A DNA stretch of 64,000 nt, from the NCBI RefSeq assembly GCF_000407485.1, contig NZ_ASWD01000003.1, forward strand, positions 558,001 to 622,000. Direction: 5' to 3'. Position 1 is the stretch's first letter, and each line of letters begins with the position of its first letter. This document shows positions 1 to 64,000 of this stretch, one piece after another. A model generated the notes under the pieces. The model searched no databases. It was not told where the DNA came from and was given only the letters and a program-made list of their open reading frames with translations. This DNA is from Enterococcus pallens ATCC BAA-351 (GTDB lineage Bacteria > Bacillota > Bacilli > Lactobacillales > Enterococcaceae). The position numbers and the translations under genes were made by a program.

Positions 1-900
1 TCGACGAACTCCGCTATCAAAAACAATTGGTACCCTTTTGTTGACTACTTCAGCAATTAAAGGTAATACATCAAATGATGCAGGCCCTCCATCTAGTTGA
101 CGTCCACCATGATTAGAAATCCAAATACCATCTGCGCCTGCACTGATTGCTACCTCAGCATCTTCAGGTGATTGGATTCCTTTCACAAACACTGGTAAGT
201 TAGTTATGTCCTTAATTTTCTTTATGTCTTCCGGAACTAAACCTTGTTTAGCGGCAGCATAAATTTCAGCGATACCTTTTCCTTCTCCATTACCAGCAGC
301 GTCTTTCTCACTATAAGCAGCTAGATTAGGCATTGGTAATGGAAACTCGAAGTGATTGATAATATCTTCCTCACGATATCCACCTAATGTAGAATCCGCT
401 GTTAAAATCACAGCCTTTGCCCCAGCTTGTACAGCCTTTGCCAAAATGAATTCATTAAATCCATCATCTTTACTCATATATAATTGGAAAAATTGTGGTG
501 CTCCAGGAGCAGCTTCTGCAGCGTCTTCAATTGTTGTATTTGCATAAGTACTTATAGAAAAAATTGAACCCACAGCTGCTACACCCTTGGCTGTATCAGA
601 CTCTCCTTTTTCATGAGCCAATCCTTGAGCAGCTGAAGGAGCCTGAATAATTGGTGTTTTCAGCTCCATATCCCAAAGTTTCGTACGTAAATCAGCATGA
701 TCAATTCCACGCAAAACTCTAGGCATGATTGATTTTTTATTGAAAGAAGCCGTGTTTTCCTTCATCGTCCATTCATCTTCAGAACCGCCACGAATATATC
801 CAAATGCACCCTTTTCCATACGTTCTTTCACACGCGCCTCTAAGGAAGCTATATTTACAATCTCAATTGGATGTTCTTCATTACTTGCTTGATAAGTCAT
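1..900 (-). CDS. lctO: L-lactate oxidase, FMN-dependent (C-terminus outside window)
   Basis: The gene starts at the ATG at 900, 8 nt after an AAGGA ribosome site, and stays open for 300 codons to the window edge. About 70 C-terminal residues are therefore missing compared with the roughly 370 usual for the family. The product belongs to the FMN-dependent alpha-hydroxyacid oxidases, TIM barrels that oxidise L-lactate to pyruvate and reduce O2 to H2O2. Supporting motifs are GYIRGGSEDEW near residue 35 (substrate tyrosine), LTADSTLGG, FVKGIQ, and SNHGGRQLDG near residue 265 with the catalytic His and substrate-binding Arg, then FDSGVRR. Lactate oxidase rather than glycolate oxidase is inferred from overall similarity to the lactic acid bacterial enzymes. 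It has its own promoter and is probably monocistronic at its 5' end. Confidence 0.88.
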   Translation of the reverse strand, partial: MTYQASNEEHPIEIVNIASLEARVKERMEKGAFGYIRGGSEDEWTMKENTASFNKKSIMPRVLRGIDHADLRTKLWDMELKTPIIQAPSAAQGLAHEKGESDTAKGVAAVGSIFSISTYANTTIEDAAEAAPGAPQFFQLYMSKDDGFNEFILAKAVQAGAKAVILTADSTLGGYREEDIINHFEFPLPMPNLAAYSEKDAAGNGEGKGIAEIYAAAKQGLVPEDIKKIKDITNLPVFVKGIQSPEDAEVAISAGADGIWISNHGGRQLDGGPASFDVLPLIAEVVNKRVPIVFDSGVRR

Positions 901-932
901 CGTAATTCCTTCTTTCTTTTTATTACGACCAC

Positions 933-961
933 ATCATACATCTCTTACAAAACGTAAGCAA
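933..961 (-). promoter_or_regulatory. Promoter of lctO
   Basis: Reading the minus strand, the -35 box is TTGCTT (961-956) and the -10 box is TATGAT (938-933), separated by 17 nt. The spacer contains the inverted repeat CTTAC-GTTTT-GTAAG, which could be an operator. The start codon lies about 33 nt downstream of the -10. Confidence 0.65.
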
Positions 962-1359
962 ATATTTTTACTCGAGACTGAATAGACTTTTGATAACATC
1001 AGTTGTTTTCTCAGAAGTTAAGTCATTTCTACTAGTTTTTAAATAAAAATCCAGTTTTTGTAATTAAGTGTTAATCGCTTAATTTCAGCTTATCTTGTTT
1101 CTAAATTTGAACTCCAATTTAAAAAAATTTTACTCTTGTGCACCCCAAAATGGAGGATGCACTATCAAACTTTTCAAAGTACGCTTCTGATTTCTACATA
1201 AGAGCTTTAGTCTTCTCCACAGCAAAATTCACTAATACTATGAAAATTGGATATTTAACCTAGTTTCTCTCTGGGTTTACATCTAAAATTTTCAGTTCTT
1301 CATTTTAATACTTGTTTTTCTACTACCAGTCAAAATCAAAGCAGCGAGATTTTTGTTTT
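962..1359. other. Non-coding stretch between lctO and the DUF915 gene
   Basis: About 400 bases, AT-rich, with no open frame that has a ribosome site and family character. On the minus strand it follows the lipoprotein gene. A weak hairpin with AAAATC/GATTTT arms lies near 1334-1355, but it lacks a GC-rich stem. I see no clear terminator, RNA gene or repeat. Confidence 0.5.
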
Positions 1360-2220
1360 TTACTTCCATAGAAATTGATTAATTTGTTGATCTACAACCT
1401 TATTCTCATGCAATCGGCTGTGCTGTGCATCGGGTCCAGTAAAAACAACCTGTTTGATTGAATTGCCGTTTTTCTTAACTAACGAGTAGATAGACAAAGC
1501 ACTGGTCAGCTGAACTGTTCCATCATTAGATGTGGAGCTGTCTAATTTCCCAGCTAATAAAAGAATCGGTAAACTTGCTGGTATATTAGCTATTCCGTTC
1601 CCATAGTCATTATAACGATCAGATTTTTGTGTTGGACCATTCAATAAAAGATCATCCATGTCTTGTTGATCAGATGTATCAATAAAGTCATTAAGCGGTG
1701 ATCCAATTGCTATCAGTTTAACGATTTTGGGACTATCCTCTGGTTCTCCATAAGTTGTCAAAAATCGGAAAGAACTAACACCACCCATTGAATGGCCTAC
1801 AATATTTACTTGTTCAATATTTTGCGAGTTTAGATACTTTAACACAGTATAAATCCATTCCGTTTGATTCCATTCATTACTCTTATTGTCTGCAAACAAA
1901 ACTTGGATCATTGGATTATTCTTTACATGACTTAATTTCCCGTCAATCTGAAGTGTACCATCTGATTGAACAGTAATGATCATTTCTTTATGTGCCAACT
2001 GCTGATTTTCAAAGCGACTAATCATTCCGCCAAATGAGTTAACTGTTCCGCTATATCCATGGATAAAAAGTGTCGGTACGTCACTTTTATCACTTGTTTC
2101 AAAAGATCCTGTCGTCTGATTTGTGCTGCTCTCAGTTAGAATTTTTTTATTATTCGAATGACAGCCGCTCGCAATCACTAAACACAGCAGCAACACGATA
2201 CTCACAATATATTTCTTCAT
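1360..2220 (-). CDS. DUF915-type alpha/beta hydrolase lipoprotein
   Basis: 286 residues. The N-terminus is a lipoprotein signal: basic MKK, a hydrophobic stretch, then the lipobox IASGC with the acylated Cys at 20. The mature protein should be anchored outside the membrane. The body is an alpha/beta hydrolase: FIHGYSG near residue 52 (oxyanion loop), nucleophile elbow GHSMGG near 143, a probable acid in the LAGKLDSS segment near 224, and a probable catalytic His in DAQHSRLHEN near 267. This pattern fits the DUF915 family of Gram-positive surface hydrolases, whose substrate is unknown. The start at 2220 follows a strong GGGGGGAGG ribosome site. It lies directly downstream of nusG but is separated from it by a terminator. 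Confidence 0.85.
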   Translation of the reverse strand: MKKYIVSIVLLLCLVIASGCHSNNKKILTESSTNQTTGSFETSDKSDVPTLFIHGYSGTVNSFGGMISRFENQQLAHKEMIITVQSDGTLQIDGKLSHVKNNPMIQVLFADNKSNEWNQTEWIYTVLKYLNSQNIEQVNIVGHSMGGVSSFRFLTTYGEPEDSPKIVKLIAIGSPLNDFIDTSDQQDMDDLLLNGPTQKSDRYNDYGNGIANIPASLPILLLAGKLDSSTSNDGTVQLTSALSIYSLVKKNGNSIKQVVFTGPDAQHSRLHENKVVDQQINQFLWK

Positions 2221-2240
2221 ATTAACCTCCCCCCCTATAA

Positions 2241-2267
2241 AAAAAGCTGAGACAAATGCCTCAGCTT
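2241..2267 (-). terminator. Intrinsic terminator after nusG
   Basis: On the minus strand, AAGCTGAG and CTCAGCTT arms enclose a short loop (2267-2244) and are followed by a T run. It begins 1 nt after the nusG stop codon. Confidence 0.85.
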
Positions 2268-2268
2268 A

Positions 2269-2820
2269 TTAAATCTTATCAATTTGATCAAAATCTAGTT
2301 CGGTACTTGTTTCACGACCAAACATATCAATGTTGGCTTTAACCTTCTCACGTTCTTCATCAATCTCCGTGACTACCCCTTCAAGACCAGCAAAAGCTCC
2401 TTCGATGATTTTCACCGTTTCACCCAGACCAATTTCCAGTTCATGTTGACGTGTGCTCATACCTAATGAACGTAAAATATGATTGATTTCTTCTGGCATC
2501 AGTGGAGCAGGTTTGCTTCCAGCTCCATGTGATCCAACAAATCCAGTTACTCCTGGTGTATTTCTAACAACATACCAAGAATCATCCGTCATGACCATTT
2601 CTACTAATACATATCCAGGAAATGTTTTATGAACGATTTCCTTTTCTTTACCATTTTTAATCTCTTTTTCTTTCTCTTCTGGAACTACTACCCGGAAAAT
2701 AAAGTCTTCCATTCCCATACTTTGTGCCCGAGATTCAATATTCGCTTTTACCTTGTTTTCATAGCCGGAATAAGTATGCAGTACATACCATTGTTTCTCA
2801 AAAGATTCCATTTTGTTCAT
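2269..2820 (-). CDS. nusG: Transcription elongation/antitermination factor NusG
   Basis: 183 residues. The N-terminal NGN domain begins WYVLHTYSGYENKVKANIE, a hallmark of NusG that contacts RNA polymerase. A C-terminal KOW domain starts near residue 126 (GETVKIIEGAFAGLEGVV) and would contact ribosomal S10 or Rho. NusG modulates pausing and couples transcription to translation. Two starts are possible: ATG 2820, only 3 nt from GGGGAG, and ATG 2811, which gives the N-terminus MESFEKQW and matches the usual family length better. I give the longer form. It follows rpmG and secE, the usual Gram-positive order, but a hairpin with a T run lies between secE and nusG. Confidence 0.95.
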   Translation of the reverse strand: MNKMESFEKQWYVLHTYSGYENKVKANIESRAQSMGMEDFIFRVVVPEEKEKEIKNGKEKEIVHKTFPGYVLVEMVMTDDSWYVVRNTPGVTGFVGSHGAGSKPAPLMPEEINHILRSLGMSTRQHELEIGLGETVKIIEGAFAGLEGVVTEIDEEREKVKANIDMFGRETSTELDFDQIDKI

Positions 2821-2840
2821 CGGCTCCCCGTTCTAAAATA

Positions 2841-2868
2841 AAAAAACCTCAGTATCCTAAGGTTTTTT
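2841..2868 (-). terminator. Hairpin with T run between secE and nusG (attenuator?)
   Basis: On the minus strand, AAAAAACCT and AGGTTTTTT arms form a 9-bp stem followed by further T residues, 38 nt past the secE stop and about 20 nt before nusG. The stem is AT-rich, so termination is probably partial. It would lower nusG expression relative to secE. Confidence 0.6.
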
Positions 2869-2906
2869 CTCAAAAATAGTATAGCATGCTTTATTGAACT
2901 TGGCTA

Positions 2907-3077
2907 CTAACGAATTACCAAATTAATTAATAGTTGAATTGCTGTATCCATAACAAAAAACATTACCGCGAATAAAATCGCTGTTTCAATAACTACTAGC
3001 GAATCATGACGCAATTGTTTTCTTGACGGCCAAGTGACCAACTTCATTTCTTCTCTAACACTACGTAAAAACTTCAC
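2907..3077 (-). CDS. secE: Preprotein translocase subunit SecE
   Basis: 56 residues, too short for many gene finders. Start is GTG at 3077, 7 nt after an AGGAGGA ribosome site that overlaps the rpmG stop codon. The product has the short Gram-positive SecE form: an amphipathic N-terminus (FLRSVREEMKLVTWPSRKQL, with the conserved TWPSR), then one transmembrane helix to the C-terminus. SecE clamps SecY in the membrane translocon. Its place between rpmG and nusG is the canonical one. Confidence 0.95.
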   Translation of the reverse strand: MKFLRSVREEMKLVTWPSRKQLRHDSLVVIETAILFAVMFFVMDTAIQLLINLVIR

Positions 3078-3088
3078 CGAATTTCCTC

Positions 3089-3241
3089 CTATTTTGTTTC
3101 TTTATGTAACGTGTATTTATTACAATGTTTGCAAAACTTATTGATTTCTAAACGCTCTCCGCGTTTGCCTTCGCTGACAGACTTGCTGTAGTTTCTAGAA
3201 CCGCAAACTGTACAGGCTAGAGCCGCTTTCTTCGTTGCCAT
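3089..3241 (-). CDS. rpmG: 50S ribosomal protein L33 (zinc-binding form)
   Basis: 50 residues from ATG 3241 after GTAAGGAGG. The protein keeps both CxxC pairs ([10 protein letters not shown] and [10 protein letters not shown]), so it is the zinc-containing paralogue. Firmicutes often carry a zinc-free copy elsewhere. It is a small basic protein of the large ribosomal subunit. It is the first gene of the rpmG-secE-nusG unit, 11 nt before secE. Confidence 0.95.
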
Positions 3242-3274
3242 AGCGAACCTCCTTACAAAAACTCACATGGTAAC

Positions 3275-3301
3275 ATTATCATCTAATACACTTTCTGTCA
3301 A
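3275..3301 (-). promoter_or_regulatory. Promoter of rpmG-secE-nusG
   Basis: Minus strand TTGACA (3301-3296) with GATAAT (3280-3275) after 15 nt; a TAATGT at 17 nt is the alternative -10. It diverges from the promoter of the CBS-domain gene. Confidence 0.6.
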
Positions 3302-3343
3302 TTGGGCAAAAATTAGTTACCTTTATGAGAAAGAATATGATAG

Positions 3344-3349
3344 TATAAT
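3344..3349 (+). promoter_or_regulatory. -10 box upstream of the CbpB-like gene
   Basis: A perfect TATAAT lies 34 nt before the ATG at 3384. The -35 is weak (TTTATG at 3322, 16 nt spacing). Confidence 0.55.
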
Positions 3350-3383
3350 GAAAGAATGAATCGATTAATTGGAGGGCACTTTA

Positions 3384-4022
3384 ATGTTATTAGAAAGTCT
3401 AGTTTATCCGAAAAAGGATTTAACTACGATTACAGAATCTGCTACGTTACAAGAGGCTTTAGATATTTTGGAAGAAACAGGTTTTCGTTGTGTTCCGATT
3501 TTAGATGAGAGCAAACAAATTTTTCGTGGGAACATCTATAAAATGCATATTTATCGCCACAAAGCAAATGGTGGGGACTTACAGCTACCAGTTACTCATC
3601 TATTAAAAAATGCTACAAAATTTATCTCTATCCATACTTCCTTTTTTAAAATATTCTTTACAATTAAAGAATTGCCTTACATTACCGTATTGGATGAGAA
3701 TAATCATTTTTATGGTATTTTAACCCACAGTACATTGCTTAACATGCTGTCTCAATCTTGGAGTGTTAAAGCAGGAAGTTACGTACTAACCATTGTATCA
3801 TCTGGAAAAAAAGGTGAGCTTGCTTTGATGACCAAAATTATTTCGAAATTTTCTAGTATTGCCAGCTGCATTACTTTAGATGTAGGCAAAGACATGCAAG
3901 GCAGACGAACACTTATTACTCTGCCAAATGGTATTGATGAACAAAAACTGGCGGCAATTGTTGACCACTTAGAACGAAAAAATTTCGAAGTGCAAGAGGT
4001 CGAAACGTTAAGTCTTCATTAA
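3384..4022 (+). CDS. cbpB: CBS-pair protein with C-terminal ACT-like domain, CbpB-like
   Basis: 212 residues. The ATG at 3384 is chosen over an upstream TTG because GGAGG sits 8 nt before it. Residues 1-125 form two CBS repeats (TLQEALDILEETGFRCVPIL and YITVLDENNHFYGILTHSTLL). Residues 133-212 look like an ACT-type fold (YVLTIVSSGKKGELALMTKI). This arrangement matches lactic acid bacterial CbpB, related to the c-di-AMP receptor DarB/YkuL of Bacillus, which controls Rel and pyruvate carboxylase when c-di-AMP falls. Ligand binding here is inferred, not visible. It is a single gene with its own promoter and terminator. Confidence 0.75.
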   Translation: MLLESLVYPKKDLTTITESATLQEALDILEETGFRCVPILDESKQIFRGNIYKMHIYRHKANGGDLQLPVTHLLKNATKFISIHTSFFKIFFTIKELPYITVLDENNHFYGILTHSTLLNMLSQSWSVKAGSYVLTIVSSGKKGELALMTKIISKFSSIASCITLDVGKDMQGRRTLITLPNGIDEQKLAAIVDHLERKNFEVQEVETLSLH

Positions 4023-4027
4023 TCACA

Positions 4028-4061
4028 AAAGGTGCTGAGTATAACTATATTCAGTGCCTTT
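4028..4061 (+). terminator. Terminator after the CbpB-like gene
   Basis: AAAGGTGCTGA and TCAGTGCCTTT pair over 11 positions (two G-U pairs in RNA) around a 12-nt loop, followed by TAATTTTA. The T tract is imperfect, so termination may be partial. Confidence 0.55.
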
Positions 4062-4084
4062 AATTTTATGAAAAGAGGAAAAAA

Positions 4085-4585
4085 ATGACCTGTATATTAC
4101 GTGAATGGCTTCTTGAAGATGCAGAGGAGCTATGTTCTATTATGAATAACCAAAAGATACAAGAAAATCTACGCGATGAAATACCTTATCCTTATCGAAA
4201 GAAAGATGCAGAAGAGTTTATTTTAACAACCCTCTTAACTAACCGAGAGCTTTCATTTGCAGTGACTGTAGAGGACAAAGTGGTAGGTAGTATTGGAGTA
4301 TTTCGTCAAAAAAACATTCATTTTCGAACTGCTGAAATCGGTTACTATATTGCAGAATCACACTGGGGAAAGGGAATAGGAACTGCTGCCTTGAAAACAG
4401 TTTGTCAAAAGGTTTTCAAAACAACCGACATCGTTCGTCTTTTTGCAGAACCTTTTTCAGATAACTTAGCTTCTTGCCGCATATTAGAAAAAGCTGGTTT
4501 TCTGTGCGAAGGAACTCTAAGGAAAAATGCGTATAAACTTGGACAGTTTAAAGATATGCAACTGTATTCATTAATCAAAGAGTAG
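4085..4585 (+). CDS. GNAT-family N-acetyltransferase (RimJ/RimL type)
   Basis: 166 residues from ATG 4085 after AGAGGAAA. The acetyl-CoA binding loop reads ESHWGKGIGTAAL near residue 97, followed by the conserved beta-bulge and ASCRILEKAGF near residue 140, typical of the RimJ/RimL/SpeG branch of GNAT enzymes that acetylate protein N-termini or small amines. The substrate cannot be told from sequence. It is transcribed toward queT, and the two genes share a strong hairpin between them. Confidence 0.85.
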   Translation: MTCILREWLLEDAEELCSIMNNQKIQENLRDEIPYPYRKKDAEEFILTTLLTNRELSFAVTVEDKVVGSIGVFRQKNIHFRTAEIGYYIAESHWGKGIGTAALKTVCQKVFKTTDIVRLFAEPFSDNLASCRILEKAGFLCEGTLRKNAYKLGQFKDMQLYSLIKE

Positions 4586-4588
4586 AAA

Positions 4589-4665
4589 AAAGCATGATCA
4601 ACATGTAGCAACTCTCCAAAAATAACTTTTATCTTTGGAGAGTCACTATATATTGATCATGCTTT
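4589..4665. terminator. Nested double hairpin between convergent GNAT and queT genes
   Basis: A 13-bp outer stem (AAAGCATGATCAA, 4589-4601, with its complement at 4653-4665) encloses a 10-bp inner stem (ACTCTCCAAA, 4611-4620, with its complement at 4634-4643). The two 9-nt strands between them form a symmetric internal loop. It can act as a terminator on both strands. Confidence 0.75.
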
Positions 4666-4670
4666 ATATT

Positions 4671-5171
4671 TTATACTGTCTTTTCAAAATGTAGGCGTTG
4701 ATCTAAATAATACATTAATGGTGCTGAAATAGTCATAATAATTGCTTCACTAGCAGCTAGCCAAGCATAAGTTATCCAAAAAGGCAATGCTGCAGTTAAG
4801 TAGAGCATCACTGCAATTAAAGCCATACTAACACTAAAGAATAGAACATTTAAGGCTAAACGGATCTTTATATTTTTAACCTTGTTCTGTAAAAGTGCAG
4901 TCATCCCTAAAGCTAACAATGTCTGCCCTCCCCCAAAAACAACATCTAAAATTCCCATGCCAAATATTGCATTATAGATTATTACTCCTCCTAAAACACC
5001 CCACAGGTATTTTCGATTAAATACAACTAAGTGATTTAAACTTTCCGAAATTCGAAATTGAATAGGACCAGAGGCCACTGGTGAAACTAAAATTGTTAAG
5101 GCCAAATACAAAGCCATCAGTATACCATTAGTAATCACTATATTTATACGATTTTTTTCTGCTAAATGCAC
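4671..5171 (-). CDS. queT: QueT-family queuosine precursor transporter
   Basis: 166 residues from a GTG at 5171, preceded by AAGGGG at 5 nt. The longer frame to 5321 would run through the promoter and riboswitch, so it is rejected. The protein is almost wholly hydrophobic, with about five to six membrane segments and a conserved PIQFRISE motif near residue 40. It fits the QueT energy-coupling (ECF) S-component family, which imports preQ1 or related queuosine precursors through a shared ECF module encoded elsewhere. Control by a preQ1 riboswitch in the leader supports the substrate. Confidence 0.88.
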   Translation of the reverse strand: MHLAEKNRINIVITNGILMALYLALTILVSPVASGPIQFRISESLNHLVVFNRKYLWGVLGGVIIYNAIFGMGILDVVFGGGQTLLALGMTALLQNKVKNIKIRLALNVLFFSVSMALIAVMLYLTAALPFWITYAWLAASEAIIMTISAPLMYYLDQRLHFEKTV

Positions 5172-5186
5172 TATTTCCCCTTCTTT

Positions 5187-5226
5187 CTCCAAGTTTTGTT
5201 TACGCGGGATGGTTGATGAACCGCGG
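5187..5226 (-). promoter_or_regulatory. preQ1-I type riboswitch in the queT leader
   Basis: On the minus strand, a 5-bp stem CGCGG/CCGCG closes a 13-nt loop that begins UUC and contains ACC. It is followed by an A-rich tail UAAACAAAACUUGGAG, the usual preQ1-I layout: hairpin, A-rich third strand, and 3' bases pairing back into the loop (UCAA of the loop can pair with UUGG). The tail resembles that of the known Thermoanaerobacter preQ1-I aptamer. It begins about 10 nt after the predicted transcription start, and its 3' end runs into the queT ribosome site region. Translational control is inferred. Confidence 0.75.
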
Positions 5227-5240
5227 GTAAATCCTGAACC

Positions 5241-5269
5241 ATCATACTTTTTTTCCTGGGGCAAGTCAA
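5241..5269 (-). promoter_or_regulatory. Promoter of queT
   Basis: TTGACT (5269-5264), 17-nt spacer, TATGAT (5246-5241) on the minus strand. Transcription should start near 5235, just upstream of the riboswitch. Confidence 0.75.
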
Positions 5270-5327
5270 CTTTTCTTGATGAAAAATAAAAAATTGACGC
5301 ATAATGATGTTTCATTTGCAAAACGTC

Positions 5328-5336
5328 TGTTATAAT
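5328..5336 (+). promoter_or_regulatory. Extended -10 promoter of the lipid kinase gene
   Basis: TGTTATAAT, an extended -10 with no good -35. Start codon is 27 nt downstream. It diverges from the queT promoter. Confidence 0.55.
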
Positions 5337-5362
5337 TAGCTCCTGAAAGGAAAGAACAATTT

Positions 5363-6343
5363 ATGAATTTTCACTATCATTTACTGATTAATCCGGCTGC
5401 TGGCAGTGGAACTGCCAATAAGAAAGCTAGTCAGCTAATTGATCTGTTTGATCAAAACGATTTTACATACACACCTTATTACACAACTTATGCAGGCGAG
5501 GAAAAGGAAATTGTCAAACGCTTAATCGGATTTCTCACACCTTGGGATGAGGAACTGCTTCAACAGCCAGACGATGAACCCTATCATTTATTGATTGTTG
5601 TAGGTGGTGATGGCACCTTACATCAAGTAGTCAATCAATTCTATTTGACTGGAGTTAATCTCCCGATAAGTTACCTCCCAGCCGGTTCAGGCAATGATTT
5701 TGCTAGAGGGATTGGATTATCGCTGCAAGTTGAGAGTGCTTTTAGACAAATCACTGGAGCTGACAGACCACAGAAGATCAATGTTCTACTTTATGAAGAA
5801 AAAATCAGTGAAGAATATGGATTAGTCTTAAATAATGTGGGGATTGGACTAGATGCATTAATTGTTGCTACTACCAATGCTTCAGCTTCTAAAAAATTAC
5901 TAAATAAGTATAAGCTTGGGTTTGCTTCATATGGACTCTATTTAATAAAGGCACTTTTAACTCAGAAAACATTCCCCATCTTAGTTGAAATAAATGGGCA
6001 CAAGCAAGAATTTAATCGAACATTTTTATGTACCACCACAAACATACCTTATTTTGGTGGAGGAATCCCCATTGCTCCTATGGCTGATCCAAGGAAGGAA
6101 ATGATCGATTTAGTTGTCATTGAAAAACCGAATTTATTTGCGATTATTCGCTTGTTGCTGCAATTATTACAAAAAAAGCATACGAATAATAGGCATTATC
6201 GACATTTTTCTAGTTCTCGTATCAGAATTGTTTCTGTTGATCCCCAACATGGACAAGCTGATGGTGAAAACATGGGCCAACGCTCTTATGACCTTTACTT
6301 TTCTACAAGCTCTCAATATATTTGGTATACTGATAAGCAGTAA
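5363..6343 (+). CDS. Diacylglycerol kinase catalytic-domain lipid kinase (DagK/YegS-like)
   Basis: 326 residues from ATG 5363 with GAAAGG upstream. The N-terminal half has LINPAAGSGTANK near residue 9, the nucleotide-binding VVGGDGTLHQVVN near 80, and PAGSGNDFARGIG near 112, all signatures of the DAGK catalytic domain. The C-terminal half is the matching beta-sandwich. Such enzymes phosphorylate diacylglycerol or related lipids at the inner membrane face and return it to phospholipid synthesis. Whether it is the main DgkB or a paralogue is undecided. It stands alone and converges on recD2, sharing a terminator. Confidence 0.85.
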   Translation: MNFHYHLLINPAAGSGTANKKASQLIDLFDQNDFTYTPYYTTYAGEEKEIVKRLIGFLTPWDEELLQQPDDEPYHLLIVVGGDGTLHQVVNQFYLTGVNLPISYLPAGSGNDFARGIGLSLQVESAFRQITGADRPQKINVLLYEEKISEEYGLVLNNVGIGLDALIVATTNASASKKLLNKYKLGFASYGLYLIKALLTQKTFPILVEINGHKQEFNRTFLCTTTNIPYFGGGIPIAPMADPRKEMIDLVVIEKPNLFAIIRLLLQLLQKKHTNNRHYRHFSSSRIRIVSVDPQHGQADGENMGQRSYDLYFSTSSQYIWYTDKQ

Positions 6344-6345
6344 AA

Positions 6346-6389
6346 AATAAACCTAAGTAAATTCAGATGAACTTTTACTTAGGTTTATT
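6346..6389. terminator. Bidirectional terminator between lipid kinase and recD2
   Basis: A perfect 15-bp stem (AATAAACCTAAGTAA, 6346-6360, with its complement at 6375-6389) and 14-nt loop, with A and T runs outside both arms. The right arm is inside the last codons of recD2. Confidence 0.85.
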
Positions 6390-8831
6390 TGATTCCAAAA
6401 ACATTTGAGGAGTGATGTTCTCCATGCCAATCATAGGATCGATTACTTGCTGACGAATTAAAGAAATAGTTAAGCGTTTCGGACCATTTTCTTCTAAATC
6501 CTTTGGGGTATTCTTTGGTTCAACTGACTCGTCTTCTTTCAGAGCATCCTTGAAGGGATCATCGACTGCTTTAGGAACAGGAAATTCTAATTCTGCTGCC
6601 GAACAAATTCGTTCAATCAACGTCGTTTTACGTACAGCTGATTCTTTGCGCACGCATTCAACAAAGGCTTCTTGCTCCCCTAATAAGATAAGCAGATCTT
6701 TGCTTCGTGTAACCGCTGTGTAAAGTAAATTGCGCTGCAACATACGATTGTACTGCTTAACCATCGGTAGTAGTACCATCTGAAATTCACTGCCCTGAGC
6801 CTTATGAATTGAACAGCAATAGGATAACTTGATATTATTCCATTCTGAACGTTTATATTGGACTTCTGTACTGTCAAACTGAATAACAAGTTCATCAACC
6901 TTATCTTCCGATTCCTTAGCAGGAATAATTCCTACAATTATTCCCATATCCCCATTGAAAACATTCGATTCCGGATTATTCACCAACTGAAGAACCTTGT
7001 CACCAATACGATAGACTGCATCGTTCCACTGAACTTCTTTTTTTGTGCCGTCATTTGGATTAAATATTTCTTGCATCATTCTATTTATCGCATCAATTCC
7101 AGCTGGCCCTCTATACATTGGTGCAAGTACTTGAACATCTTGTGCCGAATAACCTTTCTTTTTAGCACGTTCAACAATTTGCTTGATCACAGCTTCCATT
7201 TGAAAGGCATGGCATGAGATAAAGGAACGATCCTTTTGGTTCACAGTAAAATCGCTTGGCAGCTTACCTTCTTTTATCTCATGGGCTAAAGGAATGATTG
7301 AAGAGCTATCTCCTTGACGATAAATTTCTGTTAACTCAATTTTAGGAATGGTATCTACTTGTAGAAGGTCATGGAAAACTTGCCCTGGACCTACAGAAGG
7401 TAGTTGATCTTTATCTCCTACTAAAATAATCTGCATGTTCGTTGGAATAGACTTTAGCAGCGTATTTGCTAACCAAGTATCCACCATAGACATCTCATCG
7501 ACAATCAGCAATCCTCCTTCCAACTCTCGTGCTTCGGTCTCAGGCGTGCTCTCGCGCCCATTTAACCCTAACAAACGATGGATCGTACTAGCTGGTAATC
7601 CAGTTGTTTCATTCATACGTTTAGCAGCTCTTCCTGTAGGAGCAGCAAGAATAATTGGAAAAATTTCTTCTTTGTAATCACTTGGATCTAAAGATAAATC
7701 ATTTAATTCAGCAAACAACTGGACAATTCCATTAATGACCGTTGTTTTGCCAGTTCCAGGTCCGCCAGTCAAAATGAACAACGGCGAGCGAATAGCTTCT
7801 TTAATCGCTTTATCTTGCGAGGTACCATACAATATATTTGATCGTTTCTCAATGATCCGCAATTTTTTTTCGACTATCTTTTTTGGATACTTGATTTCTT
7901 TTTTCCGTTCCAATAAACGGGCAACCGCGTTTCCAATTCCCCATTCACTGTAGTATAAAGTGTTCTCATATAGTCTGGTTTCTTCCTGCTGAATCTTTTC
8001 TTCTTCAACTAACTGGATAATCATCGCGGCCACTTGATCTGGTGCTATTTCAACAGCTCGAGAGCCTTCAAGTAAAGATAAAACCTGTTCTAATAAGTTT
8101 TGTGCCTCTACATAGGTATCTCCACTCTGGTTGGCATCTTCGTTAATTTGGTGTAAAATTGCTGCCCTTATTCGCTGATCGCTATTCGCTGCAATTCCCA
8201 TCTGTTCAGCCAAATTGTCAGCTTTTTTAAAACCAATTCCCTCAATGTCTTCTACTAATTGATACGGATTTTCCTGAATAATCTCAAGTGCTTGGTTGCG
8301 ATATGTTTGAAAAATTGCAAAAGATAACTGGCTGCCAAAACCATAGGAGCTCAAGCCGACAATTATTTTTTCCATTCCATAATTTTGCCGCAATGTTTCA
8401 ATTAACTGATCTTTTTTCTTTTGATTCAGGTTTGGTATTTGATTTAAGCTATCTGGTTGATCGATGATTTGGTCAATAGCATCTTCTCCCAACATTTCAA
8501 CAATTTTTTCTGCTGTTTTTTTACCAATTCCAGGAAATTTATCGCTGGAAAGATAACTGATAATTCCATTAGCAGAAGTAGGCTGTGCTTGTTCATAGCG
8601 TTCCACTAAAAATTGTTTGCCATAACGAGGATGCTCGACAAAATGTCCAAACAAACGATATTCTTCCTCTTCTTGTACATCACCAAAGCTGCCTGTAGCA
8701 ACTATTTCAGCTTCCAGAAAATCAGTGTTTGTTTCACGGATGTCGAAAAGCAAGACTTTATAAAAGTTACTGGGATTTTGAAAAAAAATAGCTTTTAGTT
8801 TACCAATAATGTATAGTGCTTCTTCTGACAT
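6375..8831 (-). CDS. recD2: SF1B DNA helicase RecD2
   Basis: 818 residues from ATG 8831 behind GGGAGGTGAG. N-terminal region (1-95) is OB-like. Residues 95-220 hold helix-hairpin-helix repeats (FPGIGKKTAEKIV, IEGIGFKKADNLAEQ). The helicase core has Walker A GGPGTGKTT near 355, Walker B VDEMSMVD near 442, and late motifs SIHKAQGSEF and LLYTAVTRSKDLL around 700-740. RecD2 is a 5'-3' helicase acting without RecBC, involved in replication-fork and mismatch-related repair in Firmicutes. A charged tail of about 80 residues ends the protein. It is followed downstream by no partner; upstream genes encode a phosphatase and TrmL. Confidence 0.95.
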   Translation of the reverse strand: MSEEALYIIGKLKAIFFQNPSNFYKVLLFDIRETNTDFLEAEIVATGSFGDVQEEEEYRLFGHFVEHPRYGKQFLVERYEQAQPTSANGIISYLSSDKFPGIGKKTAEKIVEMLGEDAIDQIIDQPDSLNQIPNLNQKKKDQLIETLRQNYGMEKIIVGLSSYGFGSQLSFAIFQTYRNQALEIIQENPYQLVEDIEGIGFKKADNLAEQMGIAANSDQRIRAAILHQINEDANQSGDTYVEAQNLLEQVLSLLEGSRAVEIAPDQVAAMIIQLVEEEKIQQEETRLYENTLYYSEWGIGNAVARLLERKKEIKYPKKIVEKKLRIIEKRSNILYGTSQDKAIKEAIRSPLFILTGGPGTGKTTVINGIVQLFAELNDLSLDPSDYKEEIFPIILAAPTGRAAKRMNETTGLPASTIHRLLGLNGRESTPETEARELEGGLLIVDEMSMVDTWLANTLLKSIPTNMQIILVGDKDQLPSVGPGQVFHDLLQVDTIPKIELTEIYRQGDSSSIIPLAHEIKEGKLPSDFTVNQKDRSFISCHAFQMEAVIKQIVERAKKKGYSAQDVQVLAPMYRGPAGIDAINRMMQEIFNPNDGTKKEVQWNDAVYRIGDKVLQLVNNPESNVFNGDMGIIVGIIPAKESEDKVDELVIQFDSTEVQYKRSEWNNIKLSYCCSIHKAQGSEFQMVLLPMVKQYNRMLQRNLLYTAVTRSKDLLILLGEQEAFVECVRKESAVRKTTLIERICSAAELEFPVPKAVDDPFKDALKEDESVEPKNTPKDLEENGPKRLTISLIRQQVIDPMIGMENITPQMFLESNKPK

Positions 8832-8846
8832 TTTGTCTCACCTCCC

Positions 8847-9503
8847 TTACAAAATAGCATCCGGTTGTTGATTGATTTGCTCTAAAAAGTCAACATTGTT
8901 CCACTCTAATAACCTATAAGGCTGATCATTTTCTGTAGTTTCTAAAATGGTTAAGCTGTTGTTATAAAGCCCACCCATGGAACGTAATTCGGCTTTCGGT
9001 TTGCCAGCTAATGATTGAATAGCTGCAGTCAGTGATGCTCCATGTCCCACAAAAAGCAAAGGACCTTCTTCTGCTTTAGCTACAGCTTCACGAACTAAAC
9101 CCGTCGTGCGACTCAACATCTTGTTGATTGCCTCACCGCCAAAGGGAGTTGGATCATAAATGTCTAAGCGATGGCGTAGATGGTTCATATTTTCACCATA
9201 TTTTTCGTACATCTTAGCAATCGACTGACCTTCAAGGGCACCTAGACCCAATTCTCTTAAATCATCGCTTTGAATGATTTCAACAGGATGAGATAAGCGA
9301 TTTTTGATTCCTTCAGCAGTAAGATAAGCCCGTCTTGAACTGCTTGAATAAATCTTTTCGAAGGGAATATCCTTCAGGGTTTCTCCTAAAGTTTCAATGG
9401 CTTGAAAACTTTCTGCCAGCAATGGAGAATCTCCCATCATGCCCTGGAATTTTTTTTCCTGATTCCATTGTGTTTTACCATGTCGTGTAAAATATAGCTT
9501 CAT
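8847..9503 (-). CDS. Histidine phosphatase family protein (GpmB/CobC-like)
   Basis: 218 residues from ATG 9503 behind AAGGAGAG. The catalytic phospho-histidine lies in LYFTRHGKTQWN near residue 8. The remaining active-site residues are the Arg in SSSSRRAYLTA near 56, the Glu in LGALEGQ near 91, and the His in LFVGHGAS near 151. This is the phosphoglycerate-mutase-like branch of the superfamily. Members annotated GpmB are mostly broad phosphatases, so a true mutase role is not assumed. It ends 15 nt before recD2 and starts 11 nt after trmL, so the three are probably co-transcribed. Confidence 0.88.
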   Translation of the reverse strand: MKLYFTRHGKTQWNQEKKFQGMMGDSPLLAESFQAIETLGETLKDIPFEKIYSSSSRRAYLTAEGIKNRLSHPVEIIQSDDLRELGLGALEGQSIAKMYEKYGENMNHLRHRLDIYDPTPFGGEAINKMLSRTTGLVREAVAKAEEGPLLFVGHGASLTAAIQSLAGKPKAELRSMGGLYNNSLTILETTENDQPYRLLEWNNVDFLEQINQQPDAIL

Positions 9504-9514
9504 AACTTCTCTCC

Positions 9515-10021
9515 TTAATCCAACTTATCATTTTCATAATGATGACTAAGTTCTAATTCTGGAAAATTCTGTTGTCTTAACGCTTCATAAACTACAATAG
9601 CAACTGTATTGGATAAGTTCAACGAACGAACGTGGGTATCATTCATTGGAAGTCTTAAACATTTATCTTCATTCTCGCGCATTAATTTCTCAGGCAAACC
9701 GGTCGTCTCTTTACCAAACATAAAGAAACGGTCGATGCACTCTGTATATTCTGGTTCTGAATACGTACGATTAGCAAACTTGGTAATTAAGTATAATGGT
9801 CGTTGATCCAGAAACTCCATGAATGCCTCGAGATTCTTATGGTAAGTAATCTCCACATCTTTCCAATAATCTAGTCCGGCTCGTTTCAAATGCTTATCAT
9901 CAGTTGAAAAGCCAAGTGGTTCAATTAGATGCAGTGGTGAATTGGTAGCTGCACAGGTGCGAGCAATGTTGCCAGTATTAGCTGGAATCTGTGGTTCGAA
10001 TAGTACAATATGATTAGTCAT
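9515..10021 (-). CDS. trmL: tRNA (cytidine/uridine-34-2'-O)-methyltransferase TrmL
   Basis: 168 residues from ATG 10021 with AGAGGAG 8 nt upstream. It is a minimal SPOUT (SpoU) methyltransferase: motif 1 NTGNIARTC near residue 16, motif 2 [11 protein letters not shown] near 97, motif 3 [13 protein letters not shown] near 134, forming the trefoil-knot SAM site. TrmL methylates the ribose of the wobble base in tRNA-Leu isoacceptors. The length equals that of characterised TrmL proteins. It heads a trmL-phosphatase-recD2 run. Confidence 0.92.
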
Positions 10022-10131
10022 ACTAGGACTCCTCTGATTGATTTTTATAAAAATATTCTGTTCTTCACAAATAAATTGAAAAATAATTTCTCTGCTAGTT
10101 CACACATTTTAAAGATTAGAATCAAGTTTTG

Positions 10132-10248
10132 CGTAAAAAAAAACGTACCAACTCGGTGTCTAGCACGGCGAGTCGCTACGTTAGTGAAGCACTTTTCACA
10201 AACTTTTATCAGAACAGGAACCTGATAAAAACCAGTGAAAAACAACTT
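10132..10248 (-). ncRNA. Probable small non-coding RNA, about 115 nt
   Basis: This intergenic stretch has its own strong promoter (10283-10255) and ends in a strong terminator (10181-10135). Between them the minus-strand RNA can fold into two more hairpins: UUUUAUCAG/CUGAUAAAA (10230-10204) and GUGAA/UUCAC (about 10200-10185). The overlapping 66-codon frame begins with TTG, lacks a ribosome site and runs through the terminator, so it is unlikely to be translated. I do not recognise an RNA family; it is not 6S, SRP, RNase P or tmRNA. It lies between rlmA and trmL. Confidence 0.6.
10135..10181 (-). terminator. Terminator of the small RNA (and possibly rlmA)
   Basis: Minus strand: ACGTA and ACTCG-type arms pair in two blocks separated by a 3x3 internal loop, then nine T residues. 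It also serves any rlmA transcript that reads through. Confidence 0.8.
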
Positions 10249-10254
10249 GTTTGT

Positions 10255-10283
10255 ACTATATCACCATGAAGTTAGAAAAGCAA
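10255..10283 (-). promoter_or_regulatory. Promoter of the small RNA
   Basis: TTGCTT (10283-10278), 17-nt spacer, TGA then TATAGT (10260-10255), an extended -10. Predicted start near 10248. No protein start follows it closely: the next gene, trmL, begins about 230 nt on, beyond the terminator. Confidence 0.7.
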
Positions 10284-10320
10284 TGATTAATTCATATTTT
10301 TTTCAATGAAAACGATTTCT

Positions 10321-11148
10321 CTAATGTCCCTTTAATATTTCCACGTCAATCGTGATTTTTTCCAGTGGTTCATCCATTAACCCTTGTTTTATCGAAGGTT
10401 CAGCCTGCCACTCCAAGGGTGACATTTCTAACAAGTCTAGTTGGTTTTCAATTGGAATCGCAAACTCATAAGTCAATCGAGTTCGTTTTTCAACTGACAT
10501 CTCCATGTTAAATCGATCGATAACGGCCTCGTTTGTGTAAGGTTTTCCGTCGGGGTAAAATGCCTCTCTTAACTCCCGTAAATAGTTTTCTTGAGGAATT
10601 ACTTTAAGAACACTTCCGTTCTCTCTCAAAACTCTGTGAAATTCCTTATAATGTGAAGGCGAAAAAATATTCAAAATAGTATCAAAGCTTTGATCTGAAA
10701 AAGGTAAATTTGTCAGATCTGCTACACACCAGAAAGCATCTAGCTTTTGATCTGTTGCCAAATACACGCCCTCCTTGGCCAAGTCAAAACCAATCGACAC
10801 ATCACTTGATTTCAAACGGTTTAATTCGGCTAAAAAACTACCTTCCCCACAGCCCACATCTAATAGTTTACCGGGAGTCACCCACTCAGCGAGCTGCTTA
10901 ATAACCGGCTGATACATTCCTGAGCGAATCATTCGACCTCGTGGTAAAAACATCTCTTTGTCGTACTCTGTTTTTACTTGATGATCCAAAAAGTAAACCG
11001 TTCCTTTTTTTGAAAGATCGTACTGATGGTTATTTTTGCAAATCAGGTAATGTCTATCATGGGAAAAGTTTTCATGACATTTAGGACAACGAAACATAGC
11101 GTAGTTTTTTTCTAGAAATAAAGCACCGCGATCTATTTTCTTTAGCAT
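10321..11148 (-). CDS. rlmA: 23S rRNA (guanine-N1)-methyltransferase, RlmA family
   Basis: 275 residues from ATG 11148 after GGAAGTGA. A zinc finger opens the protein: FRCPKCHENF near residue 19 and LICKNNHQYDL near 36 supply the Cys/His ligands. A Rossmann methyltransferase domain follows, with the SAM loop LLDVGCGEGSFL near 94 and LNIFSPSHYKEFHRVLRE near 160. This arrangement is that of RlmA, which methylates N1 of G745 or G748 in 23S rRNA. In Gram-positives the G748 type can influence macrolide binding. A second ATG 17 codons in would give a shorter protein that still keeps the finger. Confidence 0.88.
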   Translation of the reverse strand: MLKKIDRGALFLEKNYAMFRCPKCHENFSHDRHYLICKNNHQYDLSKKGTVYFLDHQVKTEYDKEMFLPRGRMIRSGMYQPVIKQLAEWVTPGKLLDVGCGEGSFLAELNRLKSSDVSIGFDLAKEGVYLATDQKLDAFWCVADLTNLPFSDQSFDTILNIFSPSHYKEFHRVLRENGSVLKVIPQENYLRELREAFYPDGKPYTNEAVIDRFNMEMSVEKRTRLTYEFAIPIENQLDLLEMSPLEWQAEPSIKQGLMDEPLEKITIDVEILKGH

Positions 11149-11235
11149 TGATTCACTTCCTTTAGCAATATGATAGCATAGTTATTCCAAACCTTCTATG
11201 ACTTATGCTACACTATGAGCATAGGAGGAATTACC

Positions 11236-11874
11236 ATGATTAAAGAATTTTGTGCTGAAAACTTTACCCTGATTCCCGCAGCTGTTCAAGCTGGCGCTGG
11301 ACGAATTGAATTATGTGACAACCTTGCTGTGGGAGGTACTACCCCTAGTTTAGGCGTTATTGAAGAAACATTAGCGTATGCTAACGAAAAACATATTCCA
11401 GTTATGACAATGATTCGACCTCGCGGTGGGAACTTTTGTTATAATGATTTGGAATTAAAGATAATGGAAACAGATTTGATTTATGCTAAAAATGCCGGAA
11501 CCGATGGCGTAGTTTTTGGCTGTTTAACAGAAGAAAATGAGGTTGATGAAGAAGCTCTAGAAATTTTATTGGGAAACAGCATTGGATTGCAGACCACCTT
11601 CCATATGGCCTTTGATGAAATTCCCAAGGAAAAACAATTTGAGACGATCGACTGGTTTGTCAAATTAGGCATCGATCGAATTCTAAGTCACGGTGGTCCA
11701 TTATCCCAACCGATTGGAGAAAACTTAGCTCACCTGAAAGAGTTAATTGACTATGCAAATGGTAGAATCACCATCTTTCCTGGAGGTGGTGTTACCTACA
11801 AAAATGTTGATAAAGTTAGCCAATTTCTAGGAATACAGGAAGCACATGGTACAAAAATTGTTTCCTTAGATTAG
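11236..11874 (+). CDS. cutC: Copper homeostasis protein CutC
   Basis: 212 residues. The ATG at 11236 is chosen because AGGAGGA ends 6 nt before it; an upstream start at 11215 has none. The protein is the TIM-barrel CutC family: KEFCAENF, RIELCDNLAVGGTTPS near residue 25, PVMTMIRPRGGNF near 55, VFGCLTEENEVD near 93, HMAFDE near 122, and RILSHGG near 145. CutC has been linked to copper tolerance in enterococci, though its biochemical activity is unclear. A single gene diverging from rlmA and converging on the Nudix gene. Confidence 0.92.
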   Translation: MIKEFCAENFTLIPAAVQAGAGRIELCDNLAVGGTTPSLGVIEETLAYANEKHIPVMTMIRPRGGNFCYNDLELKIMETDLIYAKNAGTDGVVFGCLTEENEVDEEALEILLGNSIGLQTTFHMAFDEIPKEKQFETIDWFVKLGIDRILSHGGPLSQPIGENLAHLKELIDYANGRITIFPGGGVTYKNVDKVSQFLGIQEAHGTKIVSLD

Positions 11875-11907
11875 AAGATCAAATCGTTATTAAATGGCTT
11901 AAAAAAC

Positions 11908-11940
11908 AAAGAAGCAGTGACTACTCCTCACTGCTTCTTT
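11908..11940. terminator. Bidirectional terminator between cutC and the Nudix gene
   Basis: A perfect 13-bp stem (AAAGAAGCAGTGA, with its complement at 11928-11940) and 7-nt loop. The right arm overlaps the end of the Nudix gene. Confidence 0.85.
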
Positions 11941-12442
11941 TCAATTGAATATATTTTTTTAACCGAAACAACCACTTCCAAGTTTTTAAACGTGTTCTTA
12001 CAGGATAATTTCCTGACAGATAATCCTTGATTTGCTGCTTCTGATCTGGATGAATATTTAACGGAGGATTATGAATATCAAAAAAATTAGCTGCTGAATA
12101 AACAGGTGAATTTATTGGTTTCTGGGGTTGAGTCTCAACTTCCTTCGCCTTATAAACATAGGTAAGATCATCCATATATTCTTTAGTATAGATGCCAATT
12201 AAGTCTTGAATATCACTTAGTAAACCCAAATCTTCTGAAATTAAACGTTTCATTCCATTCCGTTCATTTTCATCATGAAACAGTTCTCCTCCAGGTAGTT
12301 CCCAAATAGGTAATCCCGGTCGTCTGACTAACAAAATCAAACCATTGCGAATAATAATAGCATAGGCTTTTTTCATTTTCTCACTACTTTCAGCATATGT
12401 CTCTTCCTTCTTTATCAAAACCAGAAAGCTTTTAACTTCCAA
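11921..12442 (-). CDS. Nudix hydrolase with a degenerate Nudix box
   Basis: 173 residues if it starts at the TTG at 12442, which has GGAG 7 nt upstream inside the end of mgtE; the ATG at 12376 is an alternative that gives 151 residues. The Nudix fold begins KAYAIIIRNGLILLVRRPG. The box reads GELFHDENERNGMKRLISED: the usual REUxEE is changed to RLISED, so one conserved Glu is Leu and another is Asp. Metal-dependent pyrophosphatase activity may be weakened. It overlaps mgtE by 11 nt and ends the relQ-nadK-rluD-mgtE run. Confidence 0.78.
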   Translation of the reverse strand: MEVKSFLVLIKKEETYAESSEKMKKAYAIIIRNGLILLVRRPGLPIWELPGGELFHDENERNGMKRLISEDLGLLSDIQDLIGIYTKEYMDDLTYVYKAKEVETQPQKPINSPVYSAANFFDIHNPPLNIHPDQKQQIKDYLSGNYPVRTRLKTWKWLFRLKKYIQLKRSSEE

Positions 12443-13802
12443 TAAAATGCTCCATAAATAAACTAGCGATGTTAAAGTATATCAATACGCTCGTTAAATC
12501 ACTAAGAGTAGTAATAAATGGACCACTAGCTACGGCAGGATCAAATCCTAACTTTTCCATTACCATTGGAATCAGACTACCAGCCAAATTAGCAACTGTT
12601 ATAGCAGCTACCATCGCCGTCCCAATAACAAATCCTAATACAAAATTATGCTTCCATATCCCCACAATGATAAAAATAGTTGCTCCAGTTACTAACCCTG
12701 TTACTAGTCCGGTCAAAATCTCACCTATAATTAGCCTGCCGAAACCACTGTCTTTATCATCAGACATTGCTATTCGGCGAACAGCTACGGCTAATGACTG
12801 TGTCCCAGCGTTACCGGCGGTACCAGTGATTAAAGAAATAAAGACCGCTAAGATACTCGCTTTACTAACTAATGCTTCATAATGATTAATTAGACTTGCT
12901 GTCGTCATACCCAAAAACAATAAAGTAATTAACCATGGCAAACGTCGCGAAGCAGATTTTATAGGATTTTCATCAACTTCTTCGACATTGACCCCCGCTA
13001 AACCAGAATAGTCGCTGGCCGCTTCATCATCAATGACATCAATAATATCATCAACAGTGACGATTCCTAATAAGTGATCTTCATAATCAGTTACTGGTAA
13101 AGCTAGAAAATCATAATCACGGAACATCTGAGCGACATCCTCTTGGTCATCACCAACATGGACTGAAATAACCCGTTCACTCATTACTTCGGATACCATG
13201 GTGTCATCGTCATTAATGATTAAATCACGCAATGAAATAACTCCCACTAATTGATTTTCTGTGTTAACAACATATGTGTAGTAAATCGTTTCGGCAATTT
13301 GTGCTTCTTTTTTTAGGACATACATTGCTGAACGAACTGTTTGATTAGCAACAATCGAAACAAACTCAGTTGTCATGATTGAACCAGCTGTATCATCTTC
13401 ATAATGCAAAAGTTCACGAATCTCATTTGCGTGCTCAGGTTCCATCAAGCTCAAATATTTCGCTACTTGCTTCTTGTCTAATTCATTAAAAATATCAACG
13501 GCATTGTCAGTATACATTTCAGAAAGCATATCAGCTGCGTAGCGTGGACGCATTTCTGATAAATATTCTTCTACATGCTCATCATCCTCTTCGATCACAT
13601 CGAACATGTCAGCTAGTTCTTTAGGTGACATATAAGAATACACTAATTGACGTTCTTCACCATCGAGAGATTGATAGAATTGCCCCTGATCGTAAATATG
13701 CATCTCCAAAAAATGTTCACGAAAATCTTGAAGATCGTTTTTCTGCAGTTCACTTTTTAACTGTAAAAAATGGGCTTCTAATTCTTCTTGGTTTTCATCC
13801 AT
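12432..13802 (-). CDS. mgtE: Magnesium transporter MgtE
   Basis: 456 residues from the ATG at 13802, with GAGG 8 nt upstream; a GTG three codons earlier is less well placed. Domains in order: an acidic superhelical N domain (1-125, with LYSYMSPKELADMF), two CBS repeats (125-255), the plug helix, then five membrane helices from about residue 290. The pore-lining signature GTAGNAGTQSLAVAVR lies near 335. Cytosolic Mg2+ bound to the N and CBS domains closes the channel. It begins 10 nt after the end of rluD's neighbour region and overlaps the Nudix gene, so it belongs to the relQ operon. Confidence 0.95.
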   Translation of the reverse strand: MDENQEELEAHFLQLKSELQKNDLQDFREHFLEMHIYDQGQFYQSLDGEERQLVYSYMSPKELADMFDVIEEDDEHVEEYLSEMRPRYAADMLSEMYTDNAVDIFNELDKKQVAKYLSLMEPEHANEIRELLHYEDDTAGSIMTTEFVSIVANQTVRSAMYVLKKEAQIAETIYYTYVVNTENQLVGVISLRDLIINDDDTMVSEVMSERVISVHVGDDQEDVAQMFRDYDFLALPVTDYEDHLLGIVTVDDIIDVIDDEAASDYSGLAGVNVEEVDENPIKSASRRLPWLITLLFLGMTTASLINHYEALVSKASILAVFISLITGTAGNAGTQSLAVAVRRIAMSDDKDSGFGRLIIGEILTGLVTGLVTGATIFIIVGIWKHNFVLGFVIGTAMVAAITVANLAGSLIPMVMEKLGFDPAVASGPFITTLSDLTSVLIYFNIASLFMEHFIGS

Positions 13803-13812
13803 CTCTCTCACC

Positions 13813-14706
13813 TCACAGCTCTTTTGCGATTATCTCCATATCTTTTGCAAGCGGCAATGAAAATGCCAACATCTCCCCAGTAAAGGGGTGCTTGAAACTC
13901 AAGGCACAGCAATGCAAGGCCTGACGAGTTATCCCAAGGTCCATTCTTCCACCATATAATTCATCTCCCAGCAACGGGCACTCTACAGCGCTGAAATGAA
14001 CCCTAATTTGGTGTGTTCTTCCAGTATGTAGTTGAATATCCACTAAAGCGATTTGTTTATTCCGTTCACTCAGCCAATATTCTGTTAAGGCACTTTGCCC
14101 AGACTCATCCGTCTTTCTTTTGATTAGAGAAGTCCGGTCTCTTAAAATTGGTAAATTAATCTGTCCGTGTTCACTCAAAGCAGCTATTTTACCAGAAACA
14201 AGTGCTTGATATTTTTTTATCAATGTTTTCTTTTGCAGCTCCTGATCTAATTTCGCATGAGCAAACCCGTGCTTTGCAAATAACATCAGGCCAGAAGTAT
14301 CTTTATCCAATCTCGTCACAACGTGAACTACTTGATTTTTGTAGCCTTGCTTAACATAATAAGCTTTTACTCGATTAGCCATTGTTCCAGTTGGATGATA
14401 TTGTGCTGGAATTGATGCGACACCTGGTGGTTTATTTACGATTAATAAATGATCATCTTCAAAGACAATCTCTATTGGCACATCATCTGCCAATAGAGTA
14501 TCATGACCTTTTTCATCAGGAATCACAACAGTTACCTTATCATGGGATTTCAAAGAAAACAAGACGTTTTTTTCTTTGTTATTCACATAGATTTTTCCAC
14601 CTTGAAACTTTATTTTTGCTAATAACTTTTTAGAGATTCCCTGCCTTTTTAAAAAGGTGCGAAGTAATAATGTATCCGCTTGATCATAAGTCCATTGAAA
14701 TTCCAC
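13813..14706 (-). CDS. RluD-family 23S/tRNA pseudouridine synthase
   Basis: 297 residues from a GTG at 14706, chosen because GAGAGG lies 9 nt before it; the ATG at 14733 has no ribosome site. An S4-like N-terminal RNA-binding segment is followed by the catalytic domain, with the signature HVVTRLDKDTSGLMLFAKH near residue 125 containing the catalytic Asp, and LHTGRTHQIRVHF near 225. It fits the RluA/RluD group (YjbO of Bacillus). The exact uridine target is not visible. The gene starts 4 nt after the nadK stop, so translation is probably coupled. Confidence 0.9.
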   Translation of the reverse strand: MEFQWTYDQADTLLLRTFLKRQGISKKLLAKIKFQGGKIYVNNKEKNVLFSLKSHDKVTVVIPDEKGHDTLLADDVPIEIVFEDDHLLIVNKPPGVASIPAQYHPTGTMANRVKAYYVKQGYKNQVVHVVTRLDKDTSGLMLFAKHGFAHAKLDQELQKKTLIKKYQALVSGKIAALSEHGQINLPILRDRTSLIKRKTDESGQSALTEYWLSERNKQIALVDIQLHTGRTHQIRVHFSAVECPLLGDELYGGRMDLGITRQALHCCALSFKHPFTGEMLAFSLPLAKDMEIIAKEL

Positions 14707-14710
14707 AAAA

Positions 14711-15514
14711 TTAATCCTCTCGAATAAAGGCATCTTTTACCCGATGCCAAAAATGCATGTGTTTATAGGAGGCGAAGTGAATGCGTTCTTCAGCAATTTT
14801 ATATTGAATAGAACGAATGCCTCCTCCGCTAACGTCTAACTGGTCAATCGTTACCATGTGTTTTCCATCGGTATTTAAAAAAATTTCTATCCATTCATCA
14901 GGACCAATGATGCTAGGCGACCCCAGCGTCCGAAATACACGATTATTCAATGAAGCAATTTCTGCCAGCTGCATTGCACTAATACTTGGATGCACTACCG
15001 CACCGCCAACACTTTTATTATATGCGGTTGACCCAGTAGGCGTTGAGATGGATAACCCATCACCTCTGAATCGTTCGAATAGTTCATCCTTTATATAGAC
15101 GTCTGCTACCATTGTTCGATTGCCTTTGCGCACAGTTGATTCATTCATAGCTAAAAAGTGCTTATGACGGCCATCCTCAAAGTTAACCACTACATCTAAT
15201 AAGGGATAGCTGACACTTTTATCCCGATCACTGCACAAACTATCTACCATTTCCTCTAATTCATAATCGCGCCAATCGGTATAAAAACCTAGATGTCCAG
15301 TGTGAACACCTAAAAATCTTACTGTATCTAATTTATGGCTGTACCGATGAAAGGCTGACAATAATGTTCCATCTCCACCAATGGTAATCACTAACTCTGG
15401 ATCATGCTCAACAACAGTAAAATTATCATTTTTAGCCACTAACTTTAACAAGTCTTCATGAACCTTCAACGACTTTGCCTCATTATTGTGGATAATTCCT
15501 ATTTTTAGCCGCAT
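14711..15514 (-). CDS. nadK: NAD kinase
   Basis: 267 residues from ATG 15514 with GGGGAGGA just upstream; the frame open to 15601 lies inside relQ. The ATP-binding GGDGTLLSAF near residue 46 and the NAD-binding DGLSISTPTGSTAYNKS near 150 define the family (PpnK/NadF). It makes NADP, using ATP or polyphosphate. The start overlaps the end of relQ by 32 nt and rluD follows at 4 nt, so the three are one translationally coupled unit. This order matches yjbM-yjbN-yjbO of Bacillus. Confidence 0.95.
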   Translation of the reverse strand: MRLKIGIIHNNEAKSLKVHEDLLKLVAKNDNFTVVEHDPELVITIGGDGTLLSAFHRYSHKLDTVRFLGVHTGHLGFYTDWRDYELEEMVDSLCSDRDKSVSYPLLDVVVNFEDGRHKHFLAMNESTVRKGNRTMVADVYIKDELFERFRGDGLSISTPTGSTAYNKSVGGAVVHPSISAMQLAEIASLNNRVFRTLGSPSIIGPDEWIEIFLNTDGKHMVTIDQLDVSGGGIRSIQYKIAEERIHFASYKHMHFWHRVKDAFIRED

Positions 15515-16151
15515 ATTCCTCCCCTTCTTTCTTCTTTTTACGATATGAAAACAGATGCTGAGCTTCTTGTATTTCGTCCCGAATACTAGACATTTCTTCA
15601 TCTAGTTGATAGGCAGCTTCAGCTGCTCGAAAAAGTCGTTCACTAATATCTTCAGGAATTTGCCCTTCATACTTGTAGTTTAAAGAATGTTCGATGGTAG
15701 CCCAAAAGTTCATCGCCAATGTTCGAATTTGAATTTCAGCCAATAACATTTTTTCACCGTCTAACATCTGAACTGGATATTCGATTACTAAATGGTAGGA
15801 GCGGTATCCACTAGCTTTTCGATTGGTTATATAATCACGTTCTTGTACGACATTCATATCTTTTCTATTGCGAATTACTTGAACCATGTGATGAATATCT
15901 TCGACAAATTGACACATAATGCGCATCCCAGCAATATCAGACATGTCCTCTTCTAACCGGTCTAAAGATATTCCTCGTAATTTCGCTTTATTCAAAATAC
16001 TGTCAACTGGCTTCACTCTGCCGGTCACAAACTCGATTGGCACATGTTCTCCTTGTTCACGATATTGTGTTCTTAAGCCTCTTAGCTTAATTTTCAGTTC
16101 AGCCACAGCTAATTCATACGGTGCAAGAAAAATTTCCCAGTTTCTTTCCAT
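15483..16151 (-). CDS. relQ: Small alarmone synthetase RelQ (GTP pyrophosphokinase)
   Basis: 222 residues from ATG 16151 behind GAGGG. It has only the synthetase domain of the RelA/SpoT family: DRLEEDMSDIAGMRIMCQF near residue 65, NRKASGYRSYHLVIEYP near 108, and EIQIRTLAMNFWATIEHSLN near 140. There is no hydrolase domain or TGS/ACT region, so it is a single-domain SAS like YjbM/RelQ, which transfers pyrophosphate from ATP to GDP, GTP or GMP. It heads the relQ-nadK-rluD-mgtE-nudix run and diverges from the CYTH gene. Confidence 0.95.
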   Translation of the reverse strand: MERNWEIFLAPYELAVAELKIKLRGLRTQYREQGEHVPIEFVTGRVKPVDSILNKAKLRGISLDRLEEDMSDIAGMRIMCQFVEDIHHMVQVIRNRKDMNVVQERDYITNRKASGYRSYHLVIEYPVQMLDGEKMLLAEIQIRTLAMNFWATIEHSLNYKYEGQIPEDISERLFRAAEAAYQLDEEMSSIRDEIQEAQHLFSYRKKKKEGEEYAAKNRNYPQ

Positions 16152-16353
16152 TAAAATTCCCTCGCTTTTCTTTCCATTCTTTCCTATCTTATCACAAACT
16201 ATCCGTTAGCAAAAATGACTAGTTCAATCCCAAAAACTGCAAATTCTATATTTTTCTTGATTAATGGATAAACTTCATTTAAATATTTGACGGCACCGTG
16301 TAACATGTGTCAATATACCTTTGTATTAGTCAAATTTTAGAATAGAGTGTACA

Positions 16354-16938
16354 ATGATAATGAACGAATCAATTGAAATAGAATACAAAACGATGCTTAC
16401 GCAGCAAGAATATCTACAATTGATGACATACTACCAGTTGACTTCCTCTCATTTGGTTACTCAGACCAATCTTTATTTTGACACATCAGATTTTCAATTG
16501 AAAGAGAAAAATATGGGATTGCGAATCCGATATTTTGATTCTGACGCTGAAGCAACTTTGAAAATTCCTCAGCAAGTTGGATTATTGGAAGTAACAGATG
16601 ATATTGAACTATCTGAAGCAAAAAAAGCAATTGAAACTGGTCGGTTTCCAAAAAGTGCTCAACAAATTTTTAATGTCTTAAACAAAGAGGGTATTTCTTG
16701 TAATTTGTTGGGTTTGATTGGCCGTTTAGTTACGAAACGCGCAGAAATAATTATACCTGAAGGAAAACTGGCTCTTGATGAAAATTGGTATAGAAACCAG
16801 CATGATTTTGAATTAGAACTAGAGGTACAAGATAGCGGAAAAAAAGAAACAGACTTTCTTGTACTATTGAAACAATTTAATATTCCTTATCGACCAGCTA
16901 AGAACAAGATTGTTCGTGCGATAACCATAAGGAAATAA
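16354..16938 (+). CDS. CYTH-domain protein (YjbK-like)
   Basis: 194 residues. The CYTH (adenylate cyclase/thiamine triphosphatase) fold is recognised from the N-terminal EIEYKTMLT, the EXEXK metal/triphosphate motif, and alternating acidic and basic strands: QTNLYFDTSDFQLKEKNMG, GLRIRYF, TLKIPQ and FELELEV. Such proteins hydrolyse inorganic or organic triphosphates; the in vivo substrate of YjbK is unsettled. The ribosome site is weak (GAGTG), and the ATG at 16360 is nearly as good. It is followed at 18 nt by spxH and diverges from relQ, the alarmone enzyme. Confidence 0.85.
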   Translation: MIMNESIEIEYKTMLTQQEYLQLMTYYQLTSSHLVTQTNLYFDTSDFQLKEKNMGLRIRYFDSDAEATLKIPQQVGLLEVTDDIELSEAKKAIETGRFPKSAQQIFNVLNKEGISCNLLGLIGRLVTKRAEIIIPEGKLALDENWYRNQHDFELELEVQDSGKKETDFLVLLKQFNIPYRPAKNKIVRAITIRK

Positions 16939-16956
16939 ATGTGAGGAGGAAGTCTC

Positions 16957-17604
16957 TTGATTGAGATTTATTTATTTATCAATCCTATTGGCGGCCGTTG
17001 CTTGTCCATTGAAAAGCAAATAACTGAGTTGATGAAAAAGAATGATCTAAAAATCCAGTTACGGCTCATTCCATTAATGAATTTACATACAATATCTGAC
17101 CTTTTAACTATAGAGGGCATATCCAAAAGAGATATACACAAACGCAATAAACTCTCAGATGTTATTTATTCTGCTTCTTTAGATGTCAAGGCTGCTCAAT
17201 TACAAGGAAAAAAACGTGGACGTATTTTCTTGATGAAGTTGCAAGAAGAATTAGCTAAAAAAAGAACTCCCTATTCCAAAGAATTAGTGCATCGGTTATT
17301 TTCAGAGACTGGTGGAGATATGGAAACTTTTGTGGAAGATCGTTCTTCTGATTTAGTAAAAGAACTTTTCATAGCAGATCAGCAAATTGCTAAAGATATG
17401 GATATTACAAAGCATCCGACTGCCGTTATTTATAATTGTGTAACCGATTCAGGAACTGGTGTACGAGTAGAAGGTTGCAGTGCAATTAAATATGTTATAA
17501 ATGCTTGTAAGTCACGTAGTTCCATGTTGCAATTCTTTAAAAGTCAGGAAAATAGTGTAAACTTTAATCAAGATTTTCCAGATGATCATCTTTCACTAAT
17601 TTAA
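16957..17604 (+). CDS. spxH: SpxH/YjbH-like DsbA-family adaptor protein
   Basis: 215 residues from a TTG at 16957, 6 nt after GAGGAGGAAG. The protein has the thioredoxin/DsbA-like fold of YjbH: EIYLFINPIGGRC at the N-terminus, a helical insertion (100-145), and a late KHPTAVIYNC strand with the cis-Pro-like turn. In Bacillus, SpxH delivers Spx to ClpXP. Here the N-terminal His-rich segment is absent and the usual CPEC motif is reduced to GGRC with a single Cys at about 15, so zinc-based redox sensing may be lost. Its neighbours pepF, coiA, mecA and spx match the Bacillus order. Confidence 0.8.
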   Translation: MIEIYLFINPIGGRCLSIEKQITELMKKNDLKIQLRLIPLMNLHTISDLLTIEGISKRDIHKRNKLSDVIYSASLDVKAAQLQGKKRGRIFLMKLQEELAKKRTPYSKELVHRLFSETGGDMETFVEDRSSDLVKELFIADQQIAKDMDITKHPTAVIYNCVTDSGTGVRVEGCSAIKYVINACKSRSSMLQFFKSQENSVNFNQDFPDDHLSLI

Positions 17605-17650
17605 AACTAGACGTTCAAGGAAAGATATTTCCCTTAAACGTCTAGTTTTT
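17603..17650 (+). terminator. Terminator after spxH
   Basis: An AAAACTAGACGTT arm and its complement pair around a long loop; a run of seven T follows. It starts at the spxH stop codon. Confidence 0.88.
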
Positions 17651-17742
17651 TTATCTTTTCATATTGATTAGGTTCTTATTTTTGTAAAAACTTCATAATG
17701 ATCTTTTTGGAATACACCCTTTTATTTCTTTTCTCATAAGAC

Positions 17743-17792
17743 AAAAAAGATTGAGAGAAACTCCATTTCTGTAGTTTCTCTCAATCTTTTTT
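17743..17792. terminator. Terminator after pepF (bidirectional)
   Basis: A 20-bp perfect stem (AAAAAAGATTGAGAGAAACT with its complement) and a 10-nt loop. Flanking A and T runs let it work for pepF on the minus strand and for spxH read-through. Confidence 0.9.
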
Positions 17793-17838
17793 TAATCGTT
17801 ATTCAATATTAGCACTTTTTAAGATGCATACAACTTAA

Positions 17839-19659
17839 CTACGTGTTCTTCAATTGTCGAACTAAATCTTCTAACTCATCAAGTCGCAAAGCAAAGATAC
17901 CCATTGCATCTTCAATATAGTTAGCTTTTGTCATATCCACACCAGCTTTTTTCATTACTTCAATCGGATAATCACTACTTCCAGATTTCAAATAAGCCAA
18001 ATATTTTTCTAAAGCCTCTGGCTCATGATTGACAATTTTAGTTGCCAATGCGTTTGCTGCTGAAAAACCAGTTGCATATTGATAAACATAGTAATTGTAA
18101 TAAAAGTGAGGGATACGTGACCATTCATACTGAATTTCTTCATCACTGCTAACAATCGGTCCATAGTATTTTTGATTTAATTCTTTATAGTAGGTACTTA
18201 AATGTTCGCTAGTTAAAGGAACCCCTTTTGCATCTTCAGTATGAATAAAATGTTCAAACTCAGCAAACTGTGTTTGTCTGAAAATTGTACCTTTAAAACC
18301 ATCCAAATAATGATTAATAATATACGCACGTATTTTAGGATCTTTTTCGGTTTCAAGTAAATAGCTAGTTAAAATATTCTCGTTAGTCGTAGAAGCAATT
18401 TCAGCTAAAAAGATCGAATAATCTCCATAAACATAAGGTTGATTATTTCGAGTAAAATGACTGTGTACACTATGTCCCATTTCGTGAACCAGAGTGTACA
18501 ATTCATCTAAGCGATCATGCCAATTCAATAGAATGTATGGTTGTGTGTCATAAGCTCCCGATGAATAGGCCCCGCTGCGTTTTCCTTGATTCTCTACAAC
18601 ATCAATCCATCGTTCTTCAAAAGCTTTTTCTACAATCTCTAAGTATTCATTTCCTAAAGGTTTTAGAGCTAGTAAAACTTGTTGTTTAGCTTCTTCATAA
18701 GTAAACTTAATCGGCGCCTCAGCTAAAAGAGGTGTATACATATCATACATATGCAATTCTTCTAATCCTAACAATTCTTTGCGCAATTCTACATATCGAT
18801 GAAGCAATGGCAAATACTGGTTAACAACTAACACCAAAGTGTCGTATACATCTTCTGGGATGTGATTATTCGTTAAAGCAGCTGCACGGGCGGAAGAATA
18901 TCCTCGTACCTTCGCTTTATAGTTATGGCTTTTCACGTGGGTACTTAGCGTAGTTGCTAATGTGTTTTTAAATTGCTTGTAAACAGTGTACAAAGCTTTA
19001 AAGGCTGCTTGCCGTACATCACGATTCGTACTTTCCATCAGCTGACCATAAACACCATGAGTTAGCTGCACAGCTTCACCATTCTCGTTTTGAACAATTG
19101 GGAATGTTAAATCTGCATTGTTCATTACAGAGAAGATGTCCGCCGAACTGCCAAAAATTTCACTAGCCCCTGCCAAAAGAGCCTCTTGTTCTGCAGGTAA
19201 AATATGCGCTCTTTGAGAAAGAATCTGCTCAATAAAATGACGATAGATAGATAAAGCTGGCTCAGCTTCAAAAAAACTCCAAATGGTTTGATCGGATAGT
19301 GATAGTACTTCTGGCTCAAACCAGCTGACAGCTTCACTTGTTTGAGCTATTAAACTTGAAGCACGCGCATACAGAGCTTGGTATTTAGTATTTGCTGTAT
19401 CTTGATCATTTTTTAAATGTGCATATACGTAAATTACTTCCGCCTTACGATAGATATCCAGTACATATTCAATTCCTGCTAAAAATGCCTGAGCGTTTTC
19501 TTTTAAAGTTCCTTGGATCTTTTCAGCAGCTTGCAATTCTTTTGATAAAAACTCAAATTCCACTTCAAATTCTGCTTCATTTGCAAATATCTTTGTTAAA
19601 TCCCATGTCAAATCCACAGGAACCTCTTCACGTTTTGGTAATTGTTTTGCTTCAGTCAT
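17839..19659 (-). CDS. pepF: Oligoendopeptidase F
   Basis: 606 residues from ATG 19659 with GGGAG upstream; the frame continues 27 codons further back but through promoter sequence. M3-family zinc metallopeptidase: the metal site is LVHEMGHSVHSHF near residue 390 (HExxH), with the third ligand Glu about 25 residues on in FLAEIASTTNE. Length equals that of lactococcal PepF. It cleaves 7- to 17-residue peptides in the cytoplasm and is linked to protein turnover and, in Bacillus, to peptide signalling. It is downstream of coiA and convergent with spxH. Confidence 0.95.
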   Translation of the reverse strand: MTEAKQLPKREEVPVDLTWDLTKIFANEAEFEVEFEFLSKELQAAEKIQGTLKENAQAFLAGIEYVLDIYRKAEVIYVYAHLKNDQDTANTKYQALYARASSLIAQTSEAVSWFEPEVLSLSDQTIWSFFEAEPALSIYRHFIEQILSQRAHILPAEQEALLAGASEIFGSSADIFSVMNNADLTFPIVQNENGEAVQLTHGVYGQLMESTNRDVRQAAFKALYTVYKQFKNTLATTLSTHVKSHNYKAKVRGYSSARAAALTNNHIPEDVYDTLVLVVNQYLPLLHRYVELRKELLGLEELHMYDMYTPLLAEAPIKFTYEEAKQQVLLALKPLGNEYLEIVEKAFEERWIDVVENQGKRSGAYSSGAYDTQPYILLNWHDRLDELYTLVHEMGHSVHSHFTRNNQPYVYGDYSIFLAEIASTTNENILTSYLLETEKDPKIRAYIINHYLDGFKGTIFRQTQFAEFEHFIHTEDAKGVPLTSEHLSTYYKELNQKYYGPIVSSDEEIQYEWSRIPHFYYNYYVYQYATGFSAANALATKIVNHEPEALEKYLAYLKSGSSDYPIEVMKKAGVDMTKANYIEDAMGIFALRLDELEDLVRQLKNT

Positions 19660-19736
19660 ATCATCGCTCCCATCTTTTTGCCTTATCTTAACATATTTTA
19701 CTGAAAAAAATAACTGGTTACATTTAAAGATTTCTG

Positions 19737-20720
19737 TCATCCTTTCAAAACGAGACGGCGTGTTTCTGACATGAGAGCAGCTATCATTTTTTCTTCATTA
19801 ATTCGAGGAAAGTGCCAAGTGAACTTATTCTCTGCATAGAATTTTTCAAAACGTTGAATCACGGATACTGGTTTATCTGGACTTAAAGAATAAAGATAGC
19901 GAAAAATAATATAAGTCTCATTGTAAAGAAAGGAATATTGACTGGGTAAATACATCCAATCTGGCAAATGAAGCAAGTGCTGATTTTGCTGGTACAAAAA
20001 TTGCTGTAAAGGTTTTATTCCTTGGTCAAAGGAGACTAGCTTGTTTGCTAAAAATCTTTTCTTATTTTGGATTTGTTGATCGCCATATTTAATTGCTAGT
20101 TTATCTTTTGTCACAATTTGCTTAACCTCTAATAACGGTTTTGAATAAAATGGAAAAGTATTTTTTGTGTAATAGTAGTGTTGATCTATTTTCTTAATAT
20201 GACTAAGTAAGTAAATTCCTTTAAAATCAATCAACCATAAATGAAATCCATTCTGTTGGTCATACGAGCAAAAATGCTTTTGTAAAGTACTCCAATTTTT
20301 TTTAGGCCATAAATTTGGACCCAATAGCCACCAATCTCGGTAATTACCGCTTTGATATCCAGCAAAGCGTTGAATTAAGCGAGAAATTTTCAATGAGGAA
20401 CATTGTATTTCTACAGCTGTACGATTTTGTAGCAAATCTGGTCGCTGCTTTAACTCAGGAAGCGGTTTTTCCAATTCCCAGTTTTCGCCGCACGAATAAC
20501 CACTATGCAAAAAAAGTTGTTTCAATTTTAAATGTTCTTGTGTTTCACCTTCACTTAACCCTTCACAGTTTGTTTTTTTTCGATGAGCAAAATGAGGTAT
20601 TTTTATCGTTCCTTGTTTGCAAATCAGTTGATCGCCACAATCTGGACAATAATAATTTTCTTTTGGCGAATAGTGTTTAACCGAAACCAATTGATTTTCC
20701 TTATTATATGCAAACAGCAT
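19737..20720 (-). CDS. coiA: Competence protein CoiA
   Basis: 327 residues from ATG 20720, with GGGGTGAT ending 4 nt upstream. N-terminal zinc ribbon YYCPDCGDQLICKQG near residue 24 and HFAHRKKTNC near 45, then a nuclease-like core: HLKLKQLF, RPDLLQNRTAVEIQCSS near 110, resembling a PD-(D/E)xK site. CoiA acts in the cytoplasm after DNA uptake, helping recombination of transforming DNA. It sits between mecA and pepF as in Bacillus and streptococci. Its promoter carries the same T8-TGCGTA element found before comGA. Confidence 0.92.
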   Translation of the reverse strand: MLFAYNKENQLVSVKHYSPKENYYCPDCGDQLICKQGTIKIPHFAHRKKTNCEGLSEGETQEHLKLKQLFLHSGYSCGENWELEKPLPELKQRPDLLQNRTAVEIQCSSLKISRLIQRFAGYQSGNYRDWWLLGPNLWPKKNWSTLQKHFCSYDQQNGFHLWLIDFKGIYLLSHIKKIDQHYYYTKNTFPFYSKPLLEVKQIVTKDKLAIKYGDQQIQNKKRFLANKLVSFDQGIKPLQQFLYQQNQHLLHLPDWMYLPSQYSFLYNETYIIFRYLYSLSPDKPVSVIQRFEKFYAENKFTWHFPRINEEKMIAALMSETRRLVLKG

Positions 20721-20740
20721 ATTTATCACCCCGTAGGTAA

Positions 20741-20755
20741 TATACGCAAAAAAAA
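20741..20755 (-). promoter_or_regulatory. Candidate competence (ComX-type) promoter element of coiA
   Basis: Minus strand: eight T (20755-20748) running into TGCGTATA (20748-20741). The box ends 20 nt before the coiA ATG. TGCGTATA matches 6 of 8 positions of the streptococcal com-box TACGAATA. No normal -35/-10 pair is seen. The T run is also the U-tract of the mecA terminator. Confidence 0.55.
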
Positions 20756-20776
20756 GAAGCCCTGTTCAGGCTTCTT
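20746..20776 (-). terminator. Terminator of mecA
   Basis: AAGAAGCC/GGCTTCTT stem (20776-20754) with a loop of about 6 nt, followed by a T run. The stem begins in the mecA stop codon. Confidence 0.85.
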
Positions 20777-21419
20777 AAACGAAATATTTCCGGGTGATTT
20801 CTATCGCATCTTTTTGCATTAATAAAGTACCGTATTCTTCTAAAAACTCTGGTGTTACTTGTGTATCTTCAGCATATTCTAGCACTTCAGCCACAACGTC
20901 TGAAATTGACGATTCTCCGTAAGTTTCTGGATCAAAATACAGTTGAAGATAATACATTTTATCGTACTGATACAAGTCACTCCAAGCCTCATCCAAAAAG
21001 GAATAGCTAGCTAATTCAATCATGTTTTCAAAATCGTTGAGTTTGAAAACACGTAAACGACCAATCTCAGCATTTTCGGGTGTTACATTTTGAGAAGCAA
21101 GAATCTGCTGACGAATTAATTGATCAAGGTCATTCGTTTCAAAATCACCTGGATCAGAAAACTTATTCAAATCATCTTGGGTAAGATTTTTACTAATGAA
21201 TAATTCCAGTCCATCATTTTTAGGCAATACTTGAAAAGTAACGGCTTCGCTACTCTTGAATTCATCTTCAATGTCAACTTCTTCTAAAATACTGTAAAAG
21301 AAGGACTCAATTTCGCGATGATTTCCAAGAAGATCTAAAAAAGTAATCCCTCGTTCTGCCAAATCATCACTGCCGATCATCACTCGAATGGTGTTTTCAT
21401 TGATGTGTTCCATTTCCAT
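20775..21419 (-). CDS. mecA: Adaptor protein MecA
   Basis: 214 residues from ATG 21419, 7 nt after GAGGTG. The N-terminal MEHINENTIRVMIGSDDLAERG is the substrate-recognising part of MecA, the middle is acidic, and the C-terminal ClpC-binding domain includes VFKLNDFENMIELASYSF and YYLQLYFDP. MecA directs substrates, notably competence regulators such as ComK or ComX, to the ClpCP protease. It therefore restrains competence, and its position next to coiA and near spx fits this job. This MecA is not the penicillin-binding protein of the same name. Confidence 0.95.
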   Translation of the reverse strand: MEMEHINENTIRVMIGSDDLAERGITFLDLLGNHREIESFFYSILEEVDIEDEFKSSEAVTFQVLPKNDGLELFISKNLTQDDLNKFSDPGDFETNDLDQLIRQQILASQNVTPENAEIGRLRVFKLNDFENMIELASYSFLDEAWSDLYQYDKMYYLQLYFDPETYGESSISDVVAEVLEYAEDTQVTPEFLEEYGTLLMQKDAIEITRKYFV

Positions 21420-21458
21420 CTAAGCACACCTCATTTCAAATAGGTAGGTTATATGTTC

Positions 21459-21464
21459 ATTGTA
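21459..21464 (-). promoter_or_regulatory. -10 box of mecA
   Basis: TACAAT on the minus strand, about 40 nt before the mecA start. The -35 at 17 nt (CTTTAC) is weak. Confidence 0.45.
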
Positions 21465-21479
21465 ACCGATTGGCAGCAA

Positions 21480-22198
21480 AAGTAAAGAAAGCAATCAGAA
21501 TTTATCAAGTCTTTAAAAATAAATTTTGGGATTTACCTCTTTTTCTTTAGAAAATTTTTTCTCAAAGGAAACACTGGCCATTCAACTATCATTGTCAATA
21601 TAGAATAAAAAATTGATTTTCGAACATCGGCTGCTAGGTCGCTATTTTATTTCTAGCTTTTCGTTCTCGATATTTTGATTTTATCATCTCATATTGTGGC
21701 GTATATCAATAATCCTCTGATAGACCAATCAATCTTCGCTAGTCATTTCTGAGATGACGACGTGGTCAAATAGTAGTTTCCAGCCCTACAGCCTTATGCC
21801 TTATTCTTTTCACAAAATCTAAGATATTTAGCCACCGTCACTTTCGTAGAGAAATGCATGTTTTATAGATTTGTCATATTTTCAGCATAGCTTTCTTTCT
21901 CAGGTCATGTTCCAATGGATAAAATTACTTTTCTATGTTTTCGTCCTTTAGAAAATTTTTAATGATGAAATTCTAGAAAATTAATTCCTTCTGACTCATC
22001 CTAAAAATTGACTAAGCGACTTTTTTCCGTACTTATTTCCAGTTTCCTTTTTTTGATTCTATTTAGAAAACGAATGCTTTTCAGAGATTCAGCCAGCGAA
22101 TTTCGTCGCAAACTATCTGATAACTATTGAGAATTTTTGTACTTACTCAAACTAGCCTCTCATCAGTTAGCAAATAACACTTGCTGGTCAAGCGAAAT
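21480..22198. other. Long non-coding stretch between mecA and spx
   Basis: About 720 bases with stops in all frames, no ribosome site before any frame, and no RNA family I recognise. A 15-nt direct repeat CTTTAGAAAATTTTT occurs near 21546 and 21944. TTGACA is present near 21598 on the minus strand without a matching -10. In Bacillus a small gene (yjbE) lies here, so this may be gene decay, but I can read no relic. Confidence 0.5.
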
Positions 22199-22226
22199 AA
22201 AAAACCTCGCAAATCAGCGAGGTTTC
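22199..22226 (-). terminator. Terminator of spx
   Basis: AACCTCGC/GCGAGGTT stem, 6-nt loop, followed on the minus strand by TTTTTTATTT. Starts 3 nt past the spx stop. Confidence 0.88.
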
Positions 22227-22228
22227 TT

Positions 22229-22627
22229 TTATAGTCCGGCCATAAGTTGTGCCTGTCGTAATTCATATTGTCTTACATCACGAGGTAAAAAGCGGCGAAT
22301 TTCGTCTTCATTAAATCCTACTTGCAATCTTTTGTCATCAATCATGATTGGTCGTCTAAGTAGACCTGGATTTTCTTTCACTAGACTCAATAAATCTTTT
22401 AAAGACAATTCGTCTAGATCCATGTTCAACTTTTGAAAAACCTTCGAGCGAGTAGAAATAATCTCCTCTGTCCCATCCTCAGTCATTTGCAAAATATCTT
22501 TTAATTCTTCAATGGTTAAAGGTTCAGAGAATATATTTCTTTCCACAAATGGAATCTCATGTTCCTGCAGCCAAGCACGTGCTTTCCGACATGATGTGCA
22601 ACTAGGGGAAGTATATAGTGTCAACAT
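22229..22627 (-). CDS. spx: Transcriptional regulator Spx
   Basis: 132 residues, the normal Spx length. ArsC-like thioredoxin fold with the redox switch CTSC at residues 10-13, [13 protein letters not shown] near 60, and the RNA-polymerase-facing segment [19 protein letters not shown] near 90. Spx binds the alpha subunit C-terminal domain and shifts transcription under thiol stress. Oxidation of the two cysteines activates it, and it is degraded through SpxH and ClpXP. Genes for SpxH and MecA are within 7 kb. Lactobacillales often have two Spx proteins; this looks like the SpxA-type. Confidence 0.93.
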
Positions 22628-22700
22628 ACATGTATCACTCCTTTTCTTGACTAAAATGATTTTGTAACAGAAGGTTTTGTGTCTCTTCTATCTGATTCCT

Positions 22701-22706
22701 ATTATA
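22701..22706 (-). promoter_or_regulatory. -10 box of spx
   Basis: A perfect TATAAT on the minus strand about 75 nt before the spx start. No good -35 is seen at the usual distance, which is consistent with an activator-dependent or multi-promoter gene. Confidence 0.5.
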
Positions 22707-23580
22707 CAGAAAAAACGTAACAAAAAAAAGTGGGTTAAACAACAATGTTTATAAATAATACCGTTATTTAATTTTTCATTTTGTGTCCCCCTTGCTTGAG
22801 CAAGCTTCAGCTCACTATACAGCTTCATCAAAATCCTCTATCAATAATTTAATGATATCCACTAAAATCAAAAACTCTATTACCAAACATCTTTAGGCAT
22901 TTACAACTCTATATAAAAATAAAAAAAAAGACTTTCTAAAATACATATCAAGATCATTTCAAACACAATTTTAGAGCTTGAAACGCTATTAAATCACGGT
23001 TTCTATTATGATCACTGAATGATTATATAATTAAAATTTAATATAAAAAAACTTTCAGAAAGAAAAAATCAAAATCTTTTAGATTCTAAAAGCTACTTCT
23101 ATTTCAAATATCTTTGCTCAAATTGGATATATTGATAGATGTAGTTTGCTCAAAAAAAAGCGAATTCTTACTTCTATTTCCCTTATCAAACGATTAGGAA
23201 ATGGTTACTCTTCAATAGTATACTTTTCTCAATCATTATTTTTTTCTAGCTGATTTTTTTTGATTGGCAAACACCTATGTTTTTTTTGTCAAAAATCACA
23301 AAAAAATAAGATAACAATGGTTCTTTAACGATTCTTTAGCACCTATTTAAAGAGATTTTAAGAGCAAATAATTAGAGAAATTTCGCAATACTGATATTAC
23401 AATGATAAAAAGATGAGATATACTAATATTTTCGGAGTTCACCTTTATAAAAATTATTTTACCTTTTACCTAAAGCTTGTTTTAGATAATAACGACCACT
23501 AAATCTTAAAACTATTTCAATATCTGGTGAAGTCTTTTGTTAAAAAAATCTTAAGTACGATTAAAGCTTCCTGGAAAAGG
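22707..23580. other. Long AT-rich non-coding stretch upstream of spx
   Basis: About 870 bases, very AT-rich, with homopolymer runs of A and T and no frame that looks coding. A TTGACA followed by an A8 run lies near 23290 on the minus strand, and isolated TATACT and TATAAT-like boxes occur, but no complete promoter is convincing. It could hold upstream regulatory sequence for spx or the remains of lost genes. Confidence 0.5.
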
Positions 23581-23615
23581 AAAAATAGTTGCAGTTCTAT
23601 TACACTGCAACTATT
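23581..23615 (-). terminator. Terminator of the sbcD-sbcC-SNF2 unit
   Basis: A 12-bp stem AATAGTTGCAGT/ACTGCAACTATT with an 8-nt loop, then TTTTT on the minus strand, just after the helicase gene. Confidence 0.88.
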
Positions 23616-23624
23616 CCAGTCCCA

Positions 23625-26600
23625 CTATTCACCAATACTTAAGATCATCCGGATATCATCTTCAGTAAGTTTATTAACTTGCTCTTCGTTACCTTGGATT
23701 ACCTTTTGGAACAATTCACGTTTTTCTTTCTGCAACTCATTCATACGTTCCTCAATTGTTCCTTCAGCAATCATACGCCAAACCTCAACTACTTTTTTCT
23801 GACCAATTCTGTGTGCACGGCCAGCCGCCTGTTCCTCAACCGCTGGATTCCACCATAAGTCATATAGAATTACTGTGTCTGCACCAGTCAGATTTAAACC
23901 TGTGCCTCCTGCTTTTAATGAAATCAAGAAGATATCTTTTTCTCCTTGATTAAAAGCATCTACCATAGTCAGTCGATCTTTCACCTTCGTACTTCCTCTT
24001 AAGTAAAAACTAGAAATGCCAATAGCATTTAATTCTTCTTCTAAAATAGATAACATACCGGTAAATTGTGAAAAAAGTAGTACACGCCGTCCATTTTCTT
24101 TGGCTGCCTGAATGAGGTCCTTAACTTGTTCAAGTTTACCTGAACCTCCATGATAATCTTCCATAAACAAACGTGGATCATCACAAATTTGTCTCAAACG
24201 AGTTAAACCAGCTAAAATACTTACCCGCTGCTTCCTAAACGTGGCGGAGTCCATTTGATCAACTTCTTGTCTCATTCGTTTTAGATAAGCTAAGTAAACT
24301 GTTTTTTGCTCTTCCATTAGACTGCTCAAAATATTTGATTCAATACGTTCAGGAAGATCCTGCAAGACAGTATCCTTATCCCTCCGTAAAACAAATGGTT
24401 GGATCATTCGGGCAATTTCTGATACTTGCATTTGTCGAAAACGGCTAATCGCTGGAAAGAATCCAGGCATTACCGTTTGAAACAAAGCCCAAAGCTCTTC
24501 TAAATTATTCTCTATCGGTGTCCCACTTAATGCAAAACGATTAGGGATATCTAATTGTCTTAACGCATGAGAAGTTTTCGTAGCTGCATTTTTGACCATT
24601 TGTGCTTCATCTAAAATCATATACTGATAATGCTGTTTCGAATGTAGATCAATGTCTTGTCTCAAGCTAGCATAAGAAGTAATTACAATTTCTAGTTCTT
24701 GATTCAATTGTGTTTCCCGCTCCAAACGATTGCCTGAAACAACTACTGTTTTCAAATCAGGAGCAAACTTTTTCATCTCAGCTTGCCAATTGTAGACTAA
24801 ACTAGCTGGTGCCACTACTACTACCTTAATAGGTTTTAGTTGCTTTTCAGCTAATAAAAAGGTGATTACCTGTAATGTCTTTCCTAGCCCCATTTCATCA
24901 GCCAAGATACCGCCAAATCCATAATCGCTGAGCATCTTCAACCAACGATAACCAATTTCCTGATAAGGTCGCAAAGTTGCATTCAAGTTGGTAGGAAGTT
25001 TCACTGGATAATCTTCTGGATGAGTTAGATCCTGAACCATCTTTTGAAAACCTTCACTAAATTGAGTTTGAGGATTGTTTTTTAAGCGCTCTTCCAATAG
25101 AATTCCTTGACTCTTCGGTAAACGAATTACACCATTCTCTGAATTCAAGCGTTCTCTTAGCTGACCGATGATCTCACTGGTTTCTCGAAACGCATCTGAA
25201 TCAAATGAAAGAATTTCGCCATTGTCTAACGTATAAAACTGATCCTTTCTCAAAAGACTAGACAGTACATTATCGATTTCGGAATCATTAATACCTGTGA
25301 CATCGAAACGAATATCTAGCCAAGAACCTTTCTGATCCACCTCTAAAGTAGGTTGAAATTCCTGTCCATCTAAGAACAACTGACGAAGCTTTTTACCCAT
25401 CTTAACTTCTGCTAATTGTCTAAACGCGTTAACTTCTACTCGAAAAAATCGATACAAGCCTTCTTGAGTTGGTATAGGTTTTTCAAAACCCGTATCAATT
25501 ACTTTATATTGGAATTTCTCAAATAACTCTAAAAGATACTGCTCACTTTTTCGGTCACGTAATATTTCCACCTGATCTGGTAAAGCAGGTTGATGAGCTT
25601 CATTAGTAGTAAAGTGGATTTTCCCATAATGAAATTCGACTTCAACACGAATCATCCCTTTAATTTTACGAAAGATGACTACTGATTTTAAAGGATCACT
25701 TTTTATCATTGCAGATACTTCATCTGCTACAATAACCTGTCCTATTTTTCTAAGAAAAGGAAATACCTCGCTAAATAATGGTGAAAGCTGGCTTTGTTTG
25801 AACGTAATTACTGGCTCTTTTAACCGTTTCAGCAGCTGTTTCATAGTTATATAGGTTTCCTGTTGTTCATGGGTAAGGATGTAGTAGTGATTTCCAACAA
25901 ATCCTAAGAAATAATTACTAAAATATGCAGTAAAATCATCTTCAATAGTAAAAACAAAAGCATTTTCTTTTTTCATTAATTGAAAAGTCAGTGGTAATTC
26001 TGTACCTTCCTTAAGCTGATGATAGCTTTTTTCATTCAGGTTAACTGTTAGATTTCCTGTTTGTTCCATATTAGTCAGTAATTCCTGAATTCGATGAACT
26101 GGCAATAATAAATACCGCTTATCTAACTTGCCTTTAACTTGCAACCCTGCCTTGCCTAAAAGCTGATAAGTTTCACTTACACCCACAAGATCTTCAATAA
26201 TATCCCGACATTTTGGATCAAAAGCCCCTGCTTCAATTTGAAACCGATATTGTTTATTGATCGTGTACACAGAATCAGTTTGATAAGCATGTAAAAAATC
26301 ATAAAGGTTTTTTACAATATAACTGCGTCGATTTACACGGCTTCCTAAACGAAGAGATACTGCTAGTACATCCAATTCTGGATGATAAGGGTTTGTGGGA
26401 ATGGGTTCTACCACAAATTCTACAAATAATGGCTGAATAGGCAATGCATCTTTTTCTAAGCGTGCGAATCCTTGATTTAATAAGTCTGCAAACGAAATAG
26501 AACTTTCTTTAGGTTTAGGCAATACAGTTTCAGGCTTAATCACTCTGGATAGACCTTGCTCACGCAAATATAGCTCGACGGCTACCGTGTGTTTACAATA

Positions 26601-26801
26601 TCCATGTTCCTCCCAATAAGGACACTCACATAAATCATTTTCTTTTCCGCTACCGTCTAAATCGACTAAATAAAGTTCACTACCTAAAACTTCACCATGC
26701 CATACACGTCGAGCTGGATCTGCTGAAACCGAAAGTACACGCCCTTCTTTTAAATACGTTCTTCCGCGTTCAATAACCTTTTCTGGAATACTCCATCTCA
26801 T
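23625..26801 (-). CDS. SNF2-family helicase with N-terminal SWIM zinc finger
   Basis: 1058 residues from ATG 26801, whose A overlaps the sbcC stop (TAATG) with GGGAG 8 nt upstream. Residues 55-80 hold a SWIM finger (CECPYWEEHGYCKH). Residues 100-590 are a poorly conserved middle region. The SF2 core follows: ADEMGLGKTLQV near 632, DEAQMVKN near 725, FALSGTPIENNLEEL, and the C-terminal lobe with LFSQFTGM, LISLKAGGTGLNLT and AAGRAHRIGQ. Such proteins are ATP-driven double-strand translocases that remodel protein-DNA complexes. The role of this bacterial SWIM/SNF2 type is not established. Coupling to sbcDC suggests a repair function. Confidence 0.9.
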   Translation of the reverse strand: MRWSIPEKVIERGRTYLKEGRVLSVSADPARRVWHGEVLGSELYLVDLDGSGKENDLCECPYWEEHGYCKHTVAVELYLREQGLSRVIKPETVLPKPKESSISFADLLNQGFARLEKDALPIQPLFVEFVVEPIPTNPYHPELDVLAVSLRLGSRVNRRSYIVKNLYDFLHAYQTDSVYTINKQYRFQIEAGAFDPKCRDIIEDLVGVSETYQLLGKAGLQVKGKLDKRYLLLPVHRIQELLTNMEQTGNLTVNLNEKSYHQLKEGTELPLTFQLMKKENAFVFTIEDDFTAYFSNYFLGFVGNHYYILTHEQQETYITMKQLLKRLKEPVITFKQSQLSPLFSEVFPFLRKIGQVIVADEVSAMIKSDPLKSVVIFRKIKGMIRVEVEFHYGKIHFTTNEAHQPALPDQVEILRDRKSEQYLLELFEKFQYKVIDTGFEKPIPTQEGLYRFFRVEVNAFRQLAEVKMGKKLRQLFLDGQEFQPTLEVDQKGSWLDIRFDVTGINDSEIDNVLSSLLRKDQFYTLDNGEILSFDSDAFRETSEIIGQLRERLNSENGVIRLPKSQGILLEERLKNNPQTQFSEGFQKMVQDLTHPEDYPVKLPTNLNATLRPYQEIGYRWLKMLSDYGFGGILADEMGLGKTLQVITFLLAEKQLKPIKVVVVAPASLVYNWQAEMKKFAPDLKTVVVSGNRLERETQLNQELEIVITSYASLRQDIDLHSKQHYQYMILDEAQMVKNAATKTSHALRQLDIPNRFALSGTPIENNLEELWALFQTVMPGFFPAISRFRQMQVSEIARMIQPFVLRRDKDTVLQDLPERIESNILSSLMEEQKTVYLAYLKRMRQEVDQMDSATFRKQRVSILAGLTRLRQICDDPRLFMEDYHGGSGKLEQVKDLIQAAKENGRRVLLFSQFTGMLSILEEELNAIGISSFYLRGSTKVKDRLTMVDAFNQGEKDIFLISLKAGGTGLNLTGADTVILYDLWWNPAVEEQAAGRAHRIGQKKVVEVWRMIAEGTIEERMNELQKEKRELFQKVIQGNEEQVNKLTEDDIRMILSIGE

Positions 26802-29800
26802 TAGTGTCTCTCCCATCCTTCTAGTTGATAATGAATCGTACTTTGGCCAGTTCCAGTCGTTTGTACAATAACCTGTTGTGGAATTCGTTCTTTCAATTCC
26901 CTGACATGACTGATTATTCCAATCATACGACCTTGACTTTCTATTCCTTCAAGTGCACTCACAGCCATTTCCAAAGCTTCTTCATCTAGTGAGCCAAAAC
27001 CTTCGTCAATAAACAATGTTTCCATAGCAATCCCACCAGACTGGTTCTGAATAACTTCAGCCAATCCTAAAGCTAAGGCCAAAGCCGCTATAAAACTTTC
27101 ACCACCCGATAACGTATGTGCACTTCGGCTAGCCCCAGTATTATCATCAAAAATATTAATTTCTAGCCCTGTGTTCCCTTTAGAACGACCAATTTGCTGA
27201 TTTAATTCAAATTGGTAACGTCCATTGGTTAACACAGCTAATTGTTGATTAGCTGCTTGCAAGACTTCATTTAGATACCATTGCAGAACAAAGCGTTCCA
27301 AGCTGATTTTAGCAGAATTATCACCATTCATTGTTTGATACAGCTCAGTTAGCTCACTCAGTTCCTCTAACTGGCTGCTGCTCATTTGATGCAATTCTTC
27401 GATTTTGCAAATAATTTCTTCCAACTGCTTTAATTGTAAATCTTTTTGATAAAAAGCTTCTTGCATCTCATGGAAGATTTCTTCTGCTTTGACTGCATTT
27501 TCTTTCAAAGGTTCTAAATTTGGGCATTCTTGACCTGCTAGAGCCTTTTCCAATTGTTTCAATCGATCTTGAACTAATAGTTGAGCATTGTCAAAAGCTT
27601 TTATTTGTTCCTCCAGCTCATGAAAATCTTCAGGATCAATATGTTGCTTTTCAACTGATAATAGGTCGACATTAGCTTTTTGAAGAGCCTCAAAAAAGTC
27701 TGCTTTTTTTTGTTCATACTCTCTTTTCAGCAATTCGTCTTGAGTCATTAATTGTTGCTGACTTTCTGCTAAACGAACATTTTCAGTATTTATAAATTGT
27801 TCTTCTTTCTGATGTTTAACTACTAGCATCTGTCTATCCGCTATCTCAATTCCCAGCTTTTTAATGCCTTTCTCTAATTCCGCAGATTGCCAGCTTTTCG
27901 CCTGCTCCTCCGCCACTTGAAGACGTCCTGCTAGTAGCTGAAGCTGACTGTCAGCTTGTCTTAGCGCATTGCTTGATTCCTCGTAATCTGTTTGCAAACC
28001 TTCTTTGCGTATTTCCAACTTCAGAACTTCTTGCTTAGCAGAAGAAATCGTTGTCAGTTCTTGGCTCGTTATCGCTTGCTTTTCCTTTATATGTGTCTGG
28101 ATATCTTCTAATTGCTGACCAAAACTTTCGTCGTAATAAGCTTGGATATTTTTAGCAAGTAAGTCAACTTCCTGCTGGAGATACTCTGTTTCTTTCGTAT
28201 ACTTTTGATTAGCAATATCGTATTTTTTTGTGTTTATTCGTAAGTCATGTTCAGCGGTTTCTTTTTGAATCTGAAGCTGTTTTACATTTTCTTCAGCTTC
28301 TTCTAACTCGATTTGAAGCTTCAGTAATTCATCACTAGACACAACCTCTCCAATTGCAGGATTGGGATGCTCTAATGATCCACATACTGGACAAGGTTCA
28401 CCTGAAAGCAGCTCTTGACTTAACCGAACAATTTCCATACTAGCCCAGCGACTTTTCCGTTTCTTGTTTTCAGCCGTTTGAGCAGTCAAGTCATTACTGG
28501 CCTGACTAATTTTATTCGTAAGAACCGCTAGCTGAATTTGCTGGTCTTCAATCGATTCTTCTTCCTGATCCAGCTGCCGCTGCTTCTGTATTAATTGTTC
28601 AATTTGTTGTTGATATTGAATTTCCTGATAACGTCTATCCTGCCAAAACGCCTCATTAGCTTGTTTCTTTCTCAAATCGACAAGTTGTTTTTGTAATTCG
28701 TCAATAGCAACAGCAATACCATCATGAGCTTTTTGAATTCCTTTTTTTAGTTCCCGCTGCTTCTCTTTTTGTTTCTCCAATTCCTCTTTTTGGATGACAA
28801 AGGGTAAAGCTTTCTTCCACTCTTGACATTTTAATTCCTTAAGTGCCCATTCTTCTTTTTCTTTTTCAAGCTTCTCATTCTGTTGGGTCCAGCTTTGCTG
28901 TCGTACAGACAATTCCTGTAACGCTACACGGACTTGCTCCATTCGTTGTTTCAATTCTTGAGAGTCATTTTCCAATTCTTTCAATCTTGTATACAGCGGC
29001 ATTAGGTGCTGTATTTTTTTACCTTTATCAAGCTGCTTACGTTGCTCATTTATAGCCGCTTCTTGTTTTTCATACAGATTTACTTCTTTTCTCGCTTTTT
29101 CAAATTCTTGGAACTTGATGGTCAGCTGTTCAGCTTTCGTCAGTAAATCTCGTTGTTTCTCATATTGGGATTTTGTCACGGACACTCTTTTATTCATTTT
29201 TTGCAGAACAAGCTGTTCATGCGTTAGATAATTTCGAGCATTCATTAATGATTCCTGATAAGTTGATCCCTTTTCGGTTACAACTTGTTGAAACAGTTGA
29301 TCAATTCGAACTAAAATTTCGTTGACATCTTTTTCTAATTCTTGTTTTTTGACCTTTAAATTTTCAGTAAAGGTACGATAGATGGCCGTTCCAAAAAGGC
29401 TGCGCAACACTGCTTCTTTTTCAGAACTATTAGCTACTAAAAACGTACGAAATTCACCCTGTGGCAACATAGCTATTTGCCTGAATTGATCTTTGTTTAG
29501 ATGCAGCATACCATAAATCATATCACCCACAGGTTCTACTTTTTGATACGCTTCAACTTCTTTTCCATCATCATCTAAAATCACCAATTGTACTTTTTGA
29601 TTTTTAGTAGTCTCACCTTTACCATTTTTCTTTTGTACAATTTGCTTGGGAGAGCGCTCTATCACAAATTGACGTCCCTGATGTTCAAAAAAGAAACGAA
29701 CGCGGGTTTCTTCTGTTGGTTCGGCGAAGGTAGATCGGATTTCATTAGCATTTCTTATTCCCCCGGAAGCGTCACCAAAAAGCGCAAAAGTAATCGCATC

Positions 29801-29932
29801 GAAAATAGTCGTTTTTCCCGCACCAGTTTTTCCACTAATTAGAAAAAGCGGTGTTTCAAGAAAATGCTCAAAATTTACTTCTTCATGAAGAAACGGCCCG
29901 AAATTCTCCATAATAATTCTTTTAGGAAGCAT
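26801..29932 (-). CDS. sbcC: Exonuclease subunit SbcC (Rad50-like ATPase)
   Basis: 1043 residues from ATG 29932 with GGAGGTGA upstream, overlapping sbcD by 11 nt. Walker A GKTGAGKTT near residue 36, long coiled coils (200-480 and 540-850) flanking the zinc hook CPVCG near 511, ABC signature LSGGES near 940, and Walker B LFIDEGFGSLDEE near 970. With SbcD it forms the Mre11-Rad50-type nuclease that trims hairpins and protein-blocked DNA ends. The gene ends in the start codon of the SNF2 helicase. Confidence 0.95.
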   Translation of the reverse strand: MLPKRIIMENFGPFLHEEVNFEHFLETPLFLISGKTGAGKTTIFDAITFALFGDASGGIRNANEIRSTFAEPTEETRVRFFFEHQGRQFVIERSPKQIVQKKNGKGETTKNQKVQLVILDDDGKEVEAYQKVEPVGDMIYGMLHLNKDQFRQIAMLPQGEFRTFLVANSSEKEAVLRSLFGTAIYRTFTENLKVKKQELEKDVNEILVRIDQLFQQVVTEKGSTYQESLMNARNYLTHEQLVLQKMNKRVSVTKSQYEKQRDLLTKAEQLTIKFQEFEKARKEVNLYEKQEAAINEQRKQLDKGKKIQHLMPLYTRLKELENDSQELKQRMEQVRVALQELSVRQQSWTQQNEKLEKEKEEWALKELKCQEWKKALPFVIQKEELEKQKEKQRELKKGIQKAHDGIAVAIDELQKQLVDLRKKQANEAFWQDRRYQEIQYQQQIEQLIQKQRQLDQEEESIEDQQIQLAVLTNKISQASNDLTAQTAENKKRKSRWASMEIVRLSQELLSGEPCPVCGSLEHPNPAIGEVVSSDELLKLQIELEEAEENVKQLQIQKETAEHDLRINTKKYDIANQKYTKETEYLQQEVDLLAKNIQAYYDESFGQQLEDIQTHIKEKQAITSQELTTISSAKQEVLKLEIRKEGLQTDYEESSNALRQADSQLQLLAGRLQVAEEQAKSWQSAELEKGIKKLGIEIADRQMLVVKHQKEEQFINTENVRLAESQQQLMTQDELLKREYEQKKADFFEALQKANVDLLSVEKQHIDPEDFHELEEQIKAFDNAQLLVQDRLKQLEKALAGQECPNLEPLKENAVKAEEIFHEMQEAFYQKDLQLKQLEEIICKIEELHQMSSSQLEELSELTELYQTMNGDNSAKISLERFVLQWYLNEVLQAANQQLAVLTNGRYQFELNQQIGRSKGNTGLEINIFDDNTGASRSAHTLSGGESFIAALALALGLAEVIQNQSGGIAMETLFIDEGFGSLDEEALEMAVSALEGIESQGRMIGIISHVRELKERIPQQVIVQTTGTGQSTIHYQLEGWERH

Positions 29933-31061
29933 CTGACTCACCTCCATTTTTTACCAATTGATGGATTGTCTGTTCAATCCATTTTTTCTGTCTTTCTGTT
30001 GGCGCAACTTGAACAATTGAAGTGAAAAATTCTTCTGTTAATTCAATAGGCGTCTTTTCCTTTAGTTTTTTTATAGCAGATTGCTGACTATTTTCTCGTC
30101 CATTTAAGCGTCCTACCTGCAAAACCTTTGGGTAAACTTTCCTTAATTGATTCATCATATTAGGAATAATCGACCGATCCTCTAAAAGAAAAGAAAAATA
30201 ATTTTCACGATTTAATTGCTGATAAGTATCTGGAGTTAAAAAATATTCAAAGGTTCCTTGAAGTTCCTGCATCTCTCTAAGCGGCTCTAATTCGATAAAC
30301 TTGAGATTCAACTGACTTTCAGTTTCTACCAGCCATACGCCCTTCTTCTGTTCTTTTTCTGAAAGAGAATATTTTAATGGCGACCCACTATAGCGAGCAT
30401 TTGGTAAATTTAAAGCATTTTTATTATGCAAGTGTCCAAGTGCAACATAGGTGAAATCTTCCAGAAGAACGCCGTTTATTCCATCCAATCCTCCAACTTC
30501 TACTTTTGTTTCAGAGTCTGTTCGGCTACTGCCGGAAACAAAAAAATGGCTTACCAATACTTGCTTATACTTAGGGTCAAACTGTTTCTTTATTTTTTCG
30601 ATTACAATCGGCATTGCATCATGAATAGAACGAATCGAAGAATCCTCAAAATGAATTCGCGCATCAACAGGTTCAAAATATGGTAGTAAGAAAAATGCCG
30701 TATTTCCCATAACAATCGGTTCAAAAGCTTGGTCTAATCGTGTATGTAAATGGAAATTTGATTGTGCAAACCAAGGTGCTCCAGTAGCTAGCCGTGTTGC
30801 ACTATCGTGGTTACCTGAAATTGCTAATAATGGAATCCCAGCAGTTAAGTTTATCTCAGCAATTGTCTGATTTAACAATCGTACTCCTTCTTCAGAAGGA
30901 ATTGAGCGATCATATAAATCACCAGCTATGACAATTGCGTCAACCTTCTCAGTCTTAGCAATTGTCAATATTTGCTTAATAATATGAGCTTGGTCTTCTA
31001 ACAAATCATATCCATGCAATTTTTTTCCAATGTGCCAATCTGCAGTATGTAAAAACCTCAC
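29922..31061 (-). CDS. sbcD: Exonuclease subunit SbcD (Mre11-like nuclease)
   Basis: 379 residues from a GTG at 31061, spaced 5 nt from AAAAGGTGA. Metallophosphoesterase motifs are complete: TADWHIGK near residue 7, IAGDLYDR near 47, ISGNHDS near 81, VSHFF near 170, and ALGHLHN near 208. C-terminal capping domain follows. It is the manganese-dependent nuclease partner of SbcC. An extended -10 (TGTTATACT near 31097-31105) probably starts the unit. Confidence 0.95.
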   Translation of the reverse strand: MRFLHTADWHIGKKLHGYDLLEDQAHIIKQILTIAKTEKVDAIVIAGDLYDRSIPSEEGVRLLNQTIAEINLTAGIPLLAISGNHDSATRLATGAPWFAQSNFHLHTRLDQAFEPIVMGNTAFFLLPYFEPVDARIHFEDSSIRSIHDAMPIVIEKIKKQFDPKYKQVLVSHFFVSGSSRTDSETKVEVGGLDGINGVLLEDFTYVALGHLHNKNALNLPNARYSGSPLKYSLSEKEQKKGVWLVETESQLNLKFIELEPLREMQELQGTFEYFLTPDTYQQLNRENYFSFLLEDRSIIPNMMNQLRKVYPKVLQVGRLNGRENSQQSAIKKLKEKTPIELTEEFFTSIVQVAPTERQKKWIEQTIHQLVKNGGESDAS

Positions 31062-31254
31062 AAAATCACCTTTTCTAAATAAGTCCTTCCTACAAGTATA
31101 ACATGAGTCTATCTTTTTTTCCGCTGTTGTTGCTAAAGAGTTAAGCTGCTCTATTTAAAAAGATAACTCTCTTTTTTTCATTGAGGCTATCATTTTTATT
31201 TTAAATAAGATAGGATAAAACTAGTTGTATTTTTGAAAATCTAGGGGGACTATT

Positions 31255-31983
31255 ATGCCGATTGGAATATTTATCAACTCTGCATCAATTATTTTAGGAG
31301 GTTTGGCTGGAGGTTTTTTAGGCCATCTTTTGTCTGAAAAATTCAAAGAAGAGATTCAATTAATTTTTGGTCTGTGTGCCTTGGCGATGGGAATTCCAGC
31401 GATTACACAAACAGCAAATCTTCCAGCAGTGATTTTATCAGTGATTTTGGGTACTTCTTTAGGAATGTTCTTACATCTAGAGAAGAAAATTGAGCATGCG
31501 GCAGACTTAATGCAGCGACCAGTAAACAAACTATTTCCACAAGAACATTTGTCAATTCCACATGAGGAGTTTGTTCGAGGATTGGTAACTATCATCGTGC
31601 TATTCTGTGCTAGTGGTACAGGTATCTATGGAAGTTTAGATGCTGGTATGACGGGTGAACATACTATTCTCATTGCTAAATCTATTCTAGATTTCTTTAC
31701 AGCAGCCATTTTTGCTTGTAACTTGGGATATGTCGTTTCTGTGATTGCTATCCCTCAATTTATCATTTTCCTGTCACTATTCTTATTTGCTGGAATCATT
31801 CTTCCCTTAACTACTCCTGAAATGATTCTAGATTTTCGTTCATGTGGAGGATTATTAATTGTAGCAACATCTTTCCGTATGATTCGTGTGAAAATGTTTC
31901 CTACAGCTGATATGATTCCTTCGATGATTTTAGTTATGCCCCTCAGTTGGATTTGGAGTAGCGTCTTTTTACCATTGCTATAG
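31255..31983 (+). CDS. DUF554 membrane protein
   Basis: 242 residues from ATG 31255 after GGGGGAC. Around six to seven hydrophobic segments, beginning GIFINSASIILGGLAGGFLG, with LCALAMGIPAITQTANLPAV near 38 and a conserved ASGTGIYGSLDAGMTGEH near 118. This is the YdfK/YqgA-type DUF554 family, a membrane protein of unknown function common in Firmicutes. It stands alone, diverging from sbcD and converging on plsC. Confidence 0.85.
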   Translation: MPIGIFINSASIILGGLAGGFLGHLLSEKFKEEIQLIFGLCALAMGIPAITQTANLPAVILSVILGTSLGMFLHLEKKIEHAADLMQRPVNKLFPQEHLSIPHEEFVRGLVTIIVLFCASGTGIYGSLDAGMTGEHTILIAKSILDFFTAAIFACNLGYVVSVIAIPQFIIFLSLFLFAGIILPLTTPEMILDFRSCGGLLIVATSFRMIRVKMFPTADMIPSMILVMPLSWIWSSVFLPLL

Positions 31984-31987
31984 CAAA

Positions 31988-32023
31988 AAACATACCGATT
32001 GGGAAATATCAATCGGCATGTTT
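31988..32023. terminator. Bidirectional terminator between DUF554 gene and plsC
   Basis: AAACATaCCGATTG and CAATCGGcATGTTT arms pair with a single mismatch around an 8-nt loop, flanked by A and T runs. Confidence 0.8.
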
Positions 32024-32025
32024 AA

Positions 32026-32658
32026 TTAATCTTTATTCTTTTTACTTGGTATATACTTATAATCTGGATTGATTTCATTATCAAGATTATCAAATGCCTG
32101 CTGAACACGTACCTCAATCTTTGCTAATCCTTCTTTGTCCAGCTTCTTAATATCGCTTACGTCTATCGGTTCACCATAACGAACGTAGACCGGCTTGCGT
32201 TTGAATAACTCAGAAAATTTCAACGGTCCTTGATAGACACAAGGCACAATTTTCACTTTGGCTAAACGAGAAATCAGTGCCATTCCGCCTTTTAGTTCAG
32301 TGGAGTGGCGTGTGCCACTAGGAAACATAATCAAACTTTTATCAGAATCCTTTAAAAGCTTCACTGGTTTTTTTACAACACTCGGTCCTGGCTTATCTCG
32401 GTTCACAGGAAAAGCATTTAAATGAACTAAGAAAAACCGTAGAATTGGATTTTTAAATAACTCTTCCTTTGCCATAAAACAAAATTGTTTTGGTGAAGCT
32501 CCCAACGCCATATATATAGGGTCCCACCATGTACGATGAGGAGCTACTAATATATAGTTTTCTTCATTAGGTAAAGCTGCTTGATTCTGATAATGAGCGT
32601 TTCCGTTAATAATTGCCAACAGGACGCGTACAACGCCGCGAATAAATTTGAAAAACAT
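32026..32658 (-). CDS. plsC: 1-acyl-sn-glycerol-3-phosphate acyltransferase
   Basis: 210 residues from ATG 32658 with AAAGGAAG upstream; the frame reaches 32685 without a site. An N-terminal hydrophobic helix (FFKFIRGVVRVLLAI) anchors it. The acyltransferase motif HRTWWD (HX4D) is near residue 42, the glycerol-phosphate binding motif FPSGTRHS near 114, where the first residue is Phe as usual and Ser replaces Glu, and the distal motif IVPCVYQGP near 138. It acylates lysophosphatidic acid to phosphatidic acid in membrane lipid synthesis. It diverges from trmN6. Confidence 0.88.
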   Translation of the reverse strand: MFFKFIRGVVRVLLAIINGNAHYQNQAALPNEENYILVAPHRTWWDPIYMALGASPKQFCFMAKEELFKNPILRFFLVHLNAFPVNRDKPGPSVVKKPVKLLKDSDKSLIMFPSGTRHSTELKGGMALISRLAKVKIVPCVYQGPLKFSELFKRKPVYVRYGEPIDVSDIKKLDKEGLAKIEVRVQQAFDNLDNEINPDYKYIPSKKNKD

Positions 32659-32738
32659 CTTTTCTTCCTTTCGGTTTTCTATCATAGTTAAACGTAGTAT
32701 AATACATGCGCACGCTTTTTTTAAGGGGGTATAAGTAA

Positions 32739-33476
32739 ATGTTAAACAATGGAGAACGAATTGACCAGCTTTATGCAGAAGATATTCAAATTATTCAAAG
32801 TTCTGAAGTTTTTTCATTTTCTTTAGATGCAGTCCTTTTAGCCAATTTCCCAAGAATTCCCAAGCGCGGAAGAATTATGGACTTATGTGCTGGGAATGGT
32901 GCAGTAGGGCTCTTCATTAGTAAAAGGACAACTGCTCATATTGATCAGGTTGAACTACAGCCTCGTTTGGCAGATATGGGTAGACGAAGTATTCAATTAA
33001 ATCAATTGGATCATCAAATGAACATGCATACATTGGACTTGAAGAATACTTTTTCTAAATTCCAACCTGATTCAATTGACTTAGTTGTGTGTAATCCACC
33101 CTATTTTAAAGAGCTTCCCACCAGCAAAAAAAATCCAAATCCTTATCTTGCTGCTGCTCGTCATGAAATTCATGCTACTCTTGAAGATGTTATCTCCGTA
33201 TCATCACGTTTGTTAAAAATGAATGGTCATTTTGCGATCGTCCATCGTCCTGATCGCTTTTTAGAGATTATTGATTGTCTGCGGAGCTATCATATTGCTC
33301 CAAAAAGAATTCAATTTGTTTATCCAAAGGAAGGGAAAGAAGCGAATATTTTGCTTATTGAAGGAATTAAACATGGAAAAAATGAAGGACTACGGTTTTT
33401 ACCACCCCTATTAACTTATGATGTTCAAGGTAATTATACTAAACCGATCAAGGAGATGCTTTATGGTCGCAGCTAA
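32739..33476 (+). CDS. trmN6: tRNA1(Val) (adenine-37-N6)-methyltransferase-like protein
   Basis: 245 residues from ATG 32739 behind GGGGGT. A Rossmann methyltransferase with SAM loop IMDLCAGNGAVGLF near residue 46 and the amino-methylating motif VCNPPYFKE near 120, the pattern of TrmN6/YfiC (Bacillus YabB). Members methylate N6 of adenine 37 in tRNA-Val; the identity of the target here is inferred. A TATAAT at 32698-32703 could be its -10. The next gene, GIY-YIG, overlaps its end by 14 nt, as yabB and yazA are adjacent in Bacillus. Confidence 0.85.
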   Translation: MLNNGERIDQLYAEDIQIIQSSEVFSFSLDAVLLANFPRIPKRGRIMDLCAGNGAVGLFISKRTTAHIDQVELQPRLADMGRRSIQLNQLDHQMNMHTLDLKNTFSKFQPDSIDLVVCNPPYFKELPTSKKNPNPYLAAARHEIHATLEDVISVSSRLLKMNGHFAIVHRPDRFLEIIDCLRSYHIAPKRIQFVYPKEGKEANILLIEGIKHGKNEGLRFLPPLLTYDVQGNYTKPIKEMLYGRS

Positions 33477-33741
33477 TCACTATTTTTATGTTTTGTCATG
33501 TCAAGATCACACCTATTACGGTGGCTATACGGTAGACCTTGCCCGACGTTTAGCTGAACACAACGCTGGTAAAGGTGCTAAATATACCCATCCAACAAAA
33601 CGCAGACCTGTTGCTATGATTCATGCTGAACACTTTGATTCTCGGAGTGCAGCTATGAAAGCAGAAGCTGCTTTCAAAAGGCTTTCAAGAGTTCAAAAAG
33701 AACAGTATCTAAAAGAATATCGAAAAAAAAGCGTTTTGTGA
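33463..33741 (+). CDS. GIY-YIG nuclease-domain protein (YazA/UPF0213)
   Basis: 92 residues from ATG 33463 with AAGGAGA 6 nt before it, overlapping trmN6. A stand-alone GIY-YIG domain: FYVLSCQDHTYYGGYTVDLARRL near residue 8, where the usual GIY-YIG reads YVL..YYGGYT, the catalytic Arg follows in LARRLAEHN, and a Glu in KAEAAFKRL near 66 would bind metal. Small proteins of this kind are thought to be structure-specific nucleases, but the biological role is unknown. Confidence 0.88.
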   Translation: MVAANHYFYVLSCQDHTYYGGYTVDLARRLAEHNAGKGAKYTHPTKRRPVAMIHAEHFDSRSAAMKAEAAFKRLSRVQKEQYLKEYRKKSVL

Positions 33742-33768
33742 GCTTCAGCGAGCTTTCACAAAACACTT
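33733..33768. terminator. Bidirectional terminator after the GIY-YIG gene
   Basis: GTTTTGTGA and TCACAAAAC arms, with an inner AGCT-rich loop that pairs further, followed by ACTTTTTTATT. It also serves the convergent acyltransferase gene. Confidence 0.8.
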
Positions 33769-33770
33769 TT

Positions 33771-35615
33771 TTATTGCCCTTTCAGCAATGATTCTGCAAT
33801 TAGCGAACAATAAGGAATAATTCCCTCAGGATTAGGGTGTACCTGGTCATCATAGAACCAACCCGGTTGACTGCTACTGTAGTTATACCAATCGATTAGC
33901 GTAATATTTTTGTATTTTTCAGCCATTTCGCTAAGCTTCTGGTTCACTTCATTTTGCCAGCGTTGTGTTGGTACGTGAACGTTTAAAACAAACACACGTC
34001 GTTTGGTTCCAATGACCTTCATCATTTGATCAAACTCTTCGTCAGTAAAAGGTCCATTAGTTCCTAAACTTAGCAAGACATTATCCTCTAGTTGTTTTTT
34101 ATCTTTCAAGGCTTGCAATAATGGTGGACTATCCTCTACTTGACGACCAACTTCTCCATCAATAATCATTTTAGGAAAAATCTCTTTTAAACCACTGGCA
34201 CCAGCTAAAAGTACCGAATCACCAAAAGCCGTAACGGGCATATTTTCAGCTTTAGTTATTTGTCGGTTGGTTAAATTATATTTTTCAGCCATATCAGTTC
34301 CTTCACCACTTGTTTCAGTAGTTTCAGTAGAAGACTGCGTCTTTTGTGCTTCCTTCTGGTTGGCTTCAATCTGCTTTTGCAGTTCTTGCTGATTCGCATC
34401 CACTTGATTAGTTGGTGCTATTGCAATACCAATTAAAGCGATCACTATCACTAATGAAGTCGATAAAAAAACGATCTTTTCTTTACTCTTCAATGGCGCT
34501 TGCACCCAAGTTTTTAATTTAGCAAATAAACCTCGATAATTGAAGAAACGCATTGGCTTTTCAACAAAACGATAGGAAAGCTCAGTAATTAGTAAAATTA
34601 AAACAATTTCAATTATCGTATGAAGTACCAAATGATCGGCCACATTAAACTTCGCCTCATAAAAAATCATGATTGGAAACTGATAAAGATAAATCCCATA
34701 ACTTCGCTTTCCAAGCCACGTAAATACAGGATTAGTCAACCATTTGTTTAAACTTGCACCTGGATGCGCTGTAATTGCTACTAGCACAACACAGATTAAG
34801 CTAATTAAAAACATCCCACCATAATATAAAAAAGTAGTTCCGTCATTCAAAAACAAAAAGGCGGCGATAAGAAGAAATAAAGAACCGAGGCCTATACTAT
34901 TTAATACTTTTTTTGCTTGTTTAGGAATTTGAGATTTTAATCGTGTACTAGGCCAAATAAATGCTAAGCTTGAGCCCATCAGGATTGAAAATAATCTTGT
35001 ATCCGTTCCATAATAAACCCGCGTAGGATCTTGTCCTGGCGTAAACAAAATGGCCATCCAAATAGCTGAAATCAATGCGGCTACAGAGACTGTAATATAA
35101 ATCTTTCCTCGATTTTTTACTAGCTTCATTAATAAAATAAAAATAATCGGCCAGAATAAATAATTTTGGGCTTCCACTGCCAATGACCAAATGTGAGTAA
35201 ACGGAGACTCTCCCGCAAAACGATCAAAATAAGAAAGTCCATGCTTAATCTGCCACCAATTGTTTACATACAATAAACTACTGACTACATTCCCACGAAG
35301 ATTGTTTAATAAATTACGTTGGAACAAAGTGATATAAGCAGAAGAAGCAATCAGCATAGTTACCAGCGCAGGATATAACCGCTTCATTCTTCGTATATAA
35401 AATTTTCCTAACCTTATTTTGCCATTTTGTTTCCATTCTTGAACTAATAAATCAGTAATCAGGTATCCTGAAACAACAAAAAATACTGGAACACCTAAAA
35501 ATCCTCCCCGCATTTGAGAAGGCAGCAAGTGATACAAAATGACTCCAATCACTGCCAACGATCGAAGTCCATCAAACCCAGTTATATAGCGACTATTCTT
35601 CAGTCTTTTTCCCAT
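33771..35615 (-). CDS. oatA: OatA-like peptidoglycan O-acetyltransferase
   Basis: 614 residues from ATG 35615 behind GGAAAG. Residues 1-400 form a membrane acyltransferase-3 domain with about ten to eleven helices: ITGFDGLRSLAVIGVILYHL with the essential His near residue 28, and GVPVFFVVSGYLITDLL near 42. A Gln/Glu/Thr-rich linker (410-450) leads to an extracellular SGNH esterase domain: FGDSVLLAG near 463, GTNGPFTDEEF near 520, and DQVHPNPEG near 593, so the Ser, Asn, Asp and His are present. This is the architecture of OatA, which O-acetylates N-acetylmuramic acid and confers lysozyme resistance. A single gene. Confidence 0.85.
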   Translation of the reverse strand: MGKRLKNSRYITGFDGLRSLAVIGVILYHLLPSQMRGGFLGVPVFFVVSGYLITDLLVQEWKQNGKIRLGKFYIRRMKRLYPALVTMLIASSAYITLFQRNLLNNLRGNVVSSLLYVNNWWQIKHGLSYFDRFAGESPFTHIWSLAVEAQNYLFWPIIFILLMKLVKNRGKIYITVSVAALISAIWMAILFTPGQDPTRVYYGTDTRLFSILMGSSLAFIWPSTRLKSQIPKQAKKVLNSIGLGSLFLLIAAFLFLNDGTTFLYYGGMFLISLICVVLVAITAHPGASLNKWLTNPVFTWLGKRSYGIYLYQFPIMIFYEAKFNVADHLVLHTIIEIVLILLITELSYRFVEKPMRFFNYRGLFAKLKTWVQAPLKSKEKIVFLSTSLVIVIALIGIAIAPTNQVDANQQELQKQIEANQKEAQKTQSSTETTETSGEGTDMAEKYNLTNRQITKAENMPVTAFGDSVLLAGASGLKEIFPKMIIDGEVGRQVEDSPPLLQALKDKKQLEDNVLLSLGTNGPFTDEEFDQMMKVIGTKRRVFVLNVHVPTQRWQNEVNQKLSEMAEKYKNITLIDWYNYSSSQPGWFYDDQVHPNPEGIIPYCSLIAESLLKGQ

Positions 35616-35650
35616 TTTTACTTTCCAACTTTACTTTAGAATCAAATTAA

Positions 35651-35679
35651 ACTATACGTTCTATTCTTTCAAAGTGCAA
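35651..35679 (-). promoter_or_regulatory. Promoter of the oatA-like gene
   Basis: TTGCAC (35679-35674), 17-nt spacer, TATAGT (35656-35651) on the minus strand. Confidence 0.7.
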
Positions 35680-35925
35680 GAGGTATCTCAGAAAATAAAC
35701 ATTTCCTAAAATTTGTTTATCTAAAAAAATTATCGAACTTGTCTTGTTACTTTCATAGATTTTACAGCAATAAATGTTTCACTAAAAACCATAGCATAAA
35801 TCGAAATAAAAAGAAAATCCATACTTCCTCAAATATTCAACTACTGTATCATCGAAAAATTGCCTTAGTTCTGAGAAAAAACCTCTAGTAAATGAGTATA
35901 TTCCATAAACTTATTCTATTTTATA
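35680..35925. other. AT-rich spacer between yitT terminator and oatA promoter
   Basis: About 250 bases without coding frame, repeat or recognisable RNA. Confidence 0.5.
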
Positions 35926-35955
35926 CAAAAAAAAAGCGAGGCAACAGCCCCGCTT
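35926..35955 (-). terminator. Terminator of the YitT-family gene
   Basis: AAGCGGGGC/GCCTCGCTT stem (one G-U pair) with a 4-nt loop and nine T on the minus strand. The stem overlaps the stop codon. Confidence 0.88.
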
Positions 35956-36832
35956 AGTCTAAGGATTCTTCATAAAATCGTCCCATGATACGAACATTTT
36001 CGGAGATGCTAACGAAAGCTCCCGGATCTGTTTCTCTCATAATGTTTTCTAGTTGTGGCAATTCAAAACGTGTAACAACGGTGAATAGCACCGTCTGTTT
36101 GTCATGCTTATATGCTCCTTCTGCTTCGTTAATTATCGTAATCCCTCTTCGCATACTCTCCTGAATACCATTAATAACTTTATCGGGGCATTTAGTAACA
36201 ATCATCACCTGCATTTTGCGCTGTTTAGTATATAGTGCATCGGTGAGCTTTCCGCTCATAAAAATAGACAAGGCTGAGTAAAACATATATTGCCAGCCAA
36301 ACAAAATTCCAGCAATCAGCATAATCATTACATTAAAGATAATTGAGATGGAACCTACCGAGCGCCCTGTCTTTTTACGAATCGTAATACTCAAAATATC
36401 AAGTCCACCCGAAGATAGTCCATTTTTCAAAGCAAACCCAATCCCCACTCCCATTATAGCTCCACCAAAAATAGCACAAATAATAGGATCATTCGTTAAC
36501 TGTGTCTCTGGTATGATATGCATAAAAAAGGAAGTCAAAAAGACTGTCACAAATGTAAAAATCGTAAATTTATGACCTATTTTAAACCAAGCTAAAATAA
36601 ACAATGGAATATTCAATGCAAACAGCGTAATCGAAACTGGTATAGTATGTCCAAGCCATTGATGAGATAAGGTAGTCAATATTTGAGCAAATCCAGTTAA
36701 TCCACTAGAATAAATATTCCCTGGCTGATAAAAGAAATTGACAGCGATGGAAGCTAAGAATGCATAAACAACGGCAACAGACAAACGGGTAGCAAAATCA
36801 TGATACGGCCAACCCTCTATCTTTTTTTTCAT
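35954..36832 (-). CDS. YitT-family membrane protein (DUF161/DUF2179)
   Basis: 292 residues from ATG 36832. The frame extends to 36901, but a TATAAT on the minus strand (36874-36869) falls inside that extension, which favours the inner start; its ribosome site (AGAGG at 12 nt) is only fair. About five membrane helices (20-200) include NFFYQPGNIYSSGLTGFAQI and GLSSGGLDILSITIRKKTG, and a C-terminal soluble DUF2179 domain (215-292) begins VMIVTKCPDKVI. The family is widespread in Firmicutes; transport of an unknown substrate is suspected but unproven. It follows aspS after a terminator. Confidence 0.85.
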   Translation of the reverse strand: MKKKIEGWPYHDFATRLSVAVVYAFLASIAVNFFYQPGNIYSSGLTGFAQILTTLSHQWLGHTIPVSITLFALNIPLFILAWFKIGHKFTIFTFVTVFLTSFFMHIIPETQLTNDPIICAIFGGAIMGVGIGFALKNGLSSGGLDILSITIRKKTGRSVGSISIIFNVMIMLIAGILFGWQYMFYSALSIFMSGKLTDALYTKQRKMQVMIVTKCPDKVINGIQESMRRGITIINEAEGAYKHDKQTVLFTVVTRFELPQLENIMRETDPGAFVSISENVRIMGRFYEESLD

Positions 36833-36892
36833 TTTATTTAAAGGCCTCTTTTCCGCAAATTCATACACATTATACGGGGTTTCATAATAAAA

Positions 36893-36920
36893 AGAAAGCA
36901 CCCTCCAAAAGAGCGTGCTT
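36893..36920 (-). terminator. Terminator of hisS-aspS
   Basis: AAGCACGCTC/GAGGGTGCTT stem with one mismatch and a 5-nt loop, followed by TTCTTTTT on the minus strand. It lies 14 nt past the aspS stop. Confidence 0.78.
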
Positions 36921-36934
36921 ATCTTAGAATATTC

Positions 36935-38707
36935 TTAGTCTTCTACATTTGTAGTGTTAATGCTTAACTCATACAGCTGCAATGGTGATACTGTACTTGG
37001 AGCATCTGACATTGGATCAGCAGCCTTACCATTTTTCGGAAAGGCAATGACTTCACGAATGTTGTCTTCACCAGCTAATAACATCGCAAAACGATCTAAA
37101 CCTAAAGCGATTCCTCCAATTGGTGGGAAACCGTAATCTAATGATTCCAGCAAGAATCCAAATTGCTCATTAGCAGATTCGCGCGTAAAGCCTAATGTTT
37201 CGAAAACTTGTTCTTGTAATTCACGGGTATGGATACGTAATGATCCACCACCTAATTCGTAGCCGTTTAAGACAATATCATAAGCTTGAGCATAAACTTT
37301 TTCTGGATGATCCTTCAAGTTTGCAATGTCTTCATCGTTAGGCATAGTGAATGGATGATGTGCAGAAACATATCGCCCTAACTCTTGGTCATATTCAAAC
37401 TGAGGCCAATTTACTACCCATAAATAATTGAATTTGCTCTCATCAATTAAGCCTAGTTCTTTTCCGACCTTCGAGCGCACAGCACCTAAAGCTGTTACTG
37501 CCGTTAAGAATTGATCAGCAGCAAACATTAGCACATCGCCTGCTTCAGCTTTCATCGCTGCTTTAAGATCATCCGCAACTCCATCCATGAATTTTGCAAT
37601 CGGTCCAGTTAGCTCACCGTTTTCATCCACTTTAATCCAAGCTAATCCTTTAGCTCCGAACTGACCAACAAACTGGCCTAGGCGATCTAACTCTTTACGA
37701 GAATATTTGTCTGCAGCGCCTTTAGCATTTAAGGCTTTCACTACTCCCCTGTTGTCTGTAGCCATGCGGAACACTTTAAAATCTGTTGCGGCAGCAATTT
37801 CCGTTACATCAATCAACTCCATTTCAAAACGAGTATCAGGTTTGTCAGAACCATAACGCTCCATTGCCTCATCCCAAGTAATACGTGGGAAAGGTAGAGT
37901 CACTTCAATATTTAAAAGATCCTTCATTACTTGAGCAATCATGTTTTCAGTGTATTCTTGAATTTCTTCTGCTGTTAAAAAGCTAGTTTCAATATCAATC
38001 TGAGTAAATTCAGGTTGTCGATCTCCACGCAAATCTTCATCGCGGAAACAACGAACAATTTGATAATAACGATCAAAACCAGCTGTCATTAACAATTGTT
38101 TCAAAATTTGCGGTGATTGCGGTAACGCATAAAAATGACCCGGGTGAACACGTGATGGTACTAAATAATCCCGAGCTCCTTCTGGTGTTGATTTTGCCAG
38201 ATAAGGTGTTTCAATATCTAAGAAATCATTGTTATCTAGGAAATTACGAACCGATTGAGTCAAACGATGACGCAGCATAATGTTTTGAGTCATTTTCGGA
38301 CGACGTAAATCCATGTAGCGATATTTCAAGCGGACCTCATCACTAATATTCTGGTCATCTTCAATTGAAAATGGCGGAGTTTTTGCCTCGTTGAGGATAA
38401 CGATTTCTTCTCCTTTAATTTCAAAATCACCAGTAGTCATTTTAGGATTTACAGAGTTGTTATCTCGACGAATCACTGTTCCTGTAATTTCAACAACATA
38501 TTCACTACGGCATTGGTCAGCAACTTCCCAAGCAGCTTTTGATTCTTCTGGATTGAAAACTACTTGAACTACCCCTTCACGGTCACGCAAATCGATAAAG
38601 ATCAAACCACCTAAATCACGACGCTTTTGAACCCATCCTTTCAACGTTACCTTTTTATCCAACCATTGGTCAGAAATTAAACCACAATAAACCGATCTTT
38701 TAGCCAT
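36935..38707 (-). CDS. aspS: Aspartyl-tRNA synthetase
   Basis: 590 residues from ATG 38707 with GAGGAG upstream. Bacterial-type class II enzyme: N-terminal OB fold for the anticodon ([21 protein letters not shown] near residue 28), motif 2 [20 protein letters not shown] near 218, the bacterial GAD insertion (280-420), and motif 3 [13 protein letters not shown] near 530. It charges tRNA-Asp, and possibly tRNA-Asn if the organism uses the indirect amidation route. It starts 40 nt after the hisS stop and is under the same T-box. Confidence 0.97.
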
Positions 38708-38747
38708 TATTCTACTCCTCATTCTTTGTAATAAATTTTAATATGAA

Positions 38748-40049
38748 CTAGTCTTCAATAATGAAGGTCATCATCTCATCATAGACCTCATTAAATTGTT
38801 GATATACCTCTTCAAGAGAAAATGTTTTTTCTCTGTGAGATGCTAAAGCTTTTACATTAATCTGGCCTTTTTCTAATTCATCTTCTCCTAAAGTCAGAAC
38901 TAGTTTAGCACCCTGCTTATCTGCAGATTTAAATTGAGCCTTTGCTTTACGTTCCATAAAGTCACGATCCGCTGAATAACCAAATCCACGAATTGCTTGA
39001 ACTACTTTAAGAACCTCCATATTTGTTCTCTCACCAATACCCACTACATATGCATCAAGGTTATTGATGGCAGGAACGAGCACATCTTCTTGTTCTAATG
39101 TCAACAAAATACGTTCAATTCCCATAGCAAAACCAAAACCAGGTACAGCAGGTCCACCAAGCTCCTCTACTAACCCATCGTAACGGCCGCCTCCACAAAT
39201 CGTAGATTGCGCCCCCATTCCTGGAGCATCACTAATTATCTCAAAAATGGTATGAGTATAATAGTCCAGACCACGAACCATGCGATGATCTATTTCAAAA
39301 TCAATTTCTAAATACTTTAAGGTTTCAGTTACAGCATTAAAGTGTTTTTTAGCCGGTTCACTAAGATAATCTAGAATACTAGGTGCATTAACTACAATTG
39401 GTTTATCCTTCTTATCTTTACTATCCAATACCCGCAAAGGATTTTCGTGTAACCGTCGTTTGGAATCTTCACTTAATTCTGCTTCGAAAGGTTCTAGATA
39501 ATCAATCAGTGCCTGACGATAGGCCGCACGTGTTTCTTTATCACCAATTGAATTGATCACCAATCGTATTTTGCGAATTCCTAATTGATTGAAATAGTCC
39601 ATTGCCATTGCCACGATTTCAACATCTAAACTAGGATTTTCACTGCCGAAAGCCTCAATGCCAATTTGGTGAAATTGACGTAACCGCCCCTTTTGTGGAC
39701 GTTCATAGCGAAACATGGGACCGGTGTAATAAACTTTATAAGGTTTCTTGTGTTCTGGCCCAAACAATTTGTTTTCTACATAAGCCCGTACAATGGGTGC
39801 AGTTCCTTCTGGTCGAAGTGTTACATGCCGATCGCCTTTATCTCGGAAATCATACATTTCCTTTGATACAATATCTGTAGTATCTCCCACACTGCGTGCA
39901 ATCACCTCATAATGTTCAAACATGGGTGTACGAATCTCTTGATACTGATAATCACCAAATAGTAAACGAGCAGTTTCTTCCACAAACTGCCACTTTTCAC
40001 TCTCTCCAGGTAAAATATCATTGGTGCCTTTTGGTCGCTGATAATTCAT
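38748..40049 (-). CDS. hisS: Histidyl-tRNA synthetase
   Basis: 433 residues from ATG 40049 with AGAGG upstream; the open frame further back lies in the T-box terminator. Class II synthetase: [13 protein letters not shown] at the N-terminus, motif 1 region [12 protein letters not shown], motif 2 [17 protein letters not shown] near 110, the HisRS signatures LVINSIGD and [12 protein letters not shown] near 260, motif 3 [13 protein letters not shown] near 305, and a C-terminal anticodon-binding domain. First gene of hisS-aspS. Confidence 0.97.
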
Positions 40050-40075
40050 CTTTTTGCCTCTTTTCTTGATTGACG

Positions 40076-40310
40076 TAAAAAAGCCCTTGCTCAGCTGAAC
40101 AAGGGCGAAATAATCGCGGTACCACCTATCTTTGAAAAAGTTTCCTTTTTCCTCTAGCAATTAACGCTTGCGAAACGGAGCGGCTTTGCACGCGCTCATC
40201 TCCAGAATGTCTTTCAGGAACTCGATTTGGAATTGCTCTCAGCCTAGGCAATTCTCTCTGCACCCTCTTCGTTGCTTACTCTTTCTTTCATTGATGTTAA
40301 TTATCATCTT
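40076..40310 (-). promoter_or_regulatory. T-box riboswitch controlling hisS-aspS
   Basis: On the minus strand the leader has the T-box sequence AGGTGGTACCGCG (40127-40115), which pairs with the uncharged tRNA end to form the antiterminator, and a GC-rich terminator hairpin GCCCTTG/CAAGGGC with a T run (about 40106-40076). In stem I, GUUCCUGAAAGACAUUCUGG contains GAC directly overlapping CAU (40211-40207): codons for Asp and His. The leader begins after TTGACT at 40341-40336 with a weak -10 at 17 nt. Confidence 0.92.
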
Positions 40311-40345
40311 TTAAACTACTAAAAAAAGGCTGGGAAGTCAAGGAT

Positions 40346-40380
40346 AAGTGAAAAGAAAAAGCAAGATATTTCACTTTTTT
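40346..40380 (+). terminator. Hairpin upstream of the first aldo/keto reductase gene
   Basis: AAGTGAAA and TTTCACTT arms with a 15-nt loop and a following T run. It could stop stray transcription before the reductase gene or act as an operator. The reductase -10 is probably TACACT at 40393. Confidence 0.4.
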
Positions 40381-40426
40381 TGCATTCCACTTTACACTTA
40401 GTTGAAAGAATAGGAGTGAGAAACTA

Positions 40427-41371
40427 ATGACAGATGTAAGAATAGGTAGATCTCGAGTTTATTCAACAGACTTAGGTTTAGGAACAAATGCAGTTGGTGG
40501 ACATAATTTGTTCCCTGATTTAGATGAAGAACAAGGAAAAGCAGTTGTTCGTTCAGCATTAGATAATGGTATCACATTGTTAGATACCGCCTTTGCTTAT
40601 GGAATTGGCCGCTCAGAAGAATTAATTGGAGAAGTGCTGCAAGAGCCCAACTATGACCGTTCTCGAGTTATTGTTGCCACTAAAGCTGCGCAAGATGTTA
40701 CTAAAAATGATGCTTTGAACAATTCGCCGGAATTTTTAAAGCAAGCTGTTGAGGATGCCCTTAAACGATTACAGACGACTTATATTGATATATTTTATAT
40801 CCATTTTCCAGATGAAAATACTCCTAAAAATAAAGCAATTGCTGCTTTACACGAATTAAAAGAAGCCGGAAAAATTCGTGCAATTGGTGTTTCGAATTTT
40901 TCATTAGAACAACTACAGGAAGCAAATCAAGACTCATACGTAGATGTAGTTGAAGATCAATACAGTCTGTTACACCGCGAAGCTGAAAGCGAACTATTTC
41001 CCTATTTGAAGGAACACCGGATTAGTTTTGTACCATTCTTCCCCCTTGCATCTGGTTTGTTAACGGGTAAATATACTAAAGAAAATGATTTCGACAATTC
41101 AGATATCAGAAATGACAATCCTGACTTTAAAGGTGAACGTTTCAGACAAATTTTGGCAAAGGTTGATTTACTACGTCCGATTGCTGAAACCTACAACGCC
41201 ACAGTTGCTCAACTGGTATTGGCTTGGTACATGAAAAATCCTGCTATCAGCGCCGTAATACCTGGGGCAAAACACCCCGATCAAGTTGAAACAAACGCAA
41301 AAGCTGTCGACATTCGTTTATCAGAAGCAGACTATATTATGATTGATAACATTTTTAAAGACTTAAACTGA
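40427..41371 (+). CDS. Aldo/keto reductase (first of tandem pair)
   Basis: 314 residues from ATG 40427 after GGAGTGA. TIM-barrel aldo/keto reductase: the catalytic tetrad is the Asp and Tyr of LLDTAFAYGIGRSE near residue 50, Lys in VATKAAQ near 84, and His in IFYIHFPDE near 124. The NADPH-binding IPGAKHPDQVETNAKA is near 283. The substrate is unknown; the family reduces carbonyls of sugars, ketones and aldehydes. The next gene is a close paralogue. A terminator follows directly, so the two are separately transcribed. Confidence 0.9.
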   Translation: MTDVRIGRSRVYSTDLGLGTNAVGGHNLFPDLDEEQGKAVVRSALDNGITLLDTAFAYGIGRSEELIGEVLQEPNYDRSRVIVATKAAQDVTKNDALNNSPEFLKQAVEDALKRLQTTYIDIFYIHFPDENTPKNKAIAALHELKEAGKIRAIGVSNFSLEQLQEANQDSYVDVVEDQYSLLHREAESELFPYLKEHRISFVPFFPLASGLLTGKYTKENDFDNSDIRNDNPDFKGERFRQILAKVDLLRPIAETYNATVAQLVLAWYMKNPAISAVIPGAKHPDQVETNAKAVDIRLSEADYIMIDNIFKDLN

Positions 41372-41392
41372 GGCCCTTGTCTCAGTTTTTTT
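41366..41392 (+). terminator. Terminator after the first aldo/keto reductase
   Basis: AACTGAG/CTCAGTT stem, 8-nt loop, then a T run. It overlaps the stop codon. Confidence 0.85.
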
Positions 41393-41400
41393 GTTGCACA

Positions 41401-41446
41401 AAAAAAATAGAAAAAGCAAAGTGGGTATCGCTTTTTCTATTTTTTT
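41401..41446 (+). terminator. Second hairpin after the first aldo/keto reductase
   Basis: AAAATAGAAAAAGC and GCTTTTTCTATTTT arms, long AT-rich stem, 12-nt loop and T run. It may be a backup terminator. Confidence 0.6.
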
Positions 41447-41587
41447 ACTTTAAACTATTATAAAGACCTTCTATGTAAAATAATCGTTGTTATGGGTAAC
41501 GTGCTCAAGTTTAAGTCATCTTCATTAGGAGGCAAATTATTTAGGTTTAAATGATTTAATAATAAAAGTCAAGGAGTGATAGTAGTA

Positions 41588-42523
41588 ATGTCGGAAGTAC
41601 AAATTGGAAAATCTTCAGTATATGCAAGTAAATTAGGCTTAGGAACAAATGCTGTCGGCGGACACAATCTATACCCAAATCTAGACGAAGAAGTTGGGAA
41701 AGAAGTTGTCCGGACTGCTCTTAGAAATGGCGTCACTTTGTTAGATACTGCTTTTTCTTATGGTCGCGGCCGCTCAGAAGAATTAATTGGCGAGGTTTTA
41801 CAGGAAGAGGAATTTGATCGATCCAAAGTTATTATTGCCTCCAAAGCCGCACATGATATGTCTAAAGATGGGGCCTTCAACAATTCTCCAGCGTTCCTTA
41901 AAAAGGCAGTCGAAGAATCATTGAAACGCTTGCAAACGGACTATTTAGATATCTTTTACATTCACTTTCCTGATGAAACTACTCCTAAGAATGAAGCAGT
42001 AGCTGCTTTGTATGAATTAAAACAAGCGGGCAAAATAAAGGCTATTGGCGTTTCAAATTTTTCATTAGAACAATTGAAGGAAGCCAATCAAGATGGTCAT
42101 GTTGATGTGATTGAAGAACGATACAGCTTAATTCATCGAGAACACGAAGATACCTTGTTTCCTTATTTGAAAGAACAACAAATTACTTTTGTTCCTTATT
42201 ACCCGTTAGATTCTGGCTTATTAACTGGAAAATACGAAAAAGAAACTGTATTCGACGATAGCGATCTTCGCAGCAAAAATCCGGATTTTAAAGGGGAACG
42301 CTTTAAAGAAATTATTGGTAAAGTTGATCATTTAAAACCAATAGCTCAAAAATATAAAGTATCAGTAACACAGCTAGTTTTAGCTTGGTATATGAAACAT
42401 CCGGTAATGGGTGTTGTAATTCCGGGAGCGAAGCGGCCTGAGCAGGTAGAAAGCAACGCTAAAGCAATTGACGTAGAACTTTCAAAAACTGATTTTGATC
42501 ACATCGATCAATTATTCCAATAA
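41588..42523 (+). CDS. Aldo/keto reductase (second of tandem pair)
   Basis: 311 residues from ATG 41588 behind AAGGAGTGAT; the open frame 4 codons earlier starts inside the ribosome site. It has the same tetrad ([28 protein letters not shown]) and cofactor motif ([16 protein letters not shown]) as its upstream neighbour and is identical at roughly two residues in three, so the pair arose by tandem duplication. Differences lie mainly in the loops after the Tyr and around residues 180-240, so substrate preference may differ. Confidence 0.9.
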
Positions 42524-42535
42524 TTAGACATACAA

Positions 42536-42592
42536 AAGACTCTTTACCTCCTTTAATCGTTAGCTTTAACGAAAAGAGGCAAAGAGCCTTTT
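42536..42592. terminator. Bidirectional terminator between reductase and D-2-hydroxyacid dehydrogenase genes
   Basis: Outer arms AAGACTCTTTACCTC and GAGGCAAAGAGCCTTTTT with an inner CGTTA/TAACG hairpin. A and T runs flank both ends. Confidence 0.75.
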
Positions 42593-42621
42593 TGCAACCA
42601 ATAATCACTATTCTATTTTTC

Positions 42622-43581
42622 TTAGTTTACTACATTTTGCGGCTGACCATTAAGAAATCCAGACAAATTATCCACCGCGATCCCCATCAAGCGTTCACGA
42701 GTTTCTACTGGAGCCCAAGCAATGTGAGGCGTGATAATACAGTTTTTTGCCTGAAGCAACGGATTATCTGATTGAATAGGTTCGGTCGAAACTACATCAA
42801 CACCCGCAGCTGCGATTTTCCCAGTATTCAAGGCCTCAGCAACAGCAGCTTCATCCAACAATCCTCCACGAGCTGTATTTAACAAAATTACGCCATCTTT
42901 CATTTTAGCAATAGCGGATCGATTGATCATTTCAGTAGTATCCTTAGTTTGAGGTACATGCAGACTGATCACATCTGAGCGTTGGTATAACTCGTTCAAA
43001 GAAACCTGAGCTGCCCATTCCTCGGCTTCTTTCGGTCGATGATTGGCGTAGATAACTGTCATATTCATTGCATGAGCAATTCTAGCGGTAGCTTGGGCTA
43101 TCGCACCATAACCTATTAAACCAAAAGTTTTGCCCCTCAATTCCATTAAAGGTGTTTTGGTATACATAAAATCGACACTATTTTGCCAATCGCCAGCATG
43201 TACCGATCGATTGTGTAGCCCCACCTGGCTAGTGATCTCCAATAATAAAGCAAACGTAAATTGGGCAACTGCTTCAGTTCCATAAGACGGAATATTAGTT
43301 ACCACAATTCCTCTCTCACCGGCTGCTTGAGTATCCACCACATTATAACCTGTAGCAATCACACCAATATATTGAACCTTAGGTGTTTGAGCTAAAACTG
43401 TTTCGTCAATCGGTGTTTTGTTGGTAATAACCACTTCTGCTTCACCAATCCGCTGAATAATTTCTGATGTATTGGTATAGGAAGTTCGATCATAAACAGT
43501 AATCTCTCCGAACTGCTCAAATCCTTCCCAAGTTAAATCTCCAGGGTTTAACGCATAACCATCTAATACTACAATTTTCAT
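42622..43581 (-). CDS. D-2-hydroxyacid dehydrogenase family protein
   Basis: 319 residues from ATG 43581 with GAGGAGGA upstream. NAD-binding Rossmann motif GLIGYGAIAQATARIA near residue 148, catalytic residues in LLNTARGGLLDEAA near 230 (Arg), the Glu near 262, and His in ITPHIAWAP near 287. It resembles the glycerate/hydroxypyruvate reductase branch more than the D-lactate dehydrogenase branch, but substrate specificity is not certain. A single gene between terminators. Confidence 0.88.
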   Translation of the reverse strand: MKIVVLDGYALNPGDLTWEGFEQFGEITVYDRTSYTNTSEIIQRIGEAEVVITNKTPIDETVLAQTPKVQYIGVIATGYNVVDTQAAGERGIVVTNIPSYGTEAVAQFTFALLLEITSQVGLHNRSVHAGDWQNSVDFMYTKTPLMELRGKTFGLIGYGAIAQATARIAHAMNMTVIYANHRPKEAEEWAAQVSLNELYQRSDVISLHVPQTKDTTEMINRSAIAKMKDGVILLNTARGGLLDEAAVAEALNTGKIAAAGVDVVSTEPIQSDNPLLQAKNCIITPHIAWAPVETRERLMGIAVDNLSGFLNGQPQNVVN

Positions 43582-43792
43582 AAACATCCTCCTCATAATA
43601 AACTAAAAAGAGCTTGAGTTAATAACCAACTAAGATCATTATCTCAAACTCTCAATTAAAAGTCCGTTTAGAAACTTGCTTCAGCGGGAGTTAAAAATTT
43701 TCGCACTGTCTACTTATTGTTTGCGGCTGATTTTTCGAACAGGTGTTGAAGGAATTTTTATATATTAAAGCAGTTTCTTTACGGAAGCTTTC

Positions 43793-45232
43793 CTAATAAG
43801 CGCGTGCGATCCACACTGTGTGTTTCGCAGGTTTTCCAGTAACGATATCAACGGTTTTTTCCATTGGTGGATTGAATGGAATATTCCGAGTTGTGAAGCC
43901 AGTTTCTTCTTTGATCTTCGCTTCTGTCTCTTCAGTACCATCCCAACCAATCAAAACAAATCCAGGAGTTTCGCCTGCTTCTTTTGATTTTTCAATATGA
44001 GCTTTTAACTCATCAAGAGTATCAATATCAGTATGTTCATTTTCAGCGTAACGTTTTCTTGCGCTTTCCAATAAACGTTTTTGCATCACGTCTAGTTGTT
44101 CAACGATATGATCTTCGATGCCATCTAATGACACAGATTCTTTATCGTCTAAATCACGCATCTTAAGGACTGCTTGATTGTTTTCTAAATCGCGAGGACC
44201 AAATTCAACACGTAATGGTGCACCTTTAAGCTCCCATTCGTTAAACTTGAAGCCTGGTGTATTGTCTGTTTCATCAATACGAACGCGTAAACCTTTTTCA
44301 GTTAATGAAGCTTTCAATTCACGTAATCTGTCCAGAATTTCTGGTTGTTTTTGCCAAGGGCCAACTGGAATCAAGATAACTTGTGTTGGCGCAACTTTTG
44401 GCGGCAATACTAAACCTTGTTCATCCCCATGAACCATAATCAATGAACCAATCAAACGAGTAGATGATCCCCATGAAGTTGTATAAACATGTTCATGTTC
44501 GTTGTTACGATTCAAGAATTTGATATCAAATGCCTTCGCGAAATTCTGACCAAGATAATGAGACGTTCCTGCTTGGACGGCTTTCCCGTCACGCATCATT
44601 GCCTCTACAGAATAAGTATCAACAGCTCCCGCGAAACGTTCAGATGGTGTCTTTTGTCCGCGATAAACTGGGATCGCCAAAGTATTTTCACACATATCCG
44701 CGTATGCTTCTAAAGCGCTCATCGTACGTACACGTGCATCTTCTTCAGATTCATGAGCCGTATGACCTTCTTGCCATAAGAATTCTGATGTTCGTAAGAA
44801 CGGCATCGTCTTTTTCTCCCAACGGAAAACGTTCGCCCATTGGTTGATTTCGTAAGGAAGATCACGATATGAATTGATCCAGTTCGCAAATGCATCCCCG
44901 ATCAATGTTTCAGAAGTCGGACGTAATGCGTAAGGTTCTTCCAAATCTTCGTCACCAACCCGTGTCAACCATGGCAATTCTGGCGCGAATCCTTCAACGT
45001 GCTCTTCTTCTTTTTCCAAGAAATGTTTAGGGATCAGCATTGGGAAGTAGACATTACGAATATCTTGAGTCCGCAGCCATTTGTTGAAATCCTCTTGAAT
45101 ATGTTCCCAAAGTTCATATCCATCCGCTTTAAATACGATACAACCACGAACCGGTGAGTAATCCATCAAATCCGCTTTTTGAATGGTTTGTAGATACCAT
45201 TTTGAAAAATCTTCTTTTTGTAAGTTAGTCAT
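43793..45232 (-). CDS. proS: Prolyl-tRNA synthetase, archaeal/eukaryotic (short) type
   Basis: 479 residues from ATG 45232 behind AGGAGG. The length and sequence match the archaeal/eukaryotic-type ProRS, not the roughly 570-residue bacterial form: KADLMDYSPVRGC at the N-terminus, motif 2 region RWEKKTMPFLRTSEFLWQEG near 138, TSHYLGQNFAKAF near 225 and TTSWGSSTRLIGSLIM near 250, with no editing (INS) insertion, and a C-terminal zinc-like domain ending in the Tyr characteristic of this class. It charges tRNA-Pro. A T-box precedes it. Many lactic acid bacteria use the bacterial type, so this copy may be a replacement or a second gene. Confidence 0.9.
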   Translation of the reverse strand: MTNLQKEDFSKWYLQTIQKADLMDYSPVRGCIVFKADGYELWEHIQEDFNKWLRTQDIRNVYFPMLIPKHFLEKEEEHVEGFAPELPWLTRVGDEDLEEPYALRPTSETLIGDAFANWINSYRDLPYEINQWANVFRWEKKTMPFLRTSEFLWQEGHTAHESEEDARVRTMSALEAYADMCENTLAIPVYRGQKTPSERFAGAVDTYSVEAMMRDGKAVQAGTSHYLGQNFAKAFDIKFLNRNNEHEHVYTTSWGSSTRLIGSLIMVHGDEQGLVLPPKVAPTQVILIPVGPWQKQPEILDRLRELKASLTEKGLRVRIDETDNTPGFKFNEWELKGAPLRVEFGPRDLENNQAVLKMRDLDDKESVSLDGIEDHIVEQLDVMQKRLLESARKRYAENEHTDIDTLDELKAHIEKSKEAGETPGFVLIGWDGTEETEAKIKEETGFTTRNIPFNPPMEKTVDIVTGKPAKHTVWIARAY

Positions 45233-45260
45233 CCATGCATCCTCCTATAAAATAAAAAAT

Positions 45261-45498
45261 AAAAAAACCGTTCCATCCCTACATAATGTAAGGACGAAAC
45301 GGATAATTTCGCGGTACCACCTTGCTTGGTCATTCTTAGAAGACCCAACTTTAAGCTCCCTTAACGCTGGAGATACGTGCCACTTTCGCAACAATCTTCT
45401 TCGACAGGTTCATAAATTCCAGTGGACGTGTTGATCTTTCAGCCGGTGAATCAACTCTCTGAATGCCATAAAATTTATTACTAGCTCGAATGCTTACT
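45261..45498 (-). promoter_or_regulatory. T-box riboswitch controlling proS
   Basis: Minus strand: AAGGTGGTACCGCG (45324-45310), followed by a terminator hairpin CCGTTtCGTCC/GGGATGGAACGG (45302-45268) and T run (45267-45261). The stem I region contains AGTAAGC upstream and UGAACCUGUCG, in which CCU (45408-45406), a Pro codon after GAA, is the likely specifier. Confidence 0.9.
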
Positions 45499-45501
45499 CA
45501 T

Positions 45502-45530
45502 ATGTTAAAGGGTTATTTAAAAAAAAGCAA
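45502..45530 (-). promoter_or_regulatory. Promoter of the proS leader
   Basis: TTGCTT (45530-45525), 17-nt spacer, TAACAT (45507-45502) on the minus strand. Confidence 0.55.
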
Positions 45531-45558
45531 GCCTAAATTTGAGTTTTTTTCAAATTTA

Positions 45559-46407
45559 TTATTCAGGTTTGTAGCGTTCCTCTAAGCGGCTCATCCACCA
45601 GCCTAATGCTGCACCTAAAAAACATAACACTGCACAACCAATGAATCCTAAAAATCCAATCCCACTGTAGTCGGTAGGAATAATCATTATTGTAGATGCA
45701 AAAACAATTCCCAAAATAAAATGAAACATTGGTGCAAAATAACGACTAAATATCCAGTCCATTAGTTTGGAAAGACTTAAAACAGTTGCTAGTCCACCAA
45801 TAGCTATAGGAATAAGAACTCCTAAATCAAAAGTTTTAAATCCATCAGCCATTGCCTTGTACATCCCCATGTAAACTAAGAAGTTAGAAGGACTTAATCC
45901 TGGTACAATCAATCCTAAACCGATTAATCCACCCGCAATCATCCAAGTAAAAAAGTTTTGATCCACTTCTCCAAATAAACCCGATCCTTGCCACAAAAAC
46001 AAAAATCCTACTATAAAACTAATGATAAGAATGATAATATCCTTAGTTGCTCTCCCGTGCTTGCCTGCTTCTTTCCATAACGCTGGAACAGTACCAATTA
46101 TACAGCCGACAAAGAACCAAAGTATGATAGTTTCAAACTCGCCGAGTAAAAAACTGACTGCAAAAGATAAAACAAATACCCCCGCTAATCCGCCCAATCC
46201 TACTGGAATAAAAAACAGAACATTCTCTTTGAAATTTTTTGTGATGTGAGCTAAAAATGAAATGATACGTTCATAAATACCAAAAACTGCGGCTAATGCC
46301 CCACCACTAACTCCTGGCAAAATAAATCCTGAACCAATAAACATTCCTTTGATAAAACGTAAAAACCAGTCACTTTTTTCTGGTTTCGTTATTTTTTTGT
46401 TTTCCAT
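45559..46407 (-). CDS. DUF368 membrane protein, polyprenyl-phosphate transporter-like
   Basis: 282 residues from ATG 46407 behind GGAGATAAGG. About eight hydrophobic segments. The DUF368 hallmarks are FIKGMFIGSGFILPGVSGGALA near residue 16 and its internal repeat GLIVPGLSPSNFLVYMG near 165, an inverted-repeat transporter fold. Members of this family, PopT, were recently shown to recycle undecaprenyl phosphate across the membrane for wall synthesis. That function is inferred here by family. It lies downstream of its own promoter and upstream of the proS T-box. Confidence 0.82.
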   Translation of the reverse strand: MENKKITKPEKSDWFLRFIKGMFIGSGFILPGVSGGALAAVFGIYERIISFLAHITKNFKENVLFFIPVGLGGLAGVFVLSFAVSFLLGEFETIILWFFVGCIIGTVPALWKEAGKHGRATKDIIILIISFIVGFLFLWQGSGLFGEVDQNFFTWMIAGGLIGLGLIVPGLSPSNFLVYMGMYKAMADGFKTFDLGVLIPIAIGGLATVLSLSKLMDWIFSRYFAPMFHFILGIVFASTIMIIPTDYSGIGFLGFIGCAVLCFLGAALGWWMSRLEERYKPE

Positions 46408-46447
46408 CTGTCCTTATCTCCTTAACTTTCACATTTCTACCTCATTT

Positions 46448-46476
46448 AGTGTACCGATAAAGAAATGTTGTGGCAA
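46448..46476 (-). promoter_or_regulatory. Promoter of the DUF368 gene
   Basis: TTGCCA (46476-46471), 17-nt spacer, TACACT (46453-46448) on the minus strand. Confidence 0.6.
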
Positions 46477-46650
46477 GATTTTTTATCAAGTTTAGCCTAT
46501 TTTTTGCTTTTTAATGAAGGCAACGTAACTTGTTCAATTTATTCATGTTTACTTAAATTGAGATATTCAATCTGTTACTACTTGCTATAAAAGTTATACG
46601 ATCAATGATCACTTAATTTTTCTCAACTTTTTGATATAAACCTCTTGCAT

Positions 46651-46664
46651 TGAAACTCGTTTCA
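46651..46664 (+). promoter_or_regulatory. Palindrome, candidate LacI-type operator
   Basis: TGAAACTCGTTTCA, two 6-bp arms around TC, lies in the presumed -35/-10 interval of the 46706 gene, just after TTGCAT (46645-46650). Dyads of this kind are typical for LacI-family proteins, and such a gene follows at 46995. It also resembles a CcpA cre site with two mismatched central bases. Confidence 0.45.
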
Positions 46665-46705
46665 TAAAGTACACTACAATCAGATAAGAAAAAGGAGGCA
46701 TAAAC

Positions 46706-47020
46706 ATGAGAACTTATGTTAAAATTCAAAAAGATGGTAAAGAAAAATTGTACTATGCATTTATCCAGGTAAAGGACAATAGTTTGGTTATTACATGTTC
46801 CGTTAGTTTATTTAAATCCTTCAAACGTATTATTGATCTGTCAACTATTTCCTATTTAGGGGAAGATCAATATTACGGTGGCAAGCGTATTATTTTTAGC
46901 TATGAAGATGAACAGTTTGCTATTTTTGAGTCTGGTCCAGCAGTTATTGCTGATTTGCATAATCAATTATCTTTAAAAAAAGAGGTAATAAATTATGGCA
47001 AATATCCGAGATATAGCTAA
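46706..47020 (+). CDS. Hypothetical protein overlapping a LacI-type regulator gene
   Basis: 104 residues from ATG 46706 behind AGGAGG. I do not recognise the family. It is soluble with alternating polar and hydrophobic strands (TYVKIQKDGKEKLYYAF, SLVITCSVSLF, KRIIFSYEDEQFAIFES), suggesting a small beta-rich fold such as a PH-like or DUF domain, with one helix near the end. The last nine codons overlap the start of the LacI-type gene, so the two are translationally coupled. A role tied to that regulator, or being its target, is only a guess. Confidence 0.7.
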   Translation: MRTYVKIQKDGKEKLYYAFIQVKDNSLVITCSVSLFKSFKRIIDLSTISYLGEDQYYGGKRIIFSYEDEQFAIFESGPAVIADLHNQLSLKKEVINYGKYPRYS

Positions 47021-47909
47021 AAAAACTGGTTATTCTGTTTCAACTATTTCACGAGTAATCAATAACTATCCTTATATTAAAGAGGAAAAACGTCAAAAAG
47101 TTTTGGCAGTCATGAAAGAATTGAATTATGTTCCTAACAAAACAGCTCAAAATTTAAGCCATGGTGAAACAAAAAATATTGGTGTAGTTTTACCTTTCAC
47201 CAATCATCCCTATTACACAAAATTGTTAAGCGGAATAATGGAGGAAGCATTTCTTCATTCCTATAAGATTACATTGCTGCCAACAAACTATAATCCCGAT
47301 CTTGAAAAAGACTACTTAGATCAATTTGCAGCTAAAGAATTTGACGGAGTCATTATCACAACAATGGCCAACCGACCCGATTTTTATTGCGACTATCTTA
47401 CCTATGGACCTGTGGTATTTTGTCAGAAAATTAATTTGGAAAACGTAGGGTGTGTTTATATTGATATGGAGTCATCTATTCACGAAGCCCTTCTATATTT
47501 GAAGGAACGTGGCGTTAAAAAGTTAGGTGTTACTTTAGGACGCAGTAAAAAAATCAGCCAAGACTCAGTTTTAATTGAGCGGCTTAGTTACCAAGTGTTC
47601 CCTGATTTTGATCCAGAAAATATTTTTTGGGACTGTTTTTCTGGAGAGGACGGGCCAGAAGCTGCAGAATTTTTTGCTAAAAAACAGGTAGATGGCATAT
47701 TGGTAAACAGTGATGAATTGGCTGCCGTTATTTTGCGGAACTATCCGACACCGATAGTGGTTGGTCGGGAAAATTTACTAATTAGTGAAGTCATGAATTT
47801 TTCTAGTATTGACCACCATCTAATTGATTGTGGTCGTCAAGCGTTTCAGCTTTTTTTTCAAAAAAGACAGGATAAGATTTGCTTGCCTTATGAGTTAGTG
47901 AAACGTTAA
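46995..47909 (+). CDS. LacI/GalR-family transcriptional regulator
   Basis: 304 residues from ATG 46995, with AGAGG 9 nt upstream. The N-terminal helix-turn-helix is IRDIAKKTGYSVSTISRVIN near residue 4, the hinge helix NKTAQNLSHGETKNIGVVLP near 49 and a periplasmic-binding-protein effector domain follow (PYYTKLLSGIMEEAF, GVKKLGVTLG near 175, VDGILVNSDELAA). It is somewhat short. The effector is probably a sugar or nucleoside, unknown here. No sugar operon is near, so its targets are elsewhere or include its own operon. A terminator follows. Confidence 0.88.
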   Translation: MANIRDIAKKTGYSVSTISRVINNYPYIKEEKRQKVLAVMKELNYVPNKTAQNLSHGETKNIGVVLPFTNHPYYTKLLSGIMEEAFLHSYKITLLPTNYNPDLEKDYLDQFAAKEFDGVIITTMANRPDFYCDYLTYGPVVFCQKINLENVGCVYIDMESSIHEALLYLKERGVKKLGVTLGRSKKISQDSVLIERLSYQVFPDFDPENIFWDCFSGEDGPEAAEFFAKKQVDGILVNSDELAAVILRNYPTPIVVGRENLLISEVMNFSSIDHHLIDCGRQAFQLFFQKRQDKICLPYELVKR

Positions 47910-47914
47910 GCGTT

Positions 47915-47949
47915 ACCAGCCAATTTCTAATAGAAAATGGCTGGTTTTT
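47915..47949 (+). terminator. Terminator after the LacI-type gene
   Basis: ACCAGCCA/TGGCTGGT stem with a 15-nt loop and T run, ending about 16 nt before the next start codon. Confidence 0.8.
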
Positions 47950-47959
47950 CTTTTATACT
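47931..47959 (+). promoter_or_regulatory. Promoter of the CDP-alcohol phosphatidyltransferase gene
   Basis: TAGAAA (47931-47936), 17-nt spacer, TATACT (47954-47959). The predicted start of transcription is at or 1 nt before the A of the ATG at 47966, so the mRNA may be leaderless. Confidence 0.55.
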
Positions 47960-47965
47960 TAATCT

Positions 47966-48505
47966 ATGAAAAATATCCCTAATCTTATTACTAGTTGTCG
48001 AATTTTACTGACATTTTTTTTACCTTTTACAACGCCACTTAGCAAAAATTTTCTGATTCTTTATACTTTTTGCGGAATCAGTGATATGGTGGATGGCTAT
48101 TTGGCCCGGAAGCTAAACGATACCAGCGATTTAGGAACGTTCTTAGATACTTTTGCAGATACTCTTTTTCTGTTTGTAGCTGCGGGTACTTTACTTTTAA
48201 AGCTTTCATTACCAATTTGGCTGCTTTATTCAGCAGCAGGTATCCTTGGCTTTCGACTGATTACTTATAGCATTGGCTTTCTCCGTTTTCGTCAGTGGGC
48301 CAGTTTGCATACTTGGTTGAATAAACTAACCGGATTACTACTTTTTTTAACTCCATACTTCTATCGCTTAGTTTCACTAAATGTTTTGGGTGCAATCATT
48401 GTCGTATTTGCTGCACTTTCAGCTTTAGATGAACTATTAATAGTAACTGTAGCAAAAAAGCTAGATAAAAATTGTCCGTCATTCCTAACTTATCTCAAAA
48501 AATAA
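47966..48505 (+). CDS. CDP-alcohol phosphatidyltransferase family protein
   Basis: 179 residues from ATG 47966. The family motif DGx2ARx8Gx3Dx3D is present as DMVDGYLARKLNDTSDLG with GTFLDTFAD near residue 40. About five to six membrane helices follow. Such enzymes join a CDP-linked lipid to an alcohol, as in phosphatidylglycerol-phosphate synthase (PgsA). The N-terminus MKNIPNLITSCRILLT matches PgsA-type proteins, so this is the likely start, although no ribosome site precedes it. It may be a PgsA paralogue rather than the housekeeping enzyme. Confidence 0.8.
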   Translation: MKNIPNLITSCRILLTFFLPFTTPLSKNFLILYTFCGISDMVDGYLARKLNDTSDLGTFLDTFADTLFLFVAAGTLLLKLSLPIWLLYSAAGILGFRLITYSIGFLRFRQWASLHTWLNKLTGLLLFLTPYFYRLVSLNVLGAIIVVFAALSALDELLIVTVAKKLDKNCPSFLTYLKK

Positions 48506-48594
48506 AGGGAGGAAGACCTTTCTACCATTGCTTAGACTGATTAAAAATAAGCAGAGTTCTACTGTAAGGAGAAGTGCTTACAATCGGGTTTTGT

Positions 48595-49206
48595 TCATCT
48601 AGACTCGATTTCTTCAAAAATCGTAAGTGGTGAAGTAGTCATACATTTTGCGAGAATCTCAGCAATTTCTTCTGGCGATTGTTTTGCACCGGTGAGCAGC
48701 CAACGTTTTACTATCGCGATCACTCCATAGTAAATAAATTCCTGCTGTAATTTTTCACTTTCCGTAATTTCTGGCGATACATTTTGAAGTTTAAGCTGAA
48801 CGGTTTCGATATATAAACGCTCTAAACGTTCAATGAATTGCGGACGGCCATTTTCACCAATCAGAATTTTTGCAAGCTCCTTGCGATCATATAGAAATAC
48901 CATTAATTTTTCGCAAGCATCTTTGAAAAACTGAAAAATATTGTCTCTTCCGTACTGATCAATTTTACTTTTTACAGTGACACCAATATGATTCTCCATT
49001 ACTTGCTTAAAACTGCTATACATTTCCTCTTCAATCTCTTCAAGCAAAGCATATTTATCTACGTAATAATGATAAAAGGTGCCTCGATTTATTTTTGCTC
49101 GCTTGGATAAACCTGCTACTGTGATTTTATCAAAGCCAAGTTCATCCATCATTTCAAAAAAAGTTAGGACAATATGCTGTTTGGTTCGATCTGTTTTATT
49201 AGACAT
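48595..49206 (-). CDS. TetR-family transcriptional regulator
   Basis: 203 residues from ATG 49206, with GGAAGGAAAG 4-13 nt upstream. The N-terminal helix-turn-helix is DKITVAGLSKRAKINRGTFYHYYVDKYALLEEI near residues 27-60, with the GTFYHYY turn typical of the family. The C-terminal ligand-binding domain is helical and not assigned. It diverges from an ABC exporter, the usual position for a repressor of that exporter. A paired inverted repeat in the gap is a candidate operator. Confidence 0.88.
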   Translation of the reverse strand: MSNKTDRTKQHIVLTFFEMMDELGFDKITVAGLSKRAKINRGTFYHYYVDKYALLEEIEEEMYSSFKQVMENHIGVTVKSKIDQYGRDNIFQFFKDACEKLMVFLYDRKELAKILIGENGRPQFIERLERLYIETVQLKLQNVSPEITESEKLQQEFIYYGVIAIVKRWLLTGAKQSPEEIAEILAKCMTTSPLTIFEEIESR

Positions 49207-49271
49207 TATACTTTCCTTCCACAATTTTCCTTTATCTGTTCAATTATTCAACAAAGAACAACCTGCTGTTG

Positions 49272-49367
49272 CTTTTTTGAACAGTCTGTTGCTATTTGGT
49301 TATTGTTCCTTGAATGATTTCATCCTAAACTAAAGCACATAATAAATCAACACAGTGTTCAAAAAAG
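49272..49367. promoter_or_regulatory. Candidate TetR operator region
   Basis: CTTTTTTGAACAG (49272-49284) and TGTTCAAAAAAG (49356-49367) form an inverted repeat 70 nt apart, and CTGTTGCT occurs twice in direct orientation between (near 49265 and 49287). The right arm covers the ribosome site of the ABC gene. The pattern suits a repressor of both divergent genes. Confidence 0.45.
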
Positions 49368-49376
49368 GAGAAAATC

Positions 49377-50078
49377 ATGACTTATATTCAAGCAACAAAC
49401 CTGCAGAAAAATTATTTAACAGCAACTACTAAAATTTCCGCATTGAAAAACGTAACCTTTGCTATTGAAAAGGGTGAATTTACTGTAATTCTTGGTCCTA
49501 GTGGTTCCGGAAAAACAACTTTGCTGAATCTTTTGGGCGGAATGGACAAAGCAACTGGTGGGGAATTGGTTGTGAATCAAGCGGATATCCATTTATTTAA
49601 GGATCGCGAACTGACAAATTACCGGCGTCACAGTATTGGCTTCATTTTCCAGTTTTATAATTTGATCCCGACACTAACTGCTTTAGAAAATGTATCTATT
49701 GCTCAAAGAATTGCAAAAGATCCTTTCGAAGCAAAAGAAATCTTAACCAGAGTCCAAATGTCTCATCGGTTTAATAATTTCCCGCAAGAGCTTTCTGGTG
49801 GCGAGCAGCAGCGGGTTTCTATTGCTCGGGCCGTTTGCAAAAATCCTCAATTGATTTTATGTGATGAACCAACTGGAGCTTTAGATAGTCATACAGGCCA
49901 ACAGGTTTTATACCTATTAAAAGAAATGTCAGAGGTTCACGGACATACAATTATTGTGGTTACTCACAATGCAGCAATTGCCCAAATCGCAAATCGAGTC
50001 ATTCACTTAAAGGACGGTAAAATTCTCAAAAATGAACAACAACTTCATCCACTAAAAATTGATGAGGTGAGCTGGTAA
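49377..50078 (+). CDS. ABC transporter ATP-binding protein (MacB/LolD type)
   Basis: 233 residues from ATG 49377 after AAAAAAGGAG. Walker A GPSGSGKTTLLNLLGG near residue 38, Q loop FIFQFYNLIPTLTALENV near 90, signature ELSGGEQQRVSIARAV near 140, Walker B LILCDEPTGALD near 158, and the H-loop TIIVVTHN near 195. This is the ATPase family that partners FtsX-type permeases (MacB, LolD, BceA). Its stop codon shares TAATG with the permease start, so both subunits are made together. Confidence 0.93.
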   Translation: MTYIQATNLQKNYLTATTKISALKNVTFAIEKGEFTVILGPSGSGKTTLLNLLGGMDKATGGELVVNQADIHLFKDRELTNYRRHSIGFIFQFYNLIPTLTALENVSIAQRIAKDPFEAKEILTRVQMSHRFNNFPQELSGGEQQRVSIARAVCKNPQLILCDEPTGALDSHTGQQVLYLLKEMSEVHGHTIIVVTHNAAIAQIANRVIHLKDGKILKNEQQLHPLKIDEVSW

Positions 50079-52342
50079 TGTTATTTCGCAAAACAATTCG
50101 TGATTTCCGACAAAATGTGCTGAGTTTCTTCGCTGTTTTCTTAATGAGCTTTATTTGTCTTTTTGTCTTTACAGGTATTTACTATCTCAGTCAGCAAATG
50201 GAACAAACTGGTAAAACGTTTATAGCAAATAGTCAGTTAGCTGACTATTTATTAACAATTCATCACTTAGACAAGAAAAAAGAAACCAAAACAGCCGCAT
50301 TACCCAATGTGAAGGAGATAGCCGTTCGTAACGTAGGACGATTTAAAAATGATGAAATTTCCTTAACCTTGCTTTCTTTTGATCAATCAGAGATCAGCCA
50401 ACCACAAGTAATTCAAGGCGATAAGCTGCAGCAAACTGGTATCTGGTTAGATGAAGACTTTTTTCGCGAAAATAATTATCAGTTAGAGGATGAAATTATA
50501 ATTAATCACACCCCTTGTAAAATCCTTGGAACCATCCGACAACCTGAGTTTATTTATTTCACTGAAAATGCAGATCAACCTTTGCCTGATCATAAAAAAA
50601 ATGGTTATGCTTATCTATCAGAAGAAACGTTTACTGATTCAGGTATTTATGCAACCCCACAATTGCTGATTAATACGAAAAAGTCAACCAATCAAGCATG
50701 GCTAGAAAAGCAATTGTCTACCATCTGGGAATCTGATTTTCAACAGCTGACACCACAAAAGGATATTGCGGGTATTGCTGTTTTTACTGATCGATCTGAT
50801 CAAATTAAACGTTTGGCAATTTTGTTCTCCGGATTATTTTTAATCCTTACGCTAATTACGATGGAAGCGACTATGCGGCGGTTCGTTAAACAGCAACAAT
50901 TACAAATTGGTAGTCTACTTGCTCAAGGATTAAGTAAATCAGCCTTATTGTTCCACTATTCCCTATTTGGTTTACTTGTTTCCTTTGCTGGATCTTTCAT
51001 TGGCTGTCTATTAGGACCAAGGATATTGTCACCTATTTTATTATCCGTGATTGGTAAACAATTCTCTGTGCCTAGTTGGGAAAGCATCGTTAGCCCCTTA
51101 GGTTATTGGGTAGTAGGTGCAGTCACTTTATGCAGTGTACTTACCACGCTGATCCCTGTGATTCCCATTATAAATGAACTTCCTGCTACCATCATGCAGA
51201 AACAGTCAAACAAACGGTTTCGTCGAGTTTGGCTGGAGCATTCAATTATTTGGAAATATCTTCCTTTTTCTTTGCAATGGACGTTGCGGGATATCCAAAG
51301 AAATATACGACGAGGGATCCTTGGAATTTTTGGTGCGATGGGTTGTATGATTTTGTTACTGGCAGCCTTTGGAATTAATGATTCAATTGATTATTCCCTG
51401 CAACACGTTTTTTATCAAACCTATCAATACAACGAAAAAGTTAGCTTCACCCAGCCCATGACTGAAAAAAAACAAGCTGAAACTGAAAAGCTATTTTCTC
51501 ACAACTCACAATGGTTGGAACAGCAAAGCGTTACCTTATTAAATGGTTCTGAAGAACAACTGGTTACGGCTACTATTGCGTCACCAGGAAATCTTCTCAA
51601 CTTAAAAACTAAGTCAGAATCGCTCTCTCTTCAAAGTTTAGAGGAGAATGAAGTGATTGTTTCTTCCGCACTAGCAAGCAAAAATCATATTCAAAAAAAT
51701 GATTCTATCTACGTTAGAATTGGTCAAACTATTCTGCCTCTTCAAGTAAAAGATTTAGCCTATTTGTCGGCTCCTCAAGGATTATTTCTTTCAAAAAAAG
51801 GTTGGGAAGAATTGGATCAAAACTTCCTGCCACAATCACTTTTACTTGAGAGGCTGGACCAAATAAAAGATTCTGCCGTTTTCTCCAACTCGGTTTCTAA
51901 AAAGCAGCAGTATCAGGACTCTCATCAGTTAATTGAAGGGGTTCGTTTTATCATTTCGTTGTTGATCTTAGCTGCCTTGGCTTTAGGTATTACGATTATG
52001 ATGAATTGTCATTTACTGATTTTTTCTGAGCGCTTTATTGAATTTGCCACTTTGAAAGTGTTGGGCTTTACTAAGTCAGAGGTCCTACGCCTTTCTCTTT
52101 TGGAAACAATGTTATTAACAAGTATTGGCTGGTTATTTAGTATCCCCTCAGGTTGGCTGTTTCTCCAAGCATATGTATCAATGGTCTCTACTGAAAATCA
52201 GCAATATCTGCCGCAGCTATCAGCCCAAAGTTTATTACTGGCAAGTTTAATCCTGTTTAGCTGTATGTTGGTTGTCCAGATATTTTTAAACCGTAAAATC
52301 AATCAAATTGATTTTGCTACGGCTTTGAAACCTGCTGAATAA
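50078..52342 (+). CDS. ABC transporter permease, FtsX family
   Basis: 754 residues, starting within the stop codon of the ATPase gene. One N-terminal helix, a large extracytoplasmic region (45-240), a four-helix FtsX block near 250-350, a second extracytoplasmic region (430-610), and a final FtsX block with helices near 620-740 (SLLILAALALGITIMMNCH, FATLKVLGFTKSEVLRL). This two-FtsX layout is that of BceB/YtrF-like exporters, which act on antimicrobial peptides, lipids or adhesion factors. The substrate is unknown. A TetR repressor diverges from the operon. Confidence 0.88.
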   Translation: MLFRKTIRDFRQNVLSFFAVFLMSFICLFVFTGIYYLSQQMEQTGKTFIANSQLADYLLTIHHLDKKKETKTAALPNVKEIAVRNVGRFKNDEISLTLLSFDQSEISQPQVIQGDKLQQTGIWLDEDFFRENNYQLEDEIIINHTPCKILGTIRQPEFIYFTENADQPLPDHKKNGYAYLSEETFTDSGIYATPQLLINTKKSTNQAWLEKQLSTIWESDFQQLTPQKDIAGIAVFTDRSDQIKRLAILFSGLFLILTLITMEATMRRFVKQQQLQIGSLLAQGLSKSALLFHYSLFGLLVSFAGSFIGCLLGPRILSPILLSVIGKQFSVPSWESIVSPLGYWVVGAVTLCSVLTTLIPVIPIINELPATIMQKQSNKRFRRVWLEHSIIWKYLPFSLQWTLRDIQRNIRRGILGIFGAMGCMILLLAAFGINDSIDYSLQHVFYQTYQYNEKVSFTQPMTEKKQAETEKLFSHNSQWLEQQSVTLLNGSEEQLVTATIASPGNLLNLKTKSESLSLQSLEENEVIVSSALASKNHIQKNDSIYVRIGQTILPLQVKDLAYLSAPQGLFLSKKGWEELDQNFLPQSLLLERLDQIKDSAVFSNSVSKKQQYQDSHQLIEGVRFIISLLILAALALGITIMMNCHLLIFSERFIEFATLKVLGFTKSEVLRLSLLETMLLTSIGWLFSIPSGWLFLQAYVSMVSTENQQYLPQLSAQSLLLASLILFSCMLVVQIFLNRKINQIDFATALKPAE

Positions 52343-52397
52343 TCTAATTCGCTAGTACTTTAACCCTGGCTTGAACAGTTTTATCGTATCCATAGTT

Positions 52398-52413
52398 AAG
52401 AAAACGTTTTTAA
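52398..52413 (+). promoter_or_regulatory. Weak cre-like site upstream of the SulP gene
   Basis: AAGAAAACGTTTTTAA, a dyad around CG, differs from the CcpA consensus at two positions. It lies about 35 nt upstream of an extended -10 (TGGTATCAT, 52446-52454). Confidence 0.3.
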
Positions 52414-52491
52414 TTTGTTTGCTAAAGTTTTCAACGTCATTCTTATGGTATCATTTATTTGTTGACTTTAAGAATGGGGTGTTAGGGTAGA

Positions 52492-54093
52492 TTGAATTAC
52501 TTAAAAATGATTCGGGCGGAGTTCAAAGGATATAGCCTTCGAACATTGAAAATGGATTTATTGGCTGGAATAACGGTGGCTGCAGTAGCTTTGCCGCTGG
52601 CGCTTGCCTTTGGTGTGTCTAATGGTGTGGATGCCGCTGCTGGTATGATTACTGCAATTATTGCTGGTGGTGTTATCGGTAGTTTGTCAGGAAGTTTTTA
52701 TCAAATTTCTGGTCCAACTGGCGCGATGGGAGCAATCCTTATATCAATTGTTGCGACCAAGGGATTTGCCGGAGTCATGCTTGCAACTTTCTTAGCTGGT
52801 GTTTTCTTGCTGCTCGCGGGTATTTTGAAAATTGGTAGCATTACTTCTCTTATTCCAGCACCTGTAATTACTGGTTTTACTTCAGGTATCGCTATCATCA
52901 TTGCCTTAGGACAGTTGGACAATTTCTTTGGCGTACATTCTGAGGGTCATAATTTAATTGAAAAGCTGCAAAGTTATCAACAGTTTGGGTTTTCCCCAAA
53001 TGCAGCCACCACACTTTTAGGACTGTGTGTCATCATTGGCATGATCGTTTTTCCCAAAAAATGGAACCAAAAAATTCCAGCATCTTTAGTCATGATTATC
53101 TTGGCAACCATTCTTACTGTACTTTTAAAACTTCCAATTGCCACAGTGGGGAAAATTCCAACTACACTCATCAGTGATAATCGTCTTTTCTTTTCTGATC
53201 TTCAGCTTAGTGGATTAAAGGATGTAATTATACCAGCGATCAGTATTGCCATGTTAGGAATGATTGAAAGTCTGCTTTGCGGAGCTTCAGCTGGACGTAT
53301 GACGGGCAAAGAGTTGGATAGTAACCAAGAATTGATAGCACAAGGGATTGGAAACATTATTCTACCTTTCTTTGGTGGTGTTCCTGCAACTGCCGCGATT
53401 GCGCGGACAAGTGTCGCGATTAAATCAGGAGCACAGACTCGTTTAACTGGTATTTTCCACGCAGTGTTTTTGTTACTCTCCATGATGGTGTTTGCTCCAA
53501 TCATGTCAAACATTCCTATGTCTGCTTTAGCAGGTGTGCTGATTGTAACAGCTTGGCGCATGAATGAATGGGAAATCATTCAAGAATTTTGCAAAAAAAG
53601 ATTTTATCCTGCTTTAATAAAATTCTTTGTCACAATGATAGCGACTGTAATCTTTGATTTAAGCTTAGCGATCATTTTAGGAGTAGCAGCCAGTTGCTTA
53701 ATCTTTTTAGCCAAGTCTTCCCAAATCTCAATTAACGTAGAAGAAATTGATTGGGAGCGCATGTCTATGGCTCCCGTTGAACATACGAAAGACTGGGTTG
53801 TTGTTTACCTTAGTGGACCATTATTCTTTATGTCTTCCGGAAAATTAAAAAGAAGCTTGGATGACTTAAAAGATAAAGAAGGCATCATTCTATCTATGCG
53901 CGGCGTTTCAAGCATTGACACGACAGCCCTGACTATCCTTTCTGATTGTTATGCTCAACGTAAAAAGACTGGTCAAGAACTTCATTTTAGTTCAATGCAG
54001 CCAGAGGTAAAAGAAATGATCAAGACCATGCATATTGATCCAGAGGTGAGCTATCACTTTTCTGTTGCTGATGCTTTGAGAGAATTATATTAG
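52492..54093 (+). CDS. SulP-family anion transporter with STAS domain
   Basis: 533 residues from a TTG at 52492, with AGGG 5-6 nt upstream; the next ATG (52507) has no ribosome site. About 11-14 membrane helices include the SulP-type SGVDAAAGMITAIIAGG-like segment near 45 and YQISGPTGAMGAIL near 68. The C-terminal STAS domain (430-533) contains LSGPLFFMSSGKLKRSLDDL and IDTTALTILSD. The family transports sulfate, bicarbonate or other anions by antiport or Na+ symport. Which anion is unknown. A single gene, convergent with ackA. Confidence 0.88.
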   Translation: MNYLKMIRAEFKGYSLRTLKMDLLAGITVAAVALPLALAFGVSNGVDAAAGMITAIIAGGVIGSLSGSFYQISGPTGAMGAILISIVATKGFAGVMLATFLAGVFLLLAGILKIGSITSLIPAPVITGFTSGIAIIIALGQLDNFFGVHSEGHNLIEKLQSYQQFGFSPNAATTLLGLCVIIGMIVFPKKWNQKIPASLVMIILATILTVLLKLPIATVGKIPTTLISDNRLFFSDLQLSGLKDVIIPAISIAMLGMIESLLCGASAGRMTGKELDSNQELIAQGIGNIILPFFGGVPATAAIARTSVAIKSGAQTRLTGIFHAVFLLLSMMVFAPIMSNIPMSALAGVLIVTAWRMNEWEIIQEFCKKRFYPALIKFFVTMIATVIFDLSLAIILGVAASCLIFLAKSSQISINVEEIDWERMSMAPVEHTKDWVVVYLSGPLFFMSSGKLKRSLDDLKDKEGIILSMRGVSSIDTTALTILSDCYAQRKKTGQELHFSSMQPEVKEMIKTMHIDPEVSYHFSVADALRELY

Positions 54094-54108
54094 TCTTAAT
54101 TTCTTGAA

Positions 54109-54158
54109 AAAGAAGGTGAAATAAGGTGCCCATAGGCATTCTTACTTCACCTTCTTCT
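54109..54158. terminator. Bidirectional terminator between SulP gene and ackA
   Basis: AAGAAGGTGAA and TTCACCTTCTT arms with an inner GCC/GGC extension. T and A runs lie outside. Confidence 0.78.
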
Positions 54159-54167
54159 TTAGTTACT

Positions 54168-55364
54168 TTATTTGCTTAAACGTTCAACGTCGCGAGCAAT
54201 CATTAATTCTTCGTCTGTTGGAATTACATAAACTTTTACTTTTGAATCAGAAGTTGAAATTTCAGCTTCTTTGCCGTGAATTTTTTCGTTTACAGCTACA
54301 TCTAAATCAATTCCGAACCAAGTCATTTGTTCTAGAACCATTTTTCTAATAATATCACCATTTTCACCTACACCAGCAGTAAAGACAATTGCGTCAACAC
54401 CATTCATAACAGCAATGTATTGTGCAATATACTTACGGATGCGATCAGCATAAATTTCTAAAGCTAGAGTGGCATCTTCGTTACCTTCAGCTGCACCATT
54501 TTCAATGTCCCGCATATCGCTTGATAAACCAGTTAAGCCTAAGACACCAGATTTTTGGTTTAAAATATCAATCATTTCATTGATAGAAGAAATGCCTTCT
54601 TTTTCCATTAAGTATGGTAGTAATGATGGATCGATATCTCCAGAACGAGTTCCCATTGTTACACCTGCTAATGGTGTGAAGCCCATTGAAGTATCAACAG
54701 ATTTTCCACCTTCAACTGCTGTCACAGACCCGCCGTTACCAATATGAGCAGTGATAATCTTTGTTTCTTCAATTGGCTTAGCTAGTAATTCAGCTGCACG
54801 TTCAGATACATAACGATGACTGGTTCCGTGGAAGCCATATTTACGAGCACCGTGTTTTTCATAGTACTCTTTAGGAATACTGTAAAGATAATTTACTTTC
54901 GGCATTGTAGCATGGAAAGAAGTATCAAAAACAGCTACGCTCAACACGTTAGGCAAGATACGGCGGAATGCCTTAATTCCCATAGCGTTGGCTGGGTTGT
55001 GCAACGGAGCGAATTCGCTCAATTCTTCAATTTTTTCCAACACATCATCAGTGATAATCGTTGAATCCTTGAAGTATTCGCCACCAGCTACTACACGATG
55101 ACCTACACCTGTTAGCTCGTCAAATGATGAAATGATTTTTAGATCAATCAATTGGTCTAAAAGCATTTGAACAGCCACTTCATGGTCCTTGATGTCTAAT
55201 ACTTTTTCAAATTTTTCTCCGTCACCATATTTAATTGTAAAAATAGAATCCTTAATTCCGATTCTTTCTACGATTCCTTTAGCTACGACGGTTTCATCAG
55301 GCATTTGATATAACTGCCATTTTAGACTTGAGCTACCAGCATTGATTGCAATTGTTTTTGACAT
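54168..55364 (-). CDS. ackA: Acetate kinase
   Basis: 398 residues from ATG 55364 behind AAAAGGAGAG. ASKHA-fold kinase: [18 protein letters not shown] at the N-terminus, [11 protein letters not shown] near 145, [12 protein letters not shown] near 172, [13 protein letters not shown] near 205, and [11 protein letters not shown] near 325. It converts acetyl phosphate and ADP to acetate and ATP, giving energy in mixed-acid metabolism. It follows the YtxK-type methyltransferase at 23 nt, as in other Firmicutes, and converges on the SulP gene. Confidence 0.97.
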
Positions 55365-55387
55365 TTTTACTCTCCTTTTGTTTTAAC

Positions 55388-56395
55388 TTATAAATTAGAA
55401 GACTTCCAGTCCTCGAATTTTTTGAAAAATTCTCTTACTTTGCTTGGATCCTTAAGGGTAGACAATTTCACCAGCAGTACTTTTTCTGCCTGCTTGGCAG
55501 CCTCACCAGATTTTTGCAGAATTAATATACTTTTACGAGAATGTTCAGACTTGAACAGCTCATCTGGCAGTTGGATAATCCCTTGCAAAAAGACTTCTTT
55601 ACCTAGCCATTTTTGTAGTAACGGTCCTTGCTCCGTTTCTAAGAAATTACTTGGCAGCAGAAATAGCCCGAAGCCGCTTTCCTTTACATAAGCCATTGCT
55701 TGTTCCATTAATAAATGATGTGCGTAGCTATGCTCTTTTTCCGAACTGGTGATGAACTGGCGAGCCTTTTCATCATTAGGATAATAACCGATAGGCAAAT
55801 CCCCAATAGTAAAATCTACCGGATCAACTAACAAATCCTGCAGACTGTCTTGATGGAACAATTGAACTTCTTCTTCCATCAGAGCACTGTCTGAAGCAGC
55901 TACCGCTAGCAACGTATCATCAATATCTACACCTGCTGATTCAACCTTAAAGCCTGCTAATTGTAAATTAGACGTGACAGTTAGAAGTAAATTCCCCATA
56001 CCAACTGCAATGTCCAATATGCGAATAGGTGCTTTTTTTTCTGTCGCTAACTGTTCAATCAAAAAGACAAACAAAAAGCCTAAGCTGTCTGGTGTTAACT
56101 GATGATTAGGCTGTAACGTTTCTTGTTTAGACCCCTTCAACAAAAGCAACTGAGTGACTTTGCGCCATTCTTCTTTTTCCAAATTAAGATCCAAAATCTC
56201 TTGATAAAGTGCTTCTACTTGGTTAACCGTTTGATGATCCGGTGTCTGATCAACAACACGTACTTTTGCACCATCCACTAGATTCTCCGCATTCTCGATA
56301 TAGGCGTCAAAAAAGGAAGTGTCTAGTTTCTGTTGTAATATTTCCACTGCTTGATTCATCAAAGAAAAAGCTGTTTCGATTTTTTCTGGATTCAT
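55388..56395 (-). CDS. YtxK-family class I methyltransferase-like protein
   Basis: 335 residues from ATG 56395 with AGGAGG 7 nt upstream. An N6-adenine-methylase-like fold: SAM loop ILDIAVGMGNLLLTV near residue 120, GVDIDDTLLAVAAS near 150, and a divergent catalytic motif DLPIGYYPND near 197 in place of the usual NPPY or NPPF. A helical N-terminus (1-95) precedes it. This replacement suggests it may not methylate DNA. In many Firmicutes the gene sits between comG and ackA, as here. It is expressed from its own promoter. Confidence 0.85.
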   Translation of the reverse strand: MNPEKIETAFSLMNQAVEILQQKLDTSFFDAYIENAENLVDGAKVRVVDQTPDHQTVNQVEALYQEILDLNLEKEEWRKVTQLLLLKGSKQETLQPNHQLTPDSLGFLFVFLIEQLATEKKAPIRILDIAVGMGNLLLTVTSNLQLAGFKVESAGVDIDDTLLAVAASDSALMEEEVQLFHQDSLQDLLVDPVDFTIGDLPIGYYPNDEKARQFITSSEKEHSYAHHLLMEQAMAYVKESGFGLFLLPSNFLETEQGPLLQKWLGKEVFLQGIIQLPDELFKSEHSRKSILILQKSGEAAKQAEKVLLVKLSTLKDPSKVREFFKKFEDWKSSNL

Positions 56396-56433
56396 CTTAT
56401 ACCTCCTAGTATAACACCTATGATACCTGTTCT

Positions 56434-56462
56434 ATTTTAGCGGACAAATTAAAAATAATCAA
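56434..56462 (-). promoter_or_regulatory. Promoter of the YtxK-like gene
   Basis: TTGATT (56462-56457), 17-nt spacer, TAAAAT (56439-56434). A second -10-like TATACT lies nearer the start. Confidence 0.6.
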
Positions 56463-56563
56463 TCGCTTTCTTTTTAAAATTGTGGATTTTTAGTGTTTTA
56501 AGAAGAAAAACTTCTGTAAAACTTTTCACAAACTTGTGTATTAGTCTTTTTAGATTATCAACT

Positions 56564-56603
56564 AAAAAGTGTTAGTAAAGTCTTTAAGATTTACTAACAC
56601 TTT
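56564..56603 (-). terminator. Terminator of the comG operon
   Basis: A perfect 14-bp stem (AAAGTGTTAGTAAA with its complement) and 10-nt loop, followed by T5 on the minus strand. Confidence 0.88.
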
Positions 56604-56618
56604 CACAAGTATTGAAGA

Positions 56619-56987
56619 TTAATAATTGGTTCTTTGCTCGCTTTCTTCCTCATTAGAAGAAACAACAGTAGATTGAGTAGTTTCTCTTCCAATTTTTTCT
56701 GAAAAATTGTAAATTTTCCCTTGAATAGCTACACGAATTTTCACTGTATCCTTCTTTTTCTCGTAAGAAAGCTCTCCCTGATCAAAATTCCAGATCCCCT
56801 GTTCAGCCTCCAACGGCAAATGAGCTATCAAAAATTCTTCTTTAGCAATTTTTGCCTGATACAGTTGAATTGTTCGCTTTGAAAAGTCCGTGGTTTGGCG
56901 ATAAGTAAACAGTAGATGCAAGACTAAAAAGCTAAAAAGAAAAATCAACAGCAATACTGAAATTAGAATCCCGCCCCGTTTATTCAA
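56619..56987 (-). CDS. comGG: Competence pseudopilus protein ComGG-like
   Basis: 122 residues from a TTG at 56987, inside the end of comGF. The N-terminus is one hydrophobic helix (GGILISVLLLIFLFSFLVLHLLF) without the KGFTLLE prepilin motif, followed by a charged region: the ComGG pattern. It is the last gene of the operon. Sequence is weakly conserved in the family, so the name rests largely on position. Confidence 0.75.
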   Translation of the reverse strand: MNKRGGILISVLLLIFLFSFLVLHLLFTYRQTTDFSKRTIQLYQAKIAKEEFLIAHLPLEAEQGIWNFDQGELSYEKKKDTVKIRVAIQGKIYNFSEKIGRETTQSTVVSSNEEESEQRTNY

Positions 56988-57408
56988 TCACCCAAATTCC
57001 TTTCTTCTTCATGCCATCATTGAAGATAACTTCGAATTCTACAGTATGATTAACTTCACGACAGTTGAATGCGTATACCTGAGTAAACAGCGGTTGATGT
57101 CCATTTTTATAATTCTTTCGAACAGTTGAATTAGCCCTTTCTATTTTAACTAGATTCCCTGATCCGTCTGTTAACACAATTCTATGAGCTTCTGTTTTAC
57201 TGTGTTTTAACCCAGCAAGCTCATTTTCCAATTGCAGCAATCCGACTTCCCACTCCCGACTGTGATAGGCTGTCAATTGCTGCTCAACTTTAGCCATATG
57301 TTTAATTAACCCATCTAGCAAGAGGAGACTTCCTCCCAATACTAGCAGTGCTACTAAGCATTCTAAAAGCGTAAAACCTTTATATTGCTGATAACCTTTT
57401 TCTTTCAC
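56980..57408 (-). CDS. comGF: Competence pseudopilin-like protein ComGF
   Basis: 142 residues from a GTG at 57408 behind AAGGAG. A prepilin-type leader is present: YQQYKGFTLLECLVALLVL, with the cleavage Gly and Glu5 as expected, and a helix to residue 35. The C-terminal part is beta-rich (EVNHTVEFEVIFNDGMK), like the family. It is a minor component of the competence pilus. Confidence 0.85.
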   Translation of the reverse strand: MKEKGYQQYKGFTLLECLVALLVLGGSLLLLDGLIKHMAKVEQQLTAYHSREWEVGLLQLENELAGLKHSKTEAHRIVLTDGSGNLVKIERANSTVRKNYKNGHQPLFTQVYAFNCREVNHTVEFEVIFNDGMKKKGIWVIE

Positions 57409-57431
57409 TTATCTTCTCCTTTATCAGCTTT

Positions 57432-57617
57432 TTACGGATAGAGCCGTTTATGGCGAAGCTCAATATAAAGATTGCGATATTGCTCAACCTTTTCCAACTG
57501 CTGCTGGGTCTGTTTTTGCAACTGAATCGTGATCGATAAGTAGCCATAAGTCATTCCCATCATTAAAGATAAGCTTACTAGACTCTCTAATAAAATATAT
57601 CCTTTATTTTTTTTCAA
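57432..57617 (-). CDS. comGE: Competence pseudopilin-like protein ComGE
   Basis: 61 residues from a TTG at 57617, 8 nt after AGGAAG, overlapping comGD by 14 nt; a GTG at 57626 is the alternative. The leader KKNKGYILLESLVSLSLM has the prepilin motif with Tyr and Ile in place of Phe-Thr. The remainder is a short helix and charged tail, shorter than the usual 90-100 residues. A minor pseudopilin of the competence pilus. Confidence 0.78.
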   Translation of the reverse strand: MKKNKGYILLESLVSLSLMMGMTYGYLSITIQLQKQTQQQLEKVEQYRNLYIELRHKRLYP

Positions 57618-58062
57618 AACGACCACTTCCTAACTGAAATTGGTAAGTAACCTCTCCATACTTGTCGGTAAACCTGATTTTAGGAATGCCGGTCTCTGGT
57701 TGATTCGTAGAAACGTTTCCCGTACTACTTTTAAACATAATCGAGTATCCGCTATGCAAAACAACTGATTCTGGTACTTCCAAATTTTTCCAAGGAAGCT
57801 CTTCCTCAATTGTCTTAAAAGCAATCAGCTGTTTATCTGGATGCAAGTCAATTCGGGTATTTTTTTGATCACAAATTGCTACCTGCTGGAGATGCAGCAT
57901 TGACTTCTCTAGTTGATAGTAAAAAAATTGACATTCAAGCTTTTGTTGCCAACTGGAGAACATCACCGTTGGCAACAAGACAAAGCTGCAGATTACAATC
58001 ATAACGATTAAAGTTTCGATCAATGTGTATCCTGATTCATTTCTAAGGCTTCGCTTTTTCAT
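57604..58062 (-). CDS. comGD: Competence pseudopilin ComGD
   Basis: 152 residues from ATG 58062, within the end of comGC, so it overlaps by 20 nt and is coupled; the frame open to 58095 lies wholly inside comGC. The leader NESGYTLIETLIVMIVICS carries the type IV prepilin pattern (GYTLIE). The C-terminal domain is beta-rich. A minor pilin. Confidence 0.85.
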   Translation of the reverse strand: MKKRSLRNESGYTLIETLIVMIVICSFVLLPTVMFSSWQQKLECQFFYYQLEKSMLHLQQVAICDQKNTRIDLHPDKQLIAFKTIEEELPWKNLEVPESVVLHSGYSIMFKSSTGNVSTNQPETGIPKIRFTDKYGEVTYQFQLGSGRFEKK

Positions 58063-58318
58063 AGGTTTCTTTTTGTTTGTCTGTAATATACCCATCCGTT
58101 ACTAATTCTTCTAATGTTGGACGACTGCCTGTTTCTAATTCATAAACTTCCATTTGCGTTTCAACTACCTTAACAATCGATTCATCACTTTTGTTCTTGG
58201 CAGAGTCTTTTTGCTTCATGATATTTGGCACAAACAACAGCAGTAATATACTAATAACAAATAGAACGACCATCATTTCCAGTAAAGTAAAACCTTTGAG
58301 CTTTTTCTTTTTCACCAT
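58043..58318 (-). CDS. comGC: Major competence pilin ComGC
   Basis: 91 residues from ATG 58318, 3 nt after GGAGG, inside the comGB stop region. The leader KKKLKGFTLLEMMVVLFV has the canonical KGFTLLE cleavage site for prepilin peptidase ComC, and the N-terminal helix is followed by a short soluble domain with YITDKQKETYEKAKP at the end. ComGC is the main subunit of the DNA-binding pilus. Confidence 0.93.
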   Translation of the reverse strand: MVKKKKLKGFTLLEMMVVLFVISILLLLFVPNIMKQKDSAKNKSDESIVKVVETQMEVYELETGSRPTLEELVTDGYITDKQKETYEKAKP

Positions 58319-59322
58319 ATTCCCTCCAAACCGCTGGATAGCGGCAAAAGCATAGCAACATAAATACTGACAATTAACAAAGCAACTAACAAAAATACAA
58401 GTGGCTGCAGCCAAGAACATAAAAATTCTAGTCGGGCAAAGAAGCGTTGCCAAACCAATTGGCTATAGACAAGCAATTCCTTTCCTAAATTGCCCCGAAC
58501 TTCACCCTGCTGGACTATTTGTCCGAATTCCTTCGTCAAAAAGGGATACGCTTTTAATTGATGAGCTAAGGATTGACCTTGAACTAGTTGCTGCTGTAAT
58601 GAAGCTGCTAATTCTTTCATAAGCGACTCTTTTTCTGTTGCCAGAAGACACGCAATAATCTGCTGCAGTTCCAAACCTTGATCAAAGAGTTTTCCCCACT
58701 CTAAAGCAAAGTAGGCTGAATAATAATCCCGATGCAACCGTCCAATTAACGGTAATTTAGCTAGAAAGCTATATTTAATAAGATAGCTTTGCTTCTTTCC
58801 CCAATAGTTCCATAAAATTAGCAATAACATACCTATTAATAAAACACCGATAACAAACCAAGGAGCTGCCTGGATGAAGAGAATCGAAGGATTATCGACA
58901 GCTATCATCCCACTTTCTAACAATTGAGGTAAAAGAAGGGTTCGCATACCCAACAAAATTAGCAGTAAAAAGAGCAGCAGCAAAGCTGGATAGGAAATCG
59001 CCTTAATAAAGTTTTGACGTTGTTTTTGAACCAGTAACATCTGTTTCGCAATTCCCTTTAAAGTAAGAGCAATACCTCCATGCATCTCGCCTAAAGCAAC
59101 CTGTAATACTTGATCAGCTGAAAAGTTTAGCTGGGCAAAGCTTTTCGATAAAGATTGTCCGCTATGAAGATTTTTCTGTACTAATTGTACAAGTTCCACT
59201 GGAAAAGTATCTGTTGTCTGCAGAAAGTACAACGCCTGCTGCAAACTAAAACCATTCGTAAGTAGATCTCCTAATAGCTGACAAAAGGTAATTTTTTGTT
59301 GGGATGTCAATCTGTTTTTCAT
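58312..59322 (-). CDS. comGB: Competence pilus membrane platform protein ComGB
   Basis: 336 residues from ATG 59322, overlapping comGA by 4 nt. The GspF-type platform: two soluble four-helix domains (QKITFCQLLGDLLTNGFSLQ near residue 8; FALEWGKLFDQGLELQQIIA near 195), each followed by membrane helices, with a final helix at 305-330. It anchors the ATPase ComGA and assembles pilins. Confidence 0.92.
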   Translation of the reverse strand: MKNRLTSQQKITFCQLLGDLLTNGFSLQQALYFLQTTDTFPVELVQLVQKNLHSGQSLSKSFAQLNFSADQVLQVALGEMHGGIALTLKGIAKQMLLVQKQRQNFIKAISYPALLLLFLLLILLGMRTLLLPQLLESGMIAVDNPSILFIQAAPWFVIGVLLIGMLLLILWNYWGKKQSYLIKYSFLAKLPLIGRLHRDYYSAYFALEWGKLFDQGLELQQIIACLLATEKESLMKELAASLQQQLVQGQSLAHQLKAYPFLTKEFGQIVQQGEVRGNLGKELLVYSQLVWQRFFARLEFLCSWLQPLVFLLVALLIVSIYVAMLLPLSSGLEGIW

Positions 59323-60233
59323 AGCTTTCTTTCCTCAACTTGTTTCAATCCTTCTTGCCAGCTAAAATGTTTTGGCTGATCCTCGTAAAATGTGTAGCTC
59401 ATCAATAATCCTACTTCCTTTTTCTGGTAGGGAAGTAATTCTTGGTAAATAATCCCGCGCAAACAATCTTGTAATAATTGCTTATCCCCTCCTAACTCGA
59501 TTGCTCGATTCTCTGCTGCTTCTAAACTAGACGCGTGTAACGTTGCAAATACACAATGACCAGTTAGTGCCGCTCGAATTGCTCCAAGAATTGTTTTTTG
59601 ATCACGGATTTCACCAATGATTAACACATCCGGATGATGGCGTAAAGATAGTTTGATGAGCTCCTCATAGGTCTGATGAATCTTTTCATTGACCTGCAGC
59701 TGCAGAAAATCCGACTCTTCAATTTCGACAGGGTCTTCAATAGTTAATACTTGACCGCCACGTTCCTTCGCCAGCTTATACATTAAGGTTGTTTTTCCAG
59801 AACCCACTGGTCCACAAAACAGATACAAGCCTTTTGAATGGCAAGCCTGAAGAATAGTCACTAATTGTTCAGGCAATAAGTAATTCTCACAACTATTCCC
59901 AAACGAATGCAAAAAGCGGATGACTAAGCTTTCTCGCTGTAAATAGTCACCTACAGTAGATAAGCGCAAACGCTGCTCCTTATTGGGAAGAATATAAGTA
60001 ATTGCTCCTAATTGTGCCTTGCGCCTTTCACTGACATCCATTTGTCCCAAGTACTTAAACCGACTAATCAACTGCCTTCCAATTTCATCTGATACACAAC
60101 CCTGGCCATGATAAAAAGGGCCTTGACGAAAGTAATACTCATAATGATCTACTTTGGGCATTAAATAGAAATCCTGCATCTGCTCCTTAGAACCATACCA
60201 AACCAATTCTGTTGAAAATTCTTCGATAGTCAT
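59319..60233 (-). CDS. comGA: Competence pilus assembly ATPase ComGA
   Basis: 304 residues from ATG 60233, 6 nt after GAGGTG; a GTG three codons upstream lacks a site. GspE-type ATPase: Walker A CGPVGSGKTTLMYK near residue 148, Asp box TIEDPVEIEES near 170, Walker B DVLIIGEIRD near 205, and His box TGHCVFATLHA near 225. It powers pilus extension. First gene of comGA-GG. Its promoter has the same T8-TGCGTA element as coiA. Confidence 0.95.
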   Translation of the reverse strand: MTIEEFSTELVWYGSKEQMQDFYLMPKVDHYEYYFRQGPFYHGQGCVSDEIGRQLISRFKYLGQMDVSERRKAQLGAITYILPNKEQRLRLSTVGDYLQRESLVIRFLHSFGNSCENYLLPEQLVTILQACHSKGLYLFCGPVGSGKTTLMYKLAKERGGQVLTIEDPVEIEESDFLQLQVNEKIHQTYEELIKLSLRHHPDVLIIGEIRDQKTILGAIRAALTGHCVFATLHASSLEAAENRAIELGGDKQLLQDCLRGIIYQELLPYQKKEVGLLMSYTFYEDQPKHFSWQEGLKQVEERKL

Positions 60234-60253
60234 CTCCTTCACCTCGTAAATAA

Positions 60254-60268
60254 ATTACGCAAAAAAAA
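60254..60268 (-). promoter_or_regulatory. Candidate competence (ComX-type) promoter element of the comG operon
   Basis: Minus strand: eight T (60268-60261) running into TGCGTAAT (60261-60254), 20 nt before the comGA ATG. The eight T plus TGCGTA are identical to the coiA element at the same distance. No normal -35/-10 pair is present. The T run doubles as the U-tract of the trmB terminator. Confidence 0.6.
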
Positions 60269-60295
60269 GCGAGTCCAATCTAGACTCGCTAAAAA
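60260..60295. terminator. Terminator of trmB
   Basis: AGCGAGTC/GACTCGCT stem with a 7-nt loop and T8 on the minus strand; the A6 on the other side makes it usable in both directions. Confidence 0.85.
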
Positions 60296-60300
60296 AGTTT

Positions 60301-60954
60301 TTATTTTTTTGTTTTATCTGAAAAACGAGCTTCTACACGATAAATTGGTTGCCCTTTTTTAGAAAATTTTTCTTCGTATTCGGTCATGATATTTCCTTCA
60401 TACGGACTATGGTGCAAGTCCAACCAAACTTGTTCCAAAATCATCCCATATTTTGAGAAACTGCTTAATGAATATTCAAATAACCCTTGATTGTCAGTTT
60501 TAAAATGAATCTCACCATTGGGACGTAAAATAGCTTCATCTACTGCTAAAAAACTTTGATAAGTTAAGCGGCGTTTTTCATGTCTTTTCTTAGGCCACGG
60601 ATCTGAAAAATTCAAATAGATTTGATCTACTTCACTTTCTGCAAAATAATTAGTTAATTCTGAGCCATCGACATGCAGCAATTGTAAATTCCGTACCGGT
60701 TCATCAATTAATTTGTCTAAAGCAAAAGAAACTACGCTTACTTGCATGTCTATTCCAATATAATTAATCTCTGGATGTGCTTGAGCCATTTGATTGATAA
60801 ACTGTCCTTTTCCCATACCGATTTCAATATGAATTGGCTGATTATTTCCAAAATGCTCTTGCCAACGCCCCTTCCAGCTTTGAGGTTCCTCAACTACAAA
60901 CTGTGGATGAGCAGCTAATAGTTCCTCAGCACCTGATCTTTTTCTTACACGCAT
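60301..60954 (-). CDS. trmB: tRNA (guanine-N7)-methyltransferase TrmB
   Basis: 217 residues from ATG 60954 behind AAGGAGG. Rossmann methyltransferase with SAM loop [17 protein letters not shown] near residue 42, [16 protein letters not shown] near 67, [16 protein letters not shown] near 118 (catalytic TrmB signature), and [13 protein letters not shown] near 155. It methylates N7 of G46 in tRNA. It follows the phosphotransferase gene after a terminator. Confidence 0.95.
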
Positions 60955-60968
60955 GATTAATTTCCTCC

Positions 60969-61000
60969 TTAAAAAAAGCTGAACCTAAATCGTTCAGCTT
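60969..61000 (-). terminator. Terminator between the phosphotransferase gene and trmB
   Basis: AAGCTGAAC/GTTCAGCTT-type stem, short loop, then seven T on the minus strand. It begins in the last codons of the phosphotransferase gene and ends just before the trmB ribosome site. Confidence 0.82.
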
Positions 61001-61776
61001 CCAGCAAAAATTCGTTTTAATTGCAATATTGATTGATTCATGTGACGAAATTCCTGGCGTCGATACAACCGGGATATTTCTAATAGTAAACTCATTAGAG
61101 CATACCAATATACACGCTCCATGTTCGCATCAGTAGGCCGAATCCCGTAGCGAACCAGCCACTTACTCCAGCTTGAGAGCGGTACATAGCTTCCTAAAAT
61201 TGTACCTATATCTAAAGCAGGATCGGCAAACATAACCGAATCCCAATCGACCAAATAAAGATAATTACGACAGACTAACCAATTACGATGGTTTACATCT
61301 CCATGCACAACGGTATAATTCTTTTTTGGATAATAAGGAATATTTTGCTTCAAATAATTATGGACTAACTCAATAAAACTATTTTGATGCAACTCTGGCG
61401 GTATGCTTTTTTCAAAATCTGCTAACAATTGTTGGGGAGAAACTTGGCGTCCGCCTACCTTTTTTAGCATCATCTTTAATGAATCAGAATGATGCAAATG
61501 ATATAGTACATCTATTACATCATTGCGCTGTTTAATTTCTTCTGGACTAAGCACCTGACCATCTAGCCACTCTTGTGCAGTTAACGTATCGCCATTCCCT
61601 GTCCGTTTAATCCACACCAATTTAGGTGCGATTCCTTCTCTAGATAAAGCTGCCAGCATAGGAGTAGTATTTCGTTTTATAAAGACACGGTCTTCATCTC
61701 GATACCCGATATAGGTTTTGCCGGTGTCACCCTTAATTGGACTAACACGCCATTCGCTATCTAACTGAAAATCCAT
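60994..61776 (-). CDS. Aminoglycoside/choline kinase-like phosphotransferase (YtmP-like)
   Basis: 260 residues from ATG 61776 behind AGGAGG. Kinase-like fold of the APH family: the nucleotide-facing strand FIKRNTTPML near residue 32, catalytic loop YTVVHGDVNHRNWLV near 150 (HGDxxxxN), and LVDWDSVMFADPALDIGT near 175 with the metal-binding Asp. It is the YtmP-type protein found next to trmB in many Firmicutes. The substrate is unknown. Confidence 0.85.
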   Translation of the reverse strand: MDFQLDSEWRVSPIKGDTGKTYIGYRDEDRVFIKRNTTPMLAALSREGIAPKLVWIKRTGNGDTLTAQEWLDGQVLSPEEIKQRNDVIDVLYHLHHSDSLKMMLKKVGGRQVSPQQLLADFEKSIPPELHQNSFIELVHNYLKQNIPYYPKKNYTVVHGDVNHRNWLVCRNYLYLVDWDSVMFADPALDIGTILGSYVPLSSWSKWLVRYGIRPTDANMERVYWYALMSLLLEISRLYRRQEFRHMNQSILQLKRIFAGS

Positions 61777-61875
61777 CTTATGGGCCTCCTCATGCTTTTT
61801 TCGCAGTACCTCTTATTCTAGCTAGGGAAAGCAGCTTCGTCAAGAGCATGTATGTTCTTCTTTAGTCTTTTTGGA

Positions 61876-62733
61876 TTACATTTTCTTTACAGATTCTTCT
61901 ATTGCCTCAATATAAGCCTTTTGCAATTGTTTTGTGATTATTCCTGGATTACCATTGCCAACATTTTTACCATCAATACTAATAATTGGCATCACTTCAG
62001 CCACCGAACTAGTTTTGAAGCATTCGTCTGCTTCTATTAATTGTTCCTTAGTAAAAGGTTCCTCGATTAACTGGATTCCAAGTTTTTCAGCTAATTGTCG
62101 CACTTTAATTTTCGTAATTCCTGGTAAAATTAATTCGCCATCCGGATGAGTATATAAAATACCATCTTTTACCATCCAAAGATTGGATGATGAAGCCTCT
62201 GTCACAATACCATCTCTTATAAGTATAGCATCATCATAACCCTTCTCTTTTGCTTCGTTTAAAGCCAAAATATTACCTAATAAACTGATTGATTTAATGT
62301 CGCAATGCAGCCAGCGTTTGTCAGGAACAAATCCACCATGAATGCCGTTCTCTAATTTTTCATTTGGTCGGCTTGTTGCTTGAATATCTGCTGTTAATAC
62401 CGGCATAACCTCTTTAGCATCTGGAAAGTCATGTAATCTTGGCTTGGCCGTCCCGTGAGTTACTTGGAAGTAAAGACGTCCGTTTTTGATTCCTACTTCT
62501 TCAGCAAACTTATGCAATCGCTGACTGAACTCTTCCTTAGTAAAGGGTAAGCTTAAACGAATCTTATTGGCACAGTGCCAGAAACGTTCTAAATGTTCTT
62601 CTTCCATATACAGCAATCCATCGTAAATACGAATCACTTCATAAATTCCATCACCAAACTGATACCCGCGATCTTCCGTATCAATTCTTACTTCTGATTC
62701 ATCAACAATTTTATCATTCCACAGTATTTTCAT
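61876..62733 (-). CDS. dat: D-amino acid (D-alanine) aminotransferase
   Basis: 285 residues from ATG 62733 with ATGGAGGAT upstream. Fold type IV PLP enzyme: RGYQFGDGIYEVIR near residue 22, catalytic Lys in CDIKSISLLGNILAL near 145, EASSSNLWMVKDG near 180 with the PLP-Glu, and GITKIKVRQLA near 205. It makes D-glutamate from D-alanine and 2-oxoglutarate for cell-wall peptidoglycan. It starts 3 nt after the ecsB stop. Confidence 0.92.
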   Translation of the reverse strand: MKILWNDKIVDESEVRIDTEDRGYQFGDGIYEVIRIYDGLLYMEEEHLERFWHCANKIRLSLPFTKEEFSQRLHKFAEEVGIKNGRLYFQVTHGTAKPRLHDFPDAKEVMPVLTADIQATSRPNEKLENGIHGGFVPDKRWLHCDIKSISLLGNILALNEAKEKGYDDAILIRDGIVTEASSSNLWMVKDGILYTHPDGELILPGITKIKVRQLAEKLGIQLIEEPFTKEQLIEADECFKTSSVAEVMPIISIDGKNVGNGNPGIITKQLQKAYIEAIEESVKKM

Positions 62734-62736
62734 TGG

Positions 62737-63945
62737 TTAATCCTCCATCTTTCTAATACGAACCGGCACATAAAACCAAACAAACAAAGCAGTTTCTCCT
62801 ATTAAAATAGCAAACAGCAATAAACTATCCACCACAGTCAATTGGGTCAAGGCAACTCCGGCAAAAACAAAAGCCGCAATTCCTAACAAGCAAGCAATCA
62901 TTTTTTGTAATGAAGCCTGCTTAGTCTTTTGACTAACCGGATACAATTGAATAAAACTAATATAATCGAATTGACTGTATAATGGAATCATTTGAAATCC
63001 AATTAAATAGATTAATAGGGCTGCTACGCCCGTGGCATAAAGAAAATCCTGCAAGGTAAAAATTAATATCCCGCCAATTACCACTAAGCGCAAGTAAAGT
63101 CCACTGTATTCAGAACCTCGTAGTGCCCGACGCATAAATAAATAAAGATAGGTGTTAGATTGCTTAAAGGTAATTCGTGCTAACAGGCCATCTAAGTATT
63201 TGCGACGTTTTACTTTAGCCTCAATTTCCGGCACATCTGTAAACAAATTAATAAACTGATAAATTCGATACAATCGACTCCGTTCAAGATCAGCCATTTT
63301 TTCCCAATCCAATAAACGAGCACCTGGCTTAGTTGTATGAGAAAAGATAAGCGTGAAAAGCAACGCTGCTCCAGTACCAGCTAATGGGGTTAGATATAAA
63401 CTAGCTGCAATTACTATCAAACTAGCTGCATACCACAACAATTTTAACTGCTGAATCTTGGAAACAGTTTCTTGGTAGCAAGCCAAACGTAAAATAGTTA
63501 AGTGACAATACTTTAATAGCCACAGCATTAGGGCAAACCAAACGATGTTGTTAAATCCATACCCGGTACTTACTACATACAGAGGCATCGATACTCCCAC
63601 AATTAGAGCAATCAGAATCATAGGAAAAACCAGCGAGTAACGCAGACCCTTTTGTAAATACCCCTCCATCTGCCGTTCCTTTGGCAAAATAAAAGTAGTA
63701 TCGGCTGGTTCAATTAATGTCACTAAATGACCAACGGGTAAAATTAAAAACCAGATAACACCAATTATAGGAAGTCCCCAAATAAAATCGGCTGGTAATT
63801 CTTTTAATAAATTGGAGTAGTAAAACCCCAGCCCTCCAACTAAAAATAAACAGACTAAGACAAAATGATCATTTAACACATAACGCATGTACTTCATCAT
63901 TTTCTTTTGATGCAGTCTTAGTCGTTGATTAAAAAAATCAGACAT
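62737..63945 (-). CDS. ecsB: ABC transporter permease EcsB
   Basis: 402 residues, starting within the end of ecsA (8-nt overlap). About eight to ten membrane helices with a cytosolic loop near residue 225-260 (LERSRLYRIYQFINLFTDVPE and KRRKYLDGLLARITF), the EcsB pattern. With EcsA it forms a transporter linked in Bacillus to competence, secretion and intramembrane proteolysis. The substrate is not settled. Confidence 0.9.
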   Translation of the reverse strand: MSDFFNQRLRLHQKKMMKYMRYVLNDHFVLVCLFLVGGLGFYYSNLLKELPADFIWGLPIIGVIWFLILPVGHLVTLIEPADTTFILPKERQMEGYLQKGLRYSLVFPMILIALIVGVSMPLYVVSTGYGFNNIVWFALMLWLLKYCHLTILRLACYQETVSKIQQLKLLWYAASLIVIAASLYLTPLAGTGAALLFTLIFSHTTKPGARLLDWEKMADLERSRLYRIYQFINLFTDVPEIEAKVKRRKYLDGLLARITFKQSNTYLYLFMRRALRGSEYSGLYLRLVVIGGILIFTLQDFLYATGVAALLIYLIGFQMIPLYSQFDYISFIQLYPVSQKTKQASLQKMIACLLGIAAFVFAGVALTQLTVVDSLLLFAILIGETALFVWFYVPVRIRKMED

Positions 63946-64000
63946 TCGCCTCAGACTCCTTTGTCAATGCGACATAGATTTCGTCCAAGGAAGAGCCTGG
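63938..64000 (-). CDS. ecsA: ABC transporter ATP-binding protein EcsA (C-terminal end only)
   Basis: The last 20 residues (SSLDEIYVALTKESEANV) and a TGA at 63940-63938 are visible; the rest is outside the window. The stop lies inside the first codons of ecsB, as in other Firmicutes ecsAB operons. The sequence is too short for motif evidence, so the call rests on frame and position. Confidence 0.7.
   Translation of the reverse strand, partial: PGSSLDEIYVALTKESEANV

Follow-up and report, generated by a model that had tools for sequence, protein, structure and literature searches.

The closest described counterparts of the element analysed here are the streptococcal SigX-box, also called com-box or cin-box, and the sigma-H systems of Listeria, Bacillus and Lactobacillus sakei. 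In Streptococcus mitis, Table 4 of PMC6001120 gives the coiA SigX-box as TTTTT-0-TACGAATA-22-ATG, and the same source gives that of comGA as TTTTT-9-TgCGAATA; according to PMC7218084, the streptococcal box is transcribed in vitro by sigma-X. In Listeria, sigma-H drives comGA and comEA, and its promoters are described with a -35 of RMAGGRWWW, a spacer of 11–12 nt and a -10 of RRMGAAW (PMC4754846). In L. sakei, overexpression of sigH raises comGA 280-fold, and sigma-H switches on the comG, comE and comC genes (PMC3364868); a role of sigma-H across the Lactobacillales appears, in the text of that paper compared here, as speculation only. A search of the open-licence literature, as far as its accessible text goes, yielded no published description of an enterococcal com-box.

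We analysed a stretch of 64,000 nt from Enterococcus pallens, hereafter the window, in which the initial annotation had noted a matched T8 element at the same 20-nt distance from the start codons of comGA and coiA. This was borne out at both genes, down to the coordinates. On the minus strand, T8-GCGTAAT (60268-60254, context ...GACTCGC-TTTTTTTT-GCGTAAT) ends exactly 20 nt upstream of the comGA ATG at 60233, and T8-GCGTATA (20755-20741, context ...GGCTTC-TTTTTTTT-GCGTATA) ends exactly 20 nt upstream of the coiA ATG at 20720. The features surrounding the two elements are the following:

19737..20720, minus strand: coiA, 327 aa, with Pfam CoiA_nuc and CoiA_N above their cut-offs
20741..20755, minus strand: putative com-box variant of coiA, T8 then GCGTATA, octamer TGCGTATA at 20748-20741
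20754..20776, minus strand: intrinsic terminator-like hairpin 3' of mecA, 9 pairs, its T-tract being the T-run of the coiA box
20775..21419, minus strand: mecA, the same-strand gene upstream of coiA (Pfam MecA, 160.7 bits)
56619..58453, minus strand: comGC, comGD, comGF and comGG, the rest of the comG operon
58312..59322, minus strand: comGB, above its NCBIfam cut-off
59319..60233, minus strand: comGA, 304 aa (NCBIfam NF041000, 306.9 bits, cut-off 300)
60254..60268, minus strand: putative com-box variant of comGA, T8 then GCGTAAT, octamer TGCGTAAT at 60261-60254
60268..60290, minus strand: intrinsic terminator-like hairpin 3' of trmB, 10 pairs, -14.2 kcal/mol, its T-tract being the T-run of the comGA box
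60301..60954, minus strand: trmB, the same-strand gene upstream of comGA

At comGA and coiA alike, a GC-bearing hairpin followed by a T-run gives the form of an intrinsic terminator. A repeat check of positions 35500-43000 returned just one direct repeat, of 72%. The pattern TTTTTTTTGCGTAWW has two exact matches in the window, which are the comGA and coiA elements only; when up to two mismatches are allowed it has 7, against 3.8 expected, and since 6 of 100 shuffles reach 7 matches, the loose pattern by itself is not significant in the window. The further likeness that had been claimed between the two upstream regions, TACG.GGTGA, is present but mostly corresponds to the Shine-Dalgarno sequence GAGGTGA, which was found in 46/120 com upstreams vs 8/368 others among Enterococcaceae loci. 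This strong preference at com genes is perhaps caused by their very short leader.

Across the 5.44 Mb E. pallens genome, TTTTGCGTAWW has 43 matches, compared to 25 for the reversed control pattern, and the surroundings of all 43 were inspected. Five of them precede late competence operons: coiA (L027), comGA (L028), comFA (L031, 434 aa), whose start lies 19 nt beyond the match, comEA (L035), where the start is 23 nt beyond it, and rpsF-ssb (L040, 166 nt between the start of the match and rpsF, both genes named by eye). Moreover, comC, found by its domain, has the upstream box TTTTGCGTATC. The proposed recurrence of the element at other late com genes was thus observed at comFA, comEA and comC, and also at rpsF-ssb, but dprA has a weak form only, TTTTTTGCTTATC, a one-off match inside a hairpin that was left uncounted. 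The dprA upstream region (L049) is itself a long inverted repeat (AAAATCTCTC...GAGGGATTTTT) enclosing a com-box-like TTTTTTGCTTAT.

At the genome rate, the chance of a match in a given 60-nt upstream stretch is 2.4e-4, and for two given genes it is 5.6e-8, in agreement with the earlier statement that the sharing between comGA and coiA is hard to explain by chance, although the pattern was taken from these two genes. Likewise, the chance that at least 4 of 7 late operons carry the element is 1.1e-13. Because coiA and comGA supplied the pattern, the fair probability is the one for 2 of the 5 remaining operons (comFA and comEA), about 6e-7, calculated by hand at the genome rate. For comEC (741 aa) and for comFC (222 aa) an open frame with a family match is present, and the uptake machine therefore looks complete. 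At rpsF-ssb (L040, G000:C8:29148) the box is terminator-fused, and a sigma-A-like promoter lies further down, as judged by eye. In Bacillus subtilis, ssbA is boosted in competence; the rpsF-ssb box suggests a similar rise of the single-strand binding protein during competence here.

The element was then followed across the Enterococcaceae, with gene starts called by script; the assignment to this family is based on a 60-base probe from L075 that recurs without change in a record of E. lemanii. For comGA, 104 of 105 family genomes gave a match and the best 30 of the 104 loci were examined; for coiA, comFA, comEA and sigH, the search covered 30 genomes chosen from 16 genera, which are not the 30 genomes of the comGA loci. 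All four genes were present in 30/30 of the chosen genomes, some of them broken: comFA lies in pieces or carries a stop in G001, G011, G015, G018 and G054, and a stop falls within the match of sigH in G002 and G012, of comEA in G009 and G095, and of coiA in G046. In several family members (genus g13 and others), two further ComGA-like ATPases were found side by side, which by eye look like a separate type IV pilus-like system.

T[GA]CGTA lies at most 75 nt upstream of the called start in 24/30 comGA, 21/30 coiA, 25/30 comFA and 23/30 comEA loci, and in 0/30 sigH loci. Over the same distance, the longer TT[GA]CGTA was found at 78 of the 120 com starts, 0/30 sigH starts and 1/371 other ORFs; it should be noted that these sequences share kinship within the Enterococcaceae, and the counts are not independent trials. 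The lone match outside the com genes is a re-called coiA (L085) whose upstream stretch was shortened; upstream of the other genes in these loci the element is practically missing. The strict form is absent at 42/120 com starts, partly through misplaced starts. When no alignment was made beforehand, the top enriched 6-mer was TGCGTA (79/120 com upstreams vs 0/368 others, a control set that leaves out L085). The comC gene carried a CGTA box in 10/10 loci read, among 21 matches listed in 20 genomes. For rpsF, a box was observed in 9/9 loci of the window's genus. Among the 11 rpsF loci outside it, boxes at the usual distance occur in L379, L380, L381, L384, L385 and L386 (those of L380, L381 and L385 were spotted by eye, the script having missed them), the box of L382 is 307 nt away, and L376, L377, L378 and L383 (4/11) have none.

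To describe the box, a logo was drawn from 109 boxes in the 120 com upstreams, leaving out 8 with truncated or misplaced starts (L070, L117, L121, L139, L155, L161, L164 and L170) and 3 without a box (L089, L103 and L143). After a T-run it shows G (77%) or A (15%), then C, G, T (96%), A, T (64%), T or C, T (91%) and T (73%), where the CG and the next A are constant because boxes were selected for them. Of the 109 boxes, 105 have the core CGTA and 4 have CGAA. Measured from CGTA to the start codon, the median distance hardly differs between the four genes (22 nt for comGA, coiA and comEA, 21 nt for comFA). In 86/109 boxes (41 fused to a hairpin and 45 unfused), at least 4 of the 6 nt immediately preceding the box are T, a count raised by our taking the most T-rich among several candidate boxes. 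No -35 or other strong upstream signal was seen in the logo of the 109 promoters, all positions from -45 to -8 being at or below 0.36 bit.

In its layout this element resembles the streptococcal SigX-box. A T-run abuts the box, as it does for some of the S. mitis boxes, the start codon follows after ~20 nt, the same late com genes are concerned, and the box is paired with a SigH/ComX-type sigma. It also has the location of a SigX-box, just upstream of comGA, coiA, comFA, comEA, comC and rpsF-ssb. The enterococcal boxes differ from the streptococcal ones in their core, CGTA (105/109) in place of CGAA; they also vary more in the last bases, are often fused to a terminator, and include rpsF-ssb. 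None of the 109 boxes is identical to the streptococcal octamer TACGAATA: one mismatch was found in 6, two in 20, three in 42, four in 39 and five in 2, and the E. pallens comGA octamer differs from it at 4/8 positions. The closeness to the streptococcal com-box that had been proposed is therefore true of the layout but not of the octamer, which is replaced by a family-wide variant with CGTA for CGAA. Since it has the layout and position of a com-box but failed the octamer comparison, we class the element as a diverged com-box, which, judged from its letters and setting, would be the best name for it.

The resemblance to the other sigma-H systems is looser. With the Listeria and Bacillus sigma-H promoters the enterococcal boxes share a sigma of the same family, but they have no visible -35 and their core is CGTA. 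With the L. sakei sigma-H regulon they share a non-sporulating host and a sigH gene in a Bacillus-like locus, a comparison made without a box sequence, as the text of PMC3364868 compared here contains none. In a wider comGA map, obtained by a search through 158 genomes of the order (60 upstreams and 7 further loci), 22 of the 67 loci gave a box, 8 had no callable start and several starts were misplaced. CGAAT boxes were found in families f3 (8 loci, 6 boxes) and f7 (5 loci, 4 boxes), and CGTA in some genomes of f2, f4 and f9.

The initial annotation had also called for a comX or sigH gene, and a gene of this type is present. The E. pallens genome encodes 5 PF04542 proteins; the SigH/ComX-type sigma, of 193 aa, is encoded at C2:1136229-1136807 in the gene order rlmB-yacP-sigH (read from the ORFs, with rlmB and yacP named by eye), a kind of locus described for Bacillus and L. 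sakei (PMC3364868). It matches sigma-70 region 2 (PF04542, 27.8 bits, cut-off 24; TIGR02937, 54.8, cut-off 42.9), and with 40.7 bits it falls below the cut-off of 294.8 of the curated spore_sigH model TIGR02859. A profile of 21 enterococcal SigH retrieved ComX-sized sigmas (161–177 aa) in 5 of 6 f3 genomes, with E values of 2e-15 to 5e-20; two of these five genomes carry two copies, and one copy adjoins a nusG-like gene, as judged by eye. The sixth genome (G114) gave just a 371-aa sigma, at 7.7e-4. We infer that f3 corresponds to the Streptococcaceae because of these ComX-like features and because a Streptococcus ratti locus has the same CGAATA box; on this assignment, the family of the 193-aa sigma would have detectable homology to streptococcal ComX.

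In the SigH alignment (without L173, L175, L177, L181, L193, L194 and L198-L200), a residue of region 2.4 co-varying with the CGTA or CGAA box was sought by eye, and no clean correlate emerged; f8 genomes have CGAAT boxes yet hold an RxQxAxKR stretch in common with the enterococci. It may be added that sigH has diverged far more rapidly than its presumed targets, with 65% identity to the nearest relative (G006) vs 88% for ComGA.

We therefore read the element, with a probability of roughly 0.86, as the -10 region and T-rich spacer of SigH/ComX-type promoters that would switch on the late competence operons together. The near-fixed spacing, the occurrence at four genes family-wide, the near absence elsewhere, the sigma gene and the SigX-box layout all appear to support this reading. 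The sigma encoded at C2:1136229-1136807 would recognize the element as a -10 region, and transcription would start a few nt downstream of the box. Once the sigma is made, comG, coiA, comF, comE and comC would be turned on together, with an extra promoter for rpsF-ssb, and induction would be expected to yield competence. The shared ComX-type competence promoter of the initial annotation is thus largely upheld, by the box at other late com genes, its scarcity elsewhere, the sigma gene and the SigX-box layout, but the T8 run, taken there as part of the promoter, doubles as a terminator tract.

Alternatively, a competence activator, ComK-like or of another kind, could bind the element, with initiation from a sigma-A promoter; a fixed short motif at several com genes would suit this activator, as it would suit any regulator. 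The annotation had held that neither gene has a sigma-A pair, and this is true of comGA, upstream of which no TTGACA-16..18-TATAAT pair was found, but at coiA there is one weak match (TGAACA-18-TATATT, 9/12; shuffles expect 1.5) that overlaps the box and speaks for an activator. Against it stand the lack of this match at comGA and the lack of any other strong upstream signal in the 109-promoter logo; besides, since the box is ~20 nt from the start codon with the Shine-Dalgarno sequence in between, there is no room for a downstream sigma-A promoter. We regard an activator site as unlikely.

The 3' arm of a hairpin abuts the T-run of the box in 41/109 promoters (comFA 14/27, coiA 11/28, comEA 9/25, comGA 7/29). 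In 100 shuffles, which left the last 9 nt in place and permuted what lies upstream of them, abutting hairpins numbered 0.5 on average and 2 at most at the strictest score, and 1.2 and 5 one step lower. An abutting hairpin was also found at 9 of the 13 script-found rpsF boxes. In E. pallens, the T-run of the coiA, comGA, comFA and rpsF boxes is the terminator T-tract of the preceding gene; genome-wide, 9/43 TTTTGCGTAWW matches are fused to a hairpin, of which 4 are com operons, and terminator fusion is not unique to com genes. Outside the Enterococcaceae, 2/22 comGA boxes are fused, S. ratti being a fused 23rd. The hairpin sequences vary between genes and genera, and the fusion has therefore arisen repeatedly or is easily kept.

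These hairpins could also point to a leader RNA element, in which the com operons are reached by read-through out of the preceding gene, across a regulated terminator, and the conserved bases act as a signal in the RNA. The terminator-like hairpins that immediately precede the box in 41/109 promoters, and those at the rpsF boxes just mentioned, fit such a leader, but the box is kept without an abutting hairpin in 68/109, the start codon follows it at a near-fixed distance, and the streptococcal counterpart is a template for sigma-X in vitro (PMC7218084), all of which makes a leader RNA very unlikely. Least probable of all, and hardly credible, is that T8 is a terminator tract only, shared since both genes follow terminators: both T8 runs are indeed terminator tracts and 5 other genome matches also lie behind hairpins, but, besides the 68/109 boxes without one, 45 of which still have at least 4 T of 6 (under a T-favouring choice of box), the same-genus comGA loci L061 and L064-L066 have the terminator and the box T-run apart, and the invariant part, CGTA with the downstream TT, is needless for a terminator.

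As the T-run is often kept in unfused boxes (45/68, where background T is 43% and the choice among candidates favoured T), it probably contributes to the promoter in its own right. The simple reading of the fusion is economy: the terminator provides the T-run, just GCGTA must follow, and the hairpin bars upstream transcription from the operon. This suggests an easy origin of a com-box, the T-run being supplied, and a way in which com operons stay silent. Given that the T-run of the box is the terminator tract of the upstream gene, transcription arriving from upstream is expected to stop exactly at the com promoter. A working composite can also be imagined, in which the polymerase that ends mecA, trmB or the gene before comFA or rpsF is released with its active centre at the com promoter and, in the presence of SigH/ComX, is captured there and re-initiates; single-molecule studies have reported recycling on DNA after termination (PMC6978380, PMC6978322). 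We find such capture unlikely. If true, steady housekeeping transcription would feed the competence operons, and a promoter class using a terminator T-tract as sigma contact would be new.

The main competence genes are present in enterococci, and now that a box has been defined and a sigma gene named, the question of a live enterococcal competence programme becomes directly testable. Moreover, the CGAAT-to-CGTAT difference over six operons offers a good case of a regulon that remains coordinated even as its promoter sequence drifts.

The remaining 38 of the 43 genome matches are not upstream of known com genes, 5 of them also following a hairpin. At L004 (G000:C1:134774), a terminator-fused TTTTTTTGCGTATAtatatta lies upstream of a HicA/HicB-like pair (family assigned by eye), the HicA-like frame looking short at its N-terminus, and at L010 (G000:C1:1121428) a terminator-fused box lies upstream of a RelE-like/HTH pair resembling a toxin-antitoxin system, again by eye. 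A rplY-like gene is also among the genes near the 43 matches. Finally, L017 (C2:339623) and L043 (C13:983) precede two similar ORFs, which we take to be Rpn-like nucleases, with the common upstream sequence TTTTGCGTATA, perhaps by copying.
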